A DNA stretch of 64,000 nt from Ensifer sp. PDNC004 (GTDB lineage: Bacteria; Pseudomonadota; Alphaproteobacteria; Rhizobiales; Rhizobiaceae). Positions within the stretch are counted from its first letter, which is position 1; every line of letters begins with the position of its first letter. This document shows, piece after piece, positions 1 to 64,000 of this stretch. The translations under genes were made by a program, and so were the position numbers. The DNA is taken from NCBI RefSeq assembly GCF_016919405.1, contig NZ_CP070352.1, positions 1,054,001-1,118,000 of the forward strand. The letters are read 5' to 3'. The notes beneath the pieces are model-generated. The model did no database searches. It was not told the DNA's origin and saw only the letters and a list, made by a program, of their open reading frames with translations.

Positions 1-3000
1 GCGTCCACGGCATTCTGCGTCGTGCCGGAGCCGAACTGGCCGGTATAGGTGATGCCAAGGCTCGCGTTGCCCGTCAGCGCGAAGTCGATGCCGGCCTCGA
101 TGATCGCCGCATCCTCGGCGATCGGCGTACCGGCGACCGAGAAGGCACTGCCCGTGCCGAACGCCATCGACGAGAACGGTGTCGTATCGCCGAAGGCATG
201 CTGCCAGCCGAGCATGCCGCGCAGCTTTGCTTCCGTGGCGCCGAGAGCGAGCGGAGCCGAGGCGCGAAGACCAAGCGTCGTGAACGTCGTGTCTGTCGTG
301 TTGCTCCTGCTCGACAGCGCCGCTGCGGCACCGCGCTCGGTAAAGCCATCGGTGTGCAGGCTGACATAGGCGAGGTTGGCGAAGGGCTCGAGCGCGACAC
401 TCGGCAGATCGATGCGGTAGCCGACTTCACCGAAGGCCTGGAAGGTGCCGGCGTCATAATCGGCCTTCAACTGATCGCTGAAGCCCGGGAAGGCGACATT
501 GCGCGACGTGTTGATCGAGTGCCAGGTGTAGGCGAGGCCCGAGCGCAATGCGACGTCGCCCCAACGGCTGCCGCTATAGACGCCGAGGTGGTAGTTGTCG
601 CTGTTGCCGCTCGCCGAGCGGCTGTCCACGTCGAAGCTGGTGCGGCTGTAACCGGCCATGATACCGACGATCGCATTGTCTGCGATTGCCGCATCGAAAC
701 CGGTGACGAAGCCGCCGGTCGACTGGTCGAGCGCACCGGCGTTGCCGTTGCCGTCGGTGTTGGTCCAGGAGCCGAATACCTGGCCCCAACCGACCATGGC
801 CGGCGGCGCCACGGGGACAGAGTTCACCGCCGCGACTGCGCCTGTCGTGATCTTGTCCTCCGGACCGTAGGCCAGAACCGGGACGTTTGCCGCGCCGACA
901 TCGCCGAAAGCATCGCGGATGCGGTCGTTCGCCGCGTTGCGCAACAGGCTGCTGTCGTTGATCAGCGCGGTCTGCGCCGATGCATGGACTTCGCCGGAGA
1001 GCTGATCAAACGCATGGCGTGCCCCTGCCCCATCGAGCAACGTCAGCGCGTTGTAGAGGCCGACCGACGGGCCGCTCTGGGCAAGCGTGTTGAGCGCAAG
1101 TGCCGTCTGCCGCTGGTTGCCAGTGGCAGCCTCGCCTTCGAAGACACCAGGCTTGGGCTCTCCGCCCGGTTCGCCCGGCTTCGGTTCTCCACCCGGTTCG
1201 CCCGGTTTGCCCGGCTCTTCGCCGCCCGGCGTGCCGCCGTTCTTGACCTTGATCGTCAGATCGACCTGCTTTTCCTTCTGGTCGAGGGATATCTCGAGGA
1301 AGGCGGATTTCGAAATCGCTTCAGCGAACTTGCCTTCGATCGCACGATCGGCAGTCAGGATCGTGTAGGTCTGGCCGGTCTTGTAGCTGGTGTTGGCATC
1401 GAGCGCCGTCACCTGGACATTGGTGCCGGTTCCGATCTTGGCGATACCGGTGTTGTCGTTGGTGCCTATGCTCTTGACAACGATCCGGTCGGAACGACCA
1501 TCGCCGGCGATATCGGCCTCATAAATCGAGCCAGAGGCCATATCCAGCCGGCCCATGATCGTCAGCGTGCCGGTCGAATTGTTGCCCGGCGAAATGATCG
1601 CATTCTTGTCGATAAACGTGTCGCCGACCGTGCCGGAGCCGCCGAGCCTGCCGAAAGCGGTCGAGTTCGGATCGCGGATGCGGTTCAACTCGCCGAGCAC
1701 ATTCACTTCATTGGTATAGAAGCGATCGCCCTCAACACGTCCCGTTTCGCCATCGACGATCAGGGTGCCGCCGCTCACTTCGAAGCGGGTCTCGCTGAAG
1801 TCCACGGGACCGTTGTCCGGGTCGTTGTCGATCGTGTCGATATTGCCCTTCAGGACCAGCTTGCCGCCGGAGACATTGACCTTGCCGTAGAACTTCGACA
1901 GGTCGCCGCCAACGATGGTCTCGCCGGAGAAGTTGGTGATCGTGCCCTTGCCGACCATCGTGTTGGCGAACTCGTAGCCAGTGTTCGTATGGTTGAAGTT
2001 GACGTAGCCCTTGCGCGGTCCGAAATCGATCTTGGCCGAAGAATTCACCGTGCCCGCCGCCTGCGCCTGTTCGGCAATCGGTTCGGCGATATTGTTGAGA
2101 TTAACCTTGCCGCCAATCGTCAGGTTTCCCATGCCCTCGTTGTTGATGCCGCCGACGGCCGAGAGCACGATGTCACCGCCAACCGAGAGCTTGCCGCCGT
2201 TGGCGATCGAAAGGTTCGCCCGACCAGCCTCGCCGATAAGCAACCTGTCGGCGACCTTGAGTTCACTGCCGGCGCCGTCGATGGCAGCCTGGATGGTGTC
2301 GGTGCTCTCGTCCTCGCGCAGGATCGCGGTGTTTGTCGAGACGACAGCGCCCTTTTCGACGATGAACCTGTCGCCGATCGTGAGTTCGCCGGTGTTGACC
2401 CAGCGCGTATTGTCGCCGGTGACGAGTACCGTGCCGTTTTCGAAATAGGCCTTGTTGGTGTTGACGAGGCCGCCATCCTCGAACCGTGCCGTGGCGGTAT
2501 TGAGCGTCAGCCCACCGACAGAGATGCCGAGAAAATCGGTGGTGAGCATGGACCCCGCGCCGCGGACGATAAGTGTTCCGTCGCCCTCCTGCAGGGCGCC
2601 GACATAGGTCTCCTTGGCCGAAACCTTGCCGCCGTTCTCGACGATCAGCGTGCCCTTGCCGCCATAGATACCGCCTTCGAAGCCGCCGACGAAAAGCATG
2701 CGGTCGCCGTTGGGATTGGCATCGACGATGTCCCAGGTCGAGCCCGGCCCGGAGACGACGACCGTCCCGACGCTGCCGCGGCTGTCTGCGATGTAGCCAT
2801 CGGTGCTTTCAACCTTGGCACCACTGTTGATGGTCAGCGTCGCGCCGCCCGGCCCGCCACGGATCACGAGATTGCCGTTGATCGTATGGTCGCTGGACCA
2901 CGTCGTGTCGGTTGGAACCAGCAAACCGGCCGCCTTTGCCGGCGACGCTGCGAACGGCGCCGCCGCCAGCAGCATCGAAACAAGGCCGGCCCGGCCGAGC

Positions 3001-3056
3001 GCGGTCGAGCTCAAAAGGTTGATCCTCAAAACGTCCGCCTTCGCACAGCTATTCAA
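1..3056 (-). CDS. Autotransporter outer membrane beta-barrel protein (3' end outside window)
   Basis: Type V secretion: a passenger is exported through its own C-terminal barrel in the outer membrane. About 1018 codons are visible and the frame is still open at base 1; the last residues seen (TQNAVDA) resemble the end of a barrel, so probably only about ten are missing. Order: hydrophobic signal region to about residue 43 (SMLLAAAPFAA, then AKA), a Gly/Asn-rich beta-helical passenger with repeated VSGG and TIGG patterns to about 600, a Pro/Gly/Glu linker made of a duplicated GEPGGEPKP unit (610-640), and a barrel from about 725. There is no ATG near the start; TTG at 3056 follows GGAAAAGGGG, and TTG at 3029 is an alternative. 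Passenger function is unknown. Confidence 0.88.
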   Translation of the reverse strand, partial: MNSCAKADVLRINLLSSTALGRAGLVSMLLAAAPFAASPAKAAGLLVPTDTTWSSDHTINGNLVIRGGPGGATLTINSGAKVESTDGYIADSRGSVGTVVVSGPGSTWDIVDANPNGDRMLFVGGFEGGIYGGKGTLIVENGGKVSAKETYVGALQEGDGTLIVRGAGSMLTTDFLGISVGGLTLNTATARFEDGGLVNTNKAYFENGTVLVTGDNTRWVNTGELTIGDRFIVEKGAVVSTNTAILREDESTDTIQAAIDGAGSELKVADRLLIGEAGRANLSIANGGKLSVGGDIVLSAVGGINNEGMGNLTIGGKVNLNNIAEPIAEQAQAAGTVNSSAKIDFGPRKGYVNFNHTNTGYEFANTMVGKGTITNFSGETIVGGDLSKFYGKVNVSGGKLVLKGNIDTIDNDPDNGPVDFSETRFEVSGGTLIVDGETGRVEGDRFYTNEVNVLGELNRIRDPNSTAFGRLGGSGTVGDTFIDKNAIISPGNNSTGTLTIMGRLDMASGSIYEADIAGDGRSDRIVVKSIGTNDNTGIAKIGTGTNVQVTALDANTSYKTGQTYTILTADRAIEGKFAEAISKSAFLEISLDQKEKQVDLTIKVKNGGTPGGEEPGKPGEPGGEPKPGEPGGEPKPGVFEGEAATGNQRQTALALNTLAQSGPSVGLYNALTLLDGAGARHAFDQLSGEVHASAQTALINDSSLLRNAANDRIRDAFGDVGAANVPVLAYGPEDKITTGAVAAVNSVPVAPPAMVGWGQVFGSWTNTDGNGNAGALDQSTGGFVTGFDAAIADNAIVGIMAGYSRTSFDVDSRSASGNSDNYHLGVYSGSRWGDVALRSGLAYTWHSINTSRNVAFPGFSDQLKADYDAGTFQAFGEVGYRIDLPSVALEPFANLAYVSLHTDGFTERGAAAALSSRSNTTDTTFTTLGLRASAPLALGATEAKLRGMLGWQHAFGDTTPFSSMAFGTGSAFSVAGTPIAEDAAIIEAGIDFALTGNASLGITYTGQFGSGTTQNAVD

Positions 3057-3306
3057 TGTCTGCCCCTTTTCCTTTGCATTCGTGGGCGCACAATTCCCAG
3101 GCGATCGGAATCGCCGGGAAAGCACGGGTCATGGGGCGGCTATAGCAAGCCCGCAAAAAGCGAGAATTCGGCTTTCTGCAAACGGCAGATTGCGGCGTTG
3201 AAGGGCTGTGGCTTTCTGCAAACGGCTTGTTTTCGGCGACGAACGGCAATCGACAACCGTATGGTCTTGAAGGATAAAACCTAGGTGGCGCGAGGATGAG
3301 ACGGTT
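3057..3306. promoter_or_regulatory. Divergent promoter region, autotransporter / first LytS kinase
   Basis: This 250-base gap separates two divergent genes and holds no gene. It contains a 17-base direct repeat (GGCTTTCTGCAAACGGC) at 3170-3186 and 3210-3226, which form part of the LytTR-type operator described separately. The autotransporter could share this control because no other gap lies between them; that is inference. Confidence 0.5.
3178..3247 (+). promoter_or_regulatory. Candidate LytTR operator, first copy
   Basis: Three 9-mers GCAAACGGC (3178-3186), GCAAACGGC (3218-3226) and ACGAACGGC (3239-3247). The last two start exactly 21 bases apart. On the other strand they read GCCGTTTGC and GCCGTTCGT, which fit the published LytTR 9-mer pattern [TA][AC][CA]GTTN[AG][TG] at 7 and 8 of 9 positions, and LytTR sites are direct repeats with 12-13 base spacers. 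The same pair occurs upstream of the paralogous kinase at 4432-4461. The presumed ligand is the response regulator at 5585-6388. Confidence 0.6.
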
Positions 3307-4377
3307 TTGCCTGACGAGGCTGGATATGCCGCAAGCGTTCGGCGAGCGACGCTCGTCCTCGGGCTCTTCTACCAGTTCATGCAGTTTGTCATCAGCACGA
3401 CGCTCTGGGCTTTCCTCGGATATGACGCGATCGCGATCGCGCCAGTCACCTTGATCCTGATGCTGAACGGGACACTCATGTCCTATGTGATGGCAGCGGC
3501 GCTCTTTCGCTTCCGGGGCCGGTCCATCCTCTTCAAGCTTCTGCTCGGCTCCGCCCTGGCGCTCGTCGCCGCGGCGATCAATGCCAGCGTCGATTTCCCC
3601 AGTCACGGCCTGATCGAGCATGTCGATCCGGGCCCAATCAACTGGACCAATGTCGGCTACACGCTCATCTATTGCATGGCGTTGTTTCACGGAGGGGCGT
3701 TTCTCTACATCGCCCTTCTTGCCAACTACGAACTGCGCGAGCGGGAACGCCGGCTTGCCGTGACACGGGAGGAAGCGCTGACGGCGCAGATGCGGGCGCT
3801 GCGCTACCAGGTCAATCCGCACTTCCTGTTCAACACCTTGAACTTGATTGCCGGGCTGATCGAAGAGGGCGCGTCGACCACCGCCCGCCGCATGGTGCTT
3901 TCGCTCTCTTCCTTCCTGCGCACGACACTCGAGCTCGATCCGATGCAGGACGTCTGCCTAACCGACGAGTTGGCCTTGCAGCTCGGCTATCTCACCATCG
4001 AGGGCGAGCGCTTCTCTGACCGCATGCGGGTCAAGCTCGACATTGCACCGGGCCTGGAGCAGGCGCTGGTGCCAAGCCTGATCCTTCAGCCGCTGATCGA
4101 AAATGCGATAAAGCACGGCGTCGGCGGCTCGATCGGCGTGGTCGAGATCGTGATCCGGGCGGCAAGACAGGGCGAGACGCTGGAGCTTTCCGTCGAAAAC
4201 GACCTGACGAACGAGCCGCCGCGCCCGGCGATGAAACCTGCCGGAACCGGCACCGGGCTGAGGAATGTCGCCGACCGCATCAAGGCTCGGTTTCCCGAGG
4301 TCGGCGCCTTCATTTCCGGCCTCGTTGCACCCCACCGCATTCGCGCAGCGATCACCATGCCGCTGCGGCTGGCCTGA
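3307..4377 (+). CDS. LytS-family sensor histidine kinase, first of a tandem pair
   Basis: Inner-membrane kinase, 356 residues. Four hydrophobic segments fill residues 15-145, followed by a short linker (ELRERERRLAVTREE) and the His_kinase domain with phospho-acceptor H172 in RYQVNPHFLFNTLN. The ATPase domain has an N box (LIENAIKHG, about 265) and a G box (GTGLRNVADRI). It closely resembles the next gene throughout, so a tandem duplication is likely. The start is uncertain: TTG at 3307 is the only plausible start in frame. Alignment with the paralog puts its ATG opposite AAACCTAGG here, so the ancestral start may have been lost. It has no regulator of its own and probably feeds the one at 5585. 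Confidence 0.85.
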   Translation: MPDEAGYAASVRRATLVLGLFYQFMQFVISTTLWAFLGYDAIAIAPVTLILMLNGTLMSYVMAAALFRFRGRSILFKLLLGSALALVAAAINASVDFPSHGLIEHVDPGPINWTNVGYTLIYCMALFHGGAFLYIALLANYELRERERRLAVTREEALTAQMRALRYQVNPHFLFNTLNLIAGLIEEGASTTARRMVLSLSSFLRTTLELDPMQDVCLTDELALQLGYLTIEGERFSDRMRVKLDIAPGLEQALVPSLILQPLIENAIKHGVGGSIGVVEIVIRAARQGETLELSVENDLTNEPPRPAMKPAGTGTGLRNVADRIKARFPEVGAFISGLVAPHRIRAAITMPLRLA

Positions 4378-4431
4378 TCGCCGTTCTCCGGCCAACGACG
4401 GCCGGTAAAGGTCGAAAGTCCGGGCCTTTCT

Positions 4432-4461
4432 GCCAACGGCTCGATTTGACCGACGAACGGC
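4432..4461 (+). promoter_or_regulatory. Candidate LytTR operator, second copy
   Basis: GCCAACGGC (4432-4440) and ACGAACGGC (4453-4461), starts 21 bases apart, the same arrangement as upstream of the first kinase. The flanks are also conserved (CGGCAATCGACA downstream), so the promoter was duplicated along with the gene. It lies 32 bases before the kinase start, suggesting feedback by the LytTR regulator. Confidence 0.6.
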
Positions 4462-4493
4462 AATCGACATCGGCGGCCGGTTGAACGATAAAA

Positions 4494-5588
4494 ATGGCCA
4501 TGAACCCTGAGGATGACGCAAGATCGGTAGACGAGAGCGCCTATATCGCCAGCGTGCGGCGCGCGACGCTCTGGCTCGGTTTTCTCTATTGGTTCGTGGA
4601 ATTCCTGGTCAGCAGCATTCTTTGGGCGATCCTCGGGATCGATCCGATCATGTCGGCGCCGGGCAAGCTGCTGCTGATGTCCTGCGGCATGGCCTTCTCC
4701 TATGGCATCGCCGCTGCGATGTTCGGCGTCCGCCACCAGCATATCGCGCTGAAGATCGTCGTCGGCTTCGCGACCGCTCTGACGGCCGCCATCGCCAATA
4801 CCGGCGTCGACTTTCTTCTTTATCTTTTCATCGTGCGTCCCGACCCGATCGCCCCGGACTGGACCAGCATCGGCTACACGCTGGTCTACAGCATGGCGAC
4901 CTTCGTCGGCTGGTCCTTCTTCTTCGTCGCCTTGCTCTACAGCTTCGAACTGCGCGAGCGCGAGCGGCGCCTGGCCATCACGCGCGAGGAAGCCCTGGCC
5001 GCGCAGATGCGGGCGCTGCGCTACCAGGTCAATCCGCATTTCCTGTTCAACACGCTCAACTCCATCACCGGCCTGATCGAGGAGGGGCAGCCCCTTGCCG
5101 CCACGCGCATGGTGATGTCGTTGTCCAACTTTCTGCGCACGACGCTGGAGCTCGATCCGCTGCACGACGTGCGGCTCGCCGACGAACTCGCACTCCAGGC
5201 CCGTTACCTGCACATCGAGGGCGAGCGCTATTGCGACCGCATGCGGCTCCGGATGGACATCGCCAACGGCCTTGAGGAGGCACTGGTGCCAAGCCTCATC
5301 CTGCAGCCGCTGATCGAAAATGCCGTCAAGCACGGCGTCAGCCGTTCGCCGGATCAGGTGGAAATCGTCATCAGCGCCGCCAAGGTGGGGCAGGCGCTGG
5401 AAATCGCCGTCGAAAACGACATTGCGGCGGCGCCGGATACCGCCCGGTGGCCGGGCACGGGGATTGGTCTCAAGAACGTTGCCGAGCGCGTCCAGGCCCG
5501 TTTTCCGGGTGTCGGCGCCTGTGTTTCGGGCCTCGTGACCCCCCGTCGTTTCAGAGCTGCAATCACAATGCCCCTGAGGCTTGCATGA
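4494..5588 (+). CDS. LytS-family sensor histidine kinase, second of a tandem pair
   Basis: Inner-membrane kinase, 364 residues, paralog of the preceding gene. Four hydrophobic segments (about 25-155), then RYQVNPHFLFNTLN with H182, N box LIENAVKHG and G box GTGIGLKNVAERV. ATG 4494 and ATG 4500 are both possible and neither has a strong ribosome site. Its stop overlaps the start of the response regulator (ATGA at 5585-5588), so the two are translationally coupled and form the cognate pair. The sensory module is a plain four-helix membrane domain with no recognisable ligand pocket, and the stimulus is unknown. Confidence 0.9.
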   Translation: MAMNPEDDARSVDESAYIASVRRATLWLGFLYWFVEFLVSSILWAILGIDPIMSAPGKLLLMSCGMAFSYGIAAAMFGVRHQHIALKIVVGFATALTAAIANTGVDFLLYLFIVRPDPIAPDWTSIGYTLVYSMATFVGWSFFFVALLYSFELRERERRLAITREEALAAQMRALRYQVNPHFLFNTLNSITGLIEEGQPLAATRMVMSLSNFLRTTLELDPLHDVRLADELALQARYLHIEGERYCDRMRLRMDIANGLEEALVPSLILQPLIENAVKHGVSRSPDQVEIVISAAKVGQALEIAVENDIAAAPDTARWPGTGIGLKNVAERVQARFPGVGACVSGLVTPRRFRAAITMPLRLA

Positions 5589-6388
5589 ATGAAATCCAGA
5601 CTGTTCCGCTTTCGATCCTCGTCATCGACGACGAGCCCCTGGCGCGGCGGCGCCTTCTGCGACTGCTCGGCGCAATACCCGCAGTTGAGGTGGTGGGAAC
5701 GGCCGGCAACGTGCAGCAGGCCTGCTCGATGGTGGCCGAACTTTCGCCGGACGCAATCCTGCTCGATATCCAGATGCCCGGCGGCACCGGCTTCGACATC
5801 CTGGAGCAGTTGGGAGACAACGCGCCCGCGGTCGTTTTCGTGACTGCCTTCGACCACTATGCGCTGCGCGCCTTCGAAGCAGCGGCGGTCGACTATGTCA
5901 CCAAGCCGATCGAATCCAGCCGCCTGCGCACGGCAATCGAGCGCGCCCGCGTTGCGATCGCCGCGCGCACGAGCGCCGAGCGGGTGCTCGAACTCAACGA
6001 AACCGTGACGTCGCTGCGCCAGGCGCTGCGCAAGCACGACACCCAGACCAGCGATCTCTGGATCAAGGCCCGGGGAGAATTCGTGCGGATCGCGCTCGAC
6101 CGGGTCGTGCGCTTTCAGGCGGAACGCGACTATGTTCGCATTCACGTCGATGGACGGTCCTATCTGCACCACGAAAGTCTTGCCTCGCTCGAGCGTCGCC
6201 TCGATCCCGCAGAATTCCTGAGGCTGCATCGCAGCTCGATCGTGCGCCGGGACTGTATCGTGGGGCTGAAGCAGGCCCCCTTCGCCGCGCTCATCGCCCT
6301 TCTCTCCGACGGCAGCGAGATCCGCGTCGGCCGGACCTACGCCCGCCACATCCGGCCGACGACGGGCGAACGCAACCAGACGGACTAG
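5585..6388 (+). CDS. LytTR-family response regulator (LytR/AlgR type)
   Basis: Cytoplasmic DNA-binding response regulator, 267 residues. The receiver domain (residues 8-125) has the acidic pair in LVIDDEP, phospho-acceptor D61 in LLDIQMPGG and the conserved Lys in VTKPIE. The LytTR DNA-binding domain spans about 160-262 (LDRVVRFQAERDYVRIHV, ending FLRLHRSSIV). It is coupled to the upstream kinase by a 4-base overlap. It is the natural ligand for the GCCGTT direct repeats found before both kinases, which implies autoregulation. It ends 12 bases from the convergent LysR gene. Confidence 0.92.
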   Translation: MNEIQTVPLSILVIDDEPLARRRLLRLLGAIPAVEVVGTAGNVQQACSMVAELSPDAILLDIQMPGGTGFDILEQLGDNAPAVVFVTAFDHYALRAFEAAAVDYVTKPIESSRLRTAIERARVAIAARTSAERVLELNETVTSLRQALRKHDTQTSDLWIKARGEFVRIALDRVVRFQAERDYVRIHVDGRSYLHHESLASLERRLDPAEFLRLHRSSIVRRDCIVGLKQAPFAALIALLSDGSEIRVGRTYARHIRPTTGERNQTD

Positions 6389-6400
6389 GGACGCTTGCCG

Positions 6401-7300
6401 CTATCGCAGGACCGCGCGCAGCCGCGGGGCCGCGAAATCGACGAAGGCCCTGAGCTTCATCGGCACCAGCCCCTGCGGAAGATAGACGAGCTGGACCGGC
6501 AGCGCCGGGTGCTCGAACGTCTCCAGCAGAGGCACGAGCAGGCCATCCGCCACCTGGCGCGCCACCTGATAGGACAACACCCGCGTCAAGCCGAGACCGG
6601 ATATCGCCGCGTCGACGGCGGATTCCGCCGTATTGACGATCAGCCGCGACCGGATCGGCGCAGCCAGCTCGCGCCCGTCGTCGAGGAAACGCCAGACATG
6701 GGCGGCCGTGACGTTTTCGAAGGTGATGCAATCATGGTCGGCAAGTTCGCTCGGATGCCGGAGCACGCCGTGTCGCGCGACATAGTCGGGGCTAGCATAA
6801 ACCACCCGACGCACCGCGCCGATCTTCGTCGCGACGAGATTGCTGTCGGGCAGGTTGCCGATCCTCAACGCCACGTCGATGTGATCGTCGACGAGATTGG
6901 CGAACCGGTCGCCCAAGGCGAGCCGCATATCGACCTCGGGATGGGCCTTGAGGAATTCGACCAGGACGGGAAGCACGTGTAGGCGCCCGAAGACGATGGG
7001 TGCGGAGACCGTCAGATCGCCCTTGATCGTTCTGTATTCGCCGGCCGCCACCCGTTCCGCCTCTTCGACACGGGCGAGAATCTCCTTGGCCGCCTCGACA
7101 TAGGCGCGGCCGGCCTCGGTCAGCTGGATCCGGCGGTTGGTCCTGGTGACGAGCTGCGCGCCCAGATGCGCTTCAAGCTCGGAAAGCTTCCGGCTGATCG
7201 TGGCGAGCGGCACCTTGAGGTGTCGGGAGGCGGCCGACAGGCTGCCGTGTTCGACGACCGCAAGCAGAACCCCCATAGCATTGAGGCGATCCATCTCCAT
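6401..7300 (-). CDS. LysR-family transcriptional regulator
   Basis: 299 residues. The N-terminal winged helix (about 4-62) shows the usual LysR pattern VVEHGSLSAASRHLKVPLAT then LEAHLGAQLVTRTNRRIQLT. The C-terminal substrate domain begins near 90 (GDLTVSAPIVFG), as in the DmlR/AaeR-like subgroup. It is transcribed away from the glutathione transferase and reductase genes across a 142-base gap, so it probably controls them. The inducer cannot be read from the sequence. Confidence 0.9.
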   Translation of the reverse strand: MEMDRLNAMGVLLAVVEHGSLSAASRHLKVPLATISRKLSELEAHLGAQLVTRTNRRIQLTEAGRAYVEAAKEILARVEEAERVAAGEYRTIKGDLTVSAPIVFGRLHVLPVLVEFLKAHPEVDMRLALGDRFANLVDDHIDVALRIGNLPDSNLVATKIGAVRRVVYASPDYVARHGVLRHPSELADHDCITFENVTAAHVWRFLDDGRELAAPIRSRLIVNTAESAVDAAISGLGLTRVLSYQVARQVADGLLVPLLETFEHPALPVQLVYLPQGLVPMKLRAFVDFAAPRLRAVLR

Positions 7301-7442
7301 CCTTCCGATATTTGGAAATCAGACTATCGAAATTGCATTCTACTGCCGAAATTTGGAAAGTCATAGATTGATCCTCGAAGGCGGTTCATCCCGAACCGCC
7401 GGAGGGCCGTGACGGTTCTCAAGCTCTTCGAGGACATTTTCC
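7301..7442. promoter_or_regulatory. LysR / glutathione transferase divergent promoter with direct repeats
   Basis: The gap is locally AT-rich. ATTTGGAAA occurs twice in the same orientation (7310-7318 and 7351-7359), 41 bases apart. The first lies in a small inverted repeat TTCC-N7-GGAA (7303-7317) with the T/A ends typical of LysR boxes. GAGGA shortly before ATG 7443 is the ribosome site of the transferase. Confidence 0.4.
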
Positions 7443-8054
7443 ATGAAACTCTATCGCCACCCGCTCTCCGGCCACTCGCACCGGGCGCAGCTTTTCCTGT
7501 CGCTGCTCGGCGTGCCGCACGAGCTGATCGACGTCGATCTCAAGGCGCGGGCACACAAGGCGCCGGATTTCCTGGCGCTCAATCCCTTCGGCCAGGTGCC
7601 GGTGCTCGACGACGAGGGCATTGTCATCGCCGACTCAAACGCCATCCTCGTTTATCTCGCCAAGAAGCTCGGCCGCATCGACTGGCTGCCGGAAGATCCG
7701 GCCGCAGCGGCGAAGGTGCAGAAATGGCTCTCGGTTGCCGCCGGCGACATCGCCTTCGGTCCGGCAGCCGCACGTCTCGTCACGGTCTTCGGCGCCAATC
7801 TGGATGCCGATGGAGCGATCTCCAGGGCCCACCGGGTGCTTGCACAGATCGATGCCGAGCTTGCCGGCCACGATTTCCTCGTGGGCGCAAGGCCGACCAT
7901 CGCCGACGTCGCCCTCTACAGCTACGTGTCGGCAGCACCGGAAGGAAACGTCGATCTTTCCGACTACGCCCATGTCCGCGCCTGGCTTTCGCGTATCGAG
8001 CGCCTGCCCGGTTTCGTCAGCTTCCAGAAGACCGCAGTCGGCCTCGCGGCCTGA
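7443..8054 (+). CDS. Glutathione S-transferase family protein
   Basis: Cytoplasmic, 203 residues, normal GST length. The thioredoxin-like N domain (1-78) carries the cis-Pro in [10 protein letters not shown] and the glutathione-contacting IADSNAI, with a candidate catalytic Ser near residue 9-12 (PLSGHSHR). The all-helical C domain follows and includes the conserved Asp of [11 protein letters not shown]. It is the first gene after the LysR divergent promoter and 59 bases before the reductase, so the two are probably co-transcribed. Its substrate is unknown; detoxification of an electrophile is a fair guess. Confidence 0.9.
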
Positions 8055-8113
8055 TCCAAGCTTCCCGGGGCGGCAGCGCTGCCCCGGTCCCCTTGCAACC
8101 GGGACACCCGACC

Positions 8114-10180
8114 ATGCCGGACAACGCACAGCAGAAAAAACCGGATTCGCCCTGGCACGAAGGCGAACTCGCCATCCAGCGCAGCCTCGGCGTCGCCGAG
8201 CGCATGGATGCGACCGGGCGCAATTTCGTGCGCAGTTTCATGCCGGAGCAGCACCAGCAGTTCTTCCCGATGCTGCCCTTCGCCATGTTCGGGGCCGTCG
8301 ATGCGAGCGGCGATGTCTGGGCGACGATGCGTGCCGCAGCCCCCGGCTTCATGCAGGCGCCGGACGCCTGGAACCTCGACATACGGTTGCCCCGCGACCC
8401 GGACGATCCGGCCGATGCCGGCATGGACGACGCGCACTCCATCGGCATGCTCGGCATCCAGCTCGAGACCCGGCGCCGAAACCGACTGAACGGCGCGATC
8501 CAACGCGATGGCGGCGACGGCTTCACGCTCCGCGTCCGGCAGAGCTTCGGCAACTGCCCGCAATATATCCAGCTTCGCCAGTTCACCTTCGTTCGTGACC
8601 CGCACCAGCCGGCATCGGTGCGCCCGGTACATGGTAGCGTGCTCGACGCGCGCGCCCGGGCGATCATCGCCAAGGCCGACACCTTCTTCGTCGCCTCCTA
8701 CGTCGATCGCGATAGCGGCGAGCGCCAGGTCGACGTCTCGCATCGCGGCGGCAAGGCGGGTTTCGTGCAGATCGGCGAGGACGGCGTGCTGACGATCCCG
8801 GACTTCTCCGGAAACCTGTTCTTCAACACGCTCGGCAACTTCATGGTCAATCCGCGCGCCGGCCTGCTGTTCGTCGATTTTGCGACCGGCGACATGCTGC
8901 AGATGACCGGCAGCGCCGAAGTCATCCTGTCCTCCCCGGAAGTCGCGGCATTCCAAGGAGCTGAGCGGCTCTGGCGCTTCCGGCCGGAAAAGGTCATCTA
9001 CCGCGAGGACGGCCTGCCGCTTCGCTGGGCCTTCGCGGAGGGCGGCTGGTCTCCAAGCCTCACGTCCACCGGCGACTGGGACCAGGCAAAGGTCCGGCTT
9101 GAGGCCGCAACCCTTGCCGATGCGTGGCGCCCGTTCCGGATTGCCCGCGTCGAGGACGAGAGCACGACGATCCGCTCGCTCTACCTCGAACCGGATGACG
9201 GCGTCGGGCTCATGGCCCACCAGGCCGGCCAGCACCTGCCGATCCGCATCAAGGTCGAAGACGGCGAAAGACCGCTCGTCAGAAGCTATACCCTGTCCTC
9301 GGCACCGACGGATGGTCTCTACCGCATCAGCGTCAAGAAGGACGGCGTGGCTTCCCTCCATCTACATGGGCTGACGCCGGGAGACCGGATCGAGGCGCGG
9401 GCGCCTGCCGGTGCCTTTACCATCGACGGAACCGAGCGGCGTCCGGCCGTGCTGATCGGCGCCGGCGTCGGCATTACGCCGATCCTTGCCATGCTCAAGC
9501 ACATTGTCGCTGAAAGCCGCCGCAAGCGGCGCATGCGTCCGACCTGGGTCTTCCAGGCCGCCCGCTCGCTGGAAGAACGCGCCTTCGATCGGGAGATCGC
9601 CGACCTCGTCGCGGAAGGAGAGAGCAATATTCGCCTGGTGCGGGTGCTGAGCCAGCCGGCAACAGCCACCGAAGGCCAGGACTATGACATCGCCGGTCGC
9701 ATCGACCTTACCCATCTCAAGGCCACCCTGCCCTTCGACGACTACGATTTCTACCTCTGCGGCCCGGCCGCCTTCACCCAGTCGCTCTATGACGGTCTGC
9801 GGGCGCTCAACATCGCCGATGCCCGTATCCATGCGGAGGCCTTCGGGCTGTCGTCGCTGACCCGGCGGCCGGACGGCGGTTCTACCCCGACGATGGAGCC
9901 GGCGGCAAACGCCCCGGTTCACGTCGTCTTTGCCAAATCGAGCAAGGAGGCGCGCTGGCAGCCGGGCGAAGGCACGTTGCTCGATCTCGCGGAGGCACGG
10001 GGTCTCAACCCGGACTACGGCTGCCGCAACGGCAGTTGCGGCACCTGCCGGACGCCGGTGCTGGAGGGCAAGGTAACCTATCCCTCGCAACCTTCTTTCC
10101 CGGTCGCCGAAGGCGAAGCGCTCATCTGTTGCGCTGTGCCGGCCGAAAGCGAGGCGGGCAAACTGCATCTTTCGCTCTGA
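8114..10180 (+). CDS. PNPOx-like / ferredoxin reductase / 2Fe-2S ferredoxin fusion oxidoreductase
   Basis: 688-residue three-part protein. Residues 1-330 resemble the FMN-binding pyridoxamine-phosphate-oxidase split barrel (about 150-290: ARAIIAKADTFFVASY, SGNLFFNTLGNFMVNPRAGLLF). Residues 341-600 are a ferredoxin-NADP reductase module with FAD motif RSYTLSS (about 389) and nucleotide motif GAGVGITPIL (about 450). Residues 602-688 are a plant-type ferredoxin with C637, C642 and C645 in GCRNGSCGTC and a further Cys at 672-673. It probably passes electrons from NAD(P)H through flavin and 2Fe-2S to the FMN domain or a partner. ATG 8114 precedes the conserved block; the frame is open further upstream but overlaps the GST gene. 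Confidence 0.85.
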   Translation: MPDNAQQKKPDSPWHEGELAIQRSLGVAERMDATGRNFVRSFMPEQHQQFFPMLPFAMFGAVDASGDVWATMRAAAPGFMQAPDAWNLDIRLPRDPDDPADAGMDDAHSIGMLGIQLETRRRNRLNGAIQRDGGDGFTLRVRQSFGNCPQYIQLRQFTFVRDPHQPASVRPVHGSVLDARARAIIAKADTFFVASYVDRDSGERQVDVSHRGGKAGFVQIGEDGVLTIPDFSGNLFFNTLGNFMVNPRAGLLFVDFATGDMLQMTGSAEVILSSPEVAAFQGAERLWRFRPEKVIYREDGLPLRWAFAEGGWSPSLTSTGDWDQAKVRLEAATLADAWRPFRIARVEDESTTIRSLYLEPDDGVGLMAHQAGQHLPIRIKVEDGERPLVRSYTLSSAPTDGLYRISVKKDGVASLHLHGLTPGDRIEARAPAGAFTIDGTERRPAVLIGAGVGITPILAMLKHIVAESRRKRRMRPTWVFQAARSLEERAFDREIADLVAEGESNIRLVRVLSQPATATEGQDYDIAGRIDLTHLKATLPFDDYDFYLCGPAAFTQSLYDGLRALNIADARIHAEAFGLSSLTRRPDGGSTPTMEPAANAPVHVVFAKSSKEARWQPGEGTLLDLAEARGLNPDYGCRNGSCGTCRTPVLEGKVTYPSQPSFPVAEGEALICCAVPAESEAGKLHLSL

Positions 10181-10248
10181 GCCCTGGTTCGGCTATGGAT
10201 GGTGCACCACATCATCAGGCAGTCGACCTCGGCCGAGCGGGATGCGCC

Positions 10249-11469
10249 ATGAACGACCAACAGCTACGCGATATCGTGCTCTGGCTTTCAGAACAGGGCC
10301 TAAAAGGACTGGACGAGCCGGAGCTGTTTGCCGGCTTCTGCGAGCAATGTCGCGCAGCTGGTCTCGACCTTGCCCGCGCGCTCGGGCTGATCGACACGCT
10401 GCACCCCGAATTCGAGGGGCGCGCCTTCCAGTGGAACGATGAAAGCGACATTACCCCGGAAGTCATCCAGTACGGCTCGACGACCACGGGTGAGGCGCTG
10501 CTGAACTGGCAGAACTCGATCTTCTACCACATGCTGCGCGACCGGACCGCCGAGCGCCGCATCCGGCTTTCAGCCGACGAAGGCACCACCTACAACATAC
10601 TGGACAAGCTGAAGGGCGAGGGCCACACCGACTGCGTCAGCATGATCCACCACTTCACCGACCAGGGCCGTGTCGGCGAGATGGACTGTTTCTATTCCTA
10701 TTGGACGACACGGAGCGACGGCGGCTTCAGCGAGGATGACATCGCAGCGCTCAGGATCCTGTTGCCGACGCTTGCGCTGGCGGTGAAGGCCGGCTCCTGC
10801 GTTCGCATCATCAGCACGCTTGCCGACGTCTACCTCGGCGCCGATGCCGGCCAGCGCGTCGTCAAGGGCAGCATTGCGCGCGGTTCGGCCGAACGCATCG
10901 AAACGGTCATGTGGTTTTCCGACCTGCGCGGCTATACGCGCATCTCCGACACCGCCGCCCCCGACGAGATCATTCCGCTTCTCAACGATTATTCAGGAAC
11001 CGTGATCACCGCCATTCACGACCATGGCGGCAGCGTGCTGAAGCTGATCGGCGACGGTGTTCTGGCGATCTTCAATGCCGACGATCCGGGGACGGCCTGC
11101 GCCAACGCAATCGCCGCCGAACGGCAGCTGCGCCGTATGCTCGCGGAACTCGACGCCCGCCGGCAGGCCGAGAGCAAGCCGACCACAGAGGTCTATCTCG
11201 GGCTCCATATCGGCGAAGTCTTCTACGGCAATATCGGCAGCCAGACCCGCCTCGATTTCACCGTGGTCGGCCCGGCTGTCAATGAAGTGAGCCGAATTGC
11301 CTCGATGTGCCGTTCGGTCGAGCGGCACATGATCATGTCGTCTGATTTCGTCGAAGCCTGCCCGCCGGATGAACGGGGTCACGCGGTCTCGCTCGGCCGC
11401 TTTGCACTGCGCGGCATTGCGAGGGCCAAGGAGCTGTTTACCTGGGATCCGGAGCTGCCGGTGGCCTGA
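10249..11469 (+). CDS. Class III adenylate/guanylate cyclase
   Basis: 406 residues, no membrane segment. The N-terminal 215 residues are a family-specific sensory region without a recognisable domain. The catalytic domain starts near 219 with VMWFSDLRGYTRISD (first metal Asp), then KLIGDGVLAIF (second metal Asp and the base-selecting Lys) and VGPAVNEVSRI (transition-state Asn and Arg), so it looks active and adenine-selective. It resembles the cyclase at 28388-29641 in layout. Such soluble cyclases are numerous in Sinorhizobium and feed cAMP to Crp-type regulators. Confidence 0.9.
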   Translation: MNDQQLRDIVLWLSEQGLKGLDEPELFAGFCEQCRAAGLDLARALGLIDTLHPEFEGRAFQWNDESDITPEVIQYGSTTTGEALLNWQNSIFYHMLRDRTAERRIRLSADEGTTYNILDKLKGEGHTDCVSMIHHFTDQGRVGEMDCFYSYWTTRSDGGFSEDDIAALRILLPTLALAVKAGSCVRIISTLADVYLGADAGQRVVKGSIARGSAERIETVMWFSDLRGYTRISDTAAPDEIIPLLNDYSGTVITAIHDHGGSVLKLIGDGVLAIFNADDPGTACANAIAAERQLRRMLAELDARRQAESKPTTEVYLGLHIGEVFYGNIGSQTRLDFTVVGPAVNEVSRIASMCRSVERHMIMSSDFVEACPPDERGHAVSLGRFALRGIARAKELFTWDPELPVA

Positions 11470-11479
11470 GCCGCGGCGG

Positions 11480-11773
11480 CTACTGGCTCATTGCTCCTGC
11501 GGAAAGGCGCGAGAGGTGGCGATGCTGCAGCTCGATCTGGACCTCGTCCTGGAAGTCCATCACCTGACGGCGGACTTCGTCTTCCGAGCAGCCGCAGGCA
11601 AAAAGCTCGTCGGCTAGAGCGCGGCAGCGGCGGCGCCAGAATTGCAGCGCCTCGGCACCGTGCAGATCTTCAAGCTCGGCGGCAGCACTGCGAATGGCAT
11701 GCAATCTCCTGACCACGGGAAACGGAACAATGGTGTTGGTTTCCGTGGCTTCCACTGATTGATTGCCTGCCAT
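11480..11773 (-). CDS. Small hypothetical protein, DUF6074-like
   Basis: 97 residues, soluble, beginning with an acidic/Thr stretch and TNTIVPFPVVRRLHAIR, then two amphipathic helices containing WRRRCRALADEL and EVRRQVMDFQDEV. The IVPFP-xxRR opening resembles small rhizobial proteins of the DUF6074 type, as far as I can recall. No function is known. It converges on the cyclase gene, leaving a 10-base gap. Three Cys residues are present but do not form a metal-binding pattern. Confidence 0.6.
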   Translation of the reverse strand: MAGNQSVEATETNTIVPFPVVRRLHAIRSAAAELEDLHGAEALQFWRRRCRALADELFACGCSEDEVRRQVMDFQDEVQIELQHRHLSRLSAGAMSQ

Positions 11774-12110
11774 CGTCTCGTTTGCCCCCTGGACTTCGTG
11801 CGCTCACTCGAACGCACAAAGACGCCCTACGCGTTTCGGTATCGAACAATCGCTCCGCCTCCGGTGTCCCCAATCGAAGGCGAATTGTTCTGCTGATTCC
11901 ATTTCTACGAAGCCTATGGTTAACGTTTCCTTCCCACCGGTGCCGAAGTGAACCGATTGCGTCTCCCAGGTGCCAGAGACATCGGTCGCGTCACGTGGCC
12001 GACACGCTTTCGCGCTTTTCTGGGTTGGTTTCGGTCCAAAAACATGACATTGACCATCATCTTTCTATCAGCGCCCCACGGCGCCCCCCGCCCCCAGTGA
12101 GTGCACGTGC
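11774..12110. other. Intergenic stretch without a supported gene
   Basis: 337 bases between the divergent small protein and ABC exporter genes. Frames are short and have no coding character. It must hold both promoters, but I see no convincing -35/-10 pair. A GCACGTGC palindrome occurs just before the exporter start. Confidence 0.4.
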
Positions 12111-13829
12111 ATGCTGAAGCGTTTCTTCGCGTTCTACCGCCCCTATCGCGGCCTGTTCATTCTCGACTTCTCCTGCGCCGTGCTCTCGGGCCTGCTCGAA
12201 CTCGGCTTCCCGATTGCGGTGAAGCTGTTCGTCGACCAGCTGTTGCCGAGCCAGGAGTGGACGCTGATCCTGCTGTCCTCCGTGGGGCTGCTCATCGTCT
12301 ACCTGCTCAACACCGGCCTGATGGCGACCGTCACCTATTGGGGCCATATGCTCGGTATCAATATCGAGACGGACATGCGGCGCATGGCCTTCGACCATCT
12401 GCAAAAACTGTCCTTCTCGTTCTTCGACAACCAGAAGACCGGCCATCTCGTCGGAAGGCTGACCAAAGATCTCGAGGAAATCGGCGAGGTCGCGCATCAC
12501 GGACCGGAAGATCTGTTCATTGCCGTCATGACCTTCATCGGCGCGCTGATCCTGATGCTGATGGTGCATTGGCAGCTGGCGCTGATCACCGCCGCCGTCG
12601 TACCGTTGACGGCCTGGGTGACCAGCCGCTACGGCGGGCGCATGACCCGGAACTTCCGCAATCTCTACGGCCGGATCGGAGACTTCAACGCCCGGATCGA
12701 GGAAAATGTCGGCGGCATGCGCGTGGTTCAGGCCTTTGCCAACGAGGAGCACGAGCGCAGCCTGTTCGAGACCGACAACCAGAACTATCGCCGCACCAAG
12801 CTCGAAGCCTACCGCATCATGGCGGCGAGCACGTCGCTCAGCTACTTGAGCATGCGGCTGACGCAGCTGATCGTGATGATCACTGGATGCTACTTCGTGC
12901 TGACGGGCGAGCTGACCAATGGCGGCTTCGTCAGCTTCCTGCTTCTCGTCGGCGTCTTCTTCCGCCCGGTCGAGAAGATCAACTCGGTCATCGAAACCTA
13001 TCCGAAGGGCATCGCCGGCTTCAAGCGCTTCCTTGAGCTGATGGAAACCGAGCCCGATATCGAGGATCGCCCCGGAGCGTCCGACGTCGCCGATCTCAAG
13101 GGCGACATCTCCTACCGAAATGTCTCGTTCGGCTACAGCGCCGAAAAGCCGATCATCCAGAACATCGACCTGACGATCCATGCCGGCGAGACGATCGCTT
13201 TTGTCGGTCCCTCGGGCGCCGGCAAGACGACGATCTGCTCGCTGCTTCCGCGTTTCTACGAAGTAATGGAAGGCGCAATCACCGTCGACGGCACCGATAT
13301 CCGCGACATCACCTTGGCGTCGCTGCGCGGCCAGATCGGCATCGTGCAGCAGGATGTCTTCCTCTTTGCCGGCACCATCCGCGACAACATCGCCTACGGG
13401 CGGCTCGGCGCGAGCGAAGCCGACATCCTGGACGCGGCGCGCCGCGCCCGGCTCGACGGCATGATTGCCGCCCTGCCAGACGGCATGGACACGGTGATCG
13501 GCGAACGCGGCGTCAAGCTTTCCGGCGGGCAGAAGCAGCGGCTGGCAATCGCCCGCATGTTCCTGAAAAACCCCGCGATCCTCATTCTCGACGAGGCCAC
13601 CTCGGCGCTCGACACGGAAACTGAGAGAGCCATCCAGCAGTCCCTCGCCGAACTCTCCAAGGGGCGCACGACGCTGATCATCGCACACCGGCTGGCGACG
13701 ATCCGCGATGCCGACCGCATCGTCGTCGTCGACGGCAGCGGCATTCGCGAGCAGGGACCGCATGCGACGCTGCTGGCCGCCAAGGGCGCCTATAGCCGGC
13801 TCTATCACGCCCAGGCCAGCGCCGGCTGA
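12111..13829 (+). CDS. ABC exporter, fused permease and ATPase (MsbA-like)
   Basis: 572 residues, a half-transporter expected to act as a homodimer in the inner membrane. The six-helix permease domain covers about 15-310. The ATPase has Walker A GPSGAGKTT (about 366), signature LSGGQKQR (about 470), Walker B AILILDEATS (about 489) and the H-loop AHRLATI. The domain order matches lipid and multidrug exporters. The substrate cannot be read from sequence; the neighbours (a D-aminopeptidase and an rRNA modification gene) do not help. Confidence 0.9.
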   Translation: MLKRFFAFYRPYRGLFILDFSCAVLSGLLELGFPIAVKLFVDQLLPSQEWTLILLSSVGLLIVYLLNTGLMATVTYWGHMLGINIETDMRRMAFDHLQKLSFSFFDNQKTGHLVGRLTKDLEEIGEVAHHGPEDLFIAVMTFIGALILMLMVHWQLALITAAVVPLTAWVTSRYGGRMTRNFRNLYGRIGDFNARIEENVGGMRVVQAFANEEHERSLFETDNQNYRRTKLEAYRIMAASTSLSYLSMRLTQLIVMITGCYFVLTGELTNGGFVSFLLLVGVFFRPVEKINSVIETYPKGIAGFKRFLELMETEPDIEDRPGASDVADLKGDISYRNVSFGYSAEKPIIQNIDLTIHAGETIAFVGPSGAGKTTICSLLPRFYEVMEGAITVDGTDIRDITLASLRGQIGIVQQDVFLFAGTIRDNIAYGRLGASEADILDAARRARLDGMIAALPDGMDTVIGERGVKLSGGQKQRLAIARMFLKNPAILILDEATSALDTETERAIQQSLAELSKGRTTLIIAHRLATIRDADRIVVVDGSGIREQGPHATLLAAKGAYSRLYHAQASAG

Positions 13830-13926
13830 GGAGAGCGGTCGACGCGGCATTGCAAGTGCCGGGACGGGGCGGTACGAACGAAGGCAGACACCGCCCTGCC
13901 CTTCGTCGGACCGATCCTTAAGCGCC

Positions 13927-15489
13927 ATGACCACTTTTGAACTCTCCGCTCTCGAACGCGCCGTAAAAGCCCTGCCCCAACACTATCCTGGTCCCGGCGG
14001 CGTCGCCGGTGTGGTCCGGGATGGCCAGGTGATCCTCAGCCACAGTTGGGGCTATGCGGACCTCACCGCCCGCAGGCCGATGACGGCGACGACCCGCGTA
14101 CCGATCTGCTCGATCACCAAGCAGATGACCTGCGCCGTGCTTCTGGACACGGTCGGCGAACCGGCGACGCTCGACCGCGCGCTCGATGCCTATCTGCCCC
14201 TCCTTGAAGGCAGGCGCCCGACGGTCAACCATCTCTGTCACAACCAGTCGGGACTGCGCGACTACTGGGCGCTGACCGTGCTGCAGGGCGCCAGGCACGA
14301 CGGTGTCTTCCGCCGCGAGGACGCACGTCCCCTGCTCTCCTCCGCGCGCTCGACCCATTTCGAGCCGGGCACGCGCTACTCCTATTCGAACGGCAATTTC
14401 CGCATTCTCGCCGACCTCATCGAAGAGCATACCGGGCGCTCGATGGCCGAGCTTTATCAGCGCTCCGTCTTCGGCCCGGCCGACATGCGGACCGCCGCCC
14501 TCACCGCCGATACGAGCCTGCCCCCCGACGGCATTGTTGGCTACGAGGGGAACGAGACGGCCGGCTATTTCGAGGCGGTCAACAATATCTACTGGGCCGG
14601 CGATGCCGGTGTTTCGGCTTCGCTCGACGATATGCTCGCCTGGGAATGCTTCATCGACCGGACGCGTGATGACGCGAACGGCCTCTATCGCCGCCTGTCC
14701 GCACCGCAGACCTATGCCGATGGCCGCCCGGCCCATTATGGGTTCGGCCTTGCGCATGAGAAGATCGGCGAGATCGCCATGACCGGCCACGGCGGCGCGC
14801 TGCGCGGTTTCCGCAGCCGCAGGCTCTATGCGCCCACCGAGCGCCTTTCCGTCGTGGTGATGTTCAATCACGAGGCCGATGCCCATGCGGCCGCGACGGC
14901 GCTGATGAAGGTCGCCCTTGGCCACAGCGATGCCGAGCCCGCGACCGGCACCTGGGACGCCGACGGCACCGGCAGCTATCTCGACCCGGAAACGGGCCTT
15001 GCACTCGTTACCAGGCCGACCGGCAAATCCCGCGTCGCGCTGAGCTTCGCCACGGGCGCCGAGACGCTTGCCGTCGGTCCGGATGGCCGCGCGCAGTCGG
15101 CGGCCGTTACGCTTCGGGTGGAAGGCGCCTCGCTTCACATGGAGCGCCCGCGGGAGAACCTGACGGTTCACGCTGCGCGCATCTCCGGCACCGCCAAGCC
15201 GGATATCGCCGGCCGCTACCATGCAGCAGAACTCGACGCCCATCTCGACATCGTCTCTGCCAACGGCGTCTTCTATGGCGGTTTCGACGGCCCGCTTGGC
15301 AGAGGCGCCATGCACGCCATGCGGCCGCTCGCCGAAGATGTCTGGCTGCTGCGCTGCAAACGCTCGATGGACGCGCCGGCACCGGGAGACTGGACCGTAC
15401 TCGTTTCGCGTGACGCAGACGGCAAGGTGACGGGGCTGACGATCGGCTGCTGGCTCGCCCGGCGGATCGACTATAGCAAGATCGGCTGA
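13927..15489 (+). CDS. dap: D-aminopeptidase (serine beta-lactamase-like fold)
   Basis: Hydrolyses N-terminal D-residues (D-Ala, Gly) from small peptides and amides. At 520 residues it has the same length as the characterised Ochrobactrum anthropi enzyme. The catalytic set is in place: S62-x-x-K65 in CSITKQ, Y153-S-N155 in YSYSNGNF, and H288-G-G. After the penicillin-binding-protein-like domain (to about 330) come two C-terminal beta-barrel regions, as in that enzyme, one of which restricts the active site. No signal peptide is visible, so it is cytoplasmic. Esterase activity is possible, but the residue-level match favours dap. Confidence 0.87.
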   Translation: MTTFELSALERAVKALPQHYPGPGGVAGVVRDGQVILSHSWGYADLTARRPMTATTRVPICSITKQMTCAVLLDTVGEPATLDRALDAYLPLLEGRRPTVNHLCHNQSGLRDYWALTVLQGARHDGVFRREDARPLLSSARSTHFEPGTRYSYSNGNFRILADLIEEHTGRSMAELYQRSVFGPADMRTAALTADTSLPPDGIVGYEGNETAGYFEAVNNIYWAGDAGVSASLDDMLAWECFIDRTRDDANGLYRRLSAPQTYADGRPAHYGFGLAHEKIGEIAMTGHGGALRGFRSRRLYAPTERLSVVVMFNHEADAHAAATALMKVALGHSDAEPATGTWDADGTGSYLDPETGLALVTRPTGKSRVALSFATGAETLAVGPDGRAQSAAVTLRVEGASLHMERPRENLTVHAARISGTAKPDIAGRYHAAELDAHLDIVSANGVFYGGFDGPLGRGAMHAMRPLAEDVWLLRCKRSMDAPAPGDWTVLVSRDADGKVTGLTIGCWLARRIDYSKIG

Positions 15490-15567
15490 TGTCCAGATCG
15501 CGCCGCCGGCTATGCTTGGCATCGAGACCATGCACCACGAGATGACCAGGAACCGGAAGACCAGCAC

Positions 15568-16353
15568 GTGAAACAGAAGCGACCGACTGCCGCCCGAGAT
15601 ACGGGCCGCCGCCCCGCGGCCGATACGGGCAAGCGCGTGACTGTCGCCCGCGCCCTTTCCAAGCTTGGCTACTGCTCGCGCACGCAGGCCGAAAAGCTGG
15701 TGCTTGAAGGCCGCGTCAGCATCAACGGCCGCAAGGCGCCTGGTCTCTCCGCATGGGTCGATGTCGACACGGACCGTCTCGCCGTCGACGGTAAGGCCGT
15801 GCTTGCCGAAGAGAAGGTCTACCTGATGCTGAACAAGCCGCGCGGGCTGGTGACGACCAGGCATGACCCGGAGGGCCGGCCGACGGTCTTCGACTGCCTG
15901 AAGGACGTGGATTCCACCCATCTGTCGCCGGTCGGCCGCCTCGACAAGGCGAGCGAAGGTCTTCTGCTGTTCACCAACGACACGGTGCTTGCGCAGCGGC
16001 TGCTCGACCCGGAAACCCATGTTGGCAAGATCTACCACGTACAACTGACAGGGCAGATCGACGACACACAGCTTGCGCAAATGGTCACCGGCATCGATGA
16101 AGGCGGCGAGACGTTGCGGGCCGCCCGGGCCGAACACTTGCGCGCGGGAGACCGCAACATGTGGATCGAGGTGGAACTCGAAGAGGGTCGAAACCGCCAG
16201 ATCCGCCGCATGCTCGACGCGCTCGGCTTCGAGGTGCTGCGGCTGCTGCGGGTCTCGATCGGGGCGATCGCTCTCGGTGATTTGCCGAAGGGTGCGGCAC
16301 GAGCGCTCAGCGCCGACGAAATCGCCGATCTGAGGCGGCGCACCGGCCTCTAG
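15568..16353 (+). CDS. rRNA large-subunit-type pseudouridine synthase (RsuA/RluB family)
   Basis: 261 residues with a basic N-terminal tail, an S4 RNA-binding domain (about 22-68: [20 protein letters not shown]) and a catalytic domain with D126 in [27 protein letters not shown] is the family's RNA-contacting block. It isomerises a uridine in rRNA; RluB, RluE, RluF and RsuA cannot be told apart with confidence here. The start is GTG at 15568. It stands apart from its neighbours functionally. Confidence 0.9.
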
Positions 16354-16386
16354 GAAATCATGGGCGTGGCTTTGCGAAACGCGCGA

Positions 16387-16404
16387 TGGGTGGATTTCCA
16401 CCCA
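16387..16404 (+). terminator. Short hairpin after the pseudouridine synthase gene
   Basis: TGGGTGG-ATTT-CCACCCA, a perfect 7-base-pair stem 33 bases after the stop. There is no T-run, so factor-independent termination is uncertain. Confidence 0.3.
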
Positions 16405-16582
16405 CGCCAGCGCCGCCATGTTTCCGAATCCACCCAAAGTCCCTGTCCCCTCCCGACAAATGCGTCTGATCGCCTGGACAGGCCGTTGTCTGCATCCAGA
16501 TTGCGTCTGCAAATGGGGGCATCCAGTACCGGCGTGGGAGGAAACCTTGCCGGCTGGCCATATTTCATCCGGGAGGAAGAAG

Positions 16583-17560
16583 ATGAAAACCCTCAATGCA
16601 TTGCTCGGCGCCGTCGCCGCCCTTTCCATTTTCGCCGTTTCCGCCAACGCACAGACCTATCCCGAGCGTTCGATCACCATGGTCGTGCCCTTCTCCGCCG
16701 GTGGCCCGACGGATACGGTTGCGCGTCTGGTTGCCGAATCCATGTCGAAGGATCTCGGCCAGCAGATCATCGTCGAGAACGTCGGCGGCGCCGGCGGCAC
16801 GCTTGGCGCAGGTCGCGTCGCCCAGGCCGATCCGGACGGCTATACCGTTCTGCTCCACCACATCGGCATGGCGACCAGCGCCACGCTCTACCGCAAGCTC
16901 GCCTATGACACGCTGAACGCCTTCGAATATGTCGGCCTCGTCACCGAGGTGCCGATGACCATCGTTGCCCGCAAGGATCTCGAGCCGACCGACCTCAAGA
17001 GCCTCGTCGAATATGTGAAGGCGAACAAGGACACGGTTACCGTCGCCAACGCCGGCATCGGCGCCGCCTCGCACCTTTGCGGCATGATGTTTATGAGCGC
17101 CATCGAAACGCCGCTGACCACCGTTCCCTACAAGGGCACCGGCCCGGCGATGACCGACCTTCTCGGTGGCCAGGTCGATATCATGTGCGACCAGACGACC
17201 AACACCACCAAGCAGATCCAGGGCGGCACGATCAAGGCTTACGCCGTTACCTCGCAGGAACGCCTCAAGGTCTTCCCGGACCTGCCGACCACCTCCGAAG
17301 GTGGCCTGCCGAACCTGCAGGTTGGCATCTGGCACGGCGTCTACGCGCCGAAGGGTACGCCGGCTGAAGTGACCGAACGTCTGTCGAAGTCGCTGCAGGT
17401 CGCGCTCAAGGATCCGAACGTGGTTGCCCGATTCGGCGAACTCGGCACCGAGCCATCTTCGGACGCAGACGCCACGCCGGCCGCACTGAAGACCAAGCTC
17501 GAAGGCGAAATCGCCCGCTGGAAGCCGGTCATCGAAGCCGCCGGCCAGTACGCCGACTAA
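16583..17560 (+). CDS. tctC: Tripartite tricarboxylate transporter substrate-binding protein TctC
   Basis: Periplasmic binding protein, 325 residues, with a signal peptide cleaved around ANA-QTYPER. Family features are present: ITMVVPFSAGGPTDTVAR near the start, VENVGGAGGTLGAG, and GGQVDIMCDQTT in the second lobe. A strong ribosome site (GGGAGGAAG) precedes ATG 16583. It is followed by tctB and tctA, which complete the transporter. The ligand may be citrate or another carboxylate; this family has diverse substrates, so the name gives the type only. Confidence 0.92.
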   Translation: MKTLNALLGAVAALSIFAVSANAQTYPERSITMVVPFSAGGPTDTVARLVAESMSKDLGQQIIVENVGGAGGTLGAGRVAQADPDGYTVLLHHIGMATSATLYRKLAYDTLNAFEYVGLVTEVPMTIVARKDLEPTDLKSLVEYVKANKDTVTVANAGIGAASHLCGMMFMSAIETPLTTVPYKGTGPAMTDLLGGQVDIMCDQTTNTTKQIQGGTIKAYAVTSQERLKVFPDLPTTSEGGLPNLQVGIWHGVYAPKGTPAEVTERLSKSLQVALKDPNVVARFGELGTEPSSDADATPAALKTKLEGEIARWKPVIEAAGQYAD

Positions 17561-17574
17561 TCCATCGCTCATCG

Positions 17575-17607
17575 CGCCGCGCTCTCGATCCGTCTCGGGG
17601 CGCGGCG
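17575..17607 (+). terminator. Hairpin between tctC and tctB
   Basis: CGCCGCGC (17575-17582) pairs perfectly with GCGCGGCG (17600-17607) across a 17-base loop, just after the tctC stop. It may stabilise the tctC message or partly attenuate, which would suit the higher demand for a binding protein. There is no T-run. Confidence 0.45.
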
Positions 17608-17656
17608 GTTCTGACATGGGCATCCGGCGGTGTCCGGGTGGGCGCCGTCAACACTG

Positions 17657-17672
17657 GTTGACAGCTGTCAAC
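17657..17672. promoter_or_regulatory. parS: parS-like centromere palindrome, class I, copy 1
   Basis: GTTGACAGCTGTCAAC, a perfect 16-base palindrome fitting the repABC parS pattern GTT-N4-GC-N4-AAC. It lies inside the tct operon, between tctC and tctB, about 9.3 kb from the repA start. RepB is the expected ligand. Confidence 0.75.
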
Positions 17673-17776
17673 GCGACGTTGCCCAATGTGCGAACCCGGC
17701 GCGAGCCGGCAATGCCAATGCGGGGGGCCGTCGACGCCTCGGCCCGGCTACCCCCGCGAAAACAAATGGGGACACG

Positions 17777-18238
17777 ATGAAATCACTCTCCTTCGATAGC
17801 ACCAATGCGCTCTGCGGCGGGATCCTGACCGCGGTCGGCCTGTTCTTCGCCTGGCAGGCCTTCAACCTCGAGCTCGGCACGGCCTTCCGCATGGGGCCCG
17901 GCTATTTCCCGCTCGTGCTCGCGATCATCCTGACGCTCCTCGGCATCGTGATCCTCGTACAGTCCACCCGCGTCCAGGGGGAACCGATCGGCGCGATCGC
18001 GCTGCGTGGCATGCTCTTCATCTTGCCGGCACCGGTCTTCTTCGGCCTCACGGTCCGCGGCCTCGGCTTCGTGCCATCGCTGTTCTTCACGGCACTCATC
18101 GCCTGCTTTGCCTCTGGCCGCATGACCCCGCTCATGGCTTTGGCGCTCTCCGCAGTGCTCACGGCCTTCTCCGTCGCCGTGTTCAGCTATGGTCTCGGCC
18201 TGCCCTTCCAGCGCTTCGGCCCCTGGGTCCAGTTCTAG
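17777..18238 (+). CDS. tctB: Tripartite tricarboxylate transporter small membrane protein TctB
   Basis: 153-residue inner-membrane protein with four hydrophobic helices, including GGILTAVGLFFAWQAF near the N-terminus and YFPLVLAIILTLLGIVIL. The MGPGYFP motif is characteristic of TctB (DUF1468). It partners TctA as the small subunit. ATG 17777 is 216 bases after tctC, an unusually long gap for this operon, filled by a hairpin and a parS-like site. tctA begins 10 bases downstream. Confidence 0.88.
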   Translation: MKSLSFDSTNALCGGILTAVGLFFAWQAFNLELGTAFRMGPGYFPLVLAIILTLLGIVILVQSTRVQGEPIGAIALRGMLFILPAPVFFGLTVRGLGFVPSLFFTALIACFASGRMTPLMALALSAVLTAFSVAVFSYGLGLPFQRFGPWVQF

Positions 18239-18248
18239 GAGACGCGCA

Positions 18249-19754
18249 ATGGAACTTTTCAACAATCTCGCGCTCGGCTTTGTGACCGCCGGTTCGCCCG
18301 CCAACCTGCTCTTCTGCCTGATCGGCGTACTTCTCGGCACCCTGATCGGCGTGCTTCCCGGCATCGGCGCCACCGCAACCATCGCAATGCTCCTGCCGAT
18401 CACCTTCCAGCTCGAGCCGGTCTCCTCGCTGATCATGCTGGCCGGTATCTACTACGGCGCGCAATATGGCGGCTCGACCACGGCAATCCTGATCAACATG
18501 CCGGGCGAATCCTCGTCGGCCGTCACTGCGATCGACGGCTACCAGATGGCCCGCAAAGGGCGAGCGGGCGCGGCCCTTGCGATCGCAGCCCTTGGCTCAT
18601 TCTTCGCCGGCACCGTCTCCACCTTCCTCGTCGCCGTGTTTGCGCCGCCACTGACGGAAATTGCCCTGCAGTTCGGCGCCGCCGAGTACTTCTCGCTGAT
18701 GATCGTCGGTCTCGTCTCGTCGATCGCGCTTGCCCATGGGTCTATCGTCAAGGCGCTGGCGATGGTCGCGCTCGGCCTGCTACTCGGACTGGTCGGCACC
18801 GATATCTACTCCGGCACACCGCGCTTTACCCTCGGCATCCGCGAATATGCCGACGGACTGAATTTCGTGGCCCTCGCCGTCGGCGTCTTCGGCATAGCCG
18901 AGATCCTGCGCAACCTTGAAAACGAAAGCACCCGCGAGGTGCTGATGGCCAAGGTCACGGACCTGATGCCGACAAAGGACGATTTCAAGCGCATGTTCGC
19001 GCCCGTCGTGCGCGGTACCATCATCGGCTCGGCGCTCGGCATCCTGCCCGGCGGCGGCGCGATCCTCGCCGCCTTTGCGTCCTACACCGTCGAGAAACGC
19101 GTCTCGGACCATCCCGAGGAGTTCGGTCACGGCGCCATCGCCGGCGTTGCCGGTCCGGAAAGCGCCAACAATGCCGGCGCGCAGACCTCGTTTATTCCAC
19201 TCCTGACGCTCGGCATCCCGGCCAACCCGGTCATGGCGCTGATGATCGGTGCGATGATCATCCAGGGCATCGTGCCCGGACCGAACGTTGCCACCGAGCA
19301 GCCGGCCCTCTTCTGGGGCATCATCGCCTCGATGTGGATCGGCAACCTGATGCTGGTGGTCCTGAACCTGCCGTTGATCGGGCTTTGGGTGAAGCTGCTC
19401 AAGATCCCTTACTACGTGCTCTTCCCGATCATCATGGCCTTCTGCTCTATCGGGGTCTACAGCGTCAACTCCAACGTCTACGACCTCTATGCCGTCGCCT
19501 TCTTCGGCCTGGTCGGCTACCTGCTGTTGAAGCTGCGCTGCGAACCGGCGCCGCTGCTGCTCGGCTTCGTGCTCGGGCCACTGCTCGAAGAAAACCTTCG
19601 TCGGGCCATGATCCTGTCGCGCGGCGACCCGACGACCTTCGTTGCCCGGCCGATCAGCGCCATCCTGCTTCTGATTGCGGCTCTGGTGCTCGTCGTCGTG
19701 TTCCTGCCCAGCGTTAAGGCCAAGCGCCAGGAGGTCTTTGTCGAGGAGGATTGA
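18249..19754 (+). CDS. tctA: Tripartite tricarboxylate transporter large permease TctA
   Basis: 501-residue inner-membrane permease with about 11-12 helices. The family signatures are intact: GVLPGIGATATIAMLLPIT near residue 35-50, YYGAQYGGSTTAILINMPGE and, in the second half, a matching LGILPGGGAILAAF with GPESANNAGAQ. Ribosome site GGAGACGC precedes ATG 18249. It completes the tctCBA operon; no tctDE two-component pair is present nearby. Confidence 0.93.
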   Translation: MELFNNLALGFVTAGSPANLLFCLIGVLLGTLIGVLPGIGATATIAMLLPITFQLEPVSSLIMLAGIYYGAQYGGSTTAILINMPGESSSAVTAIDGYQMARKGRAGAALAIAALGSFFAGTVSTFLVAVFAPPLTEIALQFGAAEYFSLMIVGLVSSIALAHGSIVKALAMVALGLLLGLVGTDIYSGTPRFTLGIREYADGLNFVALAVGVFGIAEILRNLENESTREVLMAKVTDLMPTKDDFKRMFAPVVRGTIIGSALGILPGGGAILAAFASYTVEKRVSDHPEEFGHGAIAGVAGPESANNAGAQTSFIPLLTLGIPANPVMALMIGAMIIQGIVPGPNVATEQPALFWGIIASMWIGNLMLVVLNLPLIGLWVKLLKIPYYVLFPIIMAFCSIGVYSVNSNVYDLYAVAFFGLVGYLLLKLRCEPAPLLLGFVLGPLLEENLRRAMILSRGDPTTFVARPISAILLLIAALVLVVVFLPSVKAKRQEVFVEED

Positions 19755-19803
19755 TCCTGCCCGCCAATTTCGTCACAATACCAATATAATTCAATAACTT
19801 AAC

Positions 19804-19835
19804 CGCCGCGCCTCCAATTGGAAGCGCGGCGTTTT
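19804..19835 (+). terminator. Rho-independent terminator of the tctCBA operon
   Basis: CGCCGCGC pairs with GCGCGGCG and, inside one mismatch, TCCAA pairs with TTGGA; the hairpin is followed directly by TTTT. It stands 49 bases after the tctA stop. Confidence 0.8.
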
Positions 19836-19873
19836 GCTGCCTGCGGCATTCTGCCCCTGCGCGGTTTGCCACA

Positions 19874-19887
19874 TTGAGCTTTATCAA
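19874..19887. promoter_or_regulatory. FNR/FixK-type box
   Basis: TTGAG-CTTT-ATCAA differs at one position from the FNR/FixK consensus TTGAT-N4-ATCAA. It lies 48 bases before the start of the small Cys-containing protein and some 500 bases before a Crp/Fnr regulator whose recognition helix carries the E--SR contacts expected for this box. Confidence 0.5.
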
Positions 19888-19934
19888 GCCAGTCGCCTAT
19901 CTCTGCCCCATCGAAACAGAAACGAGCCGGGGCG

Positions 19935-20330
19935 ATGACACGTCGCGAGAAAGCCAGATGGAACAATGCCGTGCGCATGCTTTGCGCCGCGGCTCTGTTC
20001 CTGCTTGGTTTTGCCCATCTCGGCCCTGCGCTCGCCGCGCGCCTGCCGGCGGCGGAACTGGCGCTTTATGACCTGCCCGACGGATCCTTGCCCGACTTTT
20101 GCCAGACCGGTTTGGGTGAAGACGGCAAGGAGCAGCCCGGTCATAAACATGTCTGCAGCGCCTGTCGGTTCTTCTGGGCGCTGCTGGCACCGCCGGACGG
20201 TTCTCTTAGCGAACGTCTGGAGGGTAGCCGCACGCCAGCAATCCGGGTGTCGGCAGTTCAACCGACGCCGCAAGTTCACGCTCCCAATGCCCGTCCCCGA
20301 GGCCCACCGCAGGTCGTCATCCGGCTTTGA
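19935..20330 (+). CDS. Small exported Cys-containing protein, possibly DUF2946-like
   Basis: 131 residues. Basic N-terminus, then a hydrophobic segment (residues 14-35, MLCAAALFLLGFAHL) ending LAARLPAAE, which may be a signal peptide or anchor. A HKHVCSACRFFWALL block (about residues 72-86) has a C-x2-C pair next to histidines, recalling DUF2946 proteins, which often accompany metal or redox functions. The C-terminal 45 residues are Pro/Arg-rich. It is preceded by an FNR-like box and followed by a parS-like site and a Crp/Fnr gene. Metal handling is only a guess. Confidence 0.65.
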   Translation: MTRREKARWNNAVRMLCAAALFLLGFAHLGPALAARLPAAELALYDLPDGSLPDFCQTGLGEDGKEQPGHKHVCSACRFFWALLAPPDGSLSERLEGSRTPAIRVSAVQPTPQVHAPNARPRGPPQVVIRL

Positions 20331-20335
20331 CCTCC

Positions 20336-20351
20336 GTTGACAGCTGTCAAC
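20336..20351. promoter_or_regulatory. parS: parS-like centromere palindrome, class I, copy 2
   Basis: GTTGACAGCTGTCAAC, identical to the copy at 17657. It begins 5 bases after the stop of the preceding gene and 54 bases before the Crp/Fnr start, so bound RepB could spread into that promoter. Confidence 0.78.
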
Positions 20352-20404
20352 ATCCTCCTTCGACGCCGGTCGGCATCGGGGCGTCACGCCCCCTTGCCTC
20401 GGTC

Positions 20405-21118
20405 ATGCGGACGTTTTTCATGCCAGAAACCCTGATCACCACTGCCGCGCCAGCGGCTCCTCCCCGCGCGTCCTCGATAAGGCCGCCTCGCCCGGCATCG
20501 CGCAGCCGTGTCGTCGGCGAAAACCTGACCCTGCTCTATGAGGGCGGACGCAACCGCGCGCTCTACCGTGTCATTGACGGCTGCGTCGTGCTTTCGCAAC
20601 TCCTCGACGACGGTCGTCGGCAGATCACCGACGTGCTCGGGCCGGGCCGGCTCTTCGGCTTCACCATCGACGGCCGCAATATCGCCACCGCCGAAACCCT
20701 GAGCATCGCCCGCATCGAACCCTTGGGTGATGCGGATCTCAACGCAACCAATCCGGCCGTAGCGAGCGAGCTGAAGACGACGCTTCACCGGATGCAGGTC
20801 CATGCCACGCTGCTTGGCCGCAAGACCGCCAGCGAGAAAGTCGCCAGTGCATTGGTGGAACTGTCGCGCCTGTTCAATCGAACCGGCCGCAACGGCGCCC
20901 CTGCCCGGTTGAGCTTCCACCTGCACCTGACCCGCGCCGACCTTGCGGACTGGCTCGGTCTTACCGTCGAAACGGTGAGCCGTTGTCTCAACCGCTTCAA
21001 GCGCGAGGGCCTGATCGACTTCAGCCATCCGAAGACAATGCGTGTCCTTGATCCCGAACGCCTCGAAGCGGCCGCTGGCTTCACCCGTCAACGAACCGGC
21101 GACACGATACGCCCCTGA
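20405..21118 (+). CDS. Crp/Fnr-family transcriptional regulator
   Basis: 237 residues from ATG 20405 (ATG 20420 also possible). The open frame extends 26 codons upstream, but that part contains the parS-like palindrome and is unlikely to be coding. The cyclic-nucleotide-binding-like barrel covers about 40-135; the helix-turn-helix is LADWLGLTVETVSRCLNRFKRE, with the Glu and Ser-Arg contacts of FNR/FixK-type DNA recognition. There is no N-terminal Cys cluster, so it does not sense oxygen through a 4Fe-4S centre; it is closer to FixK or Dnr. Possible target: the box at 19874. Confidence 0.88.
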   Translation: MRTFFMPETLITTAAPAAPPRASSIRPPRPASRSRVVGENLTLLYEGGRNRALYRVIDGCVVLSQLLDDGRRQITDVLGPGRLFGFTIDGRNIATAETLSIARIEPLGDADLNATNPAVASELKTTLHRMQVHATLLGRKTASEKVASALVELSRLFNRTGRNGAPARLSFHLHLTRADLADWLGLTVETVSRCLNRFKREGLIDFSHPKTMRVLDPERLEAAAGFTRQRTGDTIRP

Positions 21119-21173
21119 ATAAAACCCGCGCCGCCTGTCCCCCCAATGCGGCCACCTACGCAAAGGAAAAACC

Positions 21174-21389
21174 ATGATTGCGAGACTTGTCTACCACGTG
21201 CCGGTGTTCGGCTGGATGCTGAAGGAAGCCGTGCAAGGTTCACAGACCGCCAAGGTGCTGTTTCTCGTCAACTGTGCGCTGCTCTGGCTGCTCGCCATCC
21301 TCACCTTCGGATACCCGGCAATCATCATTCCGGCCCTGATACTGGTGCCGGTGATCTTCGTTCTCCTGATCCTGATCACGATGGGCTGA
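21174..21389 (+). CDS. Small membrane protein
   Basis: 71 residues from ATG 21174, with ribosome site AAAGGAAAA. A short amphipathic start (MIARLVYHVPVFGWMLKEA) is followed by two closely spaced hydrophobic helices (about 29-45 and 48-70). I do not recognise a family. It lies 55 bases after the Crp/Fnr gene in the same direction and may be co-transcribed. Confidence 0.7.
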   Translation: MIARLVYHVPVFGWMLKEAVQGSQTAKVLFLVNCALLWLLAILTFGYPAIIIPALILVPVIFVLLILITMG

Positions 21390-21433
21390 ACGCCACCTCA
21401 TCCCGGCATCAAGCTTTCAGGCCTGACGCCGTC

Positions 21434-22597
21434 TCAAAGCACGCCCCAGCCGCGGTAACGCCCGCGGCCGGTCATCTCGCGGATGCCAAGCTCGCGAACG
21501 AGGTTCAGCGCGCCACGCGGTGTTACGCCGACATGCTTGGCGACCAAAGCCGCCGAAACGATCGGCCGCGACAGAACCAGGTCGATCAGGGCCGGCAGAC
21601 TGCTGTTGGAACGACGATCGCGGATGCGCATGTCCATCTGAGTCTTCGCGAGCGACAGCCGGTCGAGTTCCCTGAGACCGAGATCCGCCGTCACCGTCAT
21701 CGCCTCCAGGAACGCGCTCCAGCGGGTCAGGGGATCCTGGGACCTCCGTCGCTCATAGCGGATGGTCTTAAGCCCTATGTTGAACGACAGCAGGTGGGAG
21801 GTGACTTTGCCTCTGGAGCGCAGGTAAGCGCCGACCAACAGTGCCCCCAGCCAATGCTGACGGCGCAAGGGTTCCTTCCGATCCCAGGCATCGAAAAGCA
21901 AGGCGGCGCCAAGGCAGGGCGGCAACTGATCAGCCGCAGCTGTCATCTGGCGCCATTCGTCGAGACGTGCATCCTCGTCCCAATCCTCGTCGAAGAGCAG
22001 GCCGAGCTGTCCCACCGGCTCGCGCGCGGTGGCAAGCGCCGTCCGTTCGACGACCTCCAACGTATCTTGGTCATGGGCGTCGAGCAGGCGTTGCGATCGA
22101 GCGATGGCCGCATCGATGGCCGCGAACTCGGCTGCCATCGGATTGTTGTCGCCTTCGTCCTCCACCTCGCGCTCCGGCTCACGGTCGACACCTGCTGCCC
22201 GATGCGTTTCGCCGCGGCCAAGCGCGGGGAGATCAAGCTCCGATGCAGGGCTGTGCTCGCCCCTCAGCGTTGCAAGCCCCGGGGCGGAAAGGGCCCAACC
22301 AGGCTCGCCGAGCCAAATGCGGCGGCGGGTTCTCAGGACCGAGTGGGCGATGGTCAATTCGTGGGTCGGCGTACGGACGTCCATGTGCGCATCGTGCAGC
22401 ACAAGATCCTCGACGTGAACGAGTTCGCCCGCCACCCACAGCGCTGCCGTCGCATCGAAGAAATGGCCGCGTTCGCGGTATCCGTCCTCGACGACATGAC
22501 GGTTGGTGCGCTCATCCAGGCGCGCCAGGGCGTCTTCGGCCGAAATCATCAGCGGGATGAGCGTTGGATGGTAGGGATCGGGAGACTGGTATCGCAT
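21434..22597 (-). CDS. RHE_PE00001-family protein (DUF1612 / helix-turn-helix)
   Basis: 387 residues. This family is recurrently found next to repABC loci on rhizobial plasmids. The N-terminal part (about 30-130) contains HFFDATAALWVAGELVHVEDLVLHD, a Fic/DUF1612-like region; the middle is acidic and low in structure; the C-terminal 60 residues form a winged-helix-like domain (SAALVAKHVGVTPRGALNLVRELG, then GRGRYRGWGVL). A DNA-linked role in plasmid biology is plausible but undemonstrated. It converges on the small membrane protein gene. Confidence 0.75.
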   Translation of the reverse strand: MRYQSPDPYHPTLIPLMISAEDALARLDERTNRHVVEDGYRERGHFFDATAALWVAGELVHVEDLVLHDAHMDVRTPTHELTIAHSVLRTRRRIWLGEPGWALSAPGLATLRGEHSPASELDLPALGRGETHRAAGVDREPEREVEDEGDNNPMAAEFAAIDAAIARSQRLLDAHDQDTLEVVERTALATAREPVGQLGLLFDEDWDEDARLDEWRQMTAAADQLPPCLGAALLFDAWDRKEPLRRQHWLGALLVGAYLRSRGKVTSHLLSFNIGLKTIRYERRRSQDPLTRWSAFLEAMTVTADLGLRELDRLSLAKTQMDMRIRDRRSNSSLPALIDLVLSRPIVSAALVAKHVGVTPRGALNLVRELGIREMTGRGRYRGWGVL

Positions 22598-22773
22598 TTT
22601 GAATGTAAACGGTTGCTGCGGATGTTGACCGTAACACGAGAATCATTTCCCCCAACAGGCAGGAGACGCTTTCTCCACCGCTTGAAGACGGCAAGCTGCG
22701 CCGACTGATTACGGTTGCTCGACGGCGCGAGCATCACTATTCAGATGGGAATTGCCTTATTGAGGTGCGTTGC

Positions 22774-22789
22774 GTTGACAGCTGTCAAC
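22774..22789. promoter_or_regulatory. parS: parS-like centromere palindrome, class I, copy 3
   Basis: GTTGACAGCTGTCAAC, identical to copies 1 and 2. It lies in the gap downstream of repC, about 530 bases from the repC stop. Confidence 0.8.
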
Positions 22790-22962
22790 CCTGTTGGTCT
22801 CCTCGTTCTTCGCGTACCATACTCGCTGTCTCCTCCGGTCATGCTCGTGTTTCGCAATCACGCGGCCACGGGGTCCGCCTGTCTGAAGCTTGTACGCCTT
22901 ACGTTACCTTTTCGCGGCTCAGCGTTTTGAGGGTAGGGGGCGCAGCTCCAAACCGTCAACCT

Positions 22963-22978
22963 GTTGACAGCTGGCAAC
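22963..22978. promoter_or_regulatory. parS: parS-like centromere palindrome, class I, copy 4 (one change)
   Basis: GTTGACAGCTGGCAAC, one base different from the perfect class I palindrome but still within GTT-N4-GC-N4-AAC. It starts 189 bases from copy 3. Confidence 0.72.
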
Positions 22979-23305
22979 AGCCCGCTCATTTGCCACCTAA
23001 ACAGCTTGGATTCCGCCGCTAAATCGGGCTCTAGTAAGGATCACTGAAGAGGCTCAATCTCTCGCTCGAGTTCAAGGAATTCGAAACCTTGGAGAACATA
23101 TCCGCGCAACGGAACAGAACACCCTTTTCCTTTCCAAAAGAAAGAGAAACAGCAATGTTTTCCGAGGAATGGCGAGAGGCTGAAAACGATCTCAGAGGTA
23201 AGAATAACCGAGAGATGTCAACGAATCCCTGCACTTCCAGTGTCCCGCATTTCACCGTCACAGACAAGCCGCACCGTTTCTGAACGGCCCATGCGGTTGC
23301 GCTGT

Positions 23306-24574
23306 TCATCCGCTCATGGCAACCGCTCCAGCCTGGGCTCGTAAGCGGGCCGATAGCATCGCCGAGACGGTGAATGTCTGGCTTCTCGCCCGACGCGTCA
23401 GGTCACGGAGGTAACCTCCGGCCGAATGAATGTGCTCGGATCGTTCGAGAAGGCAGGCGAGTACCGTTGCCGTCGTTTCGGGACCAAGCACCGTGCATGC
23501 CTCATCGTAGGCCTCCGGGCTGACGCCGAGCATCGTCCTGACGACGGTTGCCGCTACGAACATGTCCCGCCAACTGCCAATTTGCCCCGTCGGGCCATAG
23601 CCGCGGATCTGTGGGCATGCTTTCAGCACGACCGGCAGCGCGCCGGCATGATCGTGAAGGCGGGAAGGGGTGGACGACCTTGCACGACCTGCAACAATGT
23701 CAGCATCGGCCGTGCATGACGTCTTGGTGCCAGCCAGATCCGAAAATGCTGCTTCAGACCTTTCACAAGCGAATTCAGATTCAGAGTGATAATCGGATTC
23801 TGAATTCTGTATGTGCCGCTCATCCTGGCGTTCATTGGCAGCCGTATTCTGCGTTTTCAGCAGGTTTTCCAGATAATTAGTTAGATTGTCGCGGAGTGCC
23901 GACAAAACGGCAAGCGCGCGCTCCACTTCGGTGATGAGCGGCTTGCGTGAAAGTGCCGTGTAGATGGCCTGGCACCGGGTTTCGGCTTCTTCCGCTTGGG
24001 GAACATCGGACTGGCGCAGGAGCTCGACGAGCTTGACGACGTCGCGCCGGCAAAGGCTGAGACGTTCGCGCATTACCTGCAGGTATCGACGGTCCGCTTC
24101 CAGCCGAGCGGCCTCTGCCGCGAACTCAGACGCGCGTGCGAGCATCGGTGCGAGATCGAAGCCAAAGGCCTGGCCAATCGCGCCCTTGCGGTCACGGCGT
24201 GCATAACGCTTGCCGTTTGGGCTGTCGCGCCTGAGGATAAGGCCAGCCTCGACAAGAGCCGTCAGATGCCGCCTCAGCGTCGTTTCGGCCATGCCGTGCG
24301 TGCGGAGCGAAAGCTGCGCATTCGACGGAAACACGACGAGGCCGGCAGCCGGGTCGAGTTCGGTCTTCGGATAAAACGACAGCAGTGCATTCAGCACCGC
24401 GAGCGAACGGTCGGAAACCCCAAGGCTTGTCTTGGCGGCACATACCGTTCGAAACAATTTCCACTTGTCGACGCTCCCGTCGTCGACGGCCGAGGCGCTG
24501 GAAAGTTGGTGTGCCAACATCCCAAGCGTCATTGACCGCCGCCCAAAGGGCGTCGTGACAATCCCACGATCCAT
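23306..24574 (-). CDS. repC: Plasmid replication initiator RepC
   Basis: Initiator protein of repABC replicons, 422 residues from ATG 24574 (MDRGIVTTPFGRRSMTLGML); an ATG six codons upstream is possible. The N-terminal winged-helix region recognises the origin (AQLSLRTHGMAETTLRRHLTAL and RRDSPNGKRYARRD are typical). The middle (about 240-275) is encoded by AT-rich DNA, where the origin is known to lie in this family. The C-terminal domain includes ACPQI-type sequence (KACPQIRGYGPTGQIGSWRD). Dosage is expected to be limited by the antisense RNA upstream. Confidence 0.96.
   Translation of the reverse strand: MDRGIVTTPFGRRSMTLGMLAHQLSSASAVDDGSVDKWKLFRTVCAAKTSLGVSDRSLAVLNALLSFYPKTELDPAAGLVVFPSNAQLSLRTHGMAETTLRRHLTALVEAGLILRRDSPNGKRYARRDRKGAIGQAFGFDLAPMLARASEFAAEAARLEADRRYLQVMRERLSLCRRDVVKLVELLRQSDVPQAEEAETRCQAIYTALSRKPLITEVERALAVLSALRDNLTNYLENLLKTQNTAANERQDERHIQNSESDYHSESEFACERSEAAFSDLAGTKTSCTADADIVAGRARSSTPSRLHDHAGALPVVLKACPQIRGYGPTGQIGSWRDMFVAATVVRTMLGVSPEAYDEACTVLGPETTATVLACLLERSEHIHSAGGYLRDLTRRARSQTFTVSAMLSARLRAQAGAVAMSG
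23770..23890. other. oriV: Presumed origin of replication inside repC
   Basis: A locally AT-rich tract within repC (runs such as TTCAGATTCAGAGTGATAAT and AGATAATTAGTTAGATTG) in an otherwise GC-rich gene. In repABC replicons the origin is known to lie in the AT-rich centre of repC; the exact limits here are inferred from composition alone. Confidence 0.6.
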
Positions 24575-24667
24575 TTTCTTCACCTTTTCCAAGGCAAAAG
24601 AAATCCGTTCGCCGAAACGACGTTGAAAACTCTTGACACCGATTCGCGGAAATGGGATTCTCTAGTT

Positions 24668-24720
24668 GCTACACGAGAGAAGGGTTTCCGCAGCGCTAGT
24701 CGTTCGGAAGCCTTTTTCTT
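24668..24720 (+). ncRNA. Antisense counter-transcribed RNA (incompatibility RNA) between repB and repC
   Basis: A small RNA opposite to the repABC message. Promoter TTGACA (24633-24638), 17-base spacer, GATTCT (24656-24661), predicting a start near 24668. The RNA ends in a strong terminator: GGTTTCCG (24683-24690) pairs with CGGAAGCC (24705-24712, one G-U), followed by TTTTTCTTTT. The length of about 50 nt and the position match the known ctRNA of this replicon family, which lowers repC expression and sets incompatibility. Confidence 0.85.
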
Positions 24721-24728
24721 TTGCTCAG

Positions 24729-25730
24729 TTAGTCTCCTGTTTCCTCTTGATATTCGAGGTACAGAGATTTGAGCCTCTGCCTCACGAAATCTGCAAAGCC
24801 TGGTGCCGTCTTGCTGTTGAAGGCAAGCGTTGTCTCGCTGTCCGTTTCACGGATCCGCACCGGGGTTGTGTTGTCTGGCGCCAGCCATGGGATCGGCCGG
24901 GCACGCGCCCTGGAGGCGCTTAAGAAAGTACACAAGGCGTCGAAGCGCTGATCGCTGCCGGCCTTCTGGAATTCACGGCTTTGCATGAAGGCGTCTGCCG
25001 CCCCCTGCTTGCCGTCTTGCGCGACGAGGTCAGCGAGTTCAAACCAGCGGCGCCGTCCAACCGATGGCGCGGGCCCGATGGCCTCGATCAGTGCAATCGG
25101 TAGCCGGCGAACAACCGAAATCATCTTCGACAGGGCGGCTTTGTCGACACCCAGCGCCGACATGATGATCTCGCGCGAAAACCCACGATCTTCAAGGCGA
25201 CTGCCGAAGAGCGACCGCTCGATGAAGGAGAGGTCGGAACGGGTGTTGTTTTCCTGTCCCTGGGAGACGACCAATTGCTCGTCATTGAGATTGCGAACGA
25301 TCGCACGAACACTGCTGCCGATGTCGCGGGCAGCAGCCAGACGGCGATGGCCATAGGCGACCTGGTAGCGCCCCTCGGCGGTCGGGTGCGGACGGACCAG
25401 GATAGGCACCTGTTGTCCGTGCTCCCGCATCTGTTCGGCGAGGCTCAATTGGGCTTCGGCGGCGATCCCGAGGCGATCGACGATGAAGGATGCATCGATG
25501 AGCGATGGATCGAGTTCGACGACCGCTTGCCCTTCGGCGAGCTGCCGTTCGAGCTCCTGGGCACGCTCGACCTTCTGCGTGATGTTCGACAGGGACCGGG
25601 TGATGCCTCCGACCGCGGTCGGGGGGCGGGCACCGGCCATCAGCCCGGCGATCGGTCGGTCTTTGCCCGGTGCGCCGTTGGCATCGTCGATGCGCTCGTC
25701 CGATATTCCGATCAGGTTTTTGCGGGCCAT
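24729..25730 (-). CDS. repB: Plasmid partitioning protein RepB (ParB family)
   Basis: Centromere-binding protein, 333 residues. The N-terminal basic segment contains a possible RepA-interaction region, followed by the ParB-like nuclease-fold domain (about 65-160), including YQVAYGHRRLAAARDIG and the GQENNTRSDLSFIERS box, and a helix-turn-helix (about 175-195, REIIMSALGVDKAALSKMISV). The C-terminal dimerisation region follows. It lies 3 bases after repA. Its expected targets are the GTT-N4-GC-N4-AAC palindromes listed here. Confidence 0.96.
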   Translation of the reverse strand: MARKNLIGISDERIDDANGAPGKDRPIAGLMAGARPPTAVGGITRSLSNITQKVERAQELERQLAEGQAVVELDPSLIDASFIVDRLGIAAEAQLSLAEQMREHGQQVPILVRPHPTAEGRYQVAYGHRRLAAARDIGSSVRAIVRNLNDEQLVVSQGQENNTRSDLSFIERSLFGSRLEDRGFSREIIMSALGVDKAALSKMISVVRRLPIALIEAIGPAPSVGRRRWFELADLVAQDGKQGAADAFMQSREFQKAGSDQRFDALCTFLSASRARARPIPWLAPDNTTPVRIRETDSETTLAFNSKTAPGFADFVRQRLKSLYLEYQEETGD

Positions 25731-25733
25731 GGA

Positions 25734-26933
25734 TTACTTCCTCCCCCAGACCTTGCGGACCAGGTCCTCGATCTCGCCATTGACGAGATTGAGAGAGTCC
25801 ATGGCGCGGTCGTAGGTGCCGCGGACAAACTGCGCGCGCTCGACTTCGTAGAGCGTTTGCTTCGTCACGCCGGCGTCGGAGATGGCTGTCGACTTCACCA
25901 TGGCGTTCTGCAGCATGCGATTGCCGAAAATGGCGCGCATGAAACCGGTCATCTGGCTTTGCGGGCCGTCGTTGGGCTCGAACCGTGTTCCGAGATAGCG
26001 CATCCAGTCATAGCTGGTGCGGCCACCGGCCTTTTCGACGACGCTCATCAGCTCGCTCGTCATCGACAGGAACTGCGACATCGACATGACGTCGAGCATC
26101 TGCGGATGCACGGTGATCAGCACGGAGGTTGCAGCACAGAGCGCGGACATGGTGAGGAAGCCGAGCTGCGGTGGGCAGTCGATGACGACGATGTCGTAGA
26201 AGCTCTCGATATCGGCGAGTACGTCGCCGATACGGGCAAAGAAAAGGGTTTCGGCGGCTCCGTCCGTCATCATCGCCTTCGGCGTTTCGTGCTCGAACTC
26301 CATAAGCTCGAGGTTGCCGGGAATAAGATGCAGATTGGCCGTGTAGGTCGACCGCACGATATCGGCGATCGGCCGCGGGGCATCATAACGGATTGCGCCA
26401 TAGAGCGTCTCGCCTTCGCCGACATCCAGCTCCGGCTGGTGGCCGAAGAGGGCCGATAGCGAGGCCTGCGGATCGAGGTCGATCGCGAGTGTTCTATAGC
26501 CGCGAAGCGCCAGATATTGGGCGAGGTGGGCGGAGGTCGTCGTCTTTGCCGACCCGCCCTTGAAATTCATCACAGACAGGACCTGCAGCTTTTCATCGCC
26601 GCGCCGGTGCGGGACATATTTGCCCGACTTGCCGCCGTCGTCGAGAACGCGGCGAATGCGTTCGATGTCGGAAACGGCATACATGCGCCGACCGTTTGAC
26701 AAGGGCGCTGGGCCGTGGCCCTCTGAGGCCACCTGCCTCAGATAGCCTTCGCCGATTCCGATGAAGGCTGCCGCTTCGGCAGGGCTGAAGAGACGCATCT
26801 GCTTTTGTGCGTGCGGTGGGAAGATTTTCTTTTGGTGCTGCTGCAGCTGATGGGCAAGCTCCAAAGCGTCGGCAGCCAGAAGCGTCGGCAGATGCTCCTG
26901 CGCGTCCTGGCTTTGAATTTTTTGCTGCAACAT
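25734..26933 (-). CDS. repA: Plasmid partitioning ATPase RepA (ParA family)
   Basis: Walker-type partitioning ATPase and repABC autorepressor, 399 residues from ATG 26933, which has GGGG seven bases upstream; ATG 26966 would add 11 residues but has a weaker ribosome site. The N-terminal DNA-binding region includes RLFSPAEAAAFIGIGEGYLRQ. The deviant Walker A is NFKGGSAKTTT (about 122-132), with LAIDLDPQASLSALFG following and IVVIDCPPQLGFLT as Walker B. It is the first gene of the repABC operon. Confidence 0.96.
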   Translation of the reverse strand: MLQQKIQSQDAQEHLPTLLAADALELAHQLQQHQKKIFPPHAQKQMRLFSPAEAAAFIGIGEGYLRQVASEGHGPAPLSNGRRMYAVSDIERIRRVLDDGGKSGKYVPHRRGDEKLQVLSVMNFKGGSAKTTTSAHLAQYLALRGYRTLAIDLDPQASLSALFGHQPELDVGEGETLYGAIRYDAPRPIADIVRSTYTANLHLIPGNLELMEFEHETPKAMMTDGAAETLFFARIGDVLADIESFYDIVVIDCPPQLGFLTMSALCAATSVLITVHPQMLDVMSMSQFLSMTSELMSVVEKAGGRTSYDWMRYLGTRFEPNDGPQSQMTGFMRAIFGNRMLQNAMVKSTAISDAGVTKQTLYEVERAQFVRGTYDRAMDSLNLVNGEIEDLVRKVWGRK

Positions 26934-27216
26934 TGATATCCCCGAAAACTGCGCAAAAATCGTCATATCCGGACAATATGCGCAGATGCACTATGCTCCG
27001 ATTCGGCGCGGTTTTACAAATGCATAGCGTTTTGGCGGATGTCCGGCCCTGGTGGCGGGAAGGGGGCCATGGCGCCGTCCGGTTGTCCGCGGACAACTGC
27101 CGTTCGGCGATGCTGGCACATCTTCAATTAGAGCATAGATTTAGTAGACTATTGACAATCGATTTGATTGTGTCAGGATTGTGGTCAGTTGGCGATTGGA
27201 TGCACGGAGCTTCCTG
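26934..27216. promoter_or_regulatory. repABC upstream control region
   Basis: 283 bases before repA. On the minus strand TTGTAA, a 17-base gap and GCATAG form a weak promoter candidate near 26990-27020. An inverted repeat CATAT-N7-ATATG (26964-26980), 31 bases before the repA start, could be the RepA operator. The class II parS-like palindrome lies at 27082-27097. TTGACA at 27153 on the plus strand may serve the rightward genes. Confidence 0.45.
27082..27097. promoter_or_regulatory. parS-like palindrome, class II, copy 1
   Basis: GTTGTCCGCGGACAAC, a perfect 16-base palindrome. It fits GTT-N4-GC-N4-AAC but differs from class I at four symmetric positions (5, 7, 10 and 12). It is 149 bases upstream of the repA start, where some repABC replicons carry parS or RepA/RepB operators. 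Confidence 0.65.
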
Positions 27217-27408
27217 ATGTTCTATCTCGGCGGAATGACCCTTGGCTATCTTGAGCCGCCCCCGCCTTTGCCGAAGGCGATGAAGGCAAAGCGGCAGCCG
27301 GAAGTGGATGTCGCTTCCACGACGCTCGATACGGCGACGTGCGAAGAGTCCGATCGTAATCAGGAATGGGCGCGAGCTTTGCTGACGCCCTGGCACCTCC
27401 TTTACTGA
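27217..27408 (+). CDS. Possible small protein
   Basis: A 63-residue frame from ATG 27217, starting MFYLGGMTLGYLEPPPPLPKAM, with a possible TTGACA (27153) promoter upstream. GTG 27181 would add 12 residues. I recognise no family, the Pro and charged residues suggest little structure, and there is no clear ribosome site. It lies between repA and the GntR gene and may be spurious. Confidence 0.3.
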   Translation: MFYLGGMTLGYLEPPPPLPKAMKAKRQPEVDVASTTLDTATCEESDRNQEWARALLTPWHLLY

Positions 27409-27446
27409 GGAGCGTCGGCGTGGCGCAAGACTGCGCCGGTCCAGCC

Positions 27447-27462
27447 GTTGCCAGCTGTCAAC
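27447..27462. promoter_or_regulatory. parS: parS-like centromere palindrome, class I, copy 5 (one change)
   Basis: GTTGCCAGCTGTCAAC, one base from the perfect class I palindrome and within GTT-N4-GC-N4-AAC. It lies 89 bases before the GntR regulator start. Confidence 0.7.
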
Positions 27463-27550
27463 GCGCAAGTCGATTTCCGCGGTCGTGGAAAAGCGCAAAT
27501 CGGAGAGAGAAGGGCTGTTTCGTGGCTGCGAATTGATTAAGTTCGCTGTC

Positions 27551-28330
27551 ATGGACACCAAGCAAGATCGATCCGTTTCAAGCGCTCCGCCTGGCGATGC
27601 GGCCGACAATCAGGGGCAGGTGCTGTCGCTGCATCAGCGCATACTCGGTGACGTCGAAGGGCGCATCCTTTCCGGGGAGTGGCCGCCGGGACACCGCATC
27701 CCGTTCGAGCACGAACTGACCGAGCAATACGACTGCTCGCGCATGACGGTGAACAAGGCCCTGACGGAACTCGTCAAGCGCGGGCTGATCGAGCGGCGGC
27801 GCAAGTCGGGAAGCTACGTTACATTCCCGCAGGTCCAGTCCGCCGTCATGGAGATCCACGACGTCAAACTGGAAGTCCAGTCGCTGGGGCTCGATTACAG
27901 CTTCCGCGTCGATGAGCGAAAAGTGCGCAAGGTCGAGGGCCGGGATCGGGAACGCCTGGATCTCCCGAGTCCGGGCAAGCTGCTGGACGTAACGTGCCGG
28001 CATTTTGCAGGCTCACGTCCCTTTTGCTTCGAGGAGCGGTTGATCAGCCTTTCTGCGGTTCCGGAGGCCGAGGAGGAAACGTTCGAGACCGCGGCGCCCG
28101 GTTCGTGGCTGCTCGGCAAGGTGCCGTGGAGCACGGCCGAACACCGCATTCGCGCCGTGGCGGCCAGCAAATCGGCGGCACAGGCGCTCGACATCGCCAC
28201 CGGCACCGCCTGCCTCGTCATCGAGCGGCGCACCTGGAGCGGACGGGCGCCGGTCACGCATGTGCGGCTCACCTATCCCGGCGACCGCCACGAGCTCGTT
28301 GCTCAATTCGCGCCGAGCCCGATCGGCTAA
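27551..28330 (+). CDS. GntR-family regulator, HutC subfamily
   Basis: 259 residues. The winged helix (about 30-95) reads HQRILGDVEGRILSGEWPPGHRIPFEHELTEQY in the first helices, with SRMTVNKALTELVKRGLIERR as the recognition part. A UTRA effector domain follows (about 115-250), ending WSGRAPVTHVRLTYPGDRHEL, very like histidine-utilisation repressors. No hut genes are in the window, so it may act elsewhere or have diverged. The start ATG 27551 is chosen over earlier in-frame codons because the family begins near there. Confidence 0.85.
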   Translation: MDTKQDRSVSSAPPGDAADNQGQVLSLHQRILGDVEGRILSGEWPPGHRIPFEHELTEQYDCSRMTVNKALTELVKRGLIERRRKSGSYVTFPQVQSAVMEIHDVKLEVQSLGLDYSFRVDERKVRKVEGRDRERLDLPSPGKLLDVTCRHFAGSRPFCFEERLISLSAVPEAEEETFETAAPGSWLLGKVPWSTAEHRIRAVAASKSAAQALDIATGTACLVIERRTWSGRAPVTHVRLTYPGDRHELVAQFAPSPIG

Positions 28331-28370
28331 CCGGCCTCACCGGTTGTCCGCGGACAACTCGTGAGGCCGG
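28331..28370. terminator. 40-base near-perfect palindrome containing class II parS-like site
   Basis: CCGGCCTCAC (28331-28340) and GTGAGGCCGG (28361-28370) flank GTTGTCCGCGGACAAC (28343-28358), with only the two 2-base joints unpaired. It starts directly after the GntR stop and ends 17 bases before the convergent cyclase stop. As RNA it would be a long hairpin, so it may terminate both genes; as DNA it holds the second class II palindrome. There is no T-run. Confidence 0.65.
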
Positions 28371-28387
28371 GGTAGCAATAGCTCCGG

Positions 28388-29641
28388 CTATCCCGCGGCG
28401 ACGCGCAGCCTCGGCGATGGTTCGTTGCCGGAAAAAGCAAAGACCTCAATCGGTTCGCCGATCCCCCTGACGGGGTAGGCGCCGAGATGCTCCATGCTCG
28501 AGGCGCAGCCGGCGAGCTCGACGAAGGCGCGCGACAGCAGCACCGGGCGCTTTGTTTCCTTGGTCAGGCTCTCAAGCCTCGACGCGATGTTGACGGCGGG
28601 TCCGATGACCGTGAAGTCGAGCCGGCGGCGCGAGCCGATGTTGCCGTACATCACGTCGCCGACATGCACGCCGATCCCGTAGCCGAACGGCTCGCGGCCC
28701 TTCGCGAGGTTGTCCTGGTTGAGCAGGACGATTGCCGCTTCCGCCTCCCGGATGGCCTGGAGCAGGTTCTCGGCGGCGTCGGGGTTGCTCAACGGAAAGA
28801 TCGCCAGCAGCCCGTCACCCATGAATTTGAGGATCTCGCCGCCATGGCGCTCGATCGGTTCCGACATGGCGTCGAAATAGGCGTTGAGCAGTTCGATCAC
28901 GTCGTCGCGGGGCCAGAGATCGGAAAGCTTGGTGAAATTGCGCAGGTCGCAGATGAGGATGGCGGCGCCGACTGTGACCCCGCTACCCCGTGTCGTGGCT
29001 CCGGCGAGGATCTGTTCGCTCGCGTGCGGGCCAACATAAGTTTCGAGCAGCGTTCGGACAAAGCGGTTCTTCAGCCGGATTTCACTGACCAGCGCTAGCG
29101 CCGGCACCATTTTCGCGAGGAAGGCCAGATGCTCATCTTCGAAGCCGCCCTTCCGGTCGGTGGCAAAGGTGACGATGTGGCGTTTCCCGAGCGTGTGCTC
29201 GAGTGGCCAGGCGATGTATTCGGTCAGGCCTTCGGCTCTGAGGTCAGCATAAAGCGAGCTCTGCTCCTGCTCTTCCGTCAGGTCCTCAAGGTTGGTGCGA
29301 ACCTCGGTGCCCCCGTTGTTGATCACGTAGAGCGGGCTGTTGAGGTAGAGAGCGGTGTTCTGGGTGCCATAGTCGTAGAGATCGATTTCACCCTCGGCCA
29401 GTCCCTTGCGCCAGAGGATGCGGGCGCCCAGCCATTGCGGATGGTTGATGCGGAAGTGCAAGGTGGCGCGCGCAACGGGAACACCGGCTGCCTGCAGCCG
29501 TTCGCCCAACTCGACGAGGATGTTGTCGATGAAGCGCTCGTTGCGCGTTTCGATGATCAGCCAGTCGAGCACGCCTTGGCGTCGAGCCGGCCAGCTGCCA
29601 TCCTCGGGTGAAGGCGAGGGGGCCTCAGATGGGGTCTGCAT
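28388..29641 (-). CDS. Class III adenylate/guanylate cyclase
   Basis: 417 residues, soluble. The N-terminal 210 residues are a sensory region of the same general layout as the cyclase at 10249-11469 (both have an HFRINHPQ/LIDTLHPEF-like segment, a YGTQN/YGSTT turn and a long central helix). The catalytic domain starts with AILICDLRNFTKLSD (metal Asp), then KFMGDGLLAIFPL (second Asp, base-selecting Lys) and IGPAVNIASRLE (Asn and Arg). It is likely active on ATP. It converges on the GntR gene. Confidence 0.9.
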   Translation of the reverse strand: MQTPSEAPSPSPEDGSWPARRQGVLDWLIIETRNERFIDNILVELGERLQAAGVPVARATLHFRINHPQWLGARILWRKGLAEGEIDLYDYGTQNTALYLNSPLYVINNGGTEVRTNLEDLTEEQEQSSLYADLRAEGLTEYIAWPLEHTLGKRHIVTFATDRKGGFEDEHLAFLAKMVPALALVSEIRLKNRFVRTLLETYVGPHASEQILAGATTRGSGVTVGAAILICDLRNFTKLSDLWPRDDVIELLNAYFDAMSEPIERHGGEILKFMGDGLLAIFPLSNPDAAENLLQAIREAEAAIVLLNQDNLAKGREPFGYGIGVHVGDVMYGNIGSRRRLDFTVIGPAVNIASRLESLTKETKRPVLLSRAFVELAGCASSMEHLGAYPVRGIGEPIEVFAFSGNEPSPRLRVAAG

Positions 29642-29785
29642 TGCTGTTCTCCATGACGCTCAAACGGGTGACGCCGCGTAAGCCGAACGATTTATCGCAG
29701 CAAATGTGGAGCATCGGCACCGCCTTGATAAGGGGCAACCGGAAAAGCTTTTGAGAAATCTGGGGCGGCATGCCGCCCGCTTCTG

Positions 29786-31255
29786 TCAGGCGATCGGGCG
29801 TGTCGGCGCGGCCGCAGACCGATTTCCATCGGTCAGCGGCAATTGCAGGCGCACCCGCGTGCCACGCCATGTGCCAGCGAGAATGTCGATACGCCCGCCG
29901 TGGAGCCGGGCGATCTCCCGCGCGAGATTGAGCCCGAGGCCGGCGCCGGTGGAGCGCGGGCGCAAGCGATAGAAAGGTTCGAAGACGCGATCGCGCTCCT
30001 CCGTGGGAATTCCGGGGCCCTCGTCGTGGATTTCGAGCCCGCCTGCGGCATCGACCAGCACGGTGATTGTGCCGGCACCGCCGCCATGTTCGATGGCGTT
30101 GCGCAGGAGATTGGCCACAGCCTGCTCGATCTGCCGCGGGCGCGCGCGGACCAGGGCGGCCGGCGCTTCGCCTTCGAATGCCAGCTCGTAGCCGGCTTCA
30201 AACGCAAGCGGTGCGAAGTCTGCAGCCATAACCCTCCCGAGAGAAACGAGGTCGACCACCTCGAGCGGGCCGCCGGCATGTTCGAGGACTTGTCGGTCGA
30301 GAAGCTGCTGGGCGAGATGCGACAGGCGCTCGATATCGAGCCTCAGGCGGGTGGTTTCGGGGTCTTCCTGCAGAAGCTCGGCGCGGGTTCGCAGGATCGC
30401 GATCGGGGTGCGCAATTCATGGGCGGCATCGGTCAGGAAGCGGTTGCGCTGGTCGTATCCCTCTCCAAGCCGCGCCAGGGCCCGGTTGAAGGCCCGCACC
30501 AGAGGGGCGATTTCGGTCGGCACTTCCTCGGTTTCGAGCTGCACAGCGCGGTTGTCGATGTCGATGCGCCCCGCCTGGTCGGCGGTCGAAACGAGACTTG
30601 CAAGCGATCGGCGCACGACGGCCGGCGTCGTCAGCAGGGTGGAGACACCCATGACCAGGATGATCGGCAAAAGGAAGCAAAGGACGACGAGGACAAGTGT
30701 CGGCATGACCTTCATCCAGGCCGTCTTGCCGTCGAGGTCGCGCGCCATGTCGACATTGATGCTGATCTGCACGTCCAACGGTTCGTTGTCGCGGCGGGAA
30801 GAAACGGTCGCGGTGAGGATCTGGACCCGGCCGGCTTCGGTCTCCACATTGTGCAGGACCGCGTCCGGCAGCGTGCCGCCCTCTTCGAAAAGCAATTTCG
30901 CTCCCTCCACCCGTTGCAGCAGGTCGTCACCGGCTCCCTCATAGGGGGCAGGGACGTTCCCGTAGCGCACGACCTGGCCGGCGGCGTCGCGGACGATGTA
31001 CCAGAGATTGGGATAGGACTGGCGAAGCTCCCGCAGGTCCTCCGTCTCGTGCACGGTCAGCAGGCCGTTCGCGTCGCGCCCGACGGCGCGGTCGAGCACA
31101 TCCACAGCGGCTTCGTTGTCGACGAGGAGGCGTGGCTGGGCGATGAACACGCCCAGGAAGAGGAGCCCGATGAAGACGACCAACGTGGCCGCCTGCAGGA
31201 GGATCAGCCGACGGACGAGGACCCATTGCAGCGAGCGCGGGCGAACCTTGATCAT
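29786..31255 (-). CDS. Sensor histidine kinase, OmpR-partner type
   Basis: Inner-membrane kinase, 489 residues. One helix near 15-40, a periplasmic domain of about 165 residues, a second helix near 205-230 and a HAMP-like linker. HisKA H is in DAAHELRTPIAILRTRAELL (about 295); the ATPase has LLRNAIEHG, DEGPGIP and GAGLGLNLAREI. Its start overlaps the regulator's stop (ATGA), so the two are coupled. The stimulus is unknown; the periplasmic domain has no family I recognise. Confidence 0.9.
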   Translation of the reverse strand: MIKVRPRSLQWVLVRRLILLQAATLVVFIGLLFLGVFIAQPRLLVDNEAAVDVLDRAVGRDANGLLTVHETEDLRELRQSYPNLWYIVRDAAGQVVRYGNVPAPYEGAGDDLLQRVEGAKLLFEEGGTLPDAVLHNVETEAGRVQILTATVSSRRDNEPLDVQISINVDMARDLDGKTAWMKVMPTLVLVVLCFLLPIILVMGVSTLLTTPAVVRRSLASLVSTADQAGRIDIDNRAVQLETEEVPTEIAPLVRAFNRALARLGEGYDQRNRFLTDAAHELRTPIAILRTRAELLQEDPETTRLRLDIERLSHLAQQLLDRQVLEHAGGPLEVVDLVSLGRVMAADFAPLAFEAGYELAFEGEAPAALVRARPRQIEQAVANLLRNAIEHGGGAGTITVLVDAAGGLEIHDEGPGIPTEERDRVFEPFYRLRPRSTGAGLGLNLAREIARLHGGRIDILAGTWRGTRVRLQLPLTDGNRSAAAPTRPIA

Positions 31256-31926
31256 GTCGTCGCGCGCAGGAGATAGCCGAGGTTGCGGATCGCCCGGATT
31301 TCGACGCCGGCGCCGACATCGTCGAGTTTGCGGCGCAGGCGCGAAAGATGGGAGTCGAGCGCGTTGGATTCGATCTCGTCTTCCATGGCGTAGACCGATT
31401 CCTCAAGCGTCGCCCTGAGCACGGTTCGGCCGGGCCGCCGCATCAGCGCTTCGAGCGCAAGCCGTTCCCGGCGCAGGAGGTCGAGCGGCTTGTCGTCCAC
31501 GGCAGCCTCCCGGTGGCGGAAGTCATAGATGAGCCGCCCGACCTTGGTTTGCTCCGATTTGAGCGTGACCGGCCGGCGGGCAAGCGCGCGCAACCGCGCC
31601 ATCAGTTCTTCGACGGCAAAAGGCTTGGAAAGGTAATCGTCGGCACCGGCATCGAGACCGCTGACCCGGTCGTTGATCGATCCGAGCGCGGTCAGCATCA
31701 GGATCGGCGCCTCGACGCCGAGGCTTCTGAGCTTCGGAATGAGGTCCAGCCCCTCGCCATCGGGCACCCGCCGGTCGAGCACGACCACGTCATAGGGCCA
31801 GAGCTCGGCAACGGCCTCGGCGTCGGCGAGCGTCGAGACATGATCGACGATCACCTGGCGCCGCGCGAGCGCCGCCTTGAGGGCCGAGGCCATCTCCGGC
31901 TCGTCTTCCAGCAGCAAGATGCGCAT
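31252..31926 (-). CDS. OmpR-family response regulator
   Basis: 224 residues from ATG 31926 (MRILLLEDEPEMASAL); an ATG eight codons upstream is less typical. The receiver has phospho-Asp in VVVLDRRVPDGEG and Lys in YLSKPFAVEE. The C-terminal winged helix is of the OmpR type (LLRRERLALEALMRRPGRTVLRATL, ending NLGYLLRA). It forms a coupled pair with the kinase downstream. A lipoprotein gene follows upstream in the same direction and might be a target. Confidence 0.92.
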   Translation of the reverse strand: MRILLLEDEPEMASALKAALARRQVIVDHVSTLADAEAVAELWPYDVVVLDRRVPDGEGLDLIPKLRSLGVEAPILMLTALGSINDRVSGLDAGADDYLSKPFAVEELMARLRALARRPVTLKSEQTKVGRLIYDFRHREAAVDDKPLDLLRRERLALEALMRRPGRTVLRATLEESVYAMEDEIESNALDSHLSRLRRKLDDVGAGVEIRAIRNLGYLLRATT

Positions 31927-31991
31927 GCGAGTTTCCCCCTGTGCCCGCACCTATGCGGGTCGCCGATCCGTCTCGTCACCTGCCTGAGGCG

Positions 31992-32372
31992 TCATTCGCA
32001 TTCCAGCTTCGGCTGGCGGAAGTTGGTGATGTACCAGCGGCCCTGCTGCATCCGGGCGTAGAAGCTATAGAAGCACTCCTGCTCCTCGACATAGCCCGGC
32101 GTCGAATACTCCTCGTAGCGCATTCCGCGCCGGGTGTCCCTGATTTCGCCGCTCGACGAGCCGGAGACGACATTTGTCGAGATCTTGCGCCATTGATAGG
32201 CGCGCTCGTTCCAGCCAAGATCAAGAACATTGGTGGGCGGACCATAGTCGATGATGACGGATTCGACCGGTTGGCCGATATAGGTCTTCATCGTATCGGA
32301 TGCACAGCCGGCCAGCAGAACGGCGGCGGCGGCGAAGCAGGCGAGGGTGCGAAACCCCTTAATGGAGAGCAT
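31992..32372 (-). CDS. Lipoprotein of unknown function
   Basis: 126 residues. The signal sequence ends with lipobox LLAGC (Cys about 22), and the following residues (ASD) have Asp at +3, so inner-membrane retention is possible though the rule is not strict outside enterics. The mature part has IGQPVESVIIDYGPPTNVLDLGWNERAYQWRK, reminiscent of small outer-envelope lipoproteins of the SmpA/BamE shape, and a C-terminal WYITNFRQPKLECE. It lies 65 bases before the response regulator in the same direction. Confidence 0.75.
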   Translation of the reverse strand: MLSIKGFRTLACFAAAAVLLAGCASDTMKTYIGQPVESVIIDYGPPTNVLDLGWNERAYQWRKISTNVVSGSSSGEIRDTRRGMRYEEYSTPGYVEEQECFYSFYARMQQGRWYITNFRQPKLECE

Positions 32373-32615
32373 GGCGGATCCCGGTTTTCCTGCAGCGCCT
32401 GCCGTCCACGGGACGCGCGAAGCCAGCAGTTGTCGTTGACGTCTCGCATGAGCGGATCGACTGCGATCCGGATCGTTGCGGCGACTGACCGGGAGCTAAA
32501 GCGCCAAGATTACAGGGGCATTGCAGGGTCGGCGTGAAGCTGGCGAAAGCTGCGCCGACGAAGCCGGCGGCGGGGCAACGGATGTAGTTTCGACCGATAA
32601 AGTGCTGCTTGCTGC

Positions 32616-32924
32616 TTAGGCAGCGCGGTCTGTGTCAAGGGTTTGCGTGGCCTTGGGATCCGCCGCGTAAACCAGGCCCGGCTTGACGATCCATTCGCCC
32701 GTGCGAAGCGCCAGCACGTCAAAGCCGCCGCCTGCCAGGCGCGGTGCCACACCGACGAAACGGTAGACAAGACCATCTCCGTCGCGCACGGCTTCCCGTA
32801 TAGGGCAACCGCCCAGAGAGCCGATAACGGCGCCCTCGAACGCGACATCCGCCAGCATGAAATATTCCGTCGGCAGACGGCGGCTGGCTCTGGAGGAGAG
32901 TTTGAACCCGTTTGTGAATTTCAT
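32616..32924 (-). CDS. Small hypothetical protein
   Basis: 102 residues from ATG 32924, beginning MKFTNGFKLSSRASRRLPTE. It is soluble and beta-rich in appearance, with a repeated W/V-V pattern (GLVYRFVGVAPRL, TGEWIVKPGLVYA). I recognise no family. It stands alone, with 243 bases between it and the lipoprotein gene. The frame is open further upstream, but those codons look non-coding. Confidence 0.55.
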   Translation of the reverse strand: MKFTNGFKLSSRASRRLPTEYFMLADVAFEGAVIGSLGGCPIREAVRDGDGLVYRFVGVAPRLAGGGFDVLALRTGEWIVKPGLVYAADPKATQTLDTDRAA

Positions 32925-33269
32925 AATCTTGCTCGTCTGAGACGCTTTCGGATCCGGCAAGGCCGGTGCCGGCAAGCGTCTGCGTTGTTCTGCTCGCGTC
33001 CGGAGCCGGACGGCATGCCGCCAACGGAAAATCCGGCCGATCGCAGGAAAGGTGAATGCAGCGGCACCGGGTTGCGGCGCGGCACGTCTCAAGCCATTCA
33101 AAAGCGGCGCCAGCATGGCAGCTTGCCTGGGGCAAAACGACCTATCGGCTCATTGCCTTCAACTGCTTCTATCGCGCGGATCGGCGTAGGATTTCGCTTG
33201 GGAAGGCGGGACGGAAAGATCAGGAAAGCATAAGGGGTGGGCTGTGCACTTGCTTGATTTGGCGGAACG
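32925..33269. other. Intergenic stretch without a supported gene
   Basis: 345 bases between the small hypothetical gene and the EAL gene, both on the minus strand. No convincing frame, repeat or promoter was seen; it presumably holds the promoter of the 32616-32924 gene. Confidence 0.4.
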
Positions 33270-34037
33270 CTAGCAAAGCATTGCGCTATGCGCTGGGCGT
33301 ATCTCACCGCCAAACAACGGGCTAAGCGTCGGCTCGGAGAGCAGGAACCCTTGCACATGCGTTGCGCCGGCGCCTTGAGCGGCCTCGAATTGCGCGTAGG
33401 TTTCAACGCCTTCGACCACGATGACGGGGGCGACGCAGGAAGCCAGGCCTACCATGTGCAGGAGGAACCGCTCCGCGTCGGGGCGTCCAAGCCGCAGGAA
33501 GAAACCGTCGATCTTCACGATATCGACCGGCAGGGACAAAAGTGCCTCCGGTGTCGAAAAACCCGTTCCGAAGTCATCGACGGCGACCCGATATCCAAGG
33601 TCACGCACGCTTCGCACGAAGCGTCCGGCGGTCGGGAGCGCCGAGATCGGCAAGCTTTCGGCGAGTTCGAGCACGAGGCGCGATGCCAGCCACCGATGGG
33701 TTGACAGCAGATCCAGGAGCAGCGCCCGGTTGCGCTCGTCACAGATGCTCTCGACCGAGATGTTGCAACCGAGGTCACCGGAGGGATGATGCGCCAGCCA
33801 TTCGAAGGCAAGCGTGAGCATGTGCCTGTCAAGCGCCGCGATCCGCCCGGCCGCCTCCAGATAGCGTACGAACTCGCTGGCGGTCATGACCTCGCCGTCC
33901 GGTCGGATGATCCTTCCCAGACACTCCGAATAGAGTACGGTGCCGACATCGGCGACGGCATTGACGTGTTGAAGTGAAAACCCGACGCGGCCTTCTTTTG
34001 CTGCGTAGTCGAAAATTTCCACAACACGATCAAGCAT
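33270..34037 (-). CDS. EAL-domain cyclic-di-GMP phosphodiesterase, stand-alone
   Basis: 255 residues, essentially one EAL domain without sensor or GGDEF partner. The signature is ECL in YSECLGRI instead of EAL, but the metal and catalytic residues look complete: N in NISVES, E in LVLELAES, DD in VAVDDFGTGFS, K in VDIVKIDG, E in VVEGVET and Q in HVQGF. It is therefore probably active and would lower c-di-GMP. It lies 77 bases downstream of the secreted Gly-rich protein gene in the same direction, so a link to surface or biofilm biology is plausible. Confidence 0.87.
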   Translation of the reverse strand: MLDRVVEIFDYAAKEGRVGFSLQHVNAVADVGTVLYSECLGRIIRPDGEVMTASEFVRYLEAAGRIAALDRHMLTLAFEWLAHHPSGDLGCNISVESICDERNRALLLDLLSTHRWLASRLVLELAESLPISALPTAGRFVRSVRDLGYRVAVDDFGTGFSTPEALLSLPVDIVKIDGFFLRLGRPDAERFLLHMVGLASCVAPVIVVEGVETYAQFEAAQGAGATHVQGFLLSEPTLSPLFGGEIRPAHSAMLC

Positions 34038-34114
34038 TTAAACTCCATTGGCTTGGACGCGGGTTCGGTCGCAGCCGCCGACTCACCAGAGATGAGCCGG
34101 CGGCCAGCTTCTGG

Positions 34115-34858
34115 CTATTGGGCAATCTCCGGTTCGGGCTCGACGACGACCACCGTCGGCGGCGGCAGCGTGCCGCGGATTTCGTCGATCTTGCCGACGG
34201 CCGGGCCGACGCCAAGGATGCCCTTAGCTTCGTCGACCATACCGTCGGTTACCACGCCATCCTTGGTGAAGCCGGCAAGCGCCTCGCGCAGGGCTTCGTC
34301 GCTGAGCGCCGGATCGGTGGGGATGGCGTCGACGCCGTTTTCAGCCTCGAACTGGGCATAGGCAACGGCATAGGCGGAAACCGCTGACATCTTCGGATCG
34401 TTCGAATTGAGGTAGGCGTGGTAATTGCGATTGAGCGAACGGAAGCCCGGTGTTGCACCAGGCGCCAGAGGCTCGACGATCACCGGATCTGCGACAACCG
34501 GATCAATGACAACTGGCGCCGATTTTGCGGCCTTCTCGATCTTTTTCGACTTGGTTGCCTTCTCGGAAGCCTTGCCGCCAGTGGACTTCTGCTTGTGAGA
34601 GGATGTCCCGCCGGATTTTTCGCTTTTGGTTCCCTTGCTCCCTCGGGAACTGTCGGACTTGCCGTGACTGGAGCTCCCACCGTGGCTGCCGCCATTGCCA
34701 CCACCGTTGCCGCCACCATTGCCGCCGCCATTGCCGCCGCCGCCGTTGCCGCCTTTGGCGTAAGCGGAAACAGTGAGCCCCAAAGTGCCGGCAGCCATTG
34801 GCGCAACGGCAAGCGTCAACACCATGATGCTTCGGGTGATCAGATTCGTCACAGGCAT
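34115..34858 (-). CDS. Secreted Gly/Asn/Ser-rich protein
   Basis: 247 residues from ATG 34858, chosen because GGAG lies six bases upstream; ATG 34870 is also possible. The signal peptide ends around SAYA-KGGN. Then a glycine-asparagine repeat (NGGG units, about 36-60), a Ser/Lys-rich tract (65-120), a Pro/Val segment (VVIDPVVADPVIVEP) and a folded C-terminal part (130-235). The composition suggests a surface or matrix protein. A similar, shorter gene at 37224-37664 lies on the other side of the NarL-type pair. Confidence 0.75.
   Translation of the reverse strand: MPVTNLITRSIMVLTLAVAPMAAGTLGLTVSAYAKGGNGGGGNGGGNGGGNGGGNGGSHGGSSSHGKSDSSRGSKGTKSEKSGGTSSHKQKSTGGKASEKATKSKKIEKAAKSAPVVIDPVVADPVIVEPLAPGATPGFRSLNRNYHAYLNSNDPKMSAVSAYAVAYAQFEAENGVDAIPTDPALSDEALREALAGFTKDGVVTDGMVDEAKGILGVGPAVGKIDEIRGTLPPPTVVVVEPEPEIAQ
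34680..34760. repeat. Short tandem repeats encoding Asn-Gly-Gly-Gly units
   Basis: Imperfect 12-base units (CCGCCATTGCCA-like on this strand) within the Gly-rich gene. They are coding repeats, prone to length change, and not a CRISPR array. Confidence 0.7.
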
Positions 34859-34986
34859 GATAATCTCCATACTTCCAGCCAGTTGTTCTTGGTTCCTGCA
34901 TGGATTGAGCGAACAACCTAAGATGCAGCGACGATATCTGCGCCTCGTATAGCGCGCCATCGGCCCCCGACCATTGCCTTTGCAGC

Positions 34987-35002
34987 TAGGACCTAGGTCC
35001 TA
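34987..35002. promoter_or_regulatory. TAGGACCTAGGTCCTA palindrome, candidate operator
   Basis: A perfect 16-base palindrome 36 bases before the NarL-type kinase gene and 128 bases upstream of the divergent Gly-rich gene, with a related GGTCAAAGGTCC at 35011-35022. A half-site TAGGACC followed by AAAGTC occurs at 37829-37841, upstream of the second Gly-rich gene. The NarL-family regulator at 36529 is the natural candidate ligand. Confidence 0.5.
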
Positions 35003-35038
35003 TTTCCACGGGTCAAAGGTCCGAAGCGGGCGGGCGAA

Positions 35039-36523
35039 ATGGCGGCGTCATTGACCACGCCGCGAGAGTGGTTAGGTTGGCGGGGCCTTGCTACAATCGC
35101 GCGCCGCACAGACCGGCGGCCCGATCCGAGAGACCTGGTGCGCGTCCATCAACTTATCACCCACTGGAATTCTCAATCCCTTGCCAGGCAGTTCTTGCTG
35201 ATCGGCGGAGCGGTCGCGGCTTGCGCGATGGTTCTGGTCGGCGCCTTTGTTTCCAACCGGATCGAAGATGCGGTCACCCGGAATTCCGCCGCGACGACGG
35301 CGCTTTATGTCGACAGCGTGATCGCACCGCTCTTGCCCGACATGCAGACGAACGAGGTGCTTGACGAAACGGTCGCCCGTGCGCTGGACGAGACGCTTGG
35401 CCAGGGAGCCCTGGGTGAGCGGCTCCTCTCGTTCCGGCTTTGGCGTGCGGACGGCACGCTCCTTTATGCGAGCGATCAGGCCGCCGTCGGCACCAAGGTC
35501 GAACTCAGCGGCGAATTGCAGGCGGCCTTCTCCGGCAGGATGGTCGCGCGGTTTGACCAGGACGGCGATGTTGCGACGGACAAGGGGGCGGGCGTGCCGG
35601 CGCTGGCCATCTACAATCCCGTGCTGCAGCCCTGGTCGGGGCAGGTGGTTGCGGTGTCGGAATTTCATGAAGTCGCCAATGACTTTCAGAAAAGCCTCGA
35701 TCAGGCGCGTGCACACACCTGGCTGGCGGTGGCAGCCTTCACGCTCTCCTTCTTTGTCGTGCTGTCGGCGATCGTGCTTCGCGGCAGCAAGACGATAGAG
35801 AGCCAGCGGCATGCGCTCGCCCAGCGCGTTGACGAGCTTTCGGCATCGCTGGCACAGAACGAAACGTTGCGCGGCCGGCTGCAGCGCGCGTCGCAGCGCG
35901 CCACTGCCTTGAACGAAAGCTACCTGAGGCGCATCGGCGCGGATCTGCACGATGGCCCCGCCCAGCTCGTCGCCTATGCTTCGCTGAGACTGGGCAGCGA
36001 GACCCTGAAGCGCGACGCGACGCCGGCGGCCACCCGTGCGCGCGAAATCGGCGCGATCAAGGCGAGCCTCGACGAGGCGATGCAGGAAATCCGCACGATC
36101 TGCGGCGGCCTGGTTCTGCCGCAGATCGAAACGGCCGGGCTGGCAGAGATCCTGCAGCGATGCGTGAAGGCCCATCATCAACGCACCGGGTCGGCGGTCG
36201 AACTCATCCTTGCCGATCCGCCGGACCGTCTGTCGCAGGCGGCAAAGATCTGCATCTATCGTTTTGTTCAGGAAACTCTCAACAACGGCTATCGGCACGC
36301 CGGCGGCGTGAGGCAGCAGGTGTCGCAACGGACGGTCGGCGACCGTGTCACCATCGATGTCGGCGATGGCGGTCCCGGATTTGACCCGGACAAAGTTCCG
36401 CCCACAAGTGTTGGTCTTGCCGGCCTGCGCGAACGGATCGAAAGTCTCGGCGGAACGTTTGAGATCATCATCGGGCCAACCGGCACCACCGTTCGCATGA
36501 CGACCAGCGTCAAGGAGATCTGA
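35039..36523 (+). CDS. Sensor histidine kinase, NarL-partner type
   Basis: Inner-membrane kinase, 494 residues. A first helix at about 48-70, a periplasmic domain of roughly 160 residues (dCache-like or unknown), a second helix near 225-245 and a coiled linker. HisKA_3 has the phospho-His in [21 protein letters not shown] (about 305). The ATPase contains [22 protein letters not shown] and [14 protein letters not shown]. Five bases separate it from the response regulator. Confidence 0.9.
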
Positions 36524-36528
36524 CTATC

Positions 36529-37170
36529 ATGACGTCAAGGATACGCGTTGCCGTGGTCGACGACCATCCTCTGTTTCGCGAAGGCGTGACCCGGAGCCTG
36601 TCGGAGATCGAGGGATTTGAGATCGTCGCCGAGGGCAGTTCGAAGGACGACGCGACCAGTATCGCGCAAAGCCTCGGACCGGACGTGATGCTCATGGATA
36701 TCTCCATGCCGGGCGGCGGGCTGGAGGCGATACCGGCAATCCTGGAGGTCACTCCGTCGCAGAAGATCATCATGCTCACGGTTTCCGAGGACGGAGACGA
36801 CGTGACCACGGCGCTCGATCGCGGCGCGACCGGCTATGTGCTGAAGGGCGTCGGCGCATCGGCACTCGCCGAGGTCATCCGCACGGTCGCCTCGGGCGAG
36901 CGCTATGTGGCGCCGACCCTGTCGGCCAAGCTTTTGTCGACGAAAGCGCCGGCTCAGCCTGGAAAATCCGGCCTGGTTGCAGGCCTGACGCCGCGCGAAA
37001 AAGAGGTTCTGCACCTGGTGGCGGCCGGCATGAGCAACAAGCATGTCGCCATCGAGCTGGACCTGCAGGAAAAGACCGTGAAGCATCACATGACGCAGAT
37101 CATGACGAAGCTGGGGGTCGCCAACCGCACCGAAGCGGCGATGGTTCTGCGCGACGCGCGCGAGCTTTAG
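36529..37170 (+). CDS. NarL/FixJ-family response regulator
   Basis: 213 residues. The receiver (about 5-120) has [11 protein letters not shown], phospho-Asp in [12 protein letters not shown] and Lys in [10 protein letters not shown]. The LuxR-type helix-turn-helix is at about 150-205 ([25 protein letters not shown], then [16 protein letters not shown]). It forms an operon with the kinase. Its likely targets are the flanking genes for secreted Gly-rich proteins, which share a TAGGACC element. Confidence 0.93.
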
Positions 37171-37223
37171 CTGCCGGGAACGACGGAAACCGCGGCCGCA
37201 CCGGCGCAGATCAGCGGCGCATG

Positions 37224-37664
37224 CTAATGCGCGAGGGTCTCCATGCGCTGCTTGTCAGCTGATGTCGCGCGCCGGTTGATGATCGTCCTTCCGCGGGCAT
37301 CCTTCATGATGTAGCGCCCCTTCCGGACCTGCTCGGTTATGCCGCCCTTGTGGCGGATACCGGTTTCGTCATCGTCGGTGGCGTCTTCGCTGGCACGGGA
37401 GGCCTTGGAGTTTCCGCCGGAACGGTTTTCGTTGGAGTTTCCGTTTCCGTTGCTACCGCCATTGCCGTTATTGCCGCCGCCGTTCCCGTTCCCTCCGCCA
37501 TTACCACCACCGTTGCCGCCGCCACTATTGCCGTTCTTGGCAAGAGCGATCGCCTCGCTGATCGACAGGCCTGCGCGGGTCAGATCGAGCTTATAAGGAA
37601 GGGTCGTCACCAACAGGACCGAGGGCCAGAAGAAGGCAGCAAGAAAAATCCGGCACTTGGGCAT
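37224..37664 (-). CDS. Secreted Gly/Asn-rich protein
   Basis: 146 residues from ATG 37664. The signal segment ends around IALA-KNGN. A Gly/Asn repeat region (NGGGNGGG units, about 45-85) is followed by an acidic stretch (ASEDATDDDE) and a C-terminal part that recurs in rhizobial secreted proteins (QVRKGRYIMKDARGRTIINR). It is the counterpart of the 34115-34858 gene and converges on the NarL-type regulator gene. Confidence 0.72.
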   Translation of the reverse strand: MPKCRIFLAAFFWPSVLLVTTLPYKLDLTRAGLSISEAIALAKNGNSGGGNGGGNGGGNGNGGGNNGNGGSNGNGNSNENRSGGNSKASRASEDATDDDETGIRHKGGITEQVRKGRYIMKDARGRTIINRRATSADKQRMETLAH

Positions 37665-37936
37665 TTCGGTCCTCTGGCGATGTCGCAGCACCGGGTTGGC
37701 ACACTCCGGCGGATACCGGCAAGCTCGACTTTGCTCATGGCCGGCATGGCCAGTCAACGCGCGTCTGCGCCGGTTACGCTTTCTCAGACCTTTCCCCGGC
37801 GAAAGACCGGACAATCGTCGGAATCCCTTAGGACCAAAGTCGGGCTCCTTGCGACGTCGCTTGGCGGCCGTTACCTGCTGAGCCGCGGATCGGGGCGTGA
37901 TGCAGGTCGTCGGGCCATGGCGCAATCGAAATTGTC

Positions 37937-39244
37937 ATGCCTGCCGTTGCATCGTTTCATTTGGCCATATTCTCGACACCGAGATCGTTGACGTCTCCGG
38001 CAGGCTGGGACCACCCGGCGCTCATCGAGCGCCCGCTCCTGCGTCTCATAGGAGGCCCGGGGGCGGGCGTTTTGCGCCTATTGAAAGATCAACCATTGTC
38101 ACACGACAAATCGACCGGGCACGTCAAGAAACGTATCGTGCTGCATTTTCCCGGCTTCGAGCCGCTGGATGCCGGCAAGCATCAGGCGCGCTACCAGCGA
38201 TCGGCCTTGAAGACCGCCAAGCTGCAGGACTTCGCCGTAAAGGTAGGGACTGTGCAGGGCGAAGGGCGCAGCCGCTATTTCGACGTCGAGAGCGAAGGCC
38301 TCGACTGGCAGACGACAAGCCGCGTCTATCTCTTCGACCACGACGACCTCGTGAGGAATCTGAACGACCGGTCGACGCTGACGAGAATAGCTGCCGGGTT
38401 CTCAAGTGCTGCCCGGGTCGTTTGGGAAGGTGGAGCGCTTGCCTATTTTCGCCATGCGTGGCGCTTCGGCCTGTTCTTCGTCTTTCCGTTTCTGCTGGTG
38501 GCGATCGGGCTGGCACTGAGCGTGCTGATCGGCACGGCGCCCTATTGGCTGGCGCTTGAATCATCACTGCTGATTGTAAGTGCTCTCGCTGCGTGCCTGG
38601 TGTTCTTCAAGCTCTTTCTCCCCTGGTCGGAGCGGTGGCATACCTTGCATCTCTTCGCCGATTGGGAACTGGCCGTTGCCGTTGCCAGCCTGGAAAAACT
38701 CTATTTTAAACAATGGGTTGATGAATGTGTCACGTCGGTGCGCGCTGCCCTTGAGGAACCCGCCGACGAATATGTGATCAGCTCCCACAGCATGGGATCC
38801 AGCATCGCCGCGCAGGTGATCGGTGCGTTGGTCGAGCGGGACCCCGCCCTGTTCGAAGGAAAACGCGTGGTCTTCGTCACGCTCGGCGGAGCAATCCTGC
38901 AATGTGCGCTGCTGCGGTGCGCCGAGGTCCTGCGGGCGCGTGTCGGTGCGATCGCCCGTGTCAAGGAGATCTTCTGGTTCGACGTGCAATGCCTGACCGA
39001 TGCAATCAATTTCTACCGCTGCCAAGTGGTCGCGCTCGCCGGCCATCGGGATGCGCCGCAACCGCCGATCGTCTTTATCCGGGTAAAGCATCTGCTTTCC
39101 CCCGAGCGCTATCGCCGGATCAAGCGCGATTTCCTGCGGGTGCATCGCCAATACGTGCTGGATGCCGATGTTCCCGCGAGTTTCGATTTTACGATGATGA
39201 CCGCCGGGCCGTTGCCGGCGGCATCCTTCGCGACCGCTTACTGA
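37937..39244 (+). CDS. Membrane-bound alpha/beta-hydrolase-like protein of unknown function
   Basis: Up to 435 residues if it starts at ATG 37937. The region recognisable as protein begins about 50 codons later (HVKKRIVLHFPGFEPLDAGKHQ), so a TTG near 38080-38095 may be the true start. Two helices at about 180-225 (FFVFPFLLVAIGLALSVLI and LLIVSALAACLVFF). The C-terminal half has SHSMGSSIAAQVIGAL, a G/S-x-S-x-G-like nucleophile elbow, after an Asp-rich strand, and DFTMMTAGPLP at the end. Lipid or polysaccharide hydrolysis is possible; I do not recognise a named family. Confidence 0.6.
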   Translation: MPAVASFHLAIFSTPRSLTSPAGWDHPALIERPLLRLIGGPGAGVLRLLKDQPLSHDKSTGHVKKRIVLHFPGFEPLDAGKHQARYQRSALKTAKLQDFAVKVGTVQGEGRSRYFDVESEGLDWQTTSRVYLFDHDDLVRNLNDRSTLTRIAAGFSSAARVVWEGGALAYFRHAWRFGLFFVFPFLLVAIGLALSVLIGTAPYWLALESSLLIVSALAACLVFFKLFLPWSERWHTLHLFADWELAVAVASLEKLYFKQWVDECVTSVRAALEEPADEYVISSHSMGSSIAAQVIGALVERDPALFEGKRVVFVTLGGAILQCALLRCAEVLRARVGAIARVKEIFWFDVQCLTDAINFYRCQVVALAGHRDAPQPPIVFIRVKHLLSPERYRRIKRDFLRVHRQYVLDADVPASFDFTMMTAGPLPAASFATAY

Positions 39245-39281
39245 TAGCGGCGAACCTGCGTCGGCCCCGGAAATGCAAGAC

Positions 39282-39301
39282 AGCCCGGCTTTGGCCGGGC
39301 T
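39282..39301. terminator. Bidirectional terminator between convergent genes
   Basis: AGCCCGGC-TTTG-GCCGGGCT, a perfect 8-base-pair stem with a 4-base loop between the hydrolase-like gene and the ABC ATPase gene, 30-38 bases from either stop. Confidence 0.7.
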
Positions 39302-39331
39302 GATCTCTTGTGACAAGTGAAGGCGCCGGTC

Positions 39332-40414
39332 TCACGGCTTTCGCAGGGACAATCCGCTTTCCCGATCGAAGAGATGCAGCCTATTCGGTTCGAACACGAA
39401 CGAGACGGCCTCTCCGGGCTTCGGGCAGGCGCTGGCCTTGACCAGCGCACCGATCTCCTTGTCTGCGAAGAGGAACGTCACCAACGCGTCATTGCCGTGA
39501 AATTCGACGAGATCGGCGGTGCCAAAGAGACGGCCTGGCCCCGTCATTGCCGGTTGCAGGTCGGCAGGGCGAATGCCAAGCACCAGCTTCTGCAGATGAC
39601 GAAGCGCGAATTCGTCGTCCGAGACCGGGAAGTTGCCGCCGGCGCTGCGCAGCAGCCATCCGCCTTCAGTCTTCTCGGCGGTAACATCAATGAAGTTCAT
39701 GTTGGGCGTGCCGATGAAACCGGCAACGAACAGGGTGCGCGGACGCTCGTAGATTTCCGAGGGCGTACCGACCTGCTCGATCGCACCGCCCTTCATCAGG
39801 ACGATCCGGTCGGCAAGCGTCATCGCCTCCAGTTGATCGTGCGTCACATAGATCGTCGTGGTCTTCAGCTTCTGGTGCAGCCGGGCGATCTCGACCCGCA
39901 TGTGATTGCGCAGCTTCGCGTCGAGATTGGAGAGCGGCTCGTCAAAGAGGAAGACCCGTGGCGTCTTGATCATCGCGCGGGCGATAGCGACGCGCTGCTG
40001 CTGCCCGCCGGACAGCTCGGTCGGCTTGCGGGCGAGATAGGGCTCGAGGCCGAGCGTTCCCGAAACAGCGCGAATCCGCGTATCGATCTCCGCCTTCGGC
40101 ACCTTCATGCGCTTCAGTCCGAAAGCGATGTTGTCGTAGATCGTCATGTGTGGGTAGAGCGCATAGTTCTGGAAGACCATGGCGACGCCGCGGTCGCGAG
40201 GCGGCAGGTCGTTGACCGCCCGCCCGCCGATCGAGACGATGCCGCCGGATATGTCTTCGAGACCGGCAATCATGCGCAGCAGCGTGGACTTGCCGCAGCC
40301 GGATGGACCGAGAAACACGATGAATTCATGATCGGCGACATCGAGGTTGAAATCCTTGATGACATCAACGGCGCCGTATTGCTTGCCGACGTTGGAGCAG
40401 ACGATGTTCGCCAT
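39332..40414 (-). CDS. Sugar/polyol ABC transporter ATPase (MalK/UgpC family)
   Basis: 360 residues. ATPase domain: Walker [10 protein letters not shown] (about 38-46), signature [14 protein letters not shown], Walker [13 protein letters not shown], then the C-terminal TOBE/regulatory domain of MalK-type subunits (about 235-350). It energises the permeases at 41497-43178 with the binding protein at 43269. The nearest precedents are the Smo/Mtl polyol importers. It is last in the operon, 3 bases after the dehydrogenase. Confidence 0.92.
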
Positions 40415-40417
40415 GGC

Positions 40418-41464
40418 TCAATCCTTCCCACTGTCCATGCGGATCTGCAGTTTGATATCAGTCGGTCGGGCGGATGCGGCCCGCTCGAATGCCCTGATGC
40501 TGTCTTCGAAGCGAAAGGTTTCAGTGATCAGCGGCTTCAGATCGACCTTGCCGGACGCGATCAATTGCAGGGCGCGGTCGAAGATGTTGGCGTAACGAAA
40601 CACCGTTTCGATCCGGACTTCCTTGGAGATTGCGCCCGGAACGTCGAATTGTACCGGTTCGACCGGCAGGCCCACCAGAACCACGGCACCGCCCGGGCGG
40701 ACCAGATCGAATATCCTGGAAAAGGCCTTGGCGCTGCCGCTCGCCTCGAAGACGAGATCGGCGCCCCAGCAGCCGGTTTCCGCGGCGATGACATCGGCAA
40801 AAGGCCGCTCGGCGATGTTGACCGGGATGATGCCCGGATACTGAGCGGCGATCGCCAGCTTCTCCGCGCTGAAATCGGAGATGAAGACACGGCTGCAGCC
40901 ACCGGCAAGGGCTGCGAGCGCCACCATGATGCCGATCGGCCCGCAGCCGATCACCGCGGCGACATCGCCCGGTGCAATCCGCGCGCGGGCGGCTGCCTGC
41001 ATGCCGATCGCGAAGGGTTCGATCATGGCACCCTCGGCAAAGGAGACCTTGTCAGGGAGCTGGTAGGTGAAGGCGGCCGGGTGGATGACGAAAGGAGCGA
41101 GCACGCCATGAACCGGCGGCGTTGCCCAGAACCGCACCTTGGGATCGACATTGTAGATGCCGAGTTTGGAAGCGCGGGAGGTCAGTTCTGGAACACCCGG
41201 CTCCATGCAGACCCGGTCGCCGACGTCGAGCGTTTCGACATTGCTTCCGACCGCGACGACGGTGCCGGCCGCCTCATGACCGAGCACCATCGGTTCGCGC
41301 ACCACATAGGGGCCGATGGCGCCGTGGGTGTAGTAGTGCACGTCGCTGCCGCAGACGCCGACCGTGTCGATGGCGATCTTGACGTCATCGGGACCAAGTT
41401 CCAGCGGGAGATCGATCTCCCGGATTGCGAGCTTGCCTTTTTGCTCGAGGACCAACGCTTGCAT
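40418..41464 (-). CDS. Polyol dehydrogenase (xylitol/sorbitol dehydrogenase-like)
   Basis: Zinc-dependent medium-chain NAD+ dehydrogenase, 348 residues from ATG 41464 (MQALVLEQ), chosen over ATG 41500 because AAGGA lies nine bases upstream. Catalytic Zn ligands in [16 protein letters not shown] and [11 protein letters not shown] motif GCGPIGIM (about 175). The usual four-Cys structural zinc lobe is absent ([16 protein letters not shown] instead), as in other rhizobial xylitol-dehydrogenase-like enzymes. It probably oxidises the polyol taken up by the surrounding transporter to a ketose. Confidence 0.85.
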
Positions 41465-41496
41465 GAGGGATTTCCTTGTTTTTCCAGTCTTGGGAT

Positions 41497-42318
41497 TCAT
41501 TGGGTCTTGCGCTTGAAGGCGCTGTTGAGCATGCCACTTAGAACCCCGATGAAGAGCAGCGGCGGGATGGAGAGCAGCACAACGGAGGCGTTGAGGATGC
41601 CCCAGGGCACGTCGCGACCGAGCTGCGTCAGCTCCGAGGCGACGATCGGCAACGTCTTGGCGTCGGACGTCGTCAGCATCAGTGCAATCAGGAATTCGTT
41701 CCAGACGAGCACGAAGGCAAAGGCGACAGCTCCGATCAGCGACCGAAGGGCAATCGGCAGCGCGATATGGAAGAAGATCGCATAAGGACCGTAGCCATCG
41801 ACGCGGGCAGCCTCCTCGACTTCCTTCGGCACCCGCACAAAGGCCGGGACGCTCAGCCAGATGATGGTCGCGAGCGTCAGCAGCGAATAGGTGACGATCA
41901 TCGACAGGCGGGTGTCATAGAGGCCGAAATCGAGCCAGATCACCATCAGCGGAATGGCGATCGCGACCGGCGGCAGGAAGCGCAGCGACAGAACGAAGAA
42001 CTGAATGTCGCGGGACCAGCGGTTGGGATAGCGCGCGATCGCATAGGCGGCGGGCAGGCCGAGAGCGGCACCGATCAGCACCGCAGCGCCCGATATCAGC
42101 AGCGAATTGACGAGGCCGGCAAAGACGCTTTCGCGGCCGAGCACATAGGCGAAGTTGTCGAGCGTCGGCTCGAAGAAGAAGAGCGGGGTCGGTGTCACGA
42201 TGTCGACCCGGTTCTTGAAGGCATTGAGCGCGGTCCAAAACATTGGAAACACGGCAGAGAAGGCGGCGGCGGCAAGGATGAGCCGGCCAATGAAGCGGCC
42301 AAGGGCGTGGGCGGTCAT
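41497..42318 (-). CDS. Sugar/polyol ABC transporter permease (second subunit)
   Basis: 273 residues, six helices. The EAA loop motif for the ATPase contact is [23 protein letters not shown] (about 180-200). The ATG at 42318 shares one base with the stop of the upstream permease (TGATG), so the two are translationally coupled. The frame runs on upstream through the first permease gene, but that part is not coding in this frame. Confidence 0.9.
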
Positions 42319-43178
42319 CACTGAACCCTCTTCCAGATGAAGGTGAAGGCGATCGAGGTGGCGATCATCATCAGAACCGCCATGCTGGAGGCGTAGGAAA
42401 TCCGGCCGGACTCGATGAAGCCTTGCGAGAAGGCGTACATGTCGAGCGTTTCGGTCGCGATGCCGGGGCCGCCGCGGGTCATGACGTAGATCAGGTCGAA
42501 GGCGCGCAGCGACTCGATCATCTTGACGAAGGCAAGCGAGATCAGCGGCGCCTTCAGCATCGGCAGCGCGATGAAGGCATAGATCTCCCATGTGCGGGCA
42601 TGGTCGAGCTTTGCTGCCTCGAAGGGCTGCGGTGGCAGCGTTTCCAGGAGCTTCAAGACGATGACGGCGAAGAAGAGGCCCCATTGCCAGACATCGACCA
42701 ATGCGACTGTCGCAAGTGCAGTCGCCGGATTGGACAGGAGATCGAGTGGCTGACCGGTGATTGTCTTGTAGGGATAGGTGGCGATGCCATAGAGCGGATG
42801 GAAGGCGAACTTCCAGACGAAGGCGGCCGAAACGCGTGGCAGGATCACCGGTACGAGAAAGAGGAGCGCCAGCAGGTTGCGCGTGCGCGGCGAGACGCAT
42901 TCGAACAGCAGAATGCCAAGGCCGACGGCGATGGCGAGCGTTATACCGACGGTCACGGCTTCCCAGGTCAGGGAGACGCCGATCGCATTGATGAAGCGGC
43001 GGTCCGAGAAAAGGTCGATGTAGTTGGCGAAACCGACGAAGCTGCCGTCCGGACGGCTGAGTTCCCGGTTTTGGAACGATATGTAGATCGCATAGGCCGT
43101 CGGCACGAGGGCGAGAACGGCAAGGATGCCCATGGCCGGGGTGAGGAACACCGCCGGCAGGCTGTTTTTCTGCTTCAT
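42318..43178 (-). CDS. Sugar/polyol ABC transporter permease (first subunit)
   Basis: 286 residues, six helices, starting MKQKNSLPAVFLTPAMGILAVL with a typical first helix. The EAA-type loop is AAKLDHARTWEIYAFIALPML (about 190-210). It pairs with the next permease, coupled through TGATG. It is 90 bases after the binding protein gene. Confidence 0.9.
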   Translation of the reverse strand: MKQKNSLPAVFLTPAMGILAVLALVPTAYAIYISFQNRELSRPDGSFVGFANYIDLFSDRRFINAIGVSLTWEAVTVGITLAIAVGLGILLFECVSPRTRNLLALLFLVPVILPRVSAAFVWKFAFHPLYGIATYPYKTITGQPLDLLSNPATALATVALVDVWQWGLFFAVIVLKLLETLPPQPFEAAKLDHARTWEIYAFIALPMLKAPLISLAFVKMIESLRAFDLIYVMTRGGPGIATETLDMYAFSQGFIESGRISYASSMAVLMMIATSIAFTFIWKRVQ

Positions 43179-43268
43179 ATGATCAGTCCTACGGCTGGGC
43201 TTTGAGCGCCCCCGATGGTGCGGGCCACCGGCGGCTTTGCCGGCCGATGGCCCTTGGGAGGAACCGGC

Positions 43269-44546
43269 TTACTGGCTGCGGGCAACCAGGTCTTTGGCGA
43301 AGCCGTCGAGTTCGTCGAGGCCTTCCTTGATGTCGGTGCGCGTTCCGGTGATCAGCTCCTCGAGGATGATGCCCCAGCGGTCGCCAAGATCAGGCCATTG
43401 CGGGTTCTGCCAGAAGTTGACGGCCGTGACCTTGCCGGTATCGGCGAGCGCCTGACCGAGATCGGGGCCGTAGAGCTCGGCGAATTTCGGGCTGGTCATG
43501 ATGCTTGTGCGATTGAGTTCGCTGAACTGTCCGGCTTCGAGCCGCCGGGCCTCGTTTTCCTTCGAGGTCGCCCAAGCTACGAACAGACCGGCGCAGGCCT
43601 TGGAGGCCTCATCCTTGTTGGCCTTCATGCCGATCGCGAGACCATGGCCGTAGCCGCCGCCCGTCAACGGTGCCGGAGGCGGCAGGTAGCCGACCTTGCC
43701 GGCCACCTTCGAGGACTTCGGATCGATCGCCATGCCGACGAGCGGGGTGGATTCGATCAGCATCGCCACCTGGCCGGAGGTAAAAGCACCAACCGCCTCG
43801 TCCCAGCCGCCGGTCTGGCTGCCCGGTGCCGAGTACTTGAAGAGTTCGAGATAGGTCTCGGTCGCCTTGACCGCCTGTTCGCCGTCAAAGACCGGCGTCT
43901 TGCCGTCGAACCAGTTGCCGCCAAAGCCCTTGAAGAATGGCATCCAGCGCCAGACATTCGCGCCCGAGCCGCGCTGGCCGCGAAGGGCTGTGCCGTAGAT
44001 ACCCTGGTCGGGCTGATTGAGCTTCTTCACTGCGGCAACATATTCGTCGAGCGTCTTCGGCGGCGTAATGCCGGCCGCCTCAAGCAGGTCCTTGCGGTAG
44101 ACCATGAGGTCCCCGCCGCCAGTGACCGGCGCAAACCAGACCTTGCCGTCATAGGTCGCGACCTTCTGGCGGCCCGCATCGAAATCGGCGTAGTCGTAGT
44201 CGGCAGGATAATAGTCCATCAGCGGCGCGACCCAGCCGGCCGACGCAAATAGCGCCACATTTGCCTCGTCGATGTAATAGACGTTGTACTTGCCGATGGT
44301 CGAGGCGTCCGCCTTGGTCTTGGCGCGGCGGTCGTTTTCGTTGAGATAGTCGATCTCGAAGGATGCGCCGCCCGAGAGCTTCTCGAATTCGGACTTGTAG
44401 TCTTCGAGCAGCGTCAGGCCGTCGCGCGGCTGGGCGAGCACCTTGATCGTGCCGGAGCATTCGGCAGCGATCGCAACAGTCGTCAGGCCGGTGGAAAGAA
44501 GGCATGCGAAGGCGATGCTCGAAACGAGCGTTTTGGCTTTTTTCAT
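43269..44546 (-). CDS. Sugar/polyol ABC transporter substrate-binding protein
   Basis: Periplasmic protein, 425 residues, with a signal peptide cleaved near AIAA-ECSG; ATG 44546 follows GGAGG by ten bases. Cluster B (family 1) binding protein: KVLAQPRDGLTLLEDYKSEFEKLSG, then YYIDEANVALFASAGWVAPL and AGQFSELNRTSI. It is the first gene of a five-gene import operon that ends with the ATPase. Aromatic residues in the cleft (W/Y) fit a sugar or polyol. An AraC regulator lies just upstream. Confidence 0.9.
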   Translation of the reverse strand: MKKAKTLVSSIAFACLLSTGLTTVAIAAECSGTIKVLAQPRDGLTLLEDYKSEFEKLSGGASFEIDYLNENDRRAKTKADASTIGKYNVYYIDEANVALFASAGWVAPLMDYYPADYDYADFDAGRQKVATYDGKVWFAPVTGGGDLMVYRKDLLEAAGITPPKTLDEYVAAVKKLNQPDQGIYGTALRGQRGSGANVWRWMPFFKGFGGNWFDGKTPVFDGEQAVKATETYLELFKYSAPGSQTGGWDEAVGAFTSGQVAMLIESTPLVGMAIDPKSSKVAGKVGYLPPPAPLTGGGYGHGLAIGMKANKDEASKACAGLFVAWATSKENEARRLEAGQFSELNRTSIMTSPKFAELYGPDLGQALADTGKVTAVNFWQNPQWPDLGDRWGIILEELITGTRTDIKEGLDELDGFAKDLVARSQ

Positions 44547-44773
44547 TGTGAAAAGACCTCCCCAGGTCTGCGATGCGCGCCGGATACTCCTCAGATCCAG
44601 TGCGTTTTCCTCATAGCGAACCGTTTCGCTGGGTTCGATGATAGGCCTTACGCTCTGCCGAGCTAGCGTGCGCGATGCGGCGATTCTGTACTTTCTTGCA
44701 GAAAATTGCCACATGCCAGCCGTTTGCAGCGCAGCAAACGCAAGGATTCATCGCCTGGGTGGGTGAAACGCGC

Positions 44774-45706
44774 CTAAGAACGGGAAGTACGACGCTGGCC
44801 TGTCAGCCGCCTGTAGGCCGAAGGCGTCATCTTGTGCTGGCGCAGGAAGGTGCGGTTGAAATTGGAGATGTTGAGGTAGCCGACCTCGAAGCAGATGTCG
44901 GTGATCGGCATGTCGGTTTCGGCAAGCAGCTTACACGCCTGCCAGATGCGCAGCTTGTTGACGTGGTCGGTAAAGGTGTTGCCGGTATTCTTCTTGAAGA
45001 AACGGGAAAAGGCCGTTTCGCTCATGCCGGCCTGCCGGGCAAGATCGGCAAGATGAATGTCGGTGGCGATGTTCTCATAGATGAAGGCCAGAGCGCCGCG
45101 CAGCACGTCAAGCGATTGTTGGTCGAGTTCTGGCGCGAATTCCGGCGAGGAGAGCAACTCGTATTCCTCGGTGTTGACCAACAGATCGAGCAGCTGGATG
45201 AACAGCGAGAAGCGCGAGAGCCCTTTCAGGCTGCCCATACGTTCGATCAGATCGGCGCCCTTGGCGCGAGCTTCGCCATGAAACACCAGGCCGCGCTCGG
45301 CGCGGGCGAAGAAGGCCCCGAGCTCGGCAAATTCCGGTAGGGCGTCGGTGATCTCGCGCATCCTGTCGGGATGGAACTGGATGACGATGTCGCGCCCTTC
45401 GATGATCTCGTCCGGTTCGGTGACCGTCACCCAGTCATGCGGCAGGTTGCTGCCGATCACTGTCAGATAGCCGGGATCGAACTGGCCAATATGATCGCCG
45501 ACGAAGGCAAGGCCCGAGGCCTTGCGGATGAGATGGATTTCGATCTCCGGATGGAAGTTCCAGACGTTCCGTTCCCAGGGATAGTTGTCGAGACGCCATA
45601 GGAACGTCTCGTTGACGCCGGTGACGATGTGCTCGAAGGTCGGCGGGTTGGTCGCGAGCGAAGCGGGCTTTGCCGGCGCACGTTTTGAGCCTCGCGCCGT
45701 GCTCAT
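44774..45706 (-). CDS. AraC-family transcriptional regulator
   Basis: 310 residues. The N-terminal cupin-like effector domain covers about 25-180 (WNFHPEIEIHLIRKASGLAFVGDHIG). Two helix-turn-helices in the last 100 residues: LADLARQAGMSETAFSRFFKK and ITDICFEVGYLNISNFNRTF, then the closing MTPSAYRRLTG. It lies 227 bases upstream of the ABC operon in the same direction; regulation of that operon is the natural inference. The inducer is presumably the polyol or its ketose. Confidence 0.92.
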   Translation of the reverse strand: MSTARGSKRAPAKPASLATNPPTFEHIVTGVNETFLWRLDNYPWERNVWNFHPEIEIHLIRKASGLAFVGDHIGQFDPGYLTVIGSNLPHDWVTVTEPDEIIEGRDIVIQFHPDRMREITDALPEFAELGAFFARAERGLVFHGEARAKGADLIERMGSLKGLSRFSLFIQLLDLLVNTEEYELLSSPEFAPELDQQSLDVLRGALAFIYENIATDIHLADLARQAGMSETAFSRFFKKNTGNTFTDHVNKLRIWQACKLLAETDMPITDICFEVGYLNISNFNRTFLRQHKMTPSAYRRLTGQRRTSRS

Positions 45707-45802
45707 CGCCTGACCCTCCTTCGCGCCGTGTCGATCGGTCGTCTCCTTTGGAGAAGGAGCGGCTGCCTATTGCACCCAAGCCGCCCCGTTTTCCGGACTA
45801 TG

Positions 45803-47035
<1,233 letters not shown>

Positions 47036-47188
47036 GGGCGGGATCCAGTGCTGGTGAGCGTGCAACCGCTATACTCCCGCGTCACGATTCCTCAAACCGG
47101 ATTCGGTGGCGAAACGTCGAGGCTGTCGGCCCAGGCCTGTAATGTCCGGCGCTTGATGACGCGGCCCGCGTCGACATCTGAGCGCGCC

Positions 47189-48001
47189 TCAGTAAGACCC
47201 GCCCGACCGTTCCACCGTTCCGGCATCGCCTCTGATGCCTTTGAACTCCGCGGCCAGCTTGGAAGTCGCGCCGACCAGCAGGCTGACGTCATTGCCGACG
47301 GCGACGAAGGTGGCGCCGAGTTCGAGGTAGCGGCGGGCGAGCGCCTGGTCGGAGGTCAGAATGCCGGCCGCTTTCCCGTACGACTGGATGCGCACCAACG
47401 CCGCTTCTACGGCTTCCTGCACTTCCCGAGCGCCGGGCTTGCCGAGAAAGCCCATGTCAGCGGCAAGGTCGGCCGGGCCGATGAAGACACCGTCGACGCC
47501 GTCGGTGTTCGTGATCTCGTCGAGCGCGGCAAGGCCGGCCCGACTTTCGATCTGCACAAGTAGGCAGACCTCGTCGTTGGCGGTCTGCAGATAGTCCGGA
47601 ATGCGATTAAAGGCAGATGCCCGCGCAAGCGCGGCACCGACTCCGCGCACGCCATGGGGCGGATAACGCACGGCGCGCACCAGGGCGCGGGCCTGCTCGG
47701 CGCTTTCGACCATCGGGACCAGCAGCGTCTGCGCGCCGATGTCGAGGATCTGCTTGATTATCCAGGTCTCGCCGATCGGCGGGCGGACGATGGCATGACT
47801 TGGCGACGCGGCCAGCGCCTGGAGTTGCGCGGCCAGTAGCGGTACGTCGTTCGGGGCATGCTCGGCGTCGATAAGCAGCCAGTCGAAACCGGCACCGCCG
47901 CAGACTTCGGCGGCGTATGGATTGGCAAGCGCCAGCCAGAGGCCGATTTGCGGGCGATTCTCGGCAAGCGCCTGTTTGAACGGGTTGCGGGGAGCGGGCA
48001 T
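47189..48001 (-). CDS. hpaI: 4-hydroxy-2-oxoheptane-1,7-dioate aldolase
   Basis: Class II aldolase, 270 residues. It splits 4-hydroxy-2-oxoheptane-1,7-dioate to pyruvate and succinate semialdehyde, the last step of homoprotocatechuate meta-cleavage. Active-site pieces: DAEHAPND (His), IVRPPIG (Arg), LVQIESRAG (metal Glu) and [12 protein letters not shown] (metal Asp). It is the last gene of the hpa operon, 8 bases after hpaH. Confidence 0.92.
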
Positions 48002-48009
48002 GGTCGATC

Positions 48010-48813
48010 CTATTCGAAGAAGCAGCTGACGGTGCCCGACGGACCGAAGTCGGCGACAATGGTATCGCCGTGGCGGGCCTCGATCGGGCGGATGAAGGAA
48101 CCGGCAAGCACGATCTGGCCGGCCTCGATGCGTTCGCCGTAAAGCGACAGGCGATTGGCGAGCCAGGCGATGCCGCGGGCCGGATGGTTGAGCACGCCGG
48201 CGCCGAGCCCGGTTTCTTCCACCTCGGCATTGCGCGAGACGATTGCGCCCATCCAGCGCATGTCGATCGCATCGGGCCGCATTTGCCGCCCGCCGAGAAC
48301 GATGCCGGCATTGGCGGCATTGTCCGAGATGGTATCGACGATGGTGCGGGCCTTCTTCGTTTCCGGATCGACGCGCAGGATGCGGGTGTCGAGGATTTCG
48401 AGCGCAGGGGTGACATAGTCCGTGGCGTTCAACACGTCGAAGACGGTGACGTTGGGGCCGACAAGCGGCGCCTTCATCACGAAGGCGATCTCGGCCTCGA
48501 TGCGTGGCTGGATGAAGCGGTTGCCGGGAATGCGCGCACCATCCTCGAACAGCATGTCGTCGAAAAGCACGCCGGAATCCGGGATGTCGATGTTCAGCGC
48601 ATATTGCATCGCCTTGGAGGTGAGACCGATCTTCCAGCCGATCACCCGGCGTCCCGCCGCGATCTTCTGCTTCACCCAGGCGGTCTGCACCGCATAGGCG
48701 TCGTCCATGGTCATGTCGGGGTGCTGGAGCGAGAGCAGTCCGGTCTGGACGCGCTCGCGTTCGGCGGTGTCGAGGGCGCTAGCTGCGGCCTCGATCTGGG
48801 ATTTGTCGAGCAT
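48010..48813 (-). CDS. hpaH: 2-oxo-hept-4-ene-1,7-dioate hydratase
   Basis: 267 residues, metal-dependent hydratase of the FAH-related fold, adding water to the enol/dienoate in the homoprotocatechuate pathway. Signatures: [13 protein letters not shown] (about 60-72), [12 protein letters not shown] and GIVLGGR. It lies between the aldolase (8 bases) and the FAH-family decarboxylase/isomerase (3 bases). Confidence 0.92.
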
Positions 48814-48816
48814 CGA

Positions 48817-49686
48817 TCAGGCCTCGTCGGCAATGGGGTTGATGAGGGTGCCGATGCCCTCGGCCTCGACCTCGACGATGTCGCCGGGCTTCAGCCAGAT
48901 CGGCGGATCGAAACGGGCACCGGCGCCGGTCGGTGTGCCGGTGACGATAACGTCGCCGGGAACCAGCGTCGTGAAGGTCGAGACGTAGCTGATGATTTTG
49001 CGGAAGGAGAAGATCATCCGGCTGGTGCGATCCTGTTGGCGCACCTCGCCGTTCACCCGCGTTTCGAGCTTGATATCGGCAAGCTGGGCCTCGTCGGTGA
49101 AGGGCACCAGCCAGGGGCCGATCGACCCCGTGCGGTCGAAATTCTTGCCCTGGGTGACATTGAACTTGGCATGGCGAACCCAGTCGCGGATCGTGCCTTC
49201 GTTGCAGAGCGACAGTGCCGCGATATGGTCGAGTGCGCTCGACTCGGGAATGCGTCGACCGCCCTTGCCGATGACGATGACGATCTCGCCTTCATAATCG
49301 AACTGTGGGCTTTCCGGCGGGCGGATCAGCGGCTGGGCGTGCCCGGTGAAGGAGCGCGGAAAACGGATGAACAGCGAAGGATTGGAAGGTGCCGTCTGCC
49401 CGTCCTTGTACTCTTCGTTGCGGTCGGGGAAGTTGACGCCGACGCAGATGATCTTTTCCGGTGCCGGCACCGGGATTTCGTAGCGAACGTCCTTAAGCGA
49501 CAGGTCCGGCGACATTCCCACTGCGTCGTCGGCGAACCGGGCAAGGGCGCCCGCCTCGATCACTTCGCGCAGGGTCGGGAAGGTCGATCCGTAGCGTTTT
49601 GAGAGGTCGATCAGGCCGTTGCCGGAAACGAGACCGTAGCCCCGTCTGTCTCCGAGCGAAAAGGTGACGAAACGGGGAGGGGTCAT
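48817..49686 (-). CDS. hpaG: Fumarylacetoacetate hydrolase-family enzyme, HpaG-like decarboxylase/isomerase
   Basis: 289 residues, one FAH catalytic domain (about 75-285). It has CVGVNFPDR, FDYEGEIVIVIGKGG (metal Glu), QGKNFDRTGSIGPWLV and TGTPTGAGA. In the pathway it should decarboxylate 5-oxopent-3-ene-1,2,5-tricarboxylate; enterobacterial HpaG also isomerises and is a two-domain fusion, whereas this is a single domain. Its start overlaps the decarboxylase stop by four bases (ATGA). Assignment rests on context; a different FAH activity is possible. Confidence 0.82.
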   Translation of the reverse strand: MTPPRFVTFSLGDRRGYGLVSGNGLIDLSKRYGSTFPTLREVIEAGALARFADDAVGMSPDLSLKDVRYEIPVPAPEKIICVGVNFPDRNEEYKDGQTAPSNPSLFIRFPRSFTGHAQPLIRPPESPQFDYEGEIVIVIGKGGRRIPESSALDHIAALSLCNEGTIRDWVRHAKFNVTQGKNFDRTGSIGPWLVPFTDEAQLADIKLETRVNGEVRQQDRTSRMIFSFRKIISYVSTFTTLVPGDVIVTGTPTGAGARFDPPIWLKPGDIVEVEAEGIGTLINPIADEA

Positions 49687-51119
49687 CGGGAAGCCTTCGT
49701 CTTTTCGTGTTGTCCTTCGAGCGCTGCGGCGACCTCGGTAATGACGTCGAAGGCCACCTCGGCATCTTCCTCCATCATGTCGAACTGGCCGGCCTGGAAG
49801 CGGATTGCGACGTGGCCGTCGACGCGGGTCTGGGTCAGGTAGATGCGGCCGTCGTCGTTAATCGCGTTGACCAGCGCGATGTTATGGGCATCCGCATCGC
49901 CCTGGCTGCGATGACGGAACGAAAACAGCGACAGCATCGGCGGCGTGATGATCTCGAAATCCTTGTGGCTGCCCAACCGCTCCGCCAATTGTTCCGACCA
50001 ACGCACATGGTTGCGGATCATCGTCTGCAACCCGTCGAGTCCGTGGAAGCGCAGCAGGAACCAGAGTTTCAGCGCGCGGAAGCGCCGGCCGAGCGGGATC
50101 GTCCATTCGGAATAGTTGATGATGCCGTCGCGGCCATGGGTCTTCAGATATTCCGGCTGGATCGCGAGCGTTTTCACCAGATCGCCGGGACTGCGGATGA
50201 AATGCGCCGAGCAGTCGAACTGCGCACCCAGCCACTTGTGCGGATTGAAGACGACGGAATCCGCCGTCTCGACGCCGGTCCAGAGGTCGCGAAACTCTTC
50301 GCAGATCATCGCGGCCCCGGCCCAGGCGGCGTCGACATGGACGTAAAGACCGTGCGCATGCGCGACCCGCACGACCTCGGCGATGTCGTCACAGGCGCCC
50401 GTGCTGGTGCCGCCGGTGCAGGCAATCACGCCAGCCGGCAACAGGCCTGCCGCCTTGTCCTTGAGGATGGCGGCTTCCAGCGCGCCGGTGTCCATCGCGC
50501 GTCGTGGTCCCTTGGCCGGAATGCGCACGAGGTTTTCCTCGCCAATACCTGAAACCCAGATCGCCCGGTCGATCGAGGTGTGGACCTGGTCGGAGGAGTA
50601 GATGCGGAGCTGCTGCTGGCCGGAAAGTCCCTTCTTGTTGCCCTGCCAGCCGAGCGCCTTCTCGCGCATGACCAGCACGGCAGAGAGCGTCGCCGAGGAG
50701 GCGGAATCCTGGATCACGCCGGAAAAGCCTTCGGGCAGCCCGATCGCCTGGCGCAGCCAGTCGAGCACCTTGGTCTCAAGCTCGGTCGCTGCCGGCGAGG
50801 TCTGCCAGAGCATGCATTGCGCCGCCATGGCGGTGACCAGATATTCGGCGACGACAGAGACCGGCGCGGCATTTGCCGGGAAGTAGGCGAAGAAGCGCGG
50901 ATGCTGCCAATGGGTCATGCCGGGCAGGATGATCTTCTCGAAATCCTCGAAGATCGCCTCCATGTCCTCGCCCGTCTTCGGCGGCTGCGACGGGATCTGG
51001 GCGGCGATCGCGCCCGGTGCCGTCTGTGCCCGCACCGGCCGGTCGCGCAACGACGCGCGGTAGTCGGCGCCCCATTGCGCTGCCTTCAGCGACCATTCTC
51101 CGAAACTTTTCTGATCCAT
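49683..51119 (-). CDS. PLP-dependent aromatic-L-amino-acid decarboxylase
   Basis: 478 residues, group II decarboxylase fold. PLP Lys in VFNPHKWLGAQFDCS (about 293), Asp in HVDAAWAGAA, and GVIQDSASSATLSAVLVMRE. The length and motifs fit tyrosine/DOPA/tryptophan decarboxylases. It is embedded in the hpa operon between hpaD and hpaG and coupled to hpaG (ATGA). That suggests DOPA or tyrosine decarboxylation to dopamine or tyramine feeding the homoprotocatechuate route; no amine oxidase is nearby, so this is inference. Confidence 0.85.
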   Translation of the reverse strand: MDQKSFGEWSLKAAQWGADYRASLRDRPVRAQTAPGAIAAQIPSQPPKTGEDMEAIFEDFEKIILPGMTHWQHPRFFAYFPANAAPVSVVAEYLVTAMAAQCMLWQTSPAATELETKVLDWLRQAIGLPEGFSGVIQDSASSATLSAVLVMREKALGWQGNKKGLSGQQQLRIYSSDQVHTSIDRAIWVSGIGEENLVRIPAKGPRRAMDTGALEAAILKDKAAGLLPAGVIACTGGTSTGACDDIAEVVRVAHAHGLYVHVDAAWAGAAMICEEFRDLWTGVETADSVVFNPHKWLGAQFDCSAHFIRSPGDLVKTLAIQPEYLKTHGRDGIINYSEWTIPLGRRFRALKLWFLLRFHGLDGLQTMIRNHVRWSEQLAERLGSHKDFEIITPPMLSLFSFRHRSQGDADAHNIALVNAINDDGRIYLTQTRVDGHVAIRFQAGQFDMMEEDAEVAFDVITEVAAALEGQHEKTKASR

Positions 51120-51171
51120 GTGCGTCCTCCCGTCTGCTCTCTGGCTCTACCCGACCCTTATCTCCAAACCG

Positions 51172-52152
51172 TCAAGGCGCGACGATCGGCTGGGCTTTCA
51201 GGATCGAGTCGCGGATCTCGGCGCCGGCGAAGGCACTGCCTTCCTCGAACCAGGATTTTGGCGCCGGCGCGCCCCAGAGCGTCTGGCGCTGAGGGTCCTT
51301 CAGATCCCACTTGATTGGCTCGAGATCCGGGTCGACGGTTTGGTAATCCGAGCAATAGATCTCGATGCGGTGGCCATCAGGATCACGGACATAGAGGAAG
51401 AAGGCGTTGGAGATGCCGTGGCGGCCGGGGCCGCGCTCGATATTGGCAAGCCAGCCGGAGGTCGACATCAGGTCGAGCAGGTCGATGATGTTGAGCGGCG
51501 TCGGCACCCAGAAGGCGGTGTGGTGAAGGCGCGGACCGCGGCCGTTGGTAAAGGCGATGTCGTGCACGCCGCCCTTGCGATGGGTCCAGGCAGCCCAGAG
51601 ACGCCCCGTCTCCTCGTCGGCGGTGTATTCCGTCACCCGGAAGCCGATCTCGTTGTAGAAGGCGACAGCTTCGTCGACATTGGGCGAGAAGCAGTTGAAG
51701 TGGTCGATGCGGAGCGGCTTCACGCCGCGATAAAGGGCGTACTTCTGGTGGATTGGTGGCAGGCGGTCCATCTTCGAGTAGAACTCGAGCGGGATGCCCT
51801 GGGGGTCACGGGTGCGGAAAGTGCGCGCCTGATACGGGCGCTCGATCCACTCGACCGGCAGATCCTTGGTCTTAAAGAAATGCGCGGCCTTTTCGAGGTC
51901 CTCGTCGCCAAAAACCTTGAAGCCGAGGTCGCGTGCTTCTGCCGATGCCGCCTTCTTGAGGATGATGCAGTGGTGGCCGCGCTCCTCCATGGCCCGCAGA
52001 TAAATGGTGTCCGCCGTCTCGTCGGTGACCTGCAGGCCGAGCACGTCGACATAGAAGGCGCGGGACTTGGCGAGATCGGTGACGGCGAGCTCCACATGGC
52101 TCAGCCGCACGATGTTGAAGGGCGGGTGAAGGTTCGGTTTCGGCAAGGGCAT
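51172..52152 (-). CDS. hpaD: 3,4-dihydroxyphenylacetate (homoprotocatechuate) 2,3-dioxygenase
   Basis: Type I extradiol ring-cleavage dioxygenase with two VOC domains, 326 residues. Metal ligands: His in RIDHFNCF (about 150), His in RLHHTAFW (about 212), Glu in HRIEIYCSDYQ (about 264). It opens the ring of homoprotocatechuate to 5-carboxymethyl-2-hydroxymuconate semialdehyde. The enzyme resembles the Brevibacterium/Arthrobacter type more than the E. coli LigB-fold HpaD. It is upstream of the decarboxylase and downstream of hpaE. Confidence 0.93.
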   Translation of the reverse strand: MPLPKPNLHPPFNIVRLSHVELAVTDLAKSRAFYVDVLGLQVTDETADTIYLRAMEERGHHCIILKKAASAEARDLGFKVFGDEDLEKAAHFFKTKDLPVEWIERPYQARTFRTRDPQGIPLEFYSKMDRLPPIHQKYALYRGVKPLRIDHFNCFSPNVDEAVAFYNEIGFRVTEYTADEETGRLWAAWTHRKGGVHDIAFTNGRGPRLHHTAFWVPTPLNIIDLLDLMSTSGWLANIERGPGRHGISNAFFLYVRDPDGHRIEIYCSDYQTVDPDLEPIKWDLKDPQRQTLWGAPAPKSWFEEGSAFAGAEIRDSILKAQPIVAP

Positions 52153-52185
52153 TGATGTCTCCTCCAGAATATTCTGCCAGCGCGC

Positions 52186-53703
52186 TCAACCGCCGAGCTT
52201 GGCGATCGCATGCGCCGAGCTGGCAAAGGCGATGTTCTTGGTTTCCATGTAAAAGTCGAACGACCAGTCGCCGCCGTCGCGGCCAATACCCGAACTCTTG
52301 ACGCCGCCGAAGGGTGTCGGCAGGTGGCGCACGTTTTCCGAGTTTACCCAGATCATGCCCGCTTCGAGGTGGTCGGTGAAGCGGAAGGCGCGGGTGACGT
52401 CGGAGGTCCAGAGGTAACCGGTCAGGCCGTATTGTGTGTCGTTGGCGAGCGACAGTGCCTCCGCCTCGTCCTTGAAGGGGATGGCGGTCAGCACCGGCCC
52501 AAAAATTTCTTCCTGGGCGATGCGCATGCCGTTGTTGGCGCCGGTAAAGAGCGTCGGGGTGACGTAGCAGCCACCGCCAGGGCCTTGGAATTTCTCGCCA
52601 CCCGCAGCAACAGTCGCCCCTTCCTCGCGGCCGATGCGGATGTAGTCGAGCACCTTCTTCTCGTGCACAGGGTGAATGAGCGGGCCGACCACGGTCTCGG
52701 GGTCGAGCGGATGACCGACCTTGATGCGCTTGGCTTTTTCGGCAACCAGTGCGGTGAAGCGATCGTAGATGCTGTCTTCGACGAGGAGCCGCGAAGACGA
52801 GGTGCAGCGTTCGCCGTTCAGCGAATAGATCATGAAGACGGCGGCGTCGGCGGCGCGTTCGAGATCGGCATCGGCAAAGACGATGACAGGGTTTTTGCCG
52901 CCAAGTTCGAAATGCACGCGCTTCAGCGTGTCGGCACCCTGCCGCATGATCATCGAGCCGGTGCGGCTTTCGCCGACGAAGCCGATCGCCTTGATATCCG
53001 GATGTTCGGTGAGCGCCCGGCCGGCATCTTCACCGAAGCCGTTGACGAGGTTCCAGACACCCTTCGGCAGGCCCGCTTCCTCGGCGATCTCCACCAGCAG
53101 CCGCGCCGTCAGCGGTGAGAATTCGGCCGGCTTGTGCACGACCGTGCAGCCGGCGGCGAGCGCCGGGGCGATCTTCCAGGTCGACAGCATGAAAGGTGTG
53201 TTCCACGGGGTGATGATGCCGACCGGGCCGATCGGCACGCGCGTCGTCATGTTGATCTGGTTTCCGCCGCGCAGCACCTTGCCGTCGCGCGCCTCCGGCG
53301 CCCGGTCGGCAAAGAAGCGGAAGTTTTCCGCACCGCGCAGCGCCGCCTTGGCCATGAACTTCAGCGACTGTCCGGTATCCATGCACTCGACGAAAGCGAT
53401 CTCCTCGGCGCGGGCGACGATCGCGTCGGCGATTTTGTGCAGGAGCTTCTTGCGCGTCTCGCCGGGCATCGCGGCCCATTCGGCGAAGGCCGCTTTCGCA
53501 GCCTTGGCGGCGCGGTCGATATCGGCTGCCTTGCCACGCGCGATCTTTGCCAGCGGCTTCAAGTCGACAGGCGAGATTGTCTCGAAGGTCTCGCCATCGA
53601 GCGAAGGGATTGCCTCGCCGTTGATGTGGTTGAGCACGCCGTCGCTTTTGAAGCGGGCAAGGTAGCGTTCCGCCTTGGCGAGATTTTCGTCGAGCTTGGA
53701 CAT
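52186..53703 (-). CDS. hpaE: 5-carboxymethyl-2-hydroxymuconate semialdehyde dehydrogenase
   Basis: NAD-dependent aldehyde dehydrogenase, 505 residues. Catalytic Glu in VHFELGGKNP (about 275), Cys in NGERCTSSSRLLVED (about 308), Asn in TPWNTPFMLSTWK. It oxidises the semialdehyde produced by hpaD. The N-terminal extension (AKAERYLARFKSDG) is typical of HpaE. It follows hpaF after a 65-base gap. Confidence 0.94.
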   Translation of the reverse strand: MSKLDENLAKAERYLARFKSDGVLNHINGEAIPSLDGETFETISPVDLKPLAKIARGKAADIDRAAKAAKAAFAEWAAMPGETRKKLLHKIADAIVARAEEIAFVECMDTGQSLKFMAKAALRGAENFRFFADRAPEARDGKVLRGGNQINMTTRVPIGPVGIITPWNTPFMLSTWKIAPALAAGCTVVHKPAEFSPLTARLLVEIAEEAGLPKGVWNLVNGFGEDAGRALTEHPDIKAIGFVGESRTGSMIMRQGADTLKRVHFELGGKNPVIVFADADLERAADAAVFMIYSLNGERCTSSSRLLVEDSIYDRFTALVAEKAKRIKVGHPLDPETVVGPLIHPVHEKKVLDYIRIGREEGATVAAGGEKFQGPGGGCYVTPTLFTGANNGMRIAQEEIFGPVLTAIPFKDEAEALSLANDTQYGLTGYLWTSDVTRAFRFTDHLEAGMIWVNSENVRHLPTPFGGVKSSGIGRDGGDWSFDFYMETKNIAFASSAHAIAKLGG

Positions 53704-53768
53704 GGTGTTCTCCGATGCTGGCGCAGACCTTCGCCGCGCACTGCCGTGTTTTTGTGGGAGGGCCGCGC

Positions 53769-54161
53769 TCAGCCTTTGGAGGCGCGCAGCCTGGGGTGAA
53801 TGGCGTTCTTCTTCCAGCTCAGATCCGGGTCGATCTCACGGATTTCGAGGCTGAGGGCGAAGTGCGGCGTGGCGAAAAGCGTGGAAAGTTCGTCGCTCAC
53901 GGCCTTGAAGATCGCTTCGCCGGTCGCCTTCTTCTCAGCTTCCGTACGCCCGCGGCCGATGCGGAGGGACATGTCGATGAAGCCGTTCTCGGGCAGAAGA
54001 TCGGCGATCGCGTAGTCGAGGCTCCGGATCGTGCGCACCCTGACCGCACCGAGCTCGAAAAGGCCGGTGCTGAGGATCGTCCTGTGAACGGTCCGGCAAA
54101 GCCGGGCAAAGTCGACCTTGGTGTCGAGATTGCCGGAATATTCGATTGTCAGGTGCGGCAT
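53769..54161 (-). CDS. hpaF: 5-carboxymethyl-2-hydroxymuconate delta-isomerase
   Basis: 130 residues, tautomerase superfamily trimer, with the catalytic Pro directly after Met (MPHLTIEYS). It has the ENGFIDMSLRIGRGRT segment of the family. It interconverts the muconate tautomers in the homoprotocatechuate pathway. It is the first gene of the hpa operon and is divergent from hpaR. Confidence 0.92.
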   Translation of the reverse strand: MPHLTIEYSGNLDTKVDFARLCRTVHRTILSTGLFELGAVRVRTIRSLDYAIADLLPENGFIDMSLRIGRGRTEAEKKATGEAIFKAVSDELSTLFATPHFALSLEIREIDPDLSWKKNAIHPRLRASKG

Positions 54162-54178
54162 CTTTCCTCCCGATGCGC

Positions 54179-54211
54179 CATGATTTAATTAACACGTTAA
54201 TGAAATTGGCG
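54179..54211. promoter_or_regulatory. HpaR-type operator in the hpaF / hpaR divergent promoter
   Basis: ATTAAC-AC-GTTAAT at 54188-54201, extended by TTT/AAA flanks (54184-54205) with one mismatch in ten. The AT-rich dyad sits between the divergent hpaF and hpaR starts, as expected for a MarR-type repressor. Aromatic ligands would relieve repression. Confidence 0.7.
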
Positions 54212-54269
54212 ACCGTGTCAAGTAACTCTCTTTCAGCACTTGTGGCTGACAATTGCGGAATGACGGAAA

Positions 54270-54758
54270 ATGTCCGATAGAGCGCTTATGAGCCGTGAGA
54301 AAACCAAGACCGATCTCGGTCCCGACGCCCTTTTGCCGCACAATACGCGCCGATCGCTGCCGATCGCGCTGCTGCGAGCGCGCGAAGCGGTCATGGCGCA
54401 TTTCCGCCCGATGCTCGCCCGTCACGATATCACCGAGCAGCAATGGCGGGTAATCCGCATCCTCGCCGAGGCTGGCCGGGTCGATGCTTCCGAAATGGCC
54501 GACAAGGCCTTCATCCTGGCGCCGAGCCTCACGCGCATTATCCGTTCGCTCGAAGAGCGCGGCCTGATCACCAAGCACAAGGACGCCGACGACGGACGCC
54601 GCGTGCTTCTGGAGATCGCGCCCGAGGGCATGCGGGTGATCGCCGATGTCAGCCCGGAAAGCCGCGCGATCTACGAGCAGCTCGAAGCTCGCTATGGCCA
54701 CGAACGTGTCGAAGTTCTGCTCGACATGCTCGACGAGCTTGCCACCCTCAACGACTGA
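54270..54758 (+). CDS. hpaR: MarR-family repressor of the homoprotocatechuate operon
   Basis: 162 residues from ATG 54270; ATG 54288 is also possible. The winged helix at about 60-130 has ITEQQWRVIRILAEAGRVDASEMADKAFILAPSLT in its helices, with ITKHKDADDGRRVLLEI as the wing. HpaR represses the hpa operon and senses 4-hydroxyphenylacetate-type acids. It is divergent from hpaF across a palindromic operator. It converges on the kinase gene with a 23-base gap. Confidence 0.93.
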   Translation: MSDRALMSREKTKTDLGPDALLPHNTRRSLPIALLRAREAVMAHFRPMLARHDITEQQWRVIRILAEAGRVDASEMADKAFILAPSLTRIIRSLEERGLITKHKDADDGRRVLLEIAPEGMRVIADVSPESRAIYEQLEARYGHERVEVLLDMLDELATLND

Positions 54759-54781
54759 GGGCTTCGACAGCGCCCGGATCA

Positions 54782-55789
54782 TCATAGAGCCAGTTCTTCG
54801 GCAAGCGTCAGCGTCTCGTCGGCGTAGTGGCGGACGCGCTCGCGGGCGCCTGGCAATTCCGGTCGTGCGGCAAACCAGCCGATATAGGTGAGGCTGCGAA
54901 GCACGAGAAAAAGCGGCAGGTGGGAGAGCGCTTCGTCCGGCAGGGCACGGCGGCTGCGATAGCCTGAGATCAGCGCGGATTGGATCGCCTCGTACGCCGG
55001 CTCGCGGCGGTTCTTCAACAGAGCGGTGGCGATGTCGAACAGGCGAAAACCATGGCCGGCATCATCGAAATCGATGAAGGTCACGGCGTTCTCGGCGACC
55101 AGAACGTTTTCCCGAACAAGATCCGCATGGATCAGCCCAAAATCCTGAGCCGGCGTCGGCAGCGTTGCCACGTGCCGTCGGAGATCATGCCGCAAGGCCG
55201 AAAGCCCGGCCGCCTGCGCCGAAGAAAGGCCGTCGCAGTCCCAGAACCTTCCCCAAAGCGGTCGCTCGCCAAGCAGCCCGTCCGCGTCCCAGGCTGGACG
55301 CCAGAACTCCGCAGGCGGCGCCCAGCGGTCGGCAATGTCGTGCATTCGCGCCATCGATGCGCCGAGTGCGGCAAAGATCGTGCTGAGCATTTCCGGCGGA
55401 AGGGCCAGCGCTTTGCCGCTTTCGCCCAATGGTTCGCCGCCCATCCAGCCGATGACATCGGCGTGCTGCGCGGCAAACACTCCATCTTCCGGCAGAGCGA
55501 CAAGCAACCGCCCGTCCACTGCCGTGATCGGCTGCGGCACAGCAAGACCGCCATCGCCGAGTGCTGCCATCCATTGCAGTTCCGAGCGGAGCGAATCCTC
55601 GCCGTGATAGCCGGCACGGTGCAGCCGTAGCGCCGCCGGGCGACCATCGCCAAGCCGGACGCGAAACACCGCGTTTTCGCGGTATTTCAGAAGTTCCGGC
55701 CGTTGGTCGGAGACGCCCCAGTGCGTAAGCGCCTGGCAGGCGCGCCTGTCGAGCGCGGCGCGAAAGTGCGGAGGCAGGTCGGCGACCAT
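54782..55789 (-). CDS. Small-molecule kinase (APH/choline kinase fold, hydroxylysine-kinase-like)
   Basis: 335 residues. Catalytic loop IHADLVRENVL (about 218, Brenner Asp and Asn), metal loop FIDFDDAGHGFRLFDIA (about 238), and nucleotide strand VFRVRLGDGRPAALRLHR near 40. The fold covers aminoglycoside, choline, homoserine and hydroxylysine kinases. Its position directly after a class III PLP enzyme (7 bases) matches the kinase plus phospho-lyase pairing known from hydroxylysine kinase. It is the last gene of a six-gene operon. Substrate unknown; a hydroxy-amine is the inference. Confidence 0.85.
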   Translation of the reverse strand: MVADLPPHFRAALDRRACQALTHWGVSDQRPELLKYRENAVFRVRLGDGRPAALRLHRAGYHGEDSLRSELQWMAALGDGGLAVPQPITAVDGRLLVALPEDGVFAAQHADVIGWMGGEPLGESGKALALPPEMLSTIFAALGASMARMHDIADRWAPPAEFWRPAWDADGLLGERPLWGRFWDCDGLSSAQAAGLSALRHDLRRHVATLPTPAQDFGLIHADLVRENVLVAENAVTFIDFDDAGHGFRLFDIATALLKNRREPAYEAIQSALISGYRSRRALPDEALSHLPLFLVLRSLTYIGWFAARPELPGARERVRHYADETLTLAEELAL

Positions 55790-55796
55790 CGTCGGA

Positions 55797-57080
55797 TCAC
55801 AGACCCGAAAGCACGTCGTCGAGCGTCGACAGCATGAAGTCGGCGTTGTCGCGCGTGAACGGCATCGGCGGCCGGATCTTCGTCGTGCATTGGTGGATGC
55901 CGAGCTTGCCCATCAGGATGCCGCGGTCGCGCATGCCGTTGATTACTCGGGTCGCGAGATCGCTGTCCGGCGTTTTGGCTCCGCGGTCGGTGACGAGTTC
56001 TGCGCCGAAGAACAGGCCGCTGCCCCTGATGTCGCCGATCACCCCGTGCTTGTCCGCAAGTCGCGTCAGGCCCGCCTTGGCGTAAGAACCCACCGTGACG
56101 GCGTTTTCGATGAGCTTCTCGTCTTCGATCACGTCGAGCACCGCCATGGCCGCGGCACAGGATACCGGGTTGCCGCCGAAGGTGTTGAAGTAGCGAAACG
56201 CTTTGCGGAAGGCGTTGAGCGTGTCGGCCCCCGCCACCACGCCACCGATCGGATGACCGTTGCCCATCGGCTTTCCGAGCGTGACGATATCGGGGACGAA
56301 ACCTGCCTTCTGGTGTCCCCACATATGGCCGCCGGTGCGGCCGAAGCCCGGCTGGACTTCGTCGGCAATCACAAGGCCACCGGCCTTTCTGACGGCGGCG
56401 ATGGCGCCATCGAGAAAGCCCGACGGCAATGCCGGAAAGCCCTCATTGGCAAAGAAGGGATCGATGATCAGCGCCGAGAAGCCGTGCGGGCTCTCTTCAA
56501 GCGAGGCGATCGCCTCTTCTACCTTGGCGGTGAAGGCGGCGGCAAAGGCGGCACCCGGTTCGCGCCCAAGCGGCCGGTAGCTGTCGGGCGCCGGCACGTG
56601 GCGCACATGGCCGCCGAAGCCGCCGACCGGCGGCATGCGGGTCGAAAGCTGCGACACGGCCGTGGTGTTACCGTGATAGGTATGATCGGTGGCGATCACT
56701 CCGGTCCTGTCGGTCACGGCTTGAGCCATGCGCAGCGCCACGTCGTTCGCTTCGCTGCCGGTGCAGGTGAGGATCGCCGTATCGAGGCTCTTGTCGAAGG
56801 TGGCGGTCAACCGCTCGACATAGTCGAGTATGCCTTCGTGCAGGTAGCGGGTGTGGGTGTTGAGGATCGACGCCTGCCTTGCGATTGCCTCGGTCACCCG
56901 CGGGTGGCAATGACCGACATGCGGCACATTGTTGTAGCAGTCGAGATAGCGGCGGCCGTCGGCGTCATAGAGCCAGACGCCTTCGCCGCGCACCAGATGC
57001 ACCGGCTGCTCGTAAAACAGCGACATGTTGCGCCCGAGCAGCCGCTCGCGGCGCGCGATCAGATCCGCGTTGTCGGCCAT
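55797..57080 (-). CDS. Class III aminotransferase-fold PLP enzyme, phospho-lyase-like
   Basis: 427 residues. PLP Lys in TLGKPMGNGHPIGG (about 270), DEVQPGFGRTGG, and CYNNVPHVGHCHPRVTEAI near 50. KPMGNGHP and the YLDCYNNV-HVGHCHP start recall ethanolamine-phosphate and 5-phosphohydroxylysine phospho-lyases, which use this fold for elimination rather than transamination. The adjacent kinase supports that reading. A plain aminotransferase role remains possible. The downstream kinase starts 7 bases after its stop; its own start is 4 bases after the second class III gene. Confidence 0.82.
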   Translation of the reverse strand: MADNADLIARRERLLGRNMSLFYEQPVHLVRGEGVWLYDADGRRYLDCYNNVPHVGHCHPRVTEAIARQASILNTHTRYLHEGILDYVERLTATFDKSLDTAILTCTGSEANDVALRMAQAVTDRTGVIATDHTYHGNTTAVSQLSTRMPPVGGFGGHVRHVPAPDSYRPLGREPGAAFAAAFTAKVEEAIASLEESPHGFSALIIDPFFANEGFPALPSGFLDGAIAAVRKAGGLVIADEVQPGFGRTGGHMWGHQKAGFVPDIVTLGKPMGNGHPIGGVVAGADTLNAFRKAFRYFNTFGGNPVSCAAAMAVLDVIEDEKLIENAVTVGSYAKAGLTRLADKHGVIGDIRGSGLFFGAELVTDRGAKTPDSDLATRVINGMRDRGILMGKLGIHQCTTKIRPPMPFTRDNADFMLSTLDDVLSGL

Positions 57081-57084
57081 CGCG

Positions 57085-58446
57085 TTATCCCCTTGCGGCG
57101 GTCAGGCCGGCGTCGAGCGCCGAGAGGATACGGGTGACGTCAGCGGCGGTGATCACCAGTGGCGGCGACAGGATGACGTTGGCGCCGGACGTCCGCACCA
57201 TCACGCCGGCGTCATAGGTCACGTCCTGGACCCTTTGGACCACATCCTTCGCGGCACCGGTCTTCTTGTCGCGATCCGAAACCAGTTCGAGCGCGCACAT
57301 CAGACCCTTGCCGCGCACGTCGCCGATCAGTTCGTGCCTCTCCTTGAGTGCTTGAAGACCGGCCATCAGCTCCTCGCCGCGCGCGCAGGCATTCGCCGCC
57401 ACGTTCTGCTTGCGTGTCTCCTTCAGCGTTGCCAGCGCTGCCGCGGCGCCGACCGGATGGCCGGAATAGGTGTAGCCGTGTCCGATCGATCCGGCGGCCG
57501 TCTTGTTGCTTTCGAAAGCTTGCGCCACCTTTTCGGCGATCATCACGGCGCCGAACGGATAGTAGCCGTTGGTGATCGCCTTCGCCGTCGACATGAAATC
57601 CGGCTTCACGCCAAAGAGACGCGAGCCGGTCCAGGCGCCGGTGCGACCGAAGGCGGTGATCACCTCGTCGGCTACGAGCAGGATGCCGTGGCGGTCGCAG
57701 ATCTCGCGCATCAGCGGCATGAAGGTTTCGTGCGGCACGATCACGCCGCCGGCGCCGAGCACCGGTTCCATGATCAGCGCGGCGATCGTGTCAGCGCCCT
57801 GGAAGGCGATCTCGTCCTCGAAAAGCCGGGCAATCGCCTTCGCAATGACGGCGCCGTCGGTCGTGTCGAAGGGGTTGCGGTAGGTGTAGGGCGCCGGCAG
57901 GTGAAAGACGCCCGGAAGCAGTGGCTCGTAGTTGCGGCGGAAATTGGCGTTGCCGTTGACCGAGGCGCCGCCGAAATGGGTGCCGTGATAGCCCTTCTTC
58001 AACGCGACGAACTTGGTGCGCTCGGGCTGGCCGTTGAGCTTGTGGTACTGGCGGGCAAGCCTGAGGCAGGTCTCGACGGAATCCGAGCCGCCCGAGGTGA
58101 AGAAGGAGCGGGTAAGGCCATCCTCGCGGAACCATTCGGCGAGCTCGTAGGAAAGCTCGATCAGCGGCGAATTGGTAGTGCCGCGGAAAGTCGAATAGTA
58201 GGGCAGCTCGTCGAGCTGGCGGCGGATCGCTTCCTTCACCGGTTCGCAGGAATAGCCGAGATTAACGTTCCAGAGGCCGCCGACCGCGTCGAGCACCTTC
58301 TTGCCGTGGATATCGACGATCTCGACGCCTTCGCCGGCATTGATGATGCGCGGTGGCGTCGCCTGCATCTCGGCCGGATGCGCCATCGGGTGCCAGAGAT
58401 GGCGGGCGTTGTTCTCGATGAGGAAGTTGGTTTCGCGCATGGTCAT
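57085..58446 (-). CDS. Class III omega-aminotransferase
   Basis: 453 residues. PLP Lys in STAKAITNGYYPFGAVM (about 287), EPVLGAGGVIVP, DEVITAFGRTG, and GGLWNVNLGYSCEPVKEAI. This is the omega-aminotransferase type (putrescine, beta-alanine, taurine or similar amine donors). It has a four-base overlap with the HAD gene (ATGA) and lies 4 bases from the other class III enzyme. Two such enzymes in a row, one likely a lyase, suggest a path with two amine-removal steps. Confidence 0.9.
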   Translation of the reverse strand: MTMRETNFLIENNARHLWHPMAHPAEMQATPPRIINAGEGVEIVDIHGKKVLDAVGGLWNVNLGYSCEPVKEAIRRQLDELPYYSTFRGTTNSPLIELSYELAEWFREDGLTRSFFTSGGSDSVETCLRLARQYHKLNGQPERTKFVALKKGYHGTHFGGASVNGNANFRRNYEPLLPGVFHLPAPYTYRNPFDTTDGAVIAKAIARLFEDEIAFQGADTIAALIMEPVLGAGGVIVPHETFMPLMREICDRHGILLVADEVITAFGRTGAWTGSRLFGVKPDFMSTAKAITNGYYPFGAVMIAEKVAQAFESNKTAAGSIGHGYTYSGHPVGAAAALATLKETRKQNVAANACARGEELMAGLQALKERHELIGDVRGKGLMCALELVSDRDKKTGAAKDVVQRVQDVTYDAGVMVRTSGANVILSPPLVITAADVTRILSALDAGLTAARG

Positions 58447-59117
58447 GCTCCTGTCAGTTCAAGGCCGAGCATCTGAAGCGCTCTGGCATAGCTTTCCGCG
58501 GGGCGGGTGACGTCGAAATGGACGTGAGGCAGGCCGACGGCCCGCGCACCCTCGATGTTCTTCAACTGGTCATCCACGAAGACGCAGGCCTCGCGCGGCA
58601 GGTTGAGCTGGCTCAGCACCAGCTCGTAGGCGCGGGGGTCCGGTTTCAGGATGTTGGTGTAGGTGGCGTCGACGATCGTCTCGAAGCGATCGATCAACGG
58701 GAAACGCTCGCGGAACGCGATCCCGTAAAAGAGATCGAGCTCGTTGGAGAGGATCGCAAGCCGGATGCCGGCCCCATGGGCGGCGAGGATCGCGTCGCGT
58801 GCCTCCGGTCGGAGCACGAGTTCCGGCTCCGCCCCGCGCGCCCGCTGCACGAAGGTCTTCATGTCGCTCCAGTCTTCGCCGAGCAACTGGCCGACCTCGC
58901 TGGTGCGCGTCGTCCAATAGTCCCGTTCGGTGATCTCGCGCCGCTGCATGGCCGCCCAGAGCGGATCGGTGGCGGGTTCGAACGGCCCGCGCCAGGTGAG
59001 CGTACCGGGCTGAAGCCCGAGGGTGCGTTCGGTGACGTCATGGGTCTCGAACAGCGTGCGGGTGACGACGCCGCCGAAATCGAGGATGAGGGCCTTGGCG
59101 CTCATGTTCGTTCTCAT
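58443..59117 (-). CDS. HAD-superfamily hydrolase
   Basis: 224 residues. Motif I ALILDFGGVVTRT has the nucleophile Asp but Gly instead of the usual second Asp, as in the YihX/epoxide-hydrolase-N type. LAILSNE is motif II, KPDPRAYELV motif III, and VFVDDQLKNIEGARAVG motif IV. A phosphatase or dehalogenase-like role on a small molecule is expected. The start at 59117 overlaps the Tm-1-like gene stop (ATGA), and its own stop overlaps the next start, so it is firmly inside the operon. Confidence 0.88.
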   Translation of the reverse strand: MRTNMSAKALILDFGGVVTRTLFETHDVTERTLGLQPGTLTWRGPFEPATDPLWAAMQRREITERDYWTTRTSEVGQLLGEDWSDMKTFVQRARGAEPELVLRPEARDAILAAHGAGIRLAILSNELDLFYGIAFRERFPLIDRFETIVDATYTNILKPDPRAYELVLSQLNLPREACVFVDDQLKNIEGARAVGLPHVHFDVTRPAESYARALQMLGLELTGA

Positions 59118-60367
59118 GGCCGGCCCTCGGGCACGATGCCGCGCGCCACCCAGTCGTCGAAGATTGCCAGCGCTGCCATCGAAAACTCAGGCGCGTTGAT
59201 ATGGCTGTCGACCTCGTGCAGCGCGATGCCTGACGGGATGGAACGGCGCATCTCGTCGATGAAGGCGCCGAGCGCATCCGGTTCGTGGAGCGGCTCGTCC
59301 GGTTGATCCCACTCCTGAATGCCCTTCAGCGGCAAGATGAAGGCGACCTCCGCCTCGGTGTCGGCAAGTTTGCCGCCGATGACGCGGGCGATCTCGCGCC
59401 GCCCTTCGGCCGAGGTGGTCACGGAGCCGAGCAGCCGGTTGTGGGCGTGATAGGGACGGTCGGCGAAAGCGTCCGGAACGGGCTGCCAGGCCGGCAGGTC
59501 GACCATGTCGACGGCGCCGGGTGCGATGATCTGCGGGATGCCGGCGCGTCCGGCATTCTCCAGCCGGTCCGGTCCTGAGGTGACGACCGTGCCGTGGTGA
59601 TGGTTGCTGACCTCCTGGATGCAGAAGTCGAAGACAGCGGTGAAGCCCTTCTCAGCGGCGATCGCCTCGAAGGCGCGCCCGCCCATGCCGGTCGAGTGGA
59701 AGACCGCGACGTCATAGCCGCGACGTTCGAGCTCGGGCTTCAGGTATTTCATGTATTTGAGGCAGCTCGACCCGAGCGAGGTCATGCCGATCAGCGGCCG
59801 CGATCCGTCCGGCTTTGTACCGAAACGGGCCGCACCGACGACCGCGCCGCAGGCCTGTGAAAGAACGGAACGGCAGATGCCGTTGAGACCGTAGAGACCG
59901 CCGGCCCAGAGGATCATCATCAGGTCGGGGGCGATGCGCTCCGGCGGAAGCAAGTGCGAATAGGCAATTGTTGAGACGATGAATTTCGGCACGCCGAGCG
60001 GCAGGGCAGCGGCAACATCGAGCGCGAGATCGGTGCCCATGGAACCGCCAAGAATGATGACACCATCGGCCTGGCCAGCCTCGTAGAGCGAGCGGGTGAG
60101 GGCGCTAGCACCTTCTGCCATCAGCGCCATGGCGCTGTGTTCGTCGCCGCTGGATGCGATCGCGGCGATGGTGACGCCGGCCGCTTCGGCGATGTCGTGG
60201 CGCGAGTATTCCGGCTGGTAGGGCGGGTCGCCGAGAATGCTGACATCCATCATCACAGGCAATCCGCCGGCTTCGCGGATGACGGACGCCATGAACTGGA
60301 GTTCGTCGCATTTGGTGTCTCCCGTACCCACGACCAGGATATTGGGGAGACGGTTCATCGCATTCAT
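59114..60367 (-). CDS. Tm-1-like ATP-binding protein (UPF0261)
   Basis: 417 residues, bacterial homolog of the N-terminal domain of tomato Tm-1. Signs: ILVVGTGDTKCDELQFM at the start, IILGGSMGTDLA, STIAYSHLLPPERI, GMTSLGSS and HVR-type AHNRLLGSVTTSAEGRREIAR. Biochemical function in bacteria is not established; ATP binding is inferred from the family. It starts in the TGATG overlap with the IclR gene, so the regulator and this gene are co-translated. It stands at the head of the catabolic operon. Confidence 0.87.
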   Translation of the reverse strand: MNAMNRLPNILVVGTGDTKCDELQFMASVIREAGGLPVMMDVSILGDPPYQPEYSRHDIAEAAGVTIAAIASSGDEHSAMALMAEGASALTRSLYEAGQADGVIILGGSMGTDLALDVAAALPLGVPKFIVSTIAYSHLLPPERIAPDLMMILWAGGLYGLNGICRSVLSQACGAVVGAARFGTKPDGSRPLIGMTSLGSSCLKYMKYLKPELERRGYDVAVFHSTGMGGRAFEAIAAEKGFTAVFDFCIQEVSNHHHGTVVTSGPDRLENAGRAGIPQIIAPGAVDMVDLPAWQPVPDAFADRPYHAHNRLLGSVTTSAEGRREIARVIGGKLADTEAEVAFILPLKGIQEWDQPDEPLHEPDALGAFIDEMRRSIPSGIALHEVDSHINAPEFSMAALAIFDDWVARGIVPEGRP

Positions 60368-61149
60368 CAGCCGGCCCTCCTTGCCAGCGGATCGGCAGCA
60401 ACCTGCTCCAACCCGAAAAGTCTTTCGGAAATGCGCCTGGCCGTTGCCATCGCGGCGCGGCCCATCTGTTCCACCGTCTCCTTGTCGGCCCGTGTCGCGG
60501 GGGCGGCGATCGCGATCGCGCCAACCGGCGTGCTGCCGGGCGCTCGGATCGGGGCGGCGACACTGACGACGCCGGTTTCGAGCCCGTGATGGCAGATCGA
60601 GTAGCCGCGCCGGAGCGTCTCGCCGAGTGTCTGGCGCAGCGCCGCCGGGTCGGTCAGCGTGTGGTCGGTAAAGGCTTGAAGCGGCGCCGACAGCGCCGCA
60701 TCGATGTCCTTCTGCGGACAGAAGGCGAGAAAACCGAGGCCGGATGCGGTCGCGTGGAAGGGCAGGATGCTGCCGACATCGACGATGACGCGATGGGCGC
60801 GCTGCGAGTCTTCCACATGGACGGTCGAGAGGCGGCCGGCTGCGTATTCGGAGAGGTGAACGGTCTCGCCCGCAAGGCCTGCGAGTTCCCGCGCAAAAGG
60901 CGTCGCGACGCTCAGATATGGAAAACGCGCCTCGCGGATGCGGGCAAGCCGCACCGGCGCGCCGCCGAGCCGATAGCGCCGCGTTTCCGTGTCCTGCTCG
61001 ACGAAGCCGTGTTTTTCCAGTTCCACGAGGAAGCGTCTGGCCGTCGCCTTGTCGAGCCCACAGTGGCGGGCGATGTCGCTCAAACCCGCTTCCTTCTCCA
61101 GGCGCGAGATCGCGTCGAGCAAAGTCAGGGCCTTACCGATGGTGCTCAT
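60367..61149 (-). CDS. IclR-family transcriptional regulator
   Basis: 260 residues. The winged helix at about 1-65 (ALTLLDAISRLEKEAGLSDIARHCGLDKATARRFL) and IclR effector domain (80-250) with ICHHGLETGVVSVAAPIR. First gene of its operon, divergent from the permease gene, with an inverted repeat in between. It presumably controls both directions and senses the pathway substrate or an intermediate. Confidence 0.92.
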   Translation of the reverse strand: MSTIGKALTLLDAISRLEKEAGLSDIARHCGLDKATARRFLVELEKHGFVEQDTETRRYRLGGAPVRLARIREARFPYLSVATPFARELAGLAGETVHLSEYAAGRLSTVHVEDSQRAHRVIVDVGSILPFHATASGLGFLAFCPQKDIDAALSAPLQAFTDHTLTDPAALRQTLGETLRRGYSICHHGLETGVVSVAAPIRAPGSTPVGAIAIAAPATRADKETVEQMGRAAMATARRISERLFGLEQVAADPLARRAG

Positions 61150-61259
61150 CCATTCCTCCGTTGTCGAGCGCCCCGTCAGTCCTCTCGCCTGTTCCCTCCT
61201 AAGGAGCGGTAGGCCCGCTCTCCCGGTCGTTTTGGGTCGAGATACTTAACATGCGAAAT

Positions 61260-61320
61260 AACTTGACAGGGCCAGATGCAATTTGCAAGTCTATATTTGA
61301 AGCTGAGGTTCAAATAATGA
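61260..61320. promoter_or_regulatory. Candidate IclR operator and promoter for the permease gene
   Basis: TATTTGAA (61294-61301) and TTCAAATA (61309-61316) form a perfect 8-base inverted repeat around a 7-base spacer. TGCAATTTGCA (61278-61288) is a second dyad, and TTGACA at 61263 may be a -35. All lie in the IclR/permease divergent gap, which is otherwise empty. Confidence 0.55.
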
Positions 61321-61447
61321 ACCGAAAGACTTGCGCGGCAAAGACAAAAAGCAAGCCCCGCGCCTCAAGTCCGCTTCAGGGAGCAGCCGCCGGAGAGAAG
61401 GACCGGAGGCGAAAAGGCGTTCGCGCCAGCAAGGGGAGCTTAAGACC

Positions 61448-62899
61448 ATGACCAATTCACCCACGCCCGTGACCGGGGCGAACCAATTGCGCAAGAACGC
61501 CCTCGGCGTCGGCGCCGTCACCTTTCTCGTCGTTTCCGCCGCCGCACCGCTGACCGCGGTTGCCGGCGGCGTTCCATTGTCGATGATGCTCGGAAACGGT
61601 GCGGGCATTCCCGGCACCTTTCTGATTGTCACGCTGATCTTGCTGTTGTTTTCCGTGGGCTACGTCGCGATGGCGCGGCACATCCGAAACGCCGGTGCCT
61701 TTTATGCCTATACGGCCCAGGGCCTCGGCGGGCTGATGGGCGGTGCCGCCGCGATGATCGCGATCCTCGCCTATAACGCCATGCAGATCGGGGTCTTCGG
61801 CCTCTTCGGCGCGGCGACGGCAGGGCTCTTCGCCGGCCTGGGGATAGATTTCCCCTGGTGGGTCTGGACTTTCGCCGGCATCGCAGCGGTCGGCATTCTC
61901 GGCTATCGCCGTGTTGACCTTTCGGCCAAGGTGCTGACCGTCCTCGTCATCCTCGAATATCTGGTCGTGCTCGTCATCGATGTCGCGATCCTCGCCAAGG
62001 GTGGTGACGGCGGTTTGGGCACGGTCTCGTTCACCCCCTCGGCCATCCTCTCCGGCTCGCCTTCGATCGGCATTCTCTTCTGCTTCGCCGCCTTCATCGG
62101 TTTCGAGGCGACGACGATCTACAGCGAAGAGGCCCGCGATCCGGAAACGACCGTACCGCGCGCGACCTATATTTCCGTGCTGATCATCGGCATTTTCTAC
62201 ATGTTCACATCCTGGCTGATGGTGAACGCTGCCGGTGCCGACAAGCTGGTGCCGGAACTGCAGGGCCTTGCCGATCCGACCACCTTCCTCTTCGGTCTTG
62301 CCGAGCGTTTTGCCGGTGGCTGGCTGCCGCCGCTGATGAACGTGCTCTTCGTCACCAGCCTTTTTGCCGGCGTGCTGGCGTTCCATAACGGTGTCGCGCG
62401 CTATCTCTACGTCGCCGGCCGCGAGCGGCTGCTGCCGGCCTCGATCGGCGTGACCCATCCGGTCTATCACAGCCCGCATGTCGGCTCGCTGATCCAGACG
62501 GTGATTGCCGTGCTGGTCGTCGCGCTCTTTGCGGCTACGGGCCAGGACCCGGTGCTGGCGCTCTTCTCCTGGCTGACGAATGTCGGCACGCTTGCGGTCA
62601 TGACGCTGATGGCCTTCACCGCCTTTGCGATCGTCGCCTTCTTCGGCCGCAATCCTGGACTTGAAACGAACCCGCTGGTGACCAAGGTCATTCCCGTCGT
62701 CACCGGCCTGATCCTCGTTGCCGTCATCATCGCGATTGCCGCCAATTTCGGCGATCTCGCCGGCGCCACCGGCATGCTCGCCGTCTTCCTGCCGGGGCTG
62801 GTGGTGATCTTCGGGGTCATCGGGCTCTTCCTGGCGGCATCGCTGAAATCGGGCAACCCGATCGAGTTCGCCCGCCTGGGCGCCGGCCAGGAGATCTGA
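61448..62899 (+). CDS. APC-superfamily amino acid/amine permease
   Basis: 483 residues from ATG 61448, preceded by GGGGAG; codons further upstream are open but basic and not part of the family. Twelve or more helices; the first substrate loop VSAAAPLTAVAGGVPLSM and the FIGFEATTIYSEEARDPETTVPRATY block are typical of amino acid and amine importers. It faces the IclR operon and is followed by an aldehyde dehydrogenase. It probably imports the substrate of the system. Confidence 0.92.
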   Translation: MTNSPTPVTGANQLRKNALGVGAVTFLVVSAAAPLTAVAGGVPLSMMLGNGAGIPGTFLIVTLILLLFSVGYVAMARHIRNAGAFYAYTAQGLGGLMGGAAAMIAILAYNAMQIGVFGLFGAATAGLFAGLGIDFPWWVWTFAGIAAVGILGYRRVDLSAKVLTVLVILEYLVVLVIDVAILAKGGDGGLGTVSFTPSAILSGSPSIGILFCFAAFIGFEATTIYSEEARDPETTVPRATYISVLIIGIFYMFTSWLMVNAAGADKLVPELQGLADPTTFLFGLAERFAGGWLPPLMNVLFVTSLFAGVLAFHNGVARYLYVAGRERLLPASIGVTHPVYHSPHVGSLIQTVIAVLVVALFAATGQDPVLALFSWLTNVGTLAVMTLMAFTAFAIVAFFGRNPGLETNPLVTKVIPVVTGLILVAVIIAIAANFGDLAGATGMLAVFLPGLVVIFGVIGLFLAASLKSGNPIEFARLGAGQEI

Positions 62900-62968
62900 T
62901 CTCTCGGGGACATCGCCTTTGGGCATGGTGGCTCGCCGCCATGCCTGCAACAAACGGGACAGGACACC

Positions 62969-64000
62969 ATGCAGGACAAGATCGATCAATTGCGCAACCT
63001 GCCCGTCGCGGCTCAGAAACTGTTCATCGGCGGCCGTTGGCAGGAGAGCCTCTTGGGCGTGACGCTCGACGTCGTCTCGCCGATCGACGGTCGGCATCTG
63101 ACGACGATTGCCGATGCGGCAGCCGGTGACGTCGATGCGGCGGTTCGCGCGGCGCGCGCCGCTTTCGAGAAGGGAAGCTGGTCGAAGGCTGCCCCGGCGC
63201 AACGCAAAAAGGTCCTGACGCGCATTGCCGAGATCATCGAGGCGCACGCGCTGGAACTGGCCGTTCTCGGCGTGCGCGATAACGGCACCGAAATCTCGAT
63301 GGCGCTGAAGGCGGAGCCAGGCAGTGCTGCCGGCACATTCCGCTACTATGCCGAGGCGCTCGACAAGGTCTATGGCGAAATCGCGCCGACGGCCGACAAT
63401 ATCCTCGGCCTCATTCATCGCGAGCCGATCGGCGTGGTCGCCGCGATCGTTCCCTGGAATTTTCCGCTGATGATCGGCGCCTGGAAGATCGCGCCGGCGC
63501 TTGCCGCCGGCAATTCCGTCGTGCTGAAGCCAGCCGAGGGCGCATCGCTTAGCCTGCTGAGGCTCGCTGAGATCTGCGCCGAGGCCGGTTTGCCCGAAGG
63601 CGTGTTGAATGTCGTCACCGGCCGCGGCGCGACGACGGGCGAAGCGATCGGGCTTCACGGCGATATCGATGTACTCGCCTTCACCGGTTCTGGCGGCGTC
63701 GGTCGTCGGCTGCTCGAATATTCCGCCCGCTCGAACCTGAAGCGCGTCTATCTCGAACTCGGCGGCAAGTCGCCGAACGTCGTCTTTGCCGACGCACCCG
63801 ACCTCGACCAGGCCGCACGCATTTCCGCCTATGGCATCTTCCGCAATTCCGGCCAGGTCTGTGTCGCCGGCTCCAGGCTCCTAGTTGAGCGCTCGATCTA
63901 TGAAGCCTTCGCAGAGAAGGTGGCGGCGATCGCGGCCGGTCTGAAGTTCGGCGACCCGCTGCTTCTTTCGACGGAGGCCGGCGCCATCTCCAGCGATGCG
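62969..64000 (+). CDS. Aldehyde dehydrogenase (3' end outside window)
   Basis: 344 codons are visible of an expected 490-500. Glu in YLELGGKSPNVVFAD (about 270), catalytic Cys in NSGQVCVAGSRLLVE (about 300), Asn in VPWNFPLMIGAWK. It resembles aminoaldehyde and gamma-glutamyl-aminobutyraldehyde dehydrogenases. It lies 69 bases after the permease and should oxidise the aldehyde generated by the lyase or aminotransferase opposite. The remainder lies outside the window. Confidence 0.92.
   Translation, partial: MQDKIDQLRNLPVAAQKLFIGGRWQESLLGVTLDVVSPIDGRHLTTIADAAAGDVDAAVRAARAAFEKGSWSKAAPAQRKKVLTRIAEIIEAHALELAVLGVRDNGTEISMALKAEPGSAAGTFRYYAEALDKVYGEIAPTADNILGLIHREPIGVVAAIVPWNFPLMIGAWKIAPALAAGNSVVLKPAEGASLSLLRLAEICAEAGLPEGVLNVVTGRGATTGEAIGLHGDIDVLAFTGSGGVGRRLLEYSARSNLKRVYLELGGKSPNVVFADAPDLDQAARISAYGIFRNSGQVCVAGSRLLVERSIYEAFAEKVAAIAAGLKFGDPLLLSTEAGAISSDA

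Follow-up and report, generated by a model that had tools for sequence, protein, structure and literature searches.

A kinase and phospholyase gene cluster linked to homoprotocatechuate genes may degrade octopamine-type amines

We found that six tightly packed genes of Ensifer sp. PDNC004, within a window of 64,000 nucleotides (the whole stretch of DNA analysed), encode a set of proteins that recurs beside homoprotocatechuate (hpa) genes in related bacteria. We propose, with a probability of roughly 0.55, that this operon catabolises β-hydroxylated 4-hydroxyphenethylamines of the octopamine and noradrenaline type, which are related to adrenaline. The amine would be processed by a small-molecule kinase (KIN) and a class III phospholyase (PLY), its phenol would be protected in the meantime by the action of a Tm-1-like protein (TM1) and a HAD hydrolase, and the product would enter the hpa pathway.

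The six genes lie on the minus strand (Table 1) where the initial annotation had placed them, and our gene calls agree with it also at the junctions: IclR and TM1 overlap by 1 base, TM1 and HAD as well as HAD and OAT by 4 bases, and gaps of 4 and 7 bases separate OAT from PLY and PLY from KIN, respectively. The coordinates likewise bear out that the APC permease and aldehyde dehydrogenase (ALDH) genes are divergent from the operon. The cluster is not a product of chance, because its members recur, also in rearranged form, in other Rhizobiales, Rhodobacterales and Granulosicoccaceae, as classified by record title. The neighbouring hpa operon proved to be real, with HpaI, HpaH, HpaD, HpaE and HpaR over the NCBIfam cut-offs and HpaF over that of Pfam; candidates for HpaB and HpaC, located outside the window, scored under the cut-offs, the HpaC candidate scoring higher against RutF. 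The NCBIfam model closest to ALDH is PuuC, followed by betaine-aldehyde and phenylacetaldehyde (StyD) dehydrogenases, all under their cut-offs.

Table 1. Features of the window, with the basis of each assignment and proposed roles.
Feature	Position	Strand	Assignment and basis
hpaI	47189..48001	-	4-hydroxy-2-oxoheptanedioate aldolase; TIGR02311 over cut-off
hpaH	48010..48813	-	2-oxo-hept-4-ene-1,7-dioate hydratase; TIGR02312 over cut-off
hpaG-like	48817..49686	-	isomerase/decarboxylase half; TIGR02303 half-model match, 164 bits, under cut-off of 276.4
AADC	49683..51119	-	group II PLP amino acid decarboxylase; PF00282 over cut-off; within hpa run, overlaps hpaG by 4 bases
hpaD	51172..52152	-	3,4-dihydroxyphenylacetate 2,3-dioxygenase; TIGR02295 over cut-off
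hpaE	52186..53703	-	5-carboxymethyl-2-hydroxymuconate semialdehyde dehydrogenase; TIGR02299 over cut-off
hpaF	53769..54161	-	5-carboxymethyl-2-hydroxymuconate isomerase; PF02962 over cut-off at G000:C1:1107787-1108158
hpaR	54270..54758	+	MarR-type regulator of homoprotocatechuate genes; TIGR02337 over cut-off
KIN	54782..55789	-	APH-fold small-molecule kinase; Pfam PF01636 over cut-off; proposed kinase for amine β-hydroxyl
PLY	55797..57080	-	class III PLP phospholyase; PDB matches, tree, K270; proposed elimination of phosphate and ammonia to arylacetaldehyde
OAT	57085..58446	-	class III omega-aminotransferase; NCBIfam NF005683 over cut-off
HAD	58443..59117	-	HAD-IA hydrolase; Pfam PF00702 over cut-off; proposed phosphatase for phenol phosphate
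TM1	59114..60367	-	UPF0261 (Tm-1-like) protein; both UPF0261 domains over Pfam cut-off; proposed phenol kinase
IclR	60367..61149	-	IclR-family regulator, first gene of operon; PF09339 and PF01614 over cut-off
Palindrome GGTTCAAATAATGAACC	61307..61323	.	putative IclR operator, in the IclR-APC intergenic region
APC	61448..62899	+	APC-family permease; PF13520 over cut-off; ATG start at 61448; proposed importer
ALDH	62969..64000, continuing past window end to L031:1447	+	aldehyde dehydrogenase; PF00171; proposed arylacetaldehyde oxidation

The best PDB matches of PLY are the phospholyase 5g4i (413 bits) and ETNPPL (6tor, 355 bits; its PDB title is ethanolamine-phosphate phospho-lyase), and the next family scores 194. 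In a tree whose phospholyase references were ETNPPL and A1RDF1, PLY falls into one clade with both, split from the aminotransferases at 100/100 support; no grouping of PLY with ordinary aminotransferases was found there. PLY is thus, judged by its sequence, a phospholyase-family protein, as had been suspected. Both class III PLP enzymes of the operon had been drawn into the proposed system; this needs correcting for OAT, which groups with the other class III aminotransferases of the genome at 100/100 and is an ordinary aminotransferase, probably a side branch and possibly one for non-hydroxylated amines. For comparison we assembled 75 core PLY loci, a count that leaves out 10 near-identical same-genus loci, the duplicates L077 and L113, L031 and the short loci L001-L030, and that keeps near-identical pairs such as L087/L090 and L116/L117. 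Alignment showed at least 97% conservation of K270 of PLY, which we take to be the PLP lysine, in the 75 loci, and of H221/D223/N228 and D240/D242 of KIN in 71 of them. The nearest PDB chain to KIN is 6ef6.

We scored a core PLY locus as hpa-linked when at least two hpa genes lay within about 10 kb of it. By this measure 34 of the 75 core loci are linked, as opposed to 0 of 32 control phospholyase loci (0/10 in a nested clade and 0/22 among outer phospholyases; p = 5e-7, in Fisher tests that ignore shared ancestry). By record title, twenty of the linked loci belong to Rhizobiales and 14 to Rhodobacterales, Granulosicoccaceae and Chromatiales; their gene arrangements vary, and the linked state changed at least nine times on the tree. 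Among 151 related genomes, our own included, full-length HpaD was present in 22/22 genomes with core PLY versus 13/129 without it (10/10 versus 13/122 when counted by genus), and HpaF at E ≤ 1e-30 in 22/22 versus 14/129. No full-length HpaD was found in the three of 16 same-genus genomes without core PLY, and in a phylum sample HpaF occurred in 6/6 full-cluster genomes versus 42/392 others. The guess that the substrate is an aromatic β-hydroxy amine, originally made from a single hpa operon, is strengthened because the linkage recurs in relatives and because genomes carry both gene sets.

The same linkage makes hydroxylysine or ethanolamine a less likely substrate. Characterised relatives do act on phosphoethanolamine and phosphohydroxylysine, and the Fisher tests carry no correction for ancestry; an aliphatic amino-alcohol pathway (ethanolamine, 1-amino-2-propanol, hydroxylysine) could have come to lie near hpa by chance and been retained by synteny. 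We regard such a pathway as very improbable, however, given the repeated changes of linkage on the tree and the persistence of co-occurrence in the 7 of 22 genomes, mostly drafts, where PLY and HpaD are far apart or on different contigs. Furthermore, in the tree with ETNPPL and A1RDF1 as references, ETNPPL groups not with PLY of the window but with L032 and one L033 phospholyase-like region of the same genome, which may cover aliphatic substrates. The passages available from a paper on aminoacetone and aminopropanol (PMC4349456) make no mention of a phospholyase.

At several loci the association with hpa extends to gene junctions. In L108 PLY, KIN and hpaF are joined by 4-base overlaps (first-start calls), in six Rhizobium loci KIN precedes hpaF by 50-54 bases with both genes on one strand, and in L123 KIN lies 14 bases after hpaH. 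These hpa runs, which directly contain KIN or PLY, argue against an explanation in which tyrosine or DOPA is decarboxylated by AADC to tyramine or dopamine, OAT converts these to the arylacetaldehyde, ALDH and hpa complete the route, and KIN, PLY and TM1 handle another or accessory amine and merely share the neighbourhood. The overlap of AADC with hpaG in the window, the position of the AADC side opposite the TM1 operon across the palindrome in L075, L082 and L041, and the presence of OAT in 52 of 58 TM1/OAT loci favour that explanation, but AADC is found in just 8 of the 75 core loci, and we consider it unlikely.

The linkage is not universal. Fewer than two hpa genes were found near 41 of the 75 core loci, some of them on short contigs, and HpaF is missing from 7 of 40 core genomes and HpaD of the window type from 13 of 40; some clusters use the unrelated HpaD_Fe, and L123 and L125 have linked hpaG/hpaH. 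None of nine loci with a demethylase-like protein is hpa-linked (HpaF is elsewhere in five of these nine genomes). In the hpa-linked loci L108, L110, L125 and L144 neither TM1 nor OAT was seen, L110 and L144 being full-length stretches and L108 and L125 short contigs; in L144 KIN was not seen either. A phylogenetic independent-pairs test gave no significant association between presence of TM1/OAT and hpa linkage.

TM1 and HAD had initially been left without a role. Both recur in the gene set, however, and a candidate role can be assigned to them. TM1 is present in 54 of the 75 core loci, and all 54 carry KIN; HAD is present in 34 of these 54, versus 1 of the 21 loci without TM1. By sequence, the nearest solved relative of TM1 is 9mpy (177 bits versus 135 for plant Tm-1; about 30% identity), and by Z the predicted model of TM1 ranks plant Tm-1 above 9mpy. 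It is because this closest relative by sequence binds a phenol, having been crystallised with acetovanillone, that a role for TM1 can be put forward. Acetovanillone catabolism in the source organism of 9mpy begins, according to passages of PMC13101465, with the single-component kinase MarK, and we infer that 9mpy is MarK. TM1 probably protects the phenol with a phosphate that HAD later takes off. HAD residues D13, S124, K158 and D182/D183 are conserved in 35 core loci (D13/K158/D182/D183 at 97% or more), and a four-motif check of the same loci found motif I to be DFG, without the usual second Asp. A likeness of TM1 to HpeHI/AcvAB was considered and ruled out, since HpeH and HpeI resemble rifampin phosphotransferase in the passages available from PMC12167813, and the single-component MarK/9mpy line stays. 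No enzyme function for UPF0261 was found in the accessible passages of PMC5028733 or among the matches listed on UPF0261 in the openly licensed literature.

There is, nevertheless, a modest chance that the same class of substrates is degraded as the free phenol through KIN, PLY, ALDH and hpa, with TM1 and HAD doing other work (a second substrate, by-product repair or regulation). KIN and PLY accompany hpa with TM1 not in view in L108, L110 and L125, of which L110 is not a short contig, 20 of the 54 TM1 loci lack HAD, and the identity of TM1 to 9mpy is low. The frequency of TM1 among the core loci, always together with KIN, and the phenol bound by its nearest solved relative speak instead for phenol protection.

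The intergenic region that separates the IclR gene from the permease gene contains the palindrome GGTTCANNNNNTGAACC, of which the 6.78 Mb genome holds no other exact copy. When the window alone was scanned with two mismatches allowed, it gave one match, which is not above chance. Of the core loci, 38 of the 50 that carry IclR and 6 of the 25 that lack it contain an exact or one-mismatch copy somewhere, as opposed to 0 of 32 controls, and in three Shinella-type loci (L075, L082 and, with one mismatch, L041) it lies between the AADC side and the TM1 operon. IclR would be the protein that binds it, and the gene set would thereby be under IclR control.

Gene order, family membership, hpa linkage and conservation of the palindrome are observations; from them we infer the following course, in which substrate, individual reactions, their order and the parts of TM1 and HAD are all conditional. 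The amine, perhaps an N-methylated one such as synephrine in relatives with added demethylase-like genes, would be brought in by APC, phosphorylated on its phenol by TM1 and then on its side-chain β-hydroxyl by KIN. PLY, with PLP on the primary amine, would eliminate the β-phosphate, and the resulting enamine would hydrolyse to ammonia and an arylacetaldehyde, to be oxidised by ALDH to the arylacetate; HAD would finally remove the phenol phosphate to give 4-hydroxyphenylacetate, which the hpa genes would degrade. Tyramine or dopamine, possible products of AADC, may reach the same aldehyde via OAT. On general chemical grounds, a phosphate on the phenol would keep the benzylic phosphate from departing spontaneously with formation of a quinone methide, and this would account for a phenol kinase and a phosphatase accompanying KIN and PLY.

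Octopamine dehydratase (EC 4.2.1.87) and synephrine dehydratase (EC 4.2.1.88) convert a β-hydroxy amine to 4-hydroxyphenylacetaldehyde and ammonia (or methylamine), the same net reaction as expected here, although each is described as one dehydratase rather than an ATP-using kinase and a phospholyase. We know of no sequence for either. Tentatively, and with less confidence than we would need to favour it, we suggest that octopamine-type neuro-amines are degraded via a doubly phosphorylated intermediate by a UPF0261 kinase that protects the ring, an APH-fold kinase acting on the benzylic hydroxyl, a class III phospholyase and a deprotecting HAD phosphatase, and that these 'dehydratases' are kinase-phospholyase pairs. 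If true, this would name genes for an activity known to us only as orphan EC numbers, provide a candidate role for a UPF0261 subfamily and show that aromatic catabolism resorts repeatedly to protection and deprotection by phosphate. It would also allow predictions as to which members of Rhizobiales, Rhodobacterales and Granulosicoccaceae can use biogenic amines from plants and animals. Of the matches listed in openly licensed literature on such enzymes and substrates, none treats the kinase, phospholyase and hpa genes jointly.

Erwinia and Pseudomonas reportedly (biochemistry of the 1970s) use an amino-alcohol kinase and then an amino-alcohol-phosphate phospho-lyase to form an aldehyde; this two-step logic is that of KIN and PLY, but the substrates are aliphatic and, unlike in the window operon, there is neither a phenol kinase and phosphatase nor ring cleavage. 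The ammonia phospholyases ETNPPL and bacterial A1RDF1 (5g4i) share the class III PLP clade of PLY and presumably the same elimination of phosphate and ammonia, whereas PLY belongs to a separate, hpa-linked clade relative to ETNPPL and A1RDF1 and would be expected to take an aryl substrate rather than a small aliphatic phospho-amine. In the Hpe pathway, according to passages of PMC9618137, phosphorylation of the phenol is combined with processing of the side chain, and a phosphatase with NagD as its closest characterised relative removes the phosphate. The logic of the Hpe/Acv/MarK acetovanillone pathway is like that proposed for TM1 and HAD, but its kinase HpeHI is not of the UPF0261 type (PMC12167813, in part) and its side chain is carboxylated by a biotin enzyme; family scans of the six operon and two divergent proteins found no three-component biotin carboxylase among these eight. 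Finally, the window holds the homoprotocatechuate pathway itself as hpaDEFGHI and hpaR, all but hpaG over NCBIfam/Pfam cut-offs, and here this pathway would be fed by a linked amine module and not by 4-hydroxyphenylacetate alone.

The initial annotation had described six minus-strand genes and two divergent plus-strand genes at this end of the window, and gene calls reproduced its positions exactly. The hpaR gene converges on the six-gene operon, with 23 bases between it and the end of the kinase gene (KIN); past hpaR the order is hpaF, hpaE, hpaD, an amino acid decarboxylase gene (AADC), hpaG, hpaH and hpaI, reaching position 47189. AADC scores far under the named decarboxylase equivalogs. 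In the stretch adjoining the window end, which carries the remainder of the aldehyde dehydrogenase gene (ALDH), HpaC- and HpaB-like genes lie ~5.6-7.7 kb beyond that end, scoring under their cut-offs. With homoprotocatechuate (hpa) genes on the window side and HpaC/HpaB-like genes beyond, the operon thus sits within an hpa neighbourhood. Gene identity and linkage are established.

Features of the window (G000:C1:1054001-1118000 of the 6.78 Mb genome; window positions unless a contig or locus is named) and of related loci
Feature	Position (strand)	Loci	Remark
AADC	49683-51119		group II amino acid decarboxylase inside hpa run; 4-base overlap with hpaG
KIN	54782-55789 (-)		APH-fold kinase
PLY	55797-57080 (-)		class III PLP phospholyase-family protein
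OAT	57085-58446 (-)		omega-aminotransferase
HAD	58443-59117 (-)		HAD-IA hydrolase
TM1	59114-60367 (-)		UPF0261 (Tm-1-like)
IclR	60367-61149 (-)		regulator
GGTTCANNNNNTGAACC	61307-61323		sole exact match in whole genome
APC	61448-62899 (+)		permease
ALDH	from 62969 (+)		aldehyde dehydrogenase
Further phospholyase-like regions	G000:C1:1469037, C2:3638392, C2:3635859	L032, L033	open frames 1039, 1214, 994 residues
FAD/GcvT demethylase-like protein, ~820 aa		L087, L090, L111, L126, L130, L132, L044, L045, L046	TM1 in every one
P450, glutamine-synthetase-like protein, 2Fe-2S ferredoxin, GATase	14235-17902	L122	beside cluster

Among solved structures PLY scores best against the phospholyase A1RDF1 (5g4i), at 413 bits, and human ETNPPL (6tor), at 355 bits; dialkylglycine decarboxylase represents the next family and reaches 194 bits. 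In a maximum-likelihood tree of 67 rows, the phospholyases, with ETNPPL, A1RDF1 and every PLY row among them, were split, with 100/100 support, from the class III aminotransferases of the window's genome, and OAT was placed on the aminotransferase side. Judged by this placement, PLY belongs to the phospholyase family and OAT does not. Three more phospholyase-like regions of this genome, one in L032 and two in L033, all fall outside the PLY clade, and ETNPPL clusters with L032 and one L033 region (99/92); the size of their frames suggests fusions with other domains.

We infer the substrate, the reactions and their order as follows. The APC permease would import an amine, TM1 would phosphorylate its phenol and KIN its beta-hydroxyl, and PLY would then remove phosphate and ammonia in a PLP-dependent reaction. 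ALDH would oxidise the product, HAD would dephosphorylate, and the hpa genes would provide ring hydroxylation followed by cleavage. By general chemistry, a benzylic phosphate could be lost by way of a quinone methide; the phenol phosphate would hold it in place, preventing this exit.

Named genomes of bacteria and archaea, scanned with the PLY alignment, gave at least 593 confirmed stretches, of which the best 80 loci were taken; neighbouring genes were called and clustered in these and 11 others (91 loci). At least two hpa genes of a fixed query set lay within ~10 kb in 34 of 75 loci of the window's PLY clade (core), as against 0/10 loci of a nested PLY subclade and 0/22 outer phospholyase loci; 25 of the 75 had at least four. 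By record titles, 20 of the linked core loci are from Rhizobiales and 14 from Rhodobacterales, Granulosicoccaceae or Chromatiales, and the linked state requires at least nine changes on a tree of 54 rows (19 linked). The layout of KIN and PLY relative to hpa varies: KIN precedes hpaF on the same strand by 50-54 bases in six Rhizobium loci, and hpaH precedes KIN by 14 bases in a Granulosicoccaceae locus (L123). In L108, a Rhodobacterales MAG, PLY, KIN and hpaF each overlap by 4 bases (first-start calls), and the run goes on with hpaE, an HpaD_Fe-type dioxygenase (TIGR02298, over cut-off), hpaG and hpaH. Counter to the full model, TM1 and OAT are not in view in four hpa-linked loci (L108, L110, L125 and L144), nor is KIN in L144. 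A phylogenetic pairs test gave no significant association of TM1/OAT with hpa linkage.

In nine nested-clade loci (L114, L119, L128, L135, L139, L140, L142, L147 and L150; the exception is L137) nicotinate phosphoribosyltransferase and isochorismatase-family genes lie near PLY, as read from clusters with one member each identified. This PLY-KIN clade, which has no hpa link, likely has another substrate.

Among 151 related genomes, the window's own included, 22 carry PLY at 65% identity or more. Full-length HpaD occurs in 22/22 of these versus 13/129 of the rest, and HpaF (E<=1e-30) in 22/22 versus 14/129, counts that ignore shared ancestry; PLY and HpaD are on separate contigs or far apart in 7 of the 22 (mostly drafts). 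Within the window's genus 13 of 16 genomes carry both core PLY and full-length HpaD, and G003, G012 and G015 carry neither (HpaD fragments alone in G003 and G015), which looks like joint loss of the amine module and the ring-cleavage path. In 398 sampled Pseudomonadota genomes HpaF was found in 6/6 with the whole cluster versus 42/392 others, again ignoring shared ancestry; three of the six belong to one genus and two (G000, G087) are also among the 151. Whether a genome has the whole cluster was judged from 20 fetched regions together with loci from the other scans, covering 22 of 24 genomes that match PLY at E<=1e-130; the other two are G393 and G418 (52-53% identity). HpaF was present in one of four nested-clade genomes of this sample. 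In the genomes of 50 of the best 80 named loci, HpaF was present in 33/40 core, 2/8 nested-clade and 0/2 other genomes, and window-type HpaD in 27/40, 2/8 and 1/2, counts that likewise ignore shared ancestry.

Alignment of the IclR-APC spacer from the window and 27 loci revealed the conserved palindrome GGTTCANNNNNTGAACC, exact in 39 of 208 fetched loci (some mutually overlapping). With at most one mismatch it occurs in 38/50 core loci having IclR, 6/25 core loci without it and 0/32 controls. The 91 annotated loci contain 51 such matches, ~33 of them in the spacer separating IclR from the APC permease or a tripartite (Tct) transporter; the others, by the match list, are mostly beside other cluster genes, and in Shinella (L075, L082) one is upstream of TM1, facing HpaD_Fe-type and AADC genes. 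From these positions, clusters with differing transporters probably respond to a related inducer.

The FAD/GcvT protein of nine loci resembles sarcosine-oxidase and dimethylglycine-dehydrogenase types, and six of the nine also have an NADH:flavin oxidoreductase-like gene (families from L045). Both would fit N-methylated substrates, for example synephrine. The product of these clusters may go elsewhere, since linked hpa genes were found in 0/9 and HpaF is absent from 4/9 of the genomes. Clustering found some of the L122 gene set in L089, L099, L107, L120, L123 and L129 (families determined in L122); such genes could perhaps gamma-glutamylate and hydroxylate an amine, yielding the KIN/PLY substrate. 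In three Mesorhizobium loci (L093, L096, L138) APC and ALDH are separated by a P450 gene (family from L096), possibly for O-demethylation.

Octopamine dehydratase and synephrine dehydratase have EC numbers, and work on amino alcohols dates to the 1970s. Among the papers listed in literature searches on these enzymes and substrates, Tm-1-like/UPF0261 proteins, phenol kinases and A1RDF1, none was found to connect a kinase and a phospholyase with hpa genes. PbfA, a lyase of the same superfamily as PLY, acts on a hydroxy-aminophosphonate, and the article describing it remarks that its subgroup holds few lyases (PMC8154272).
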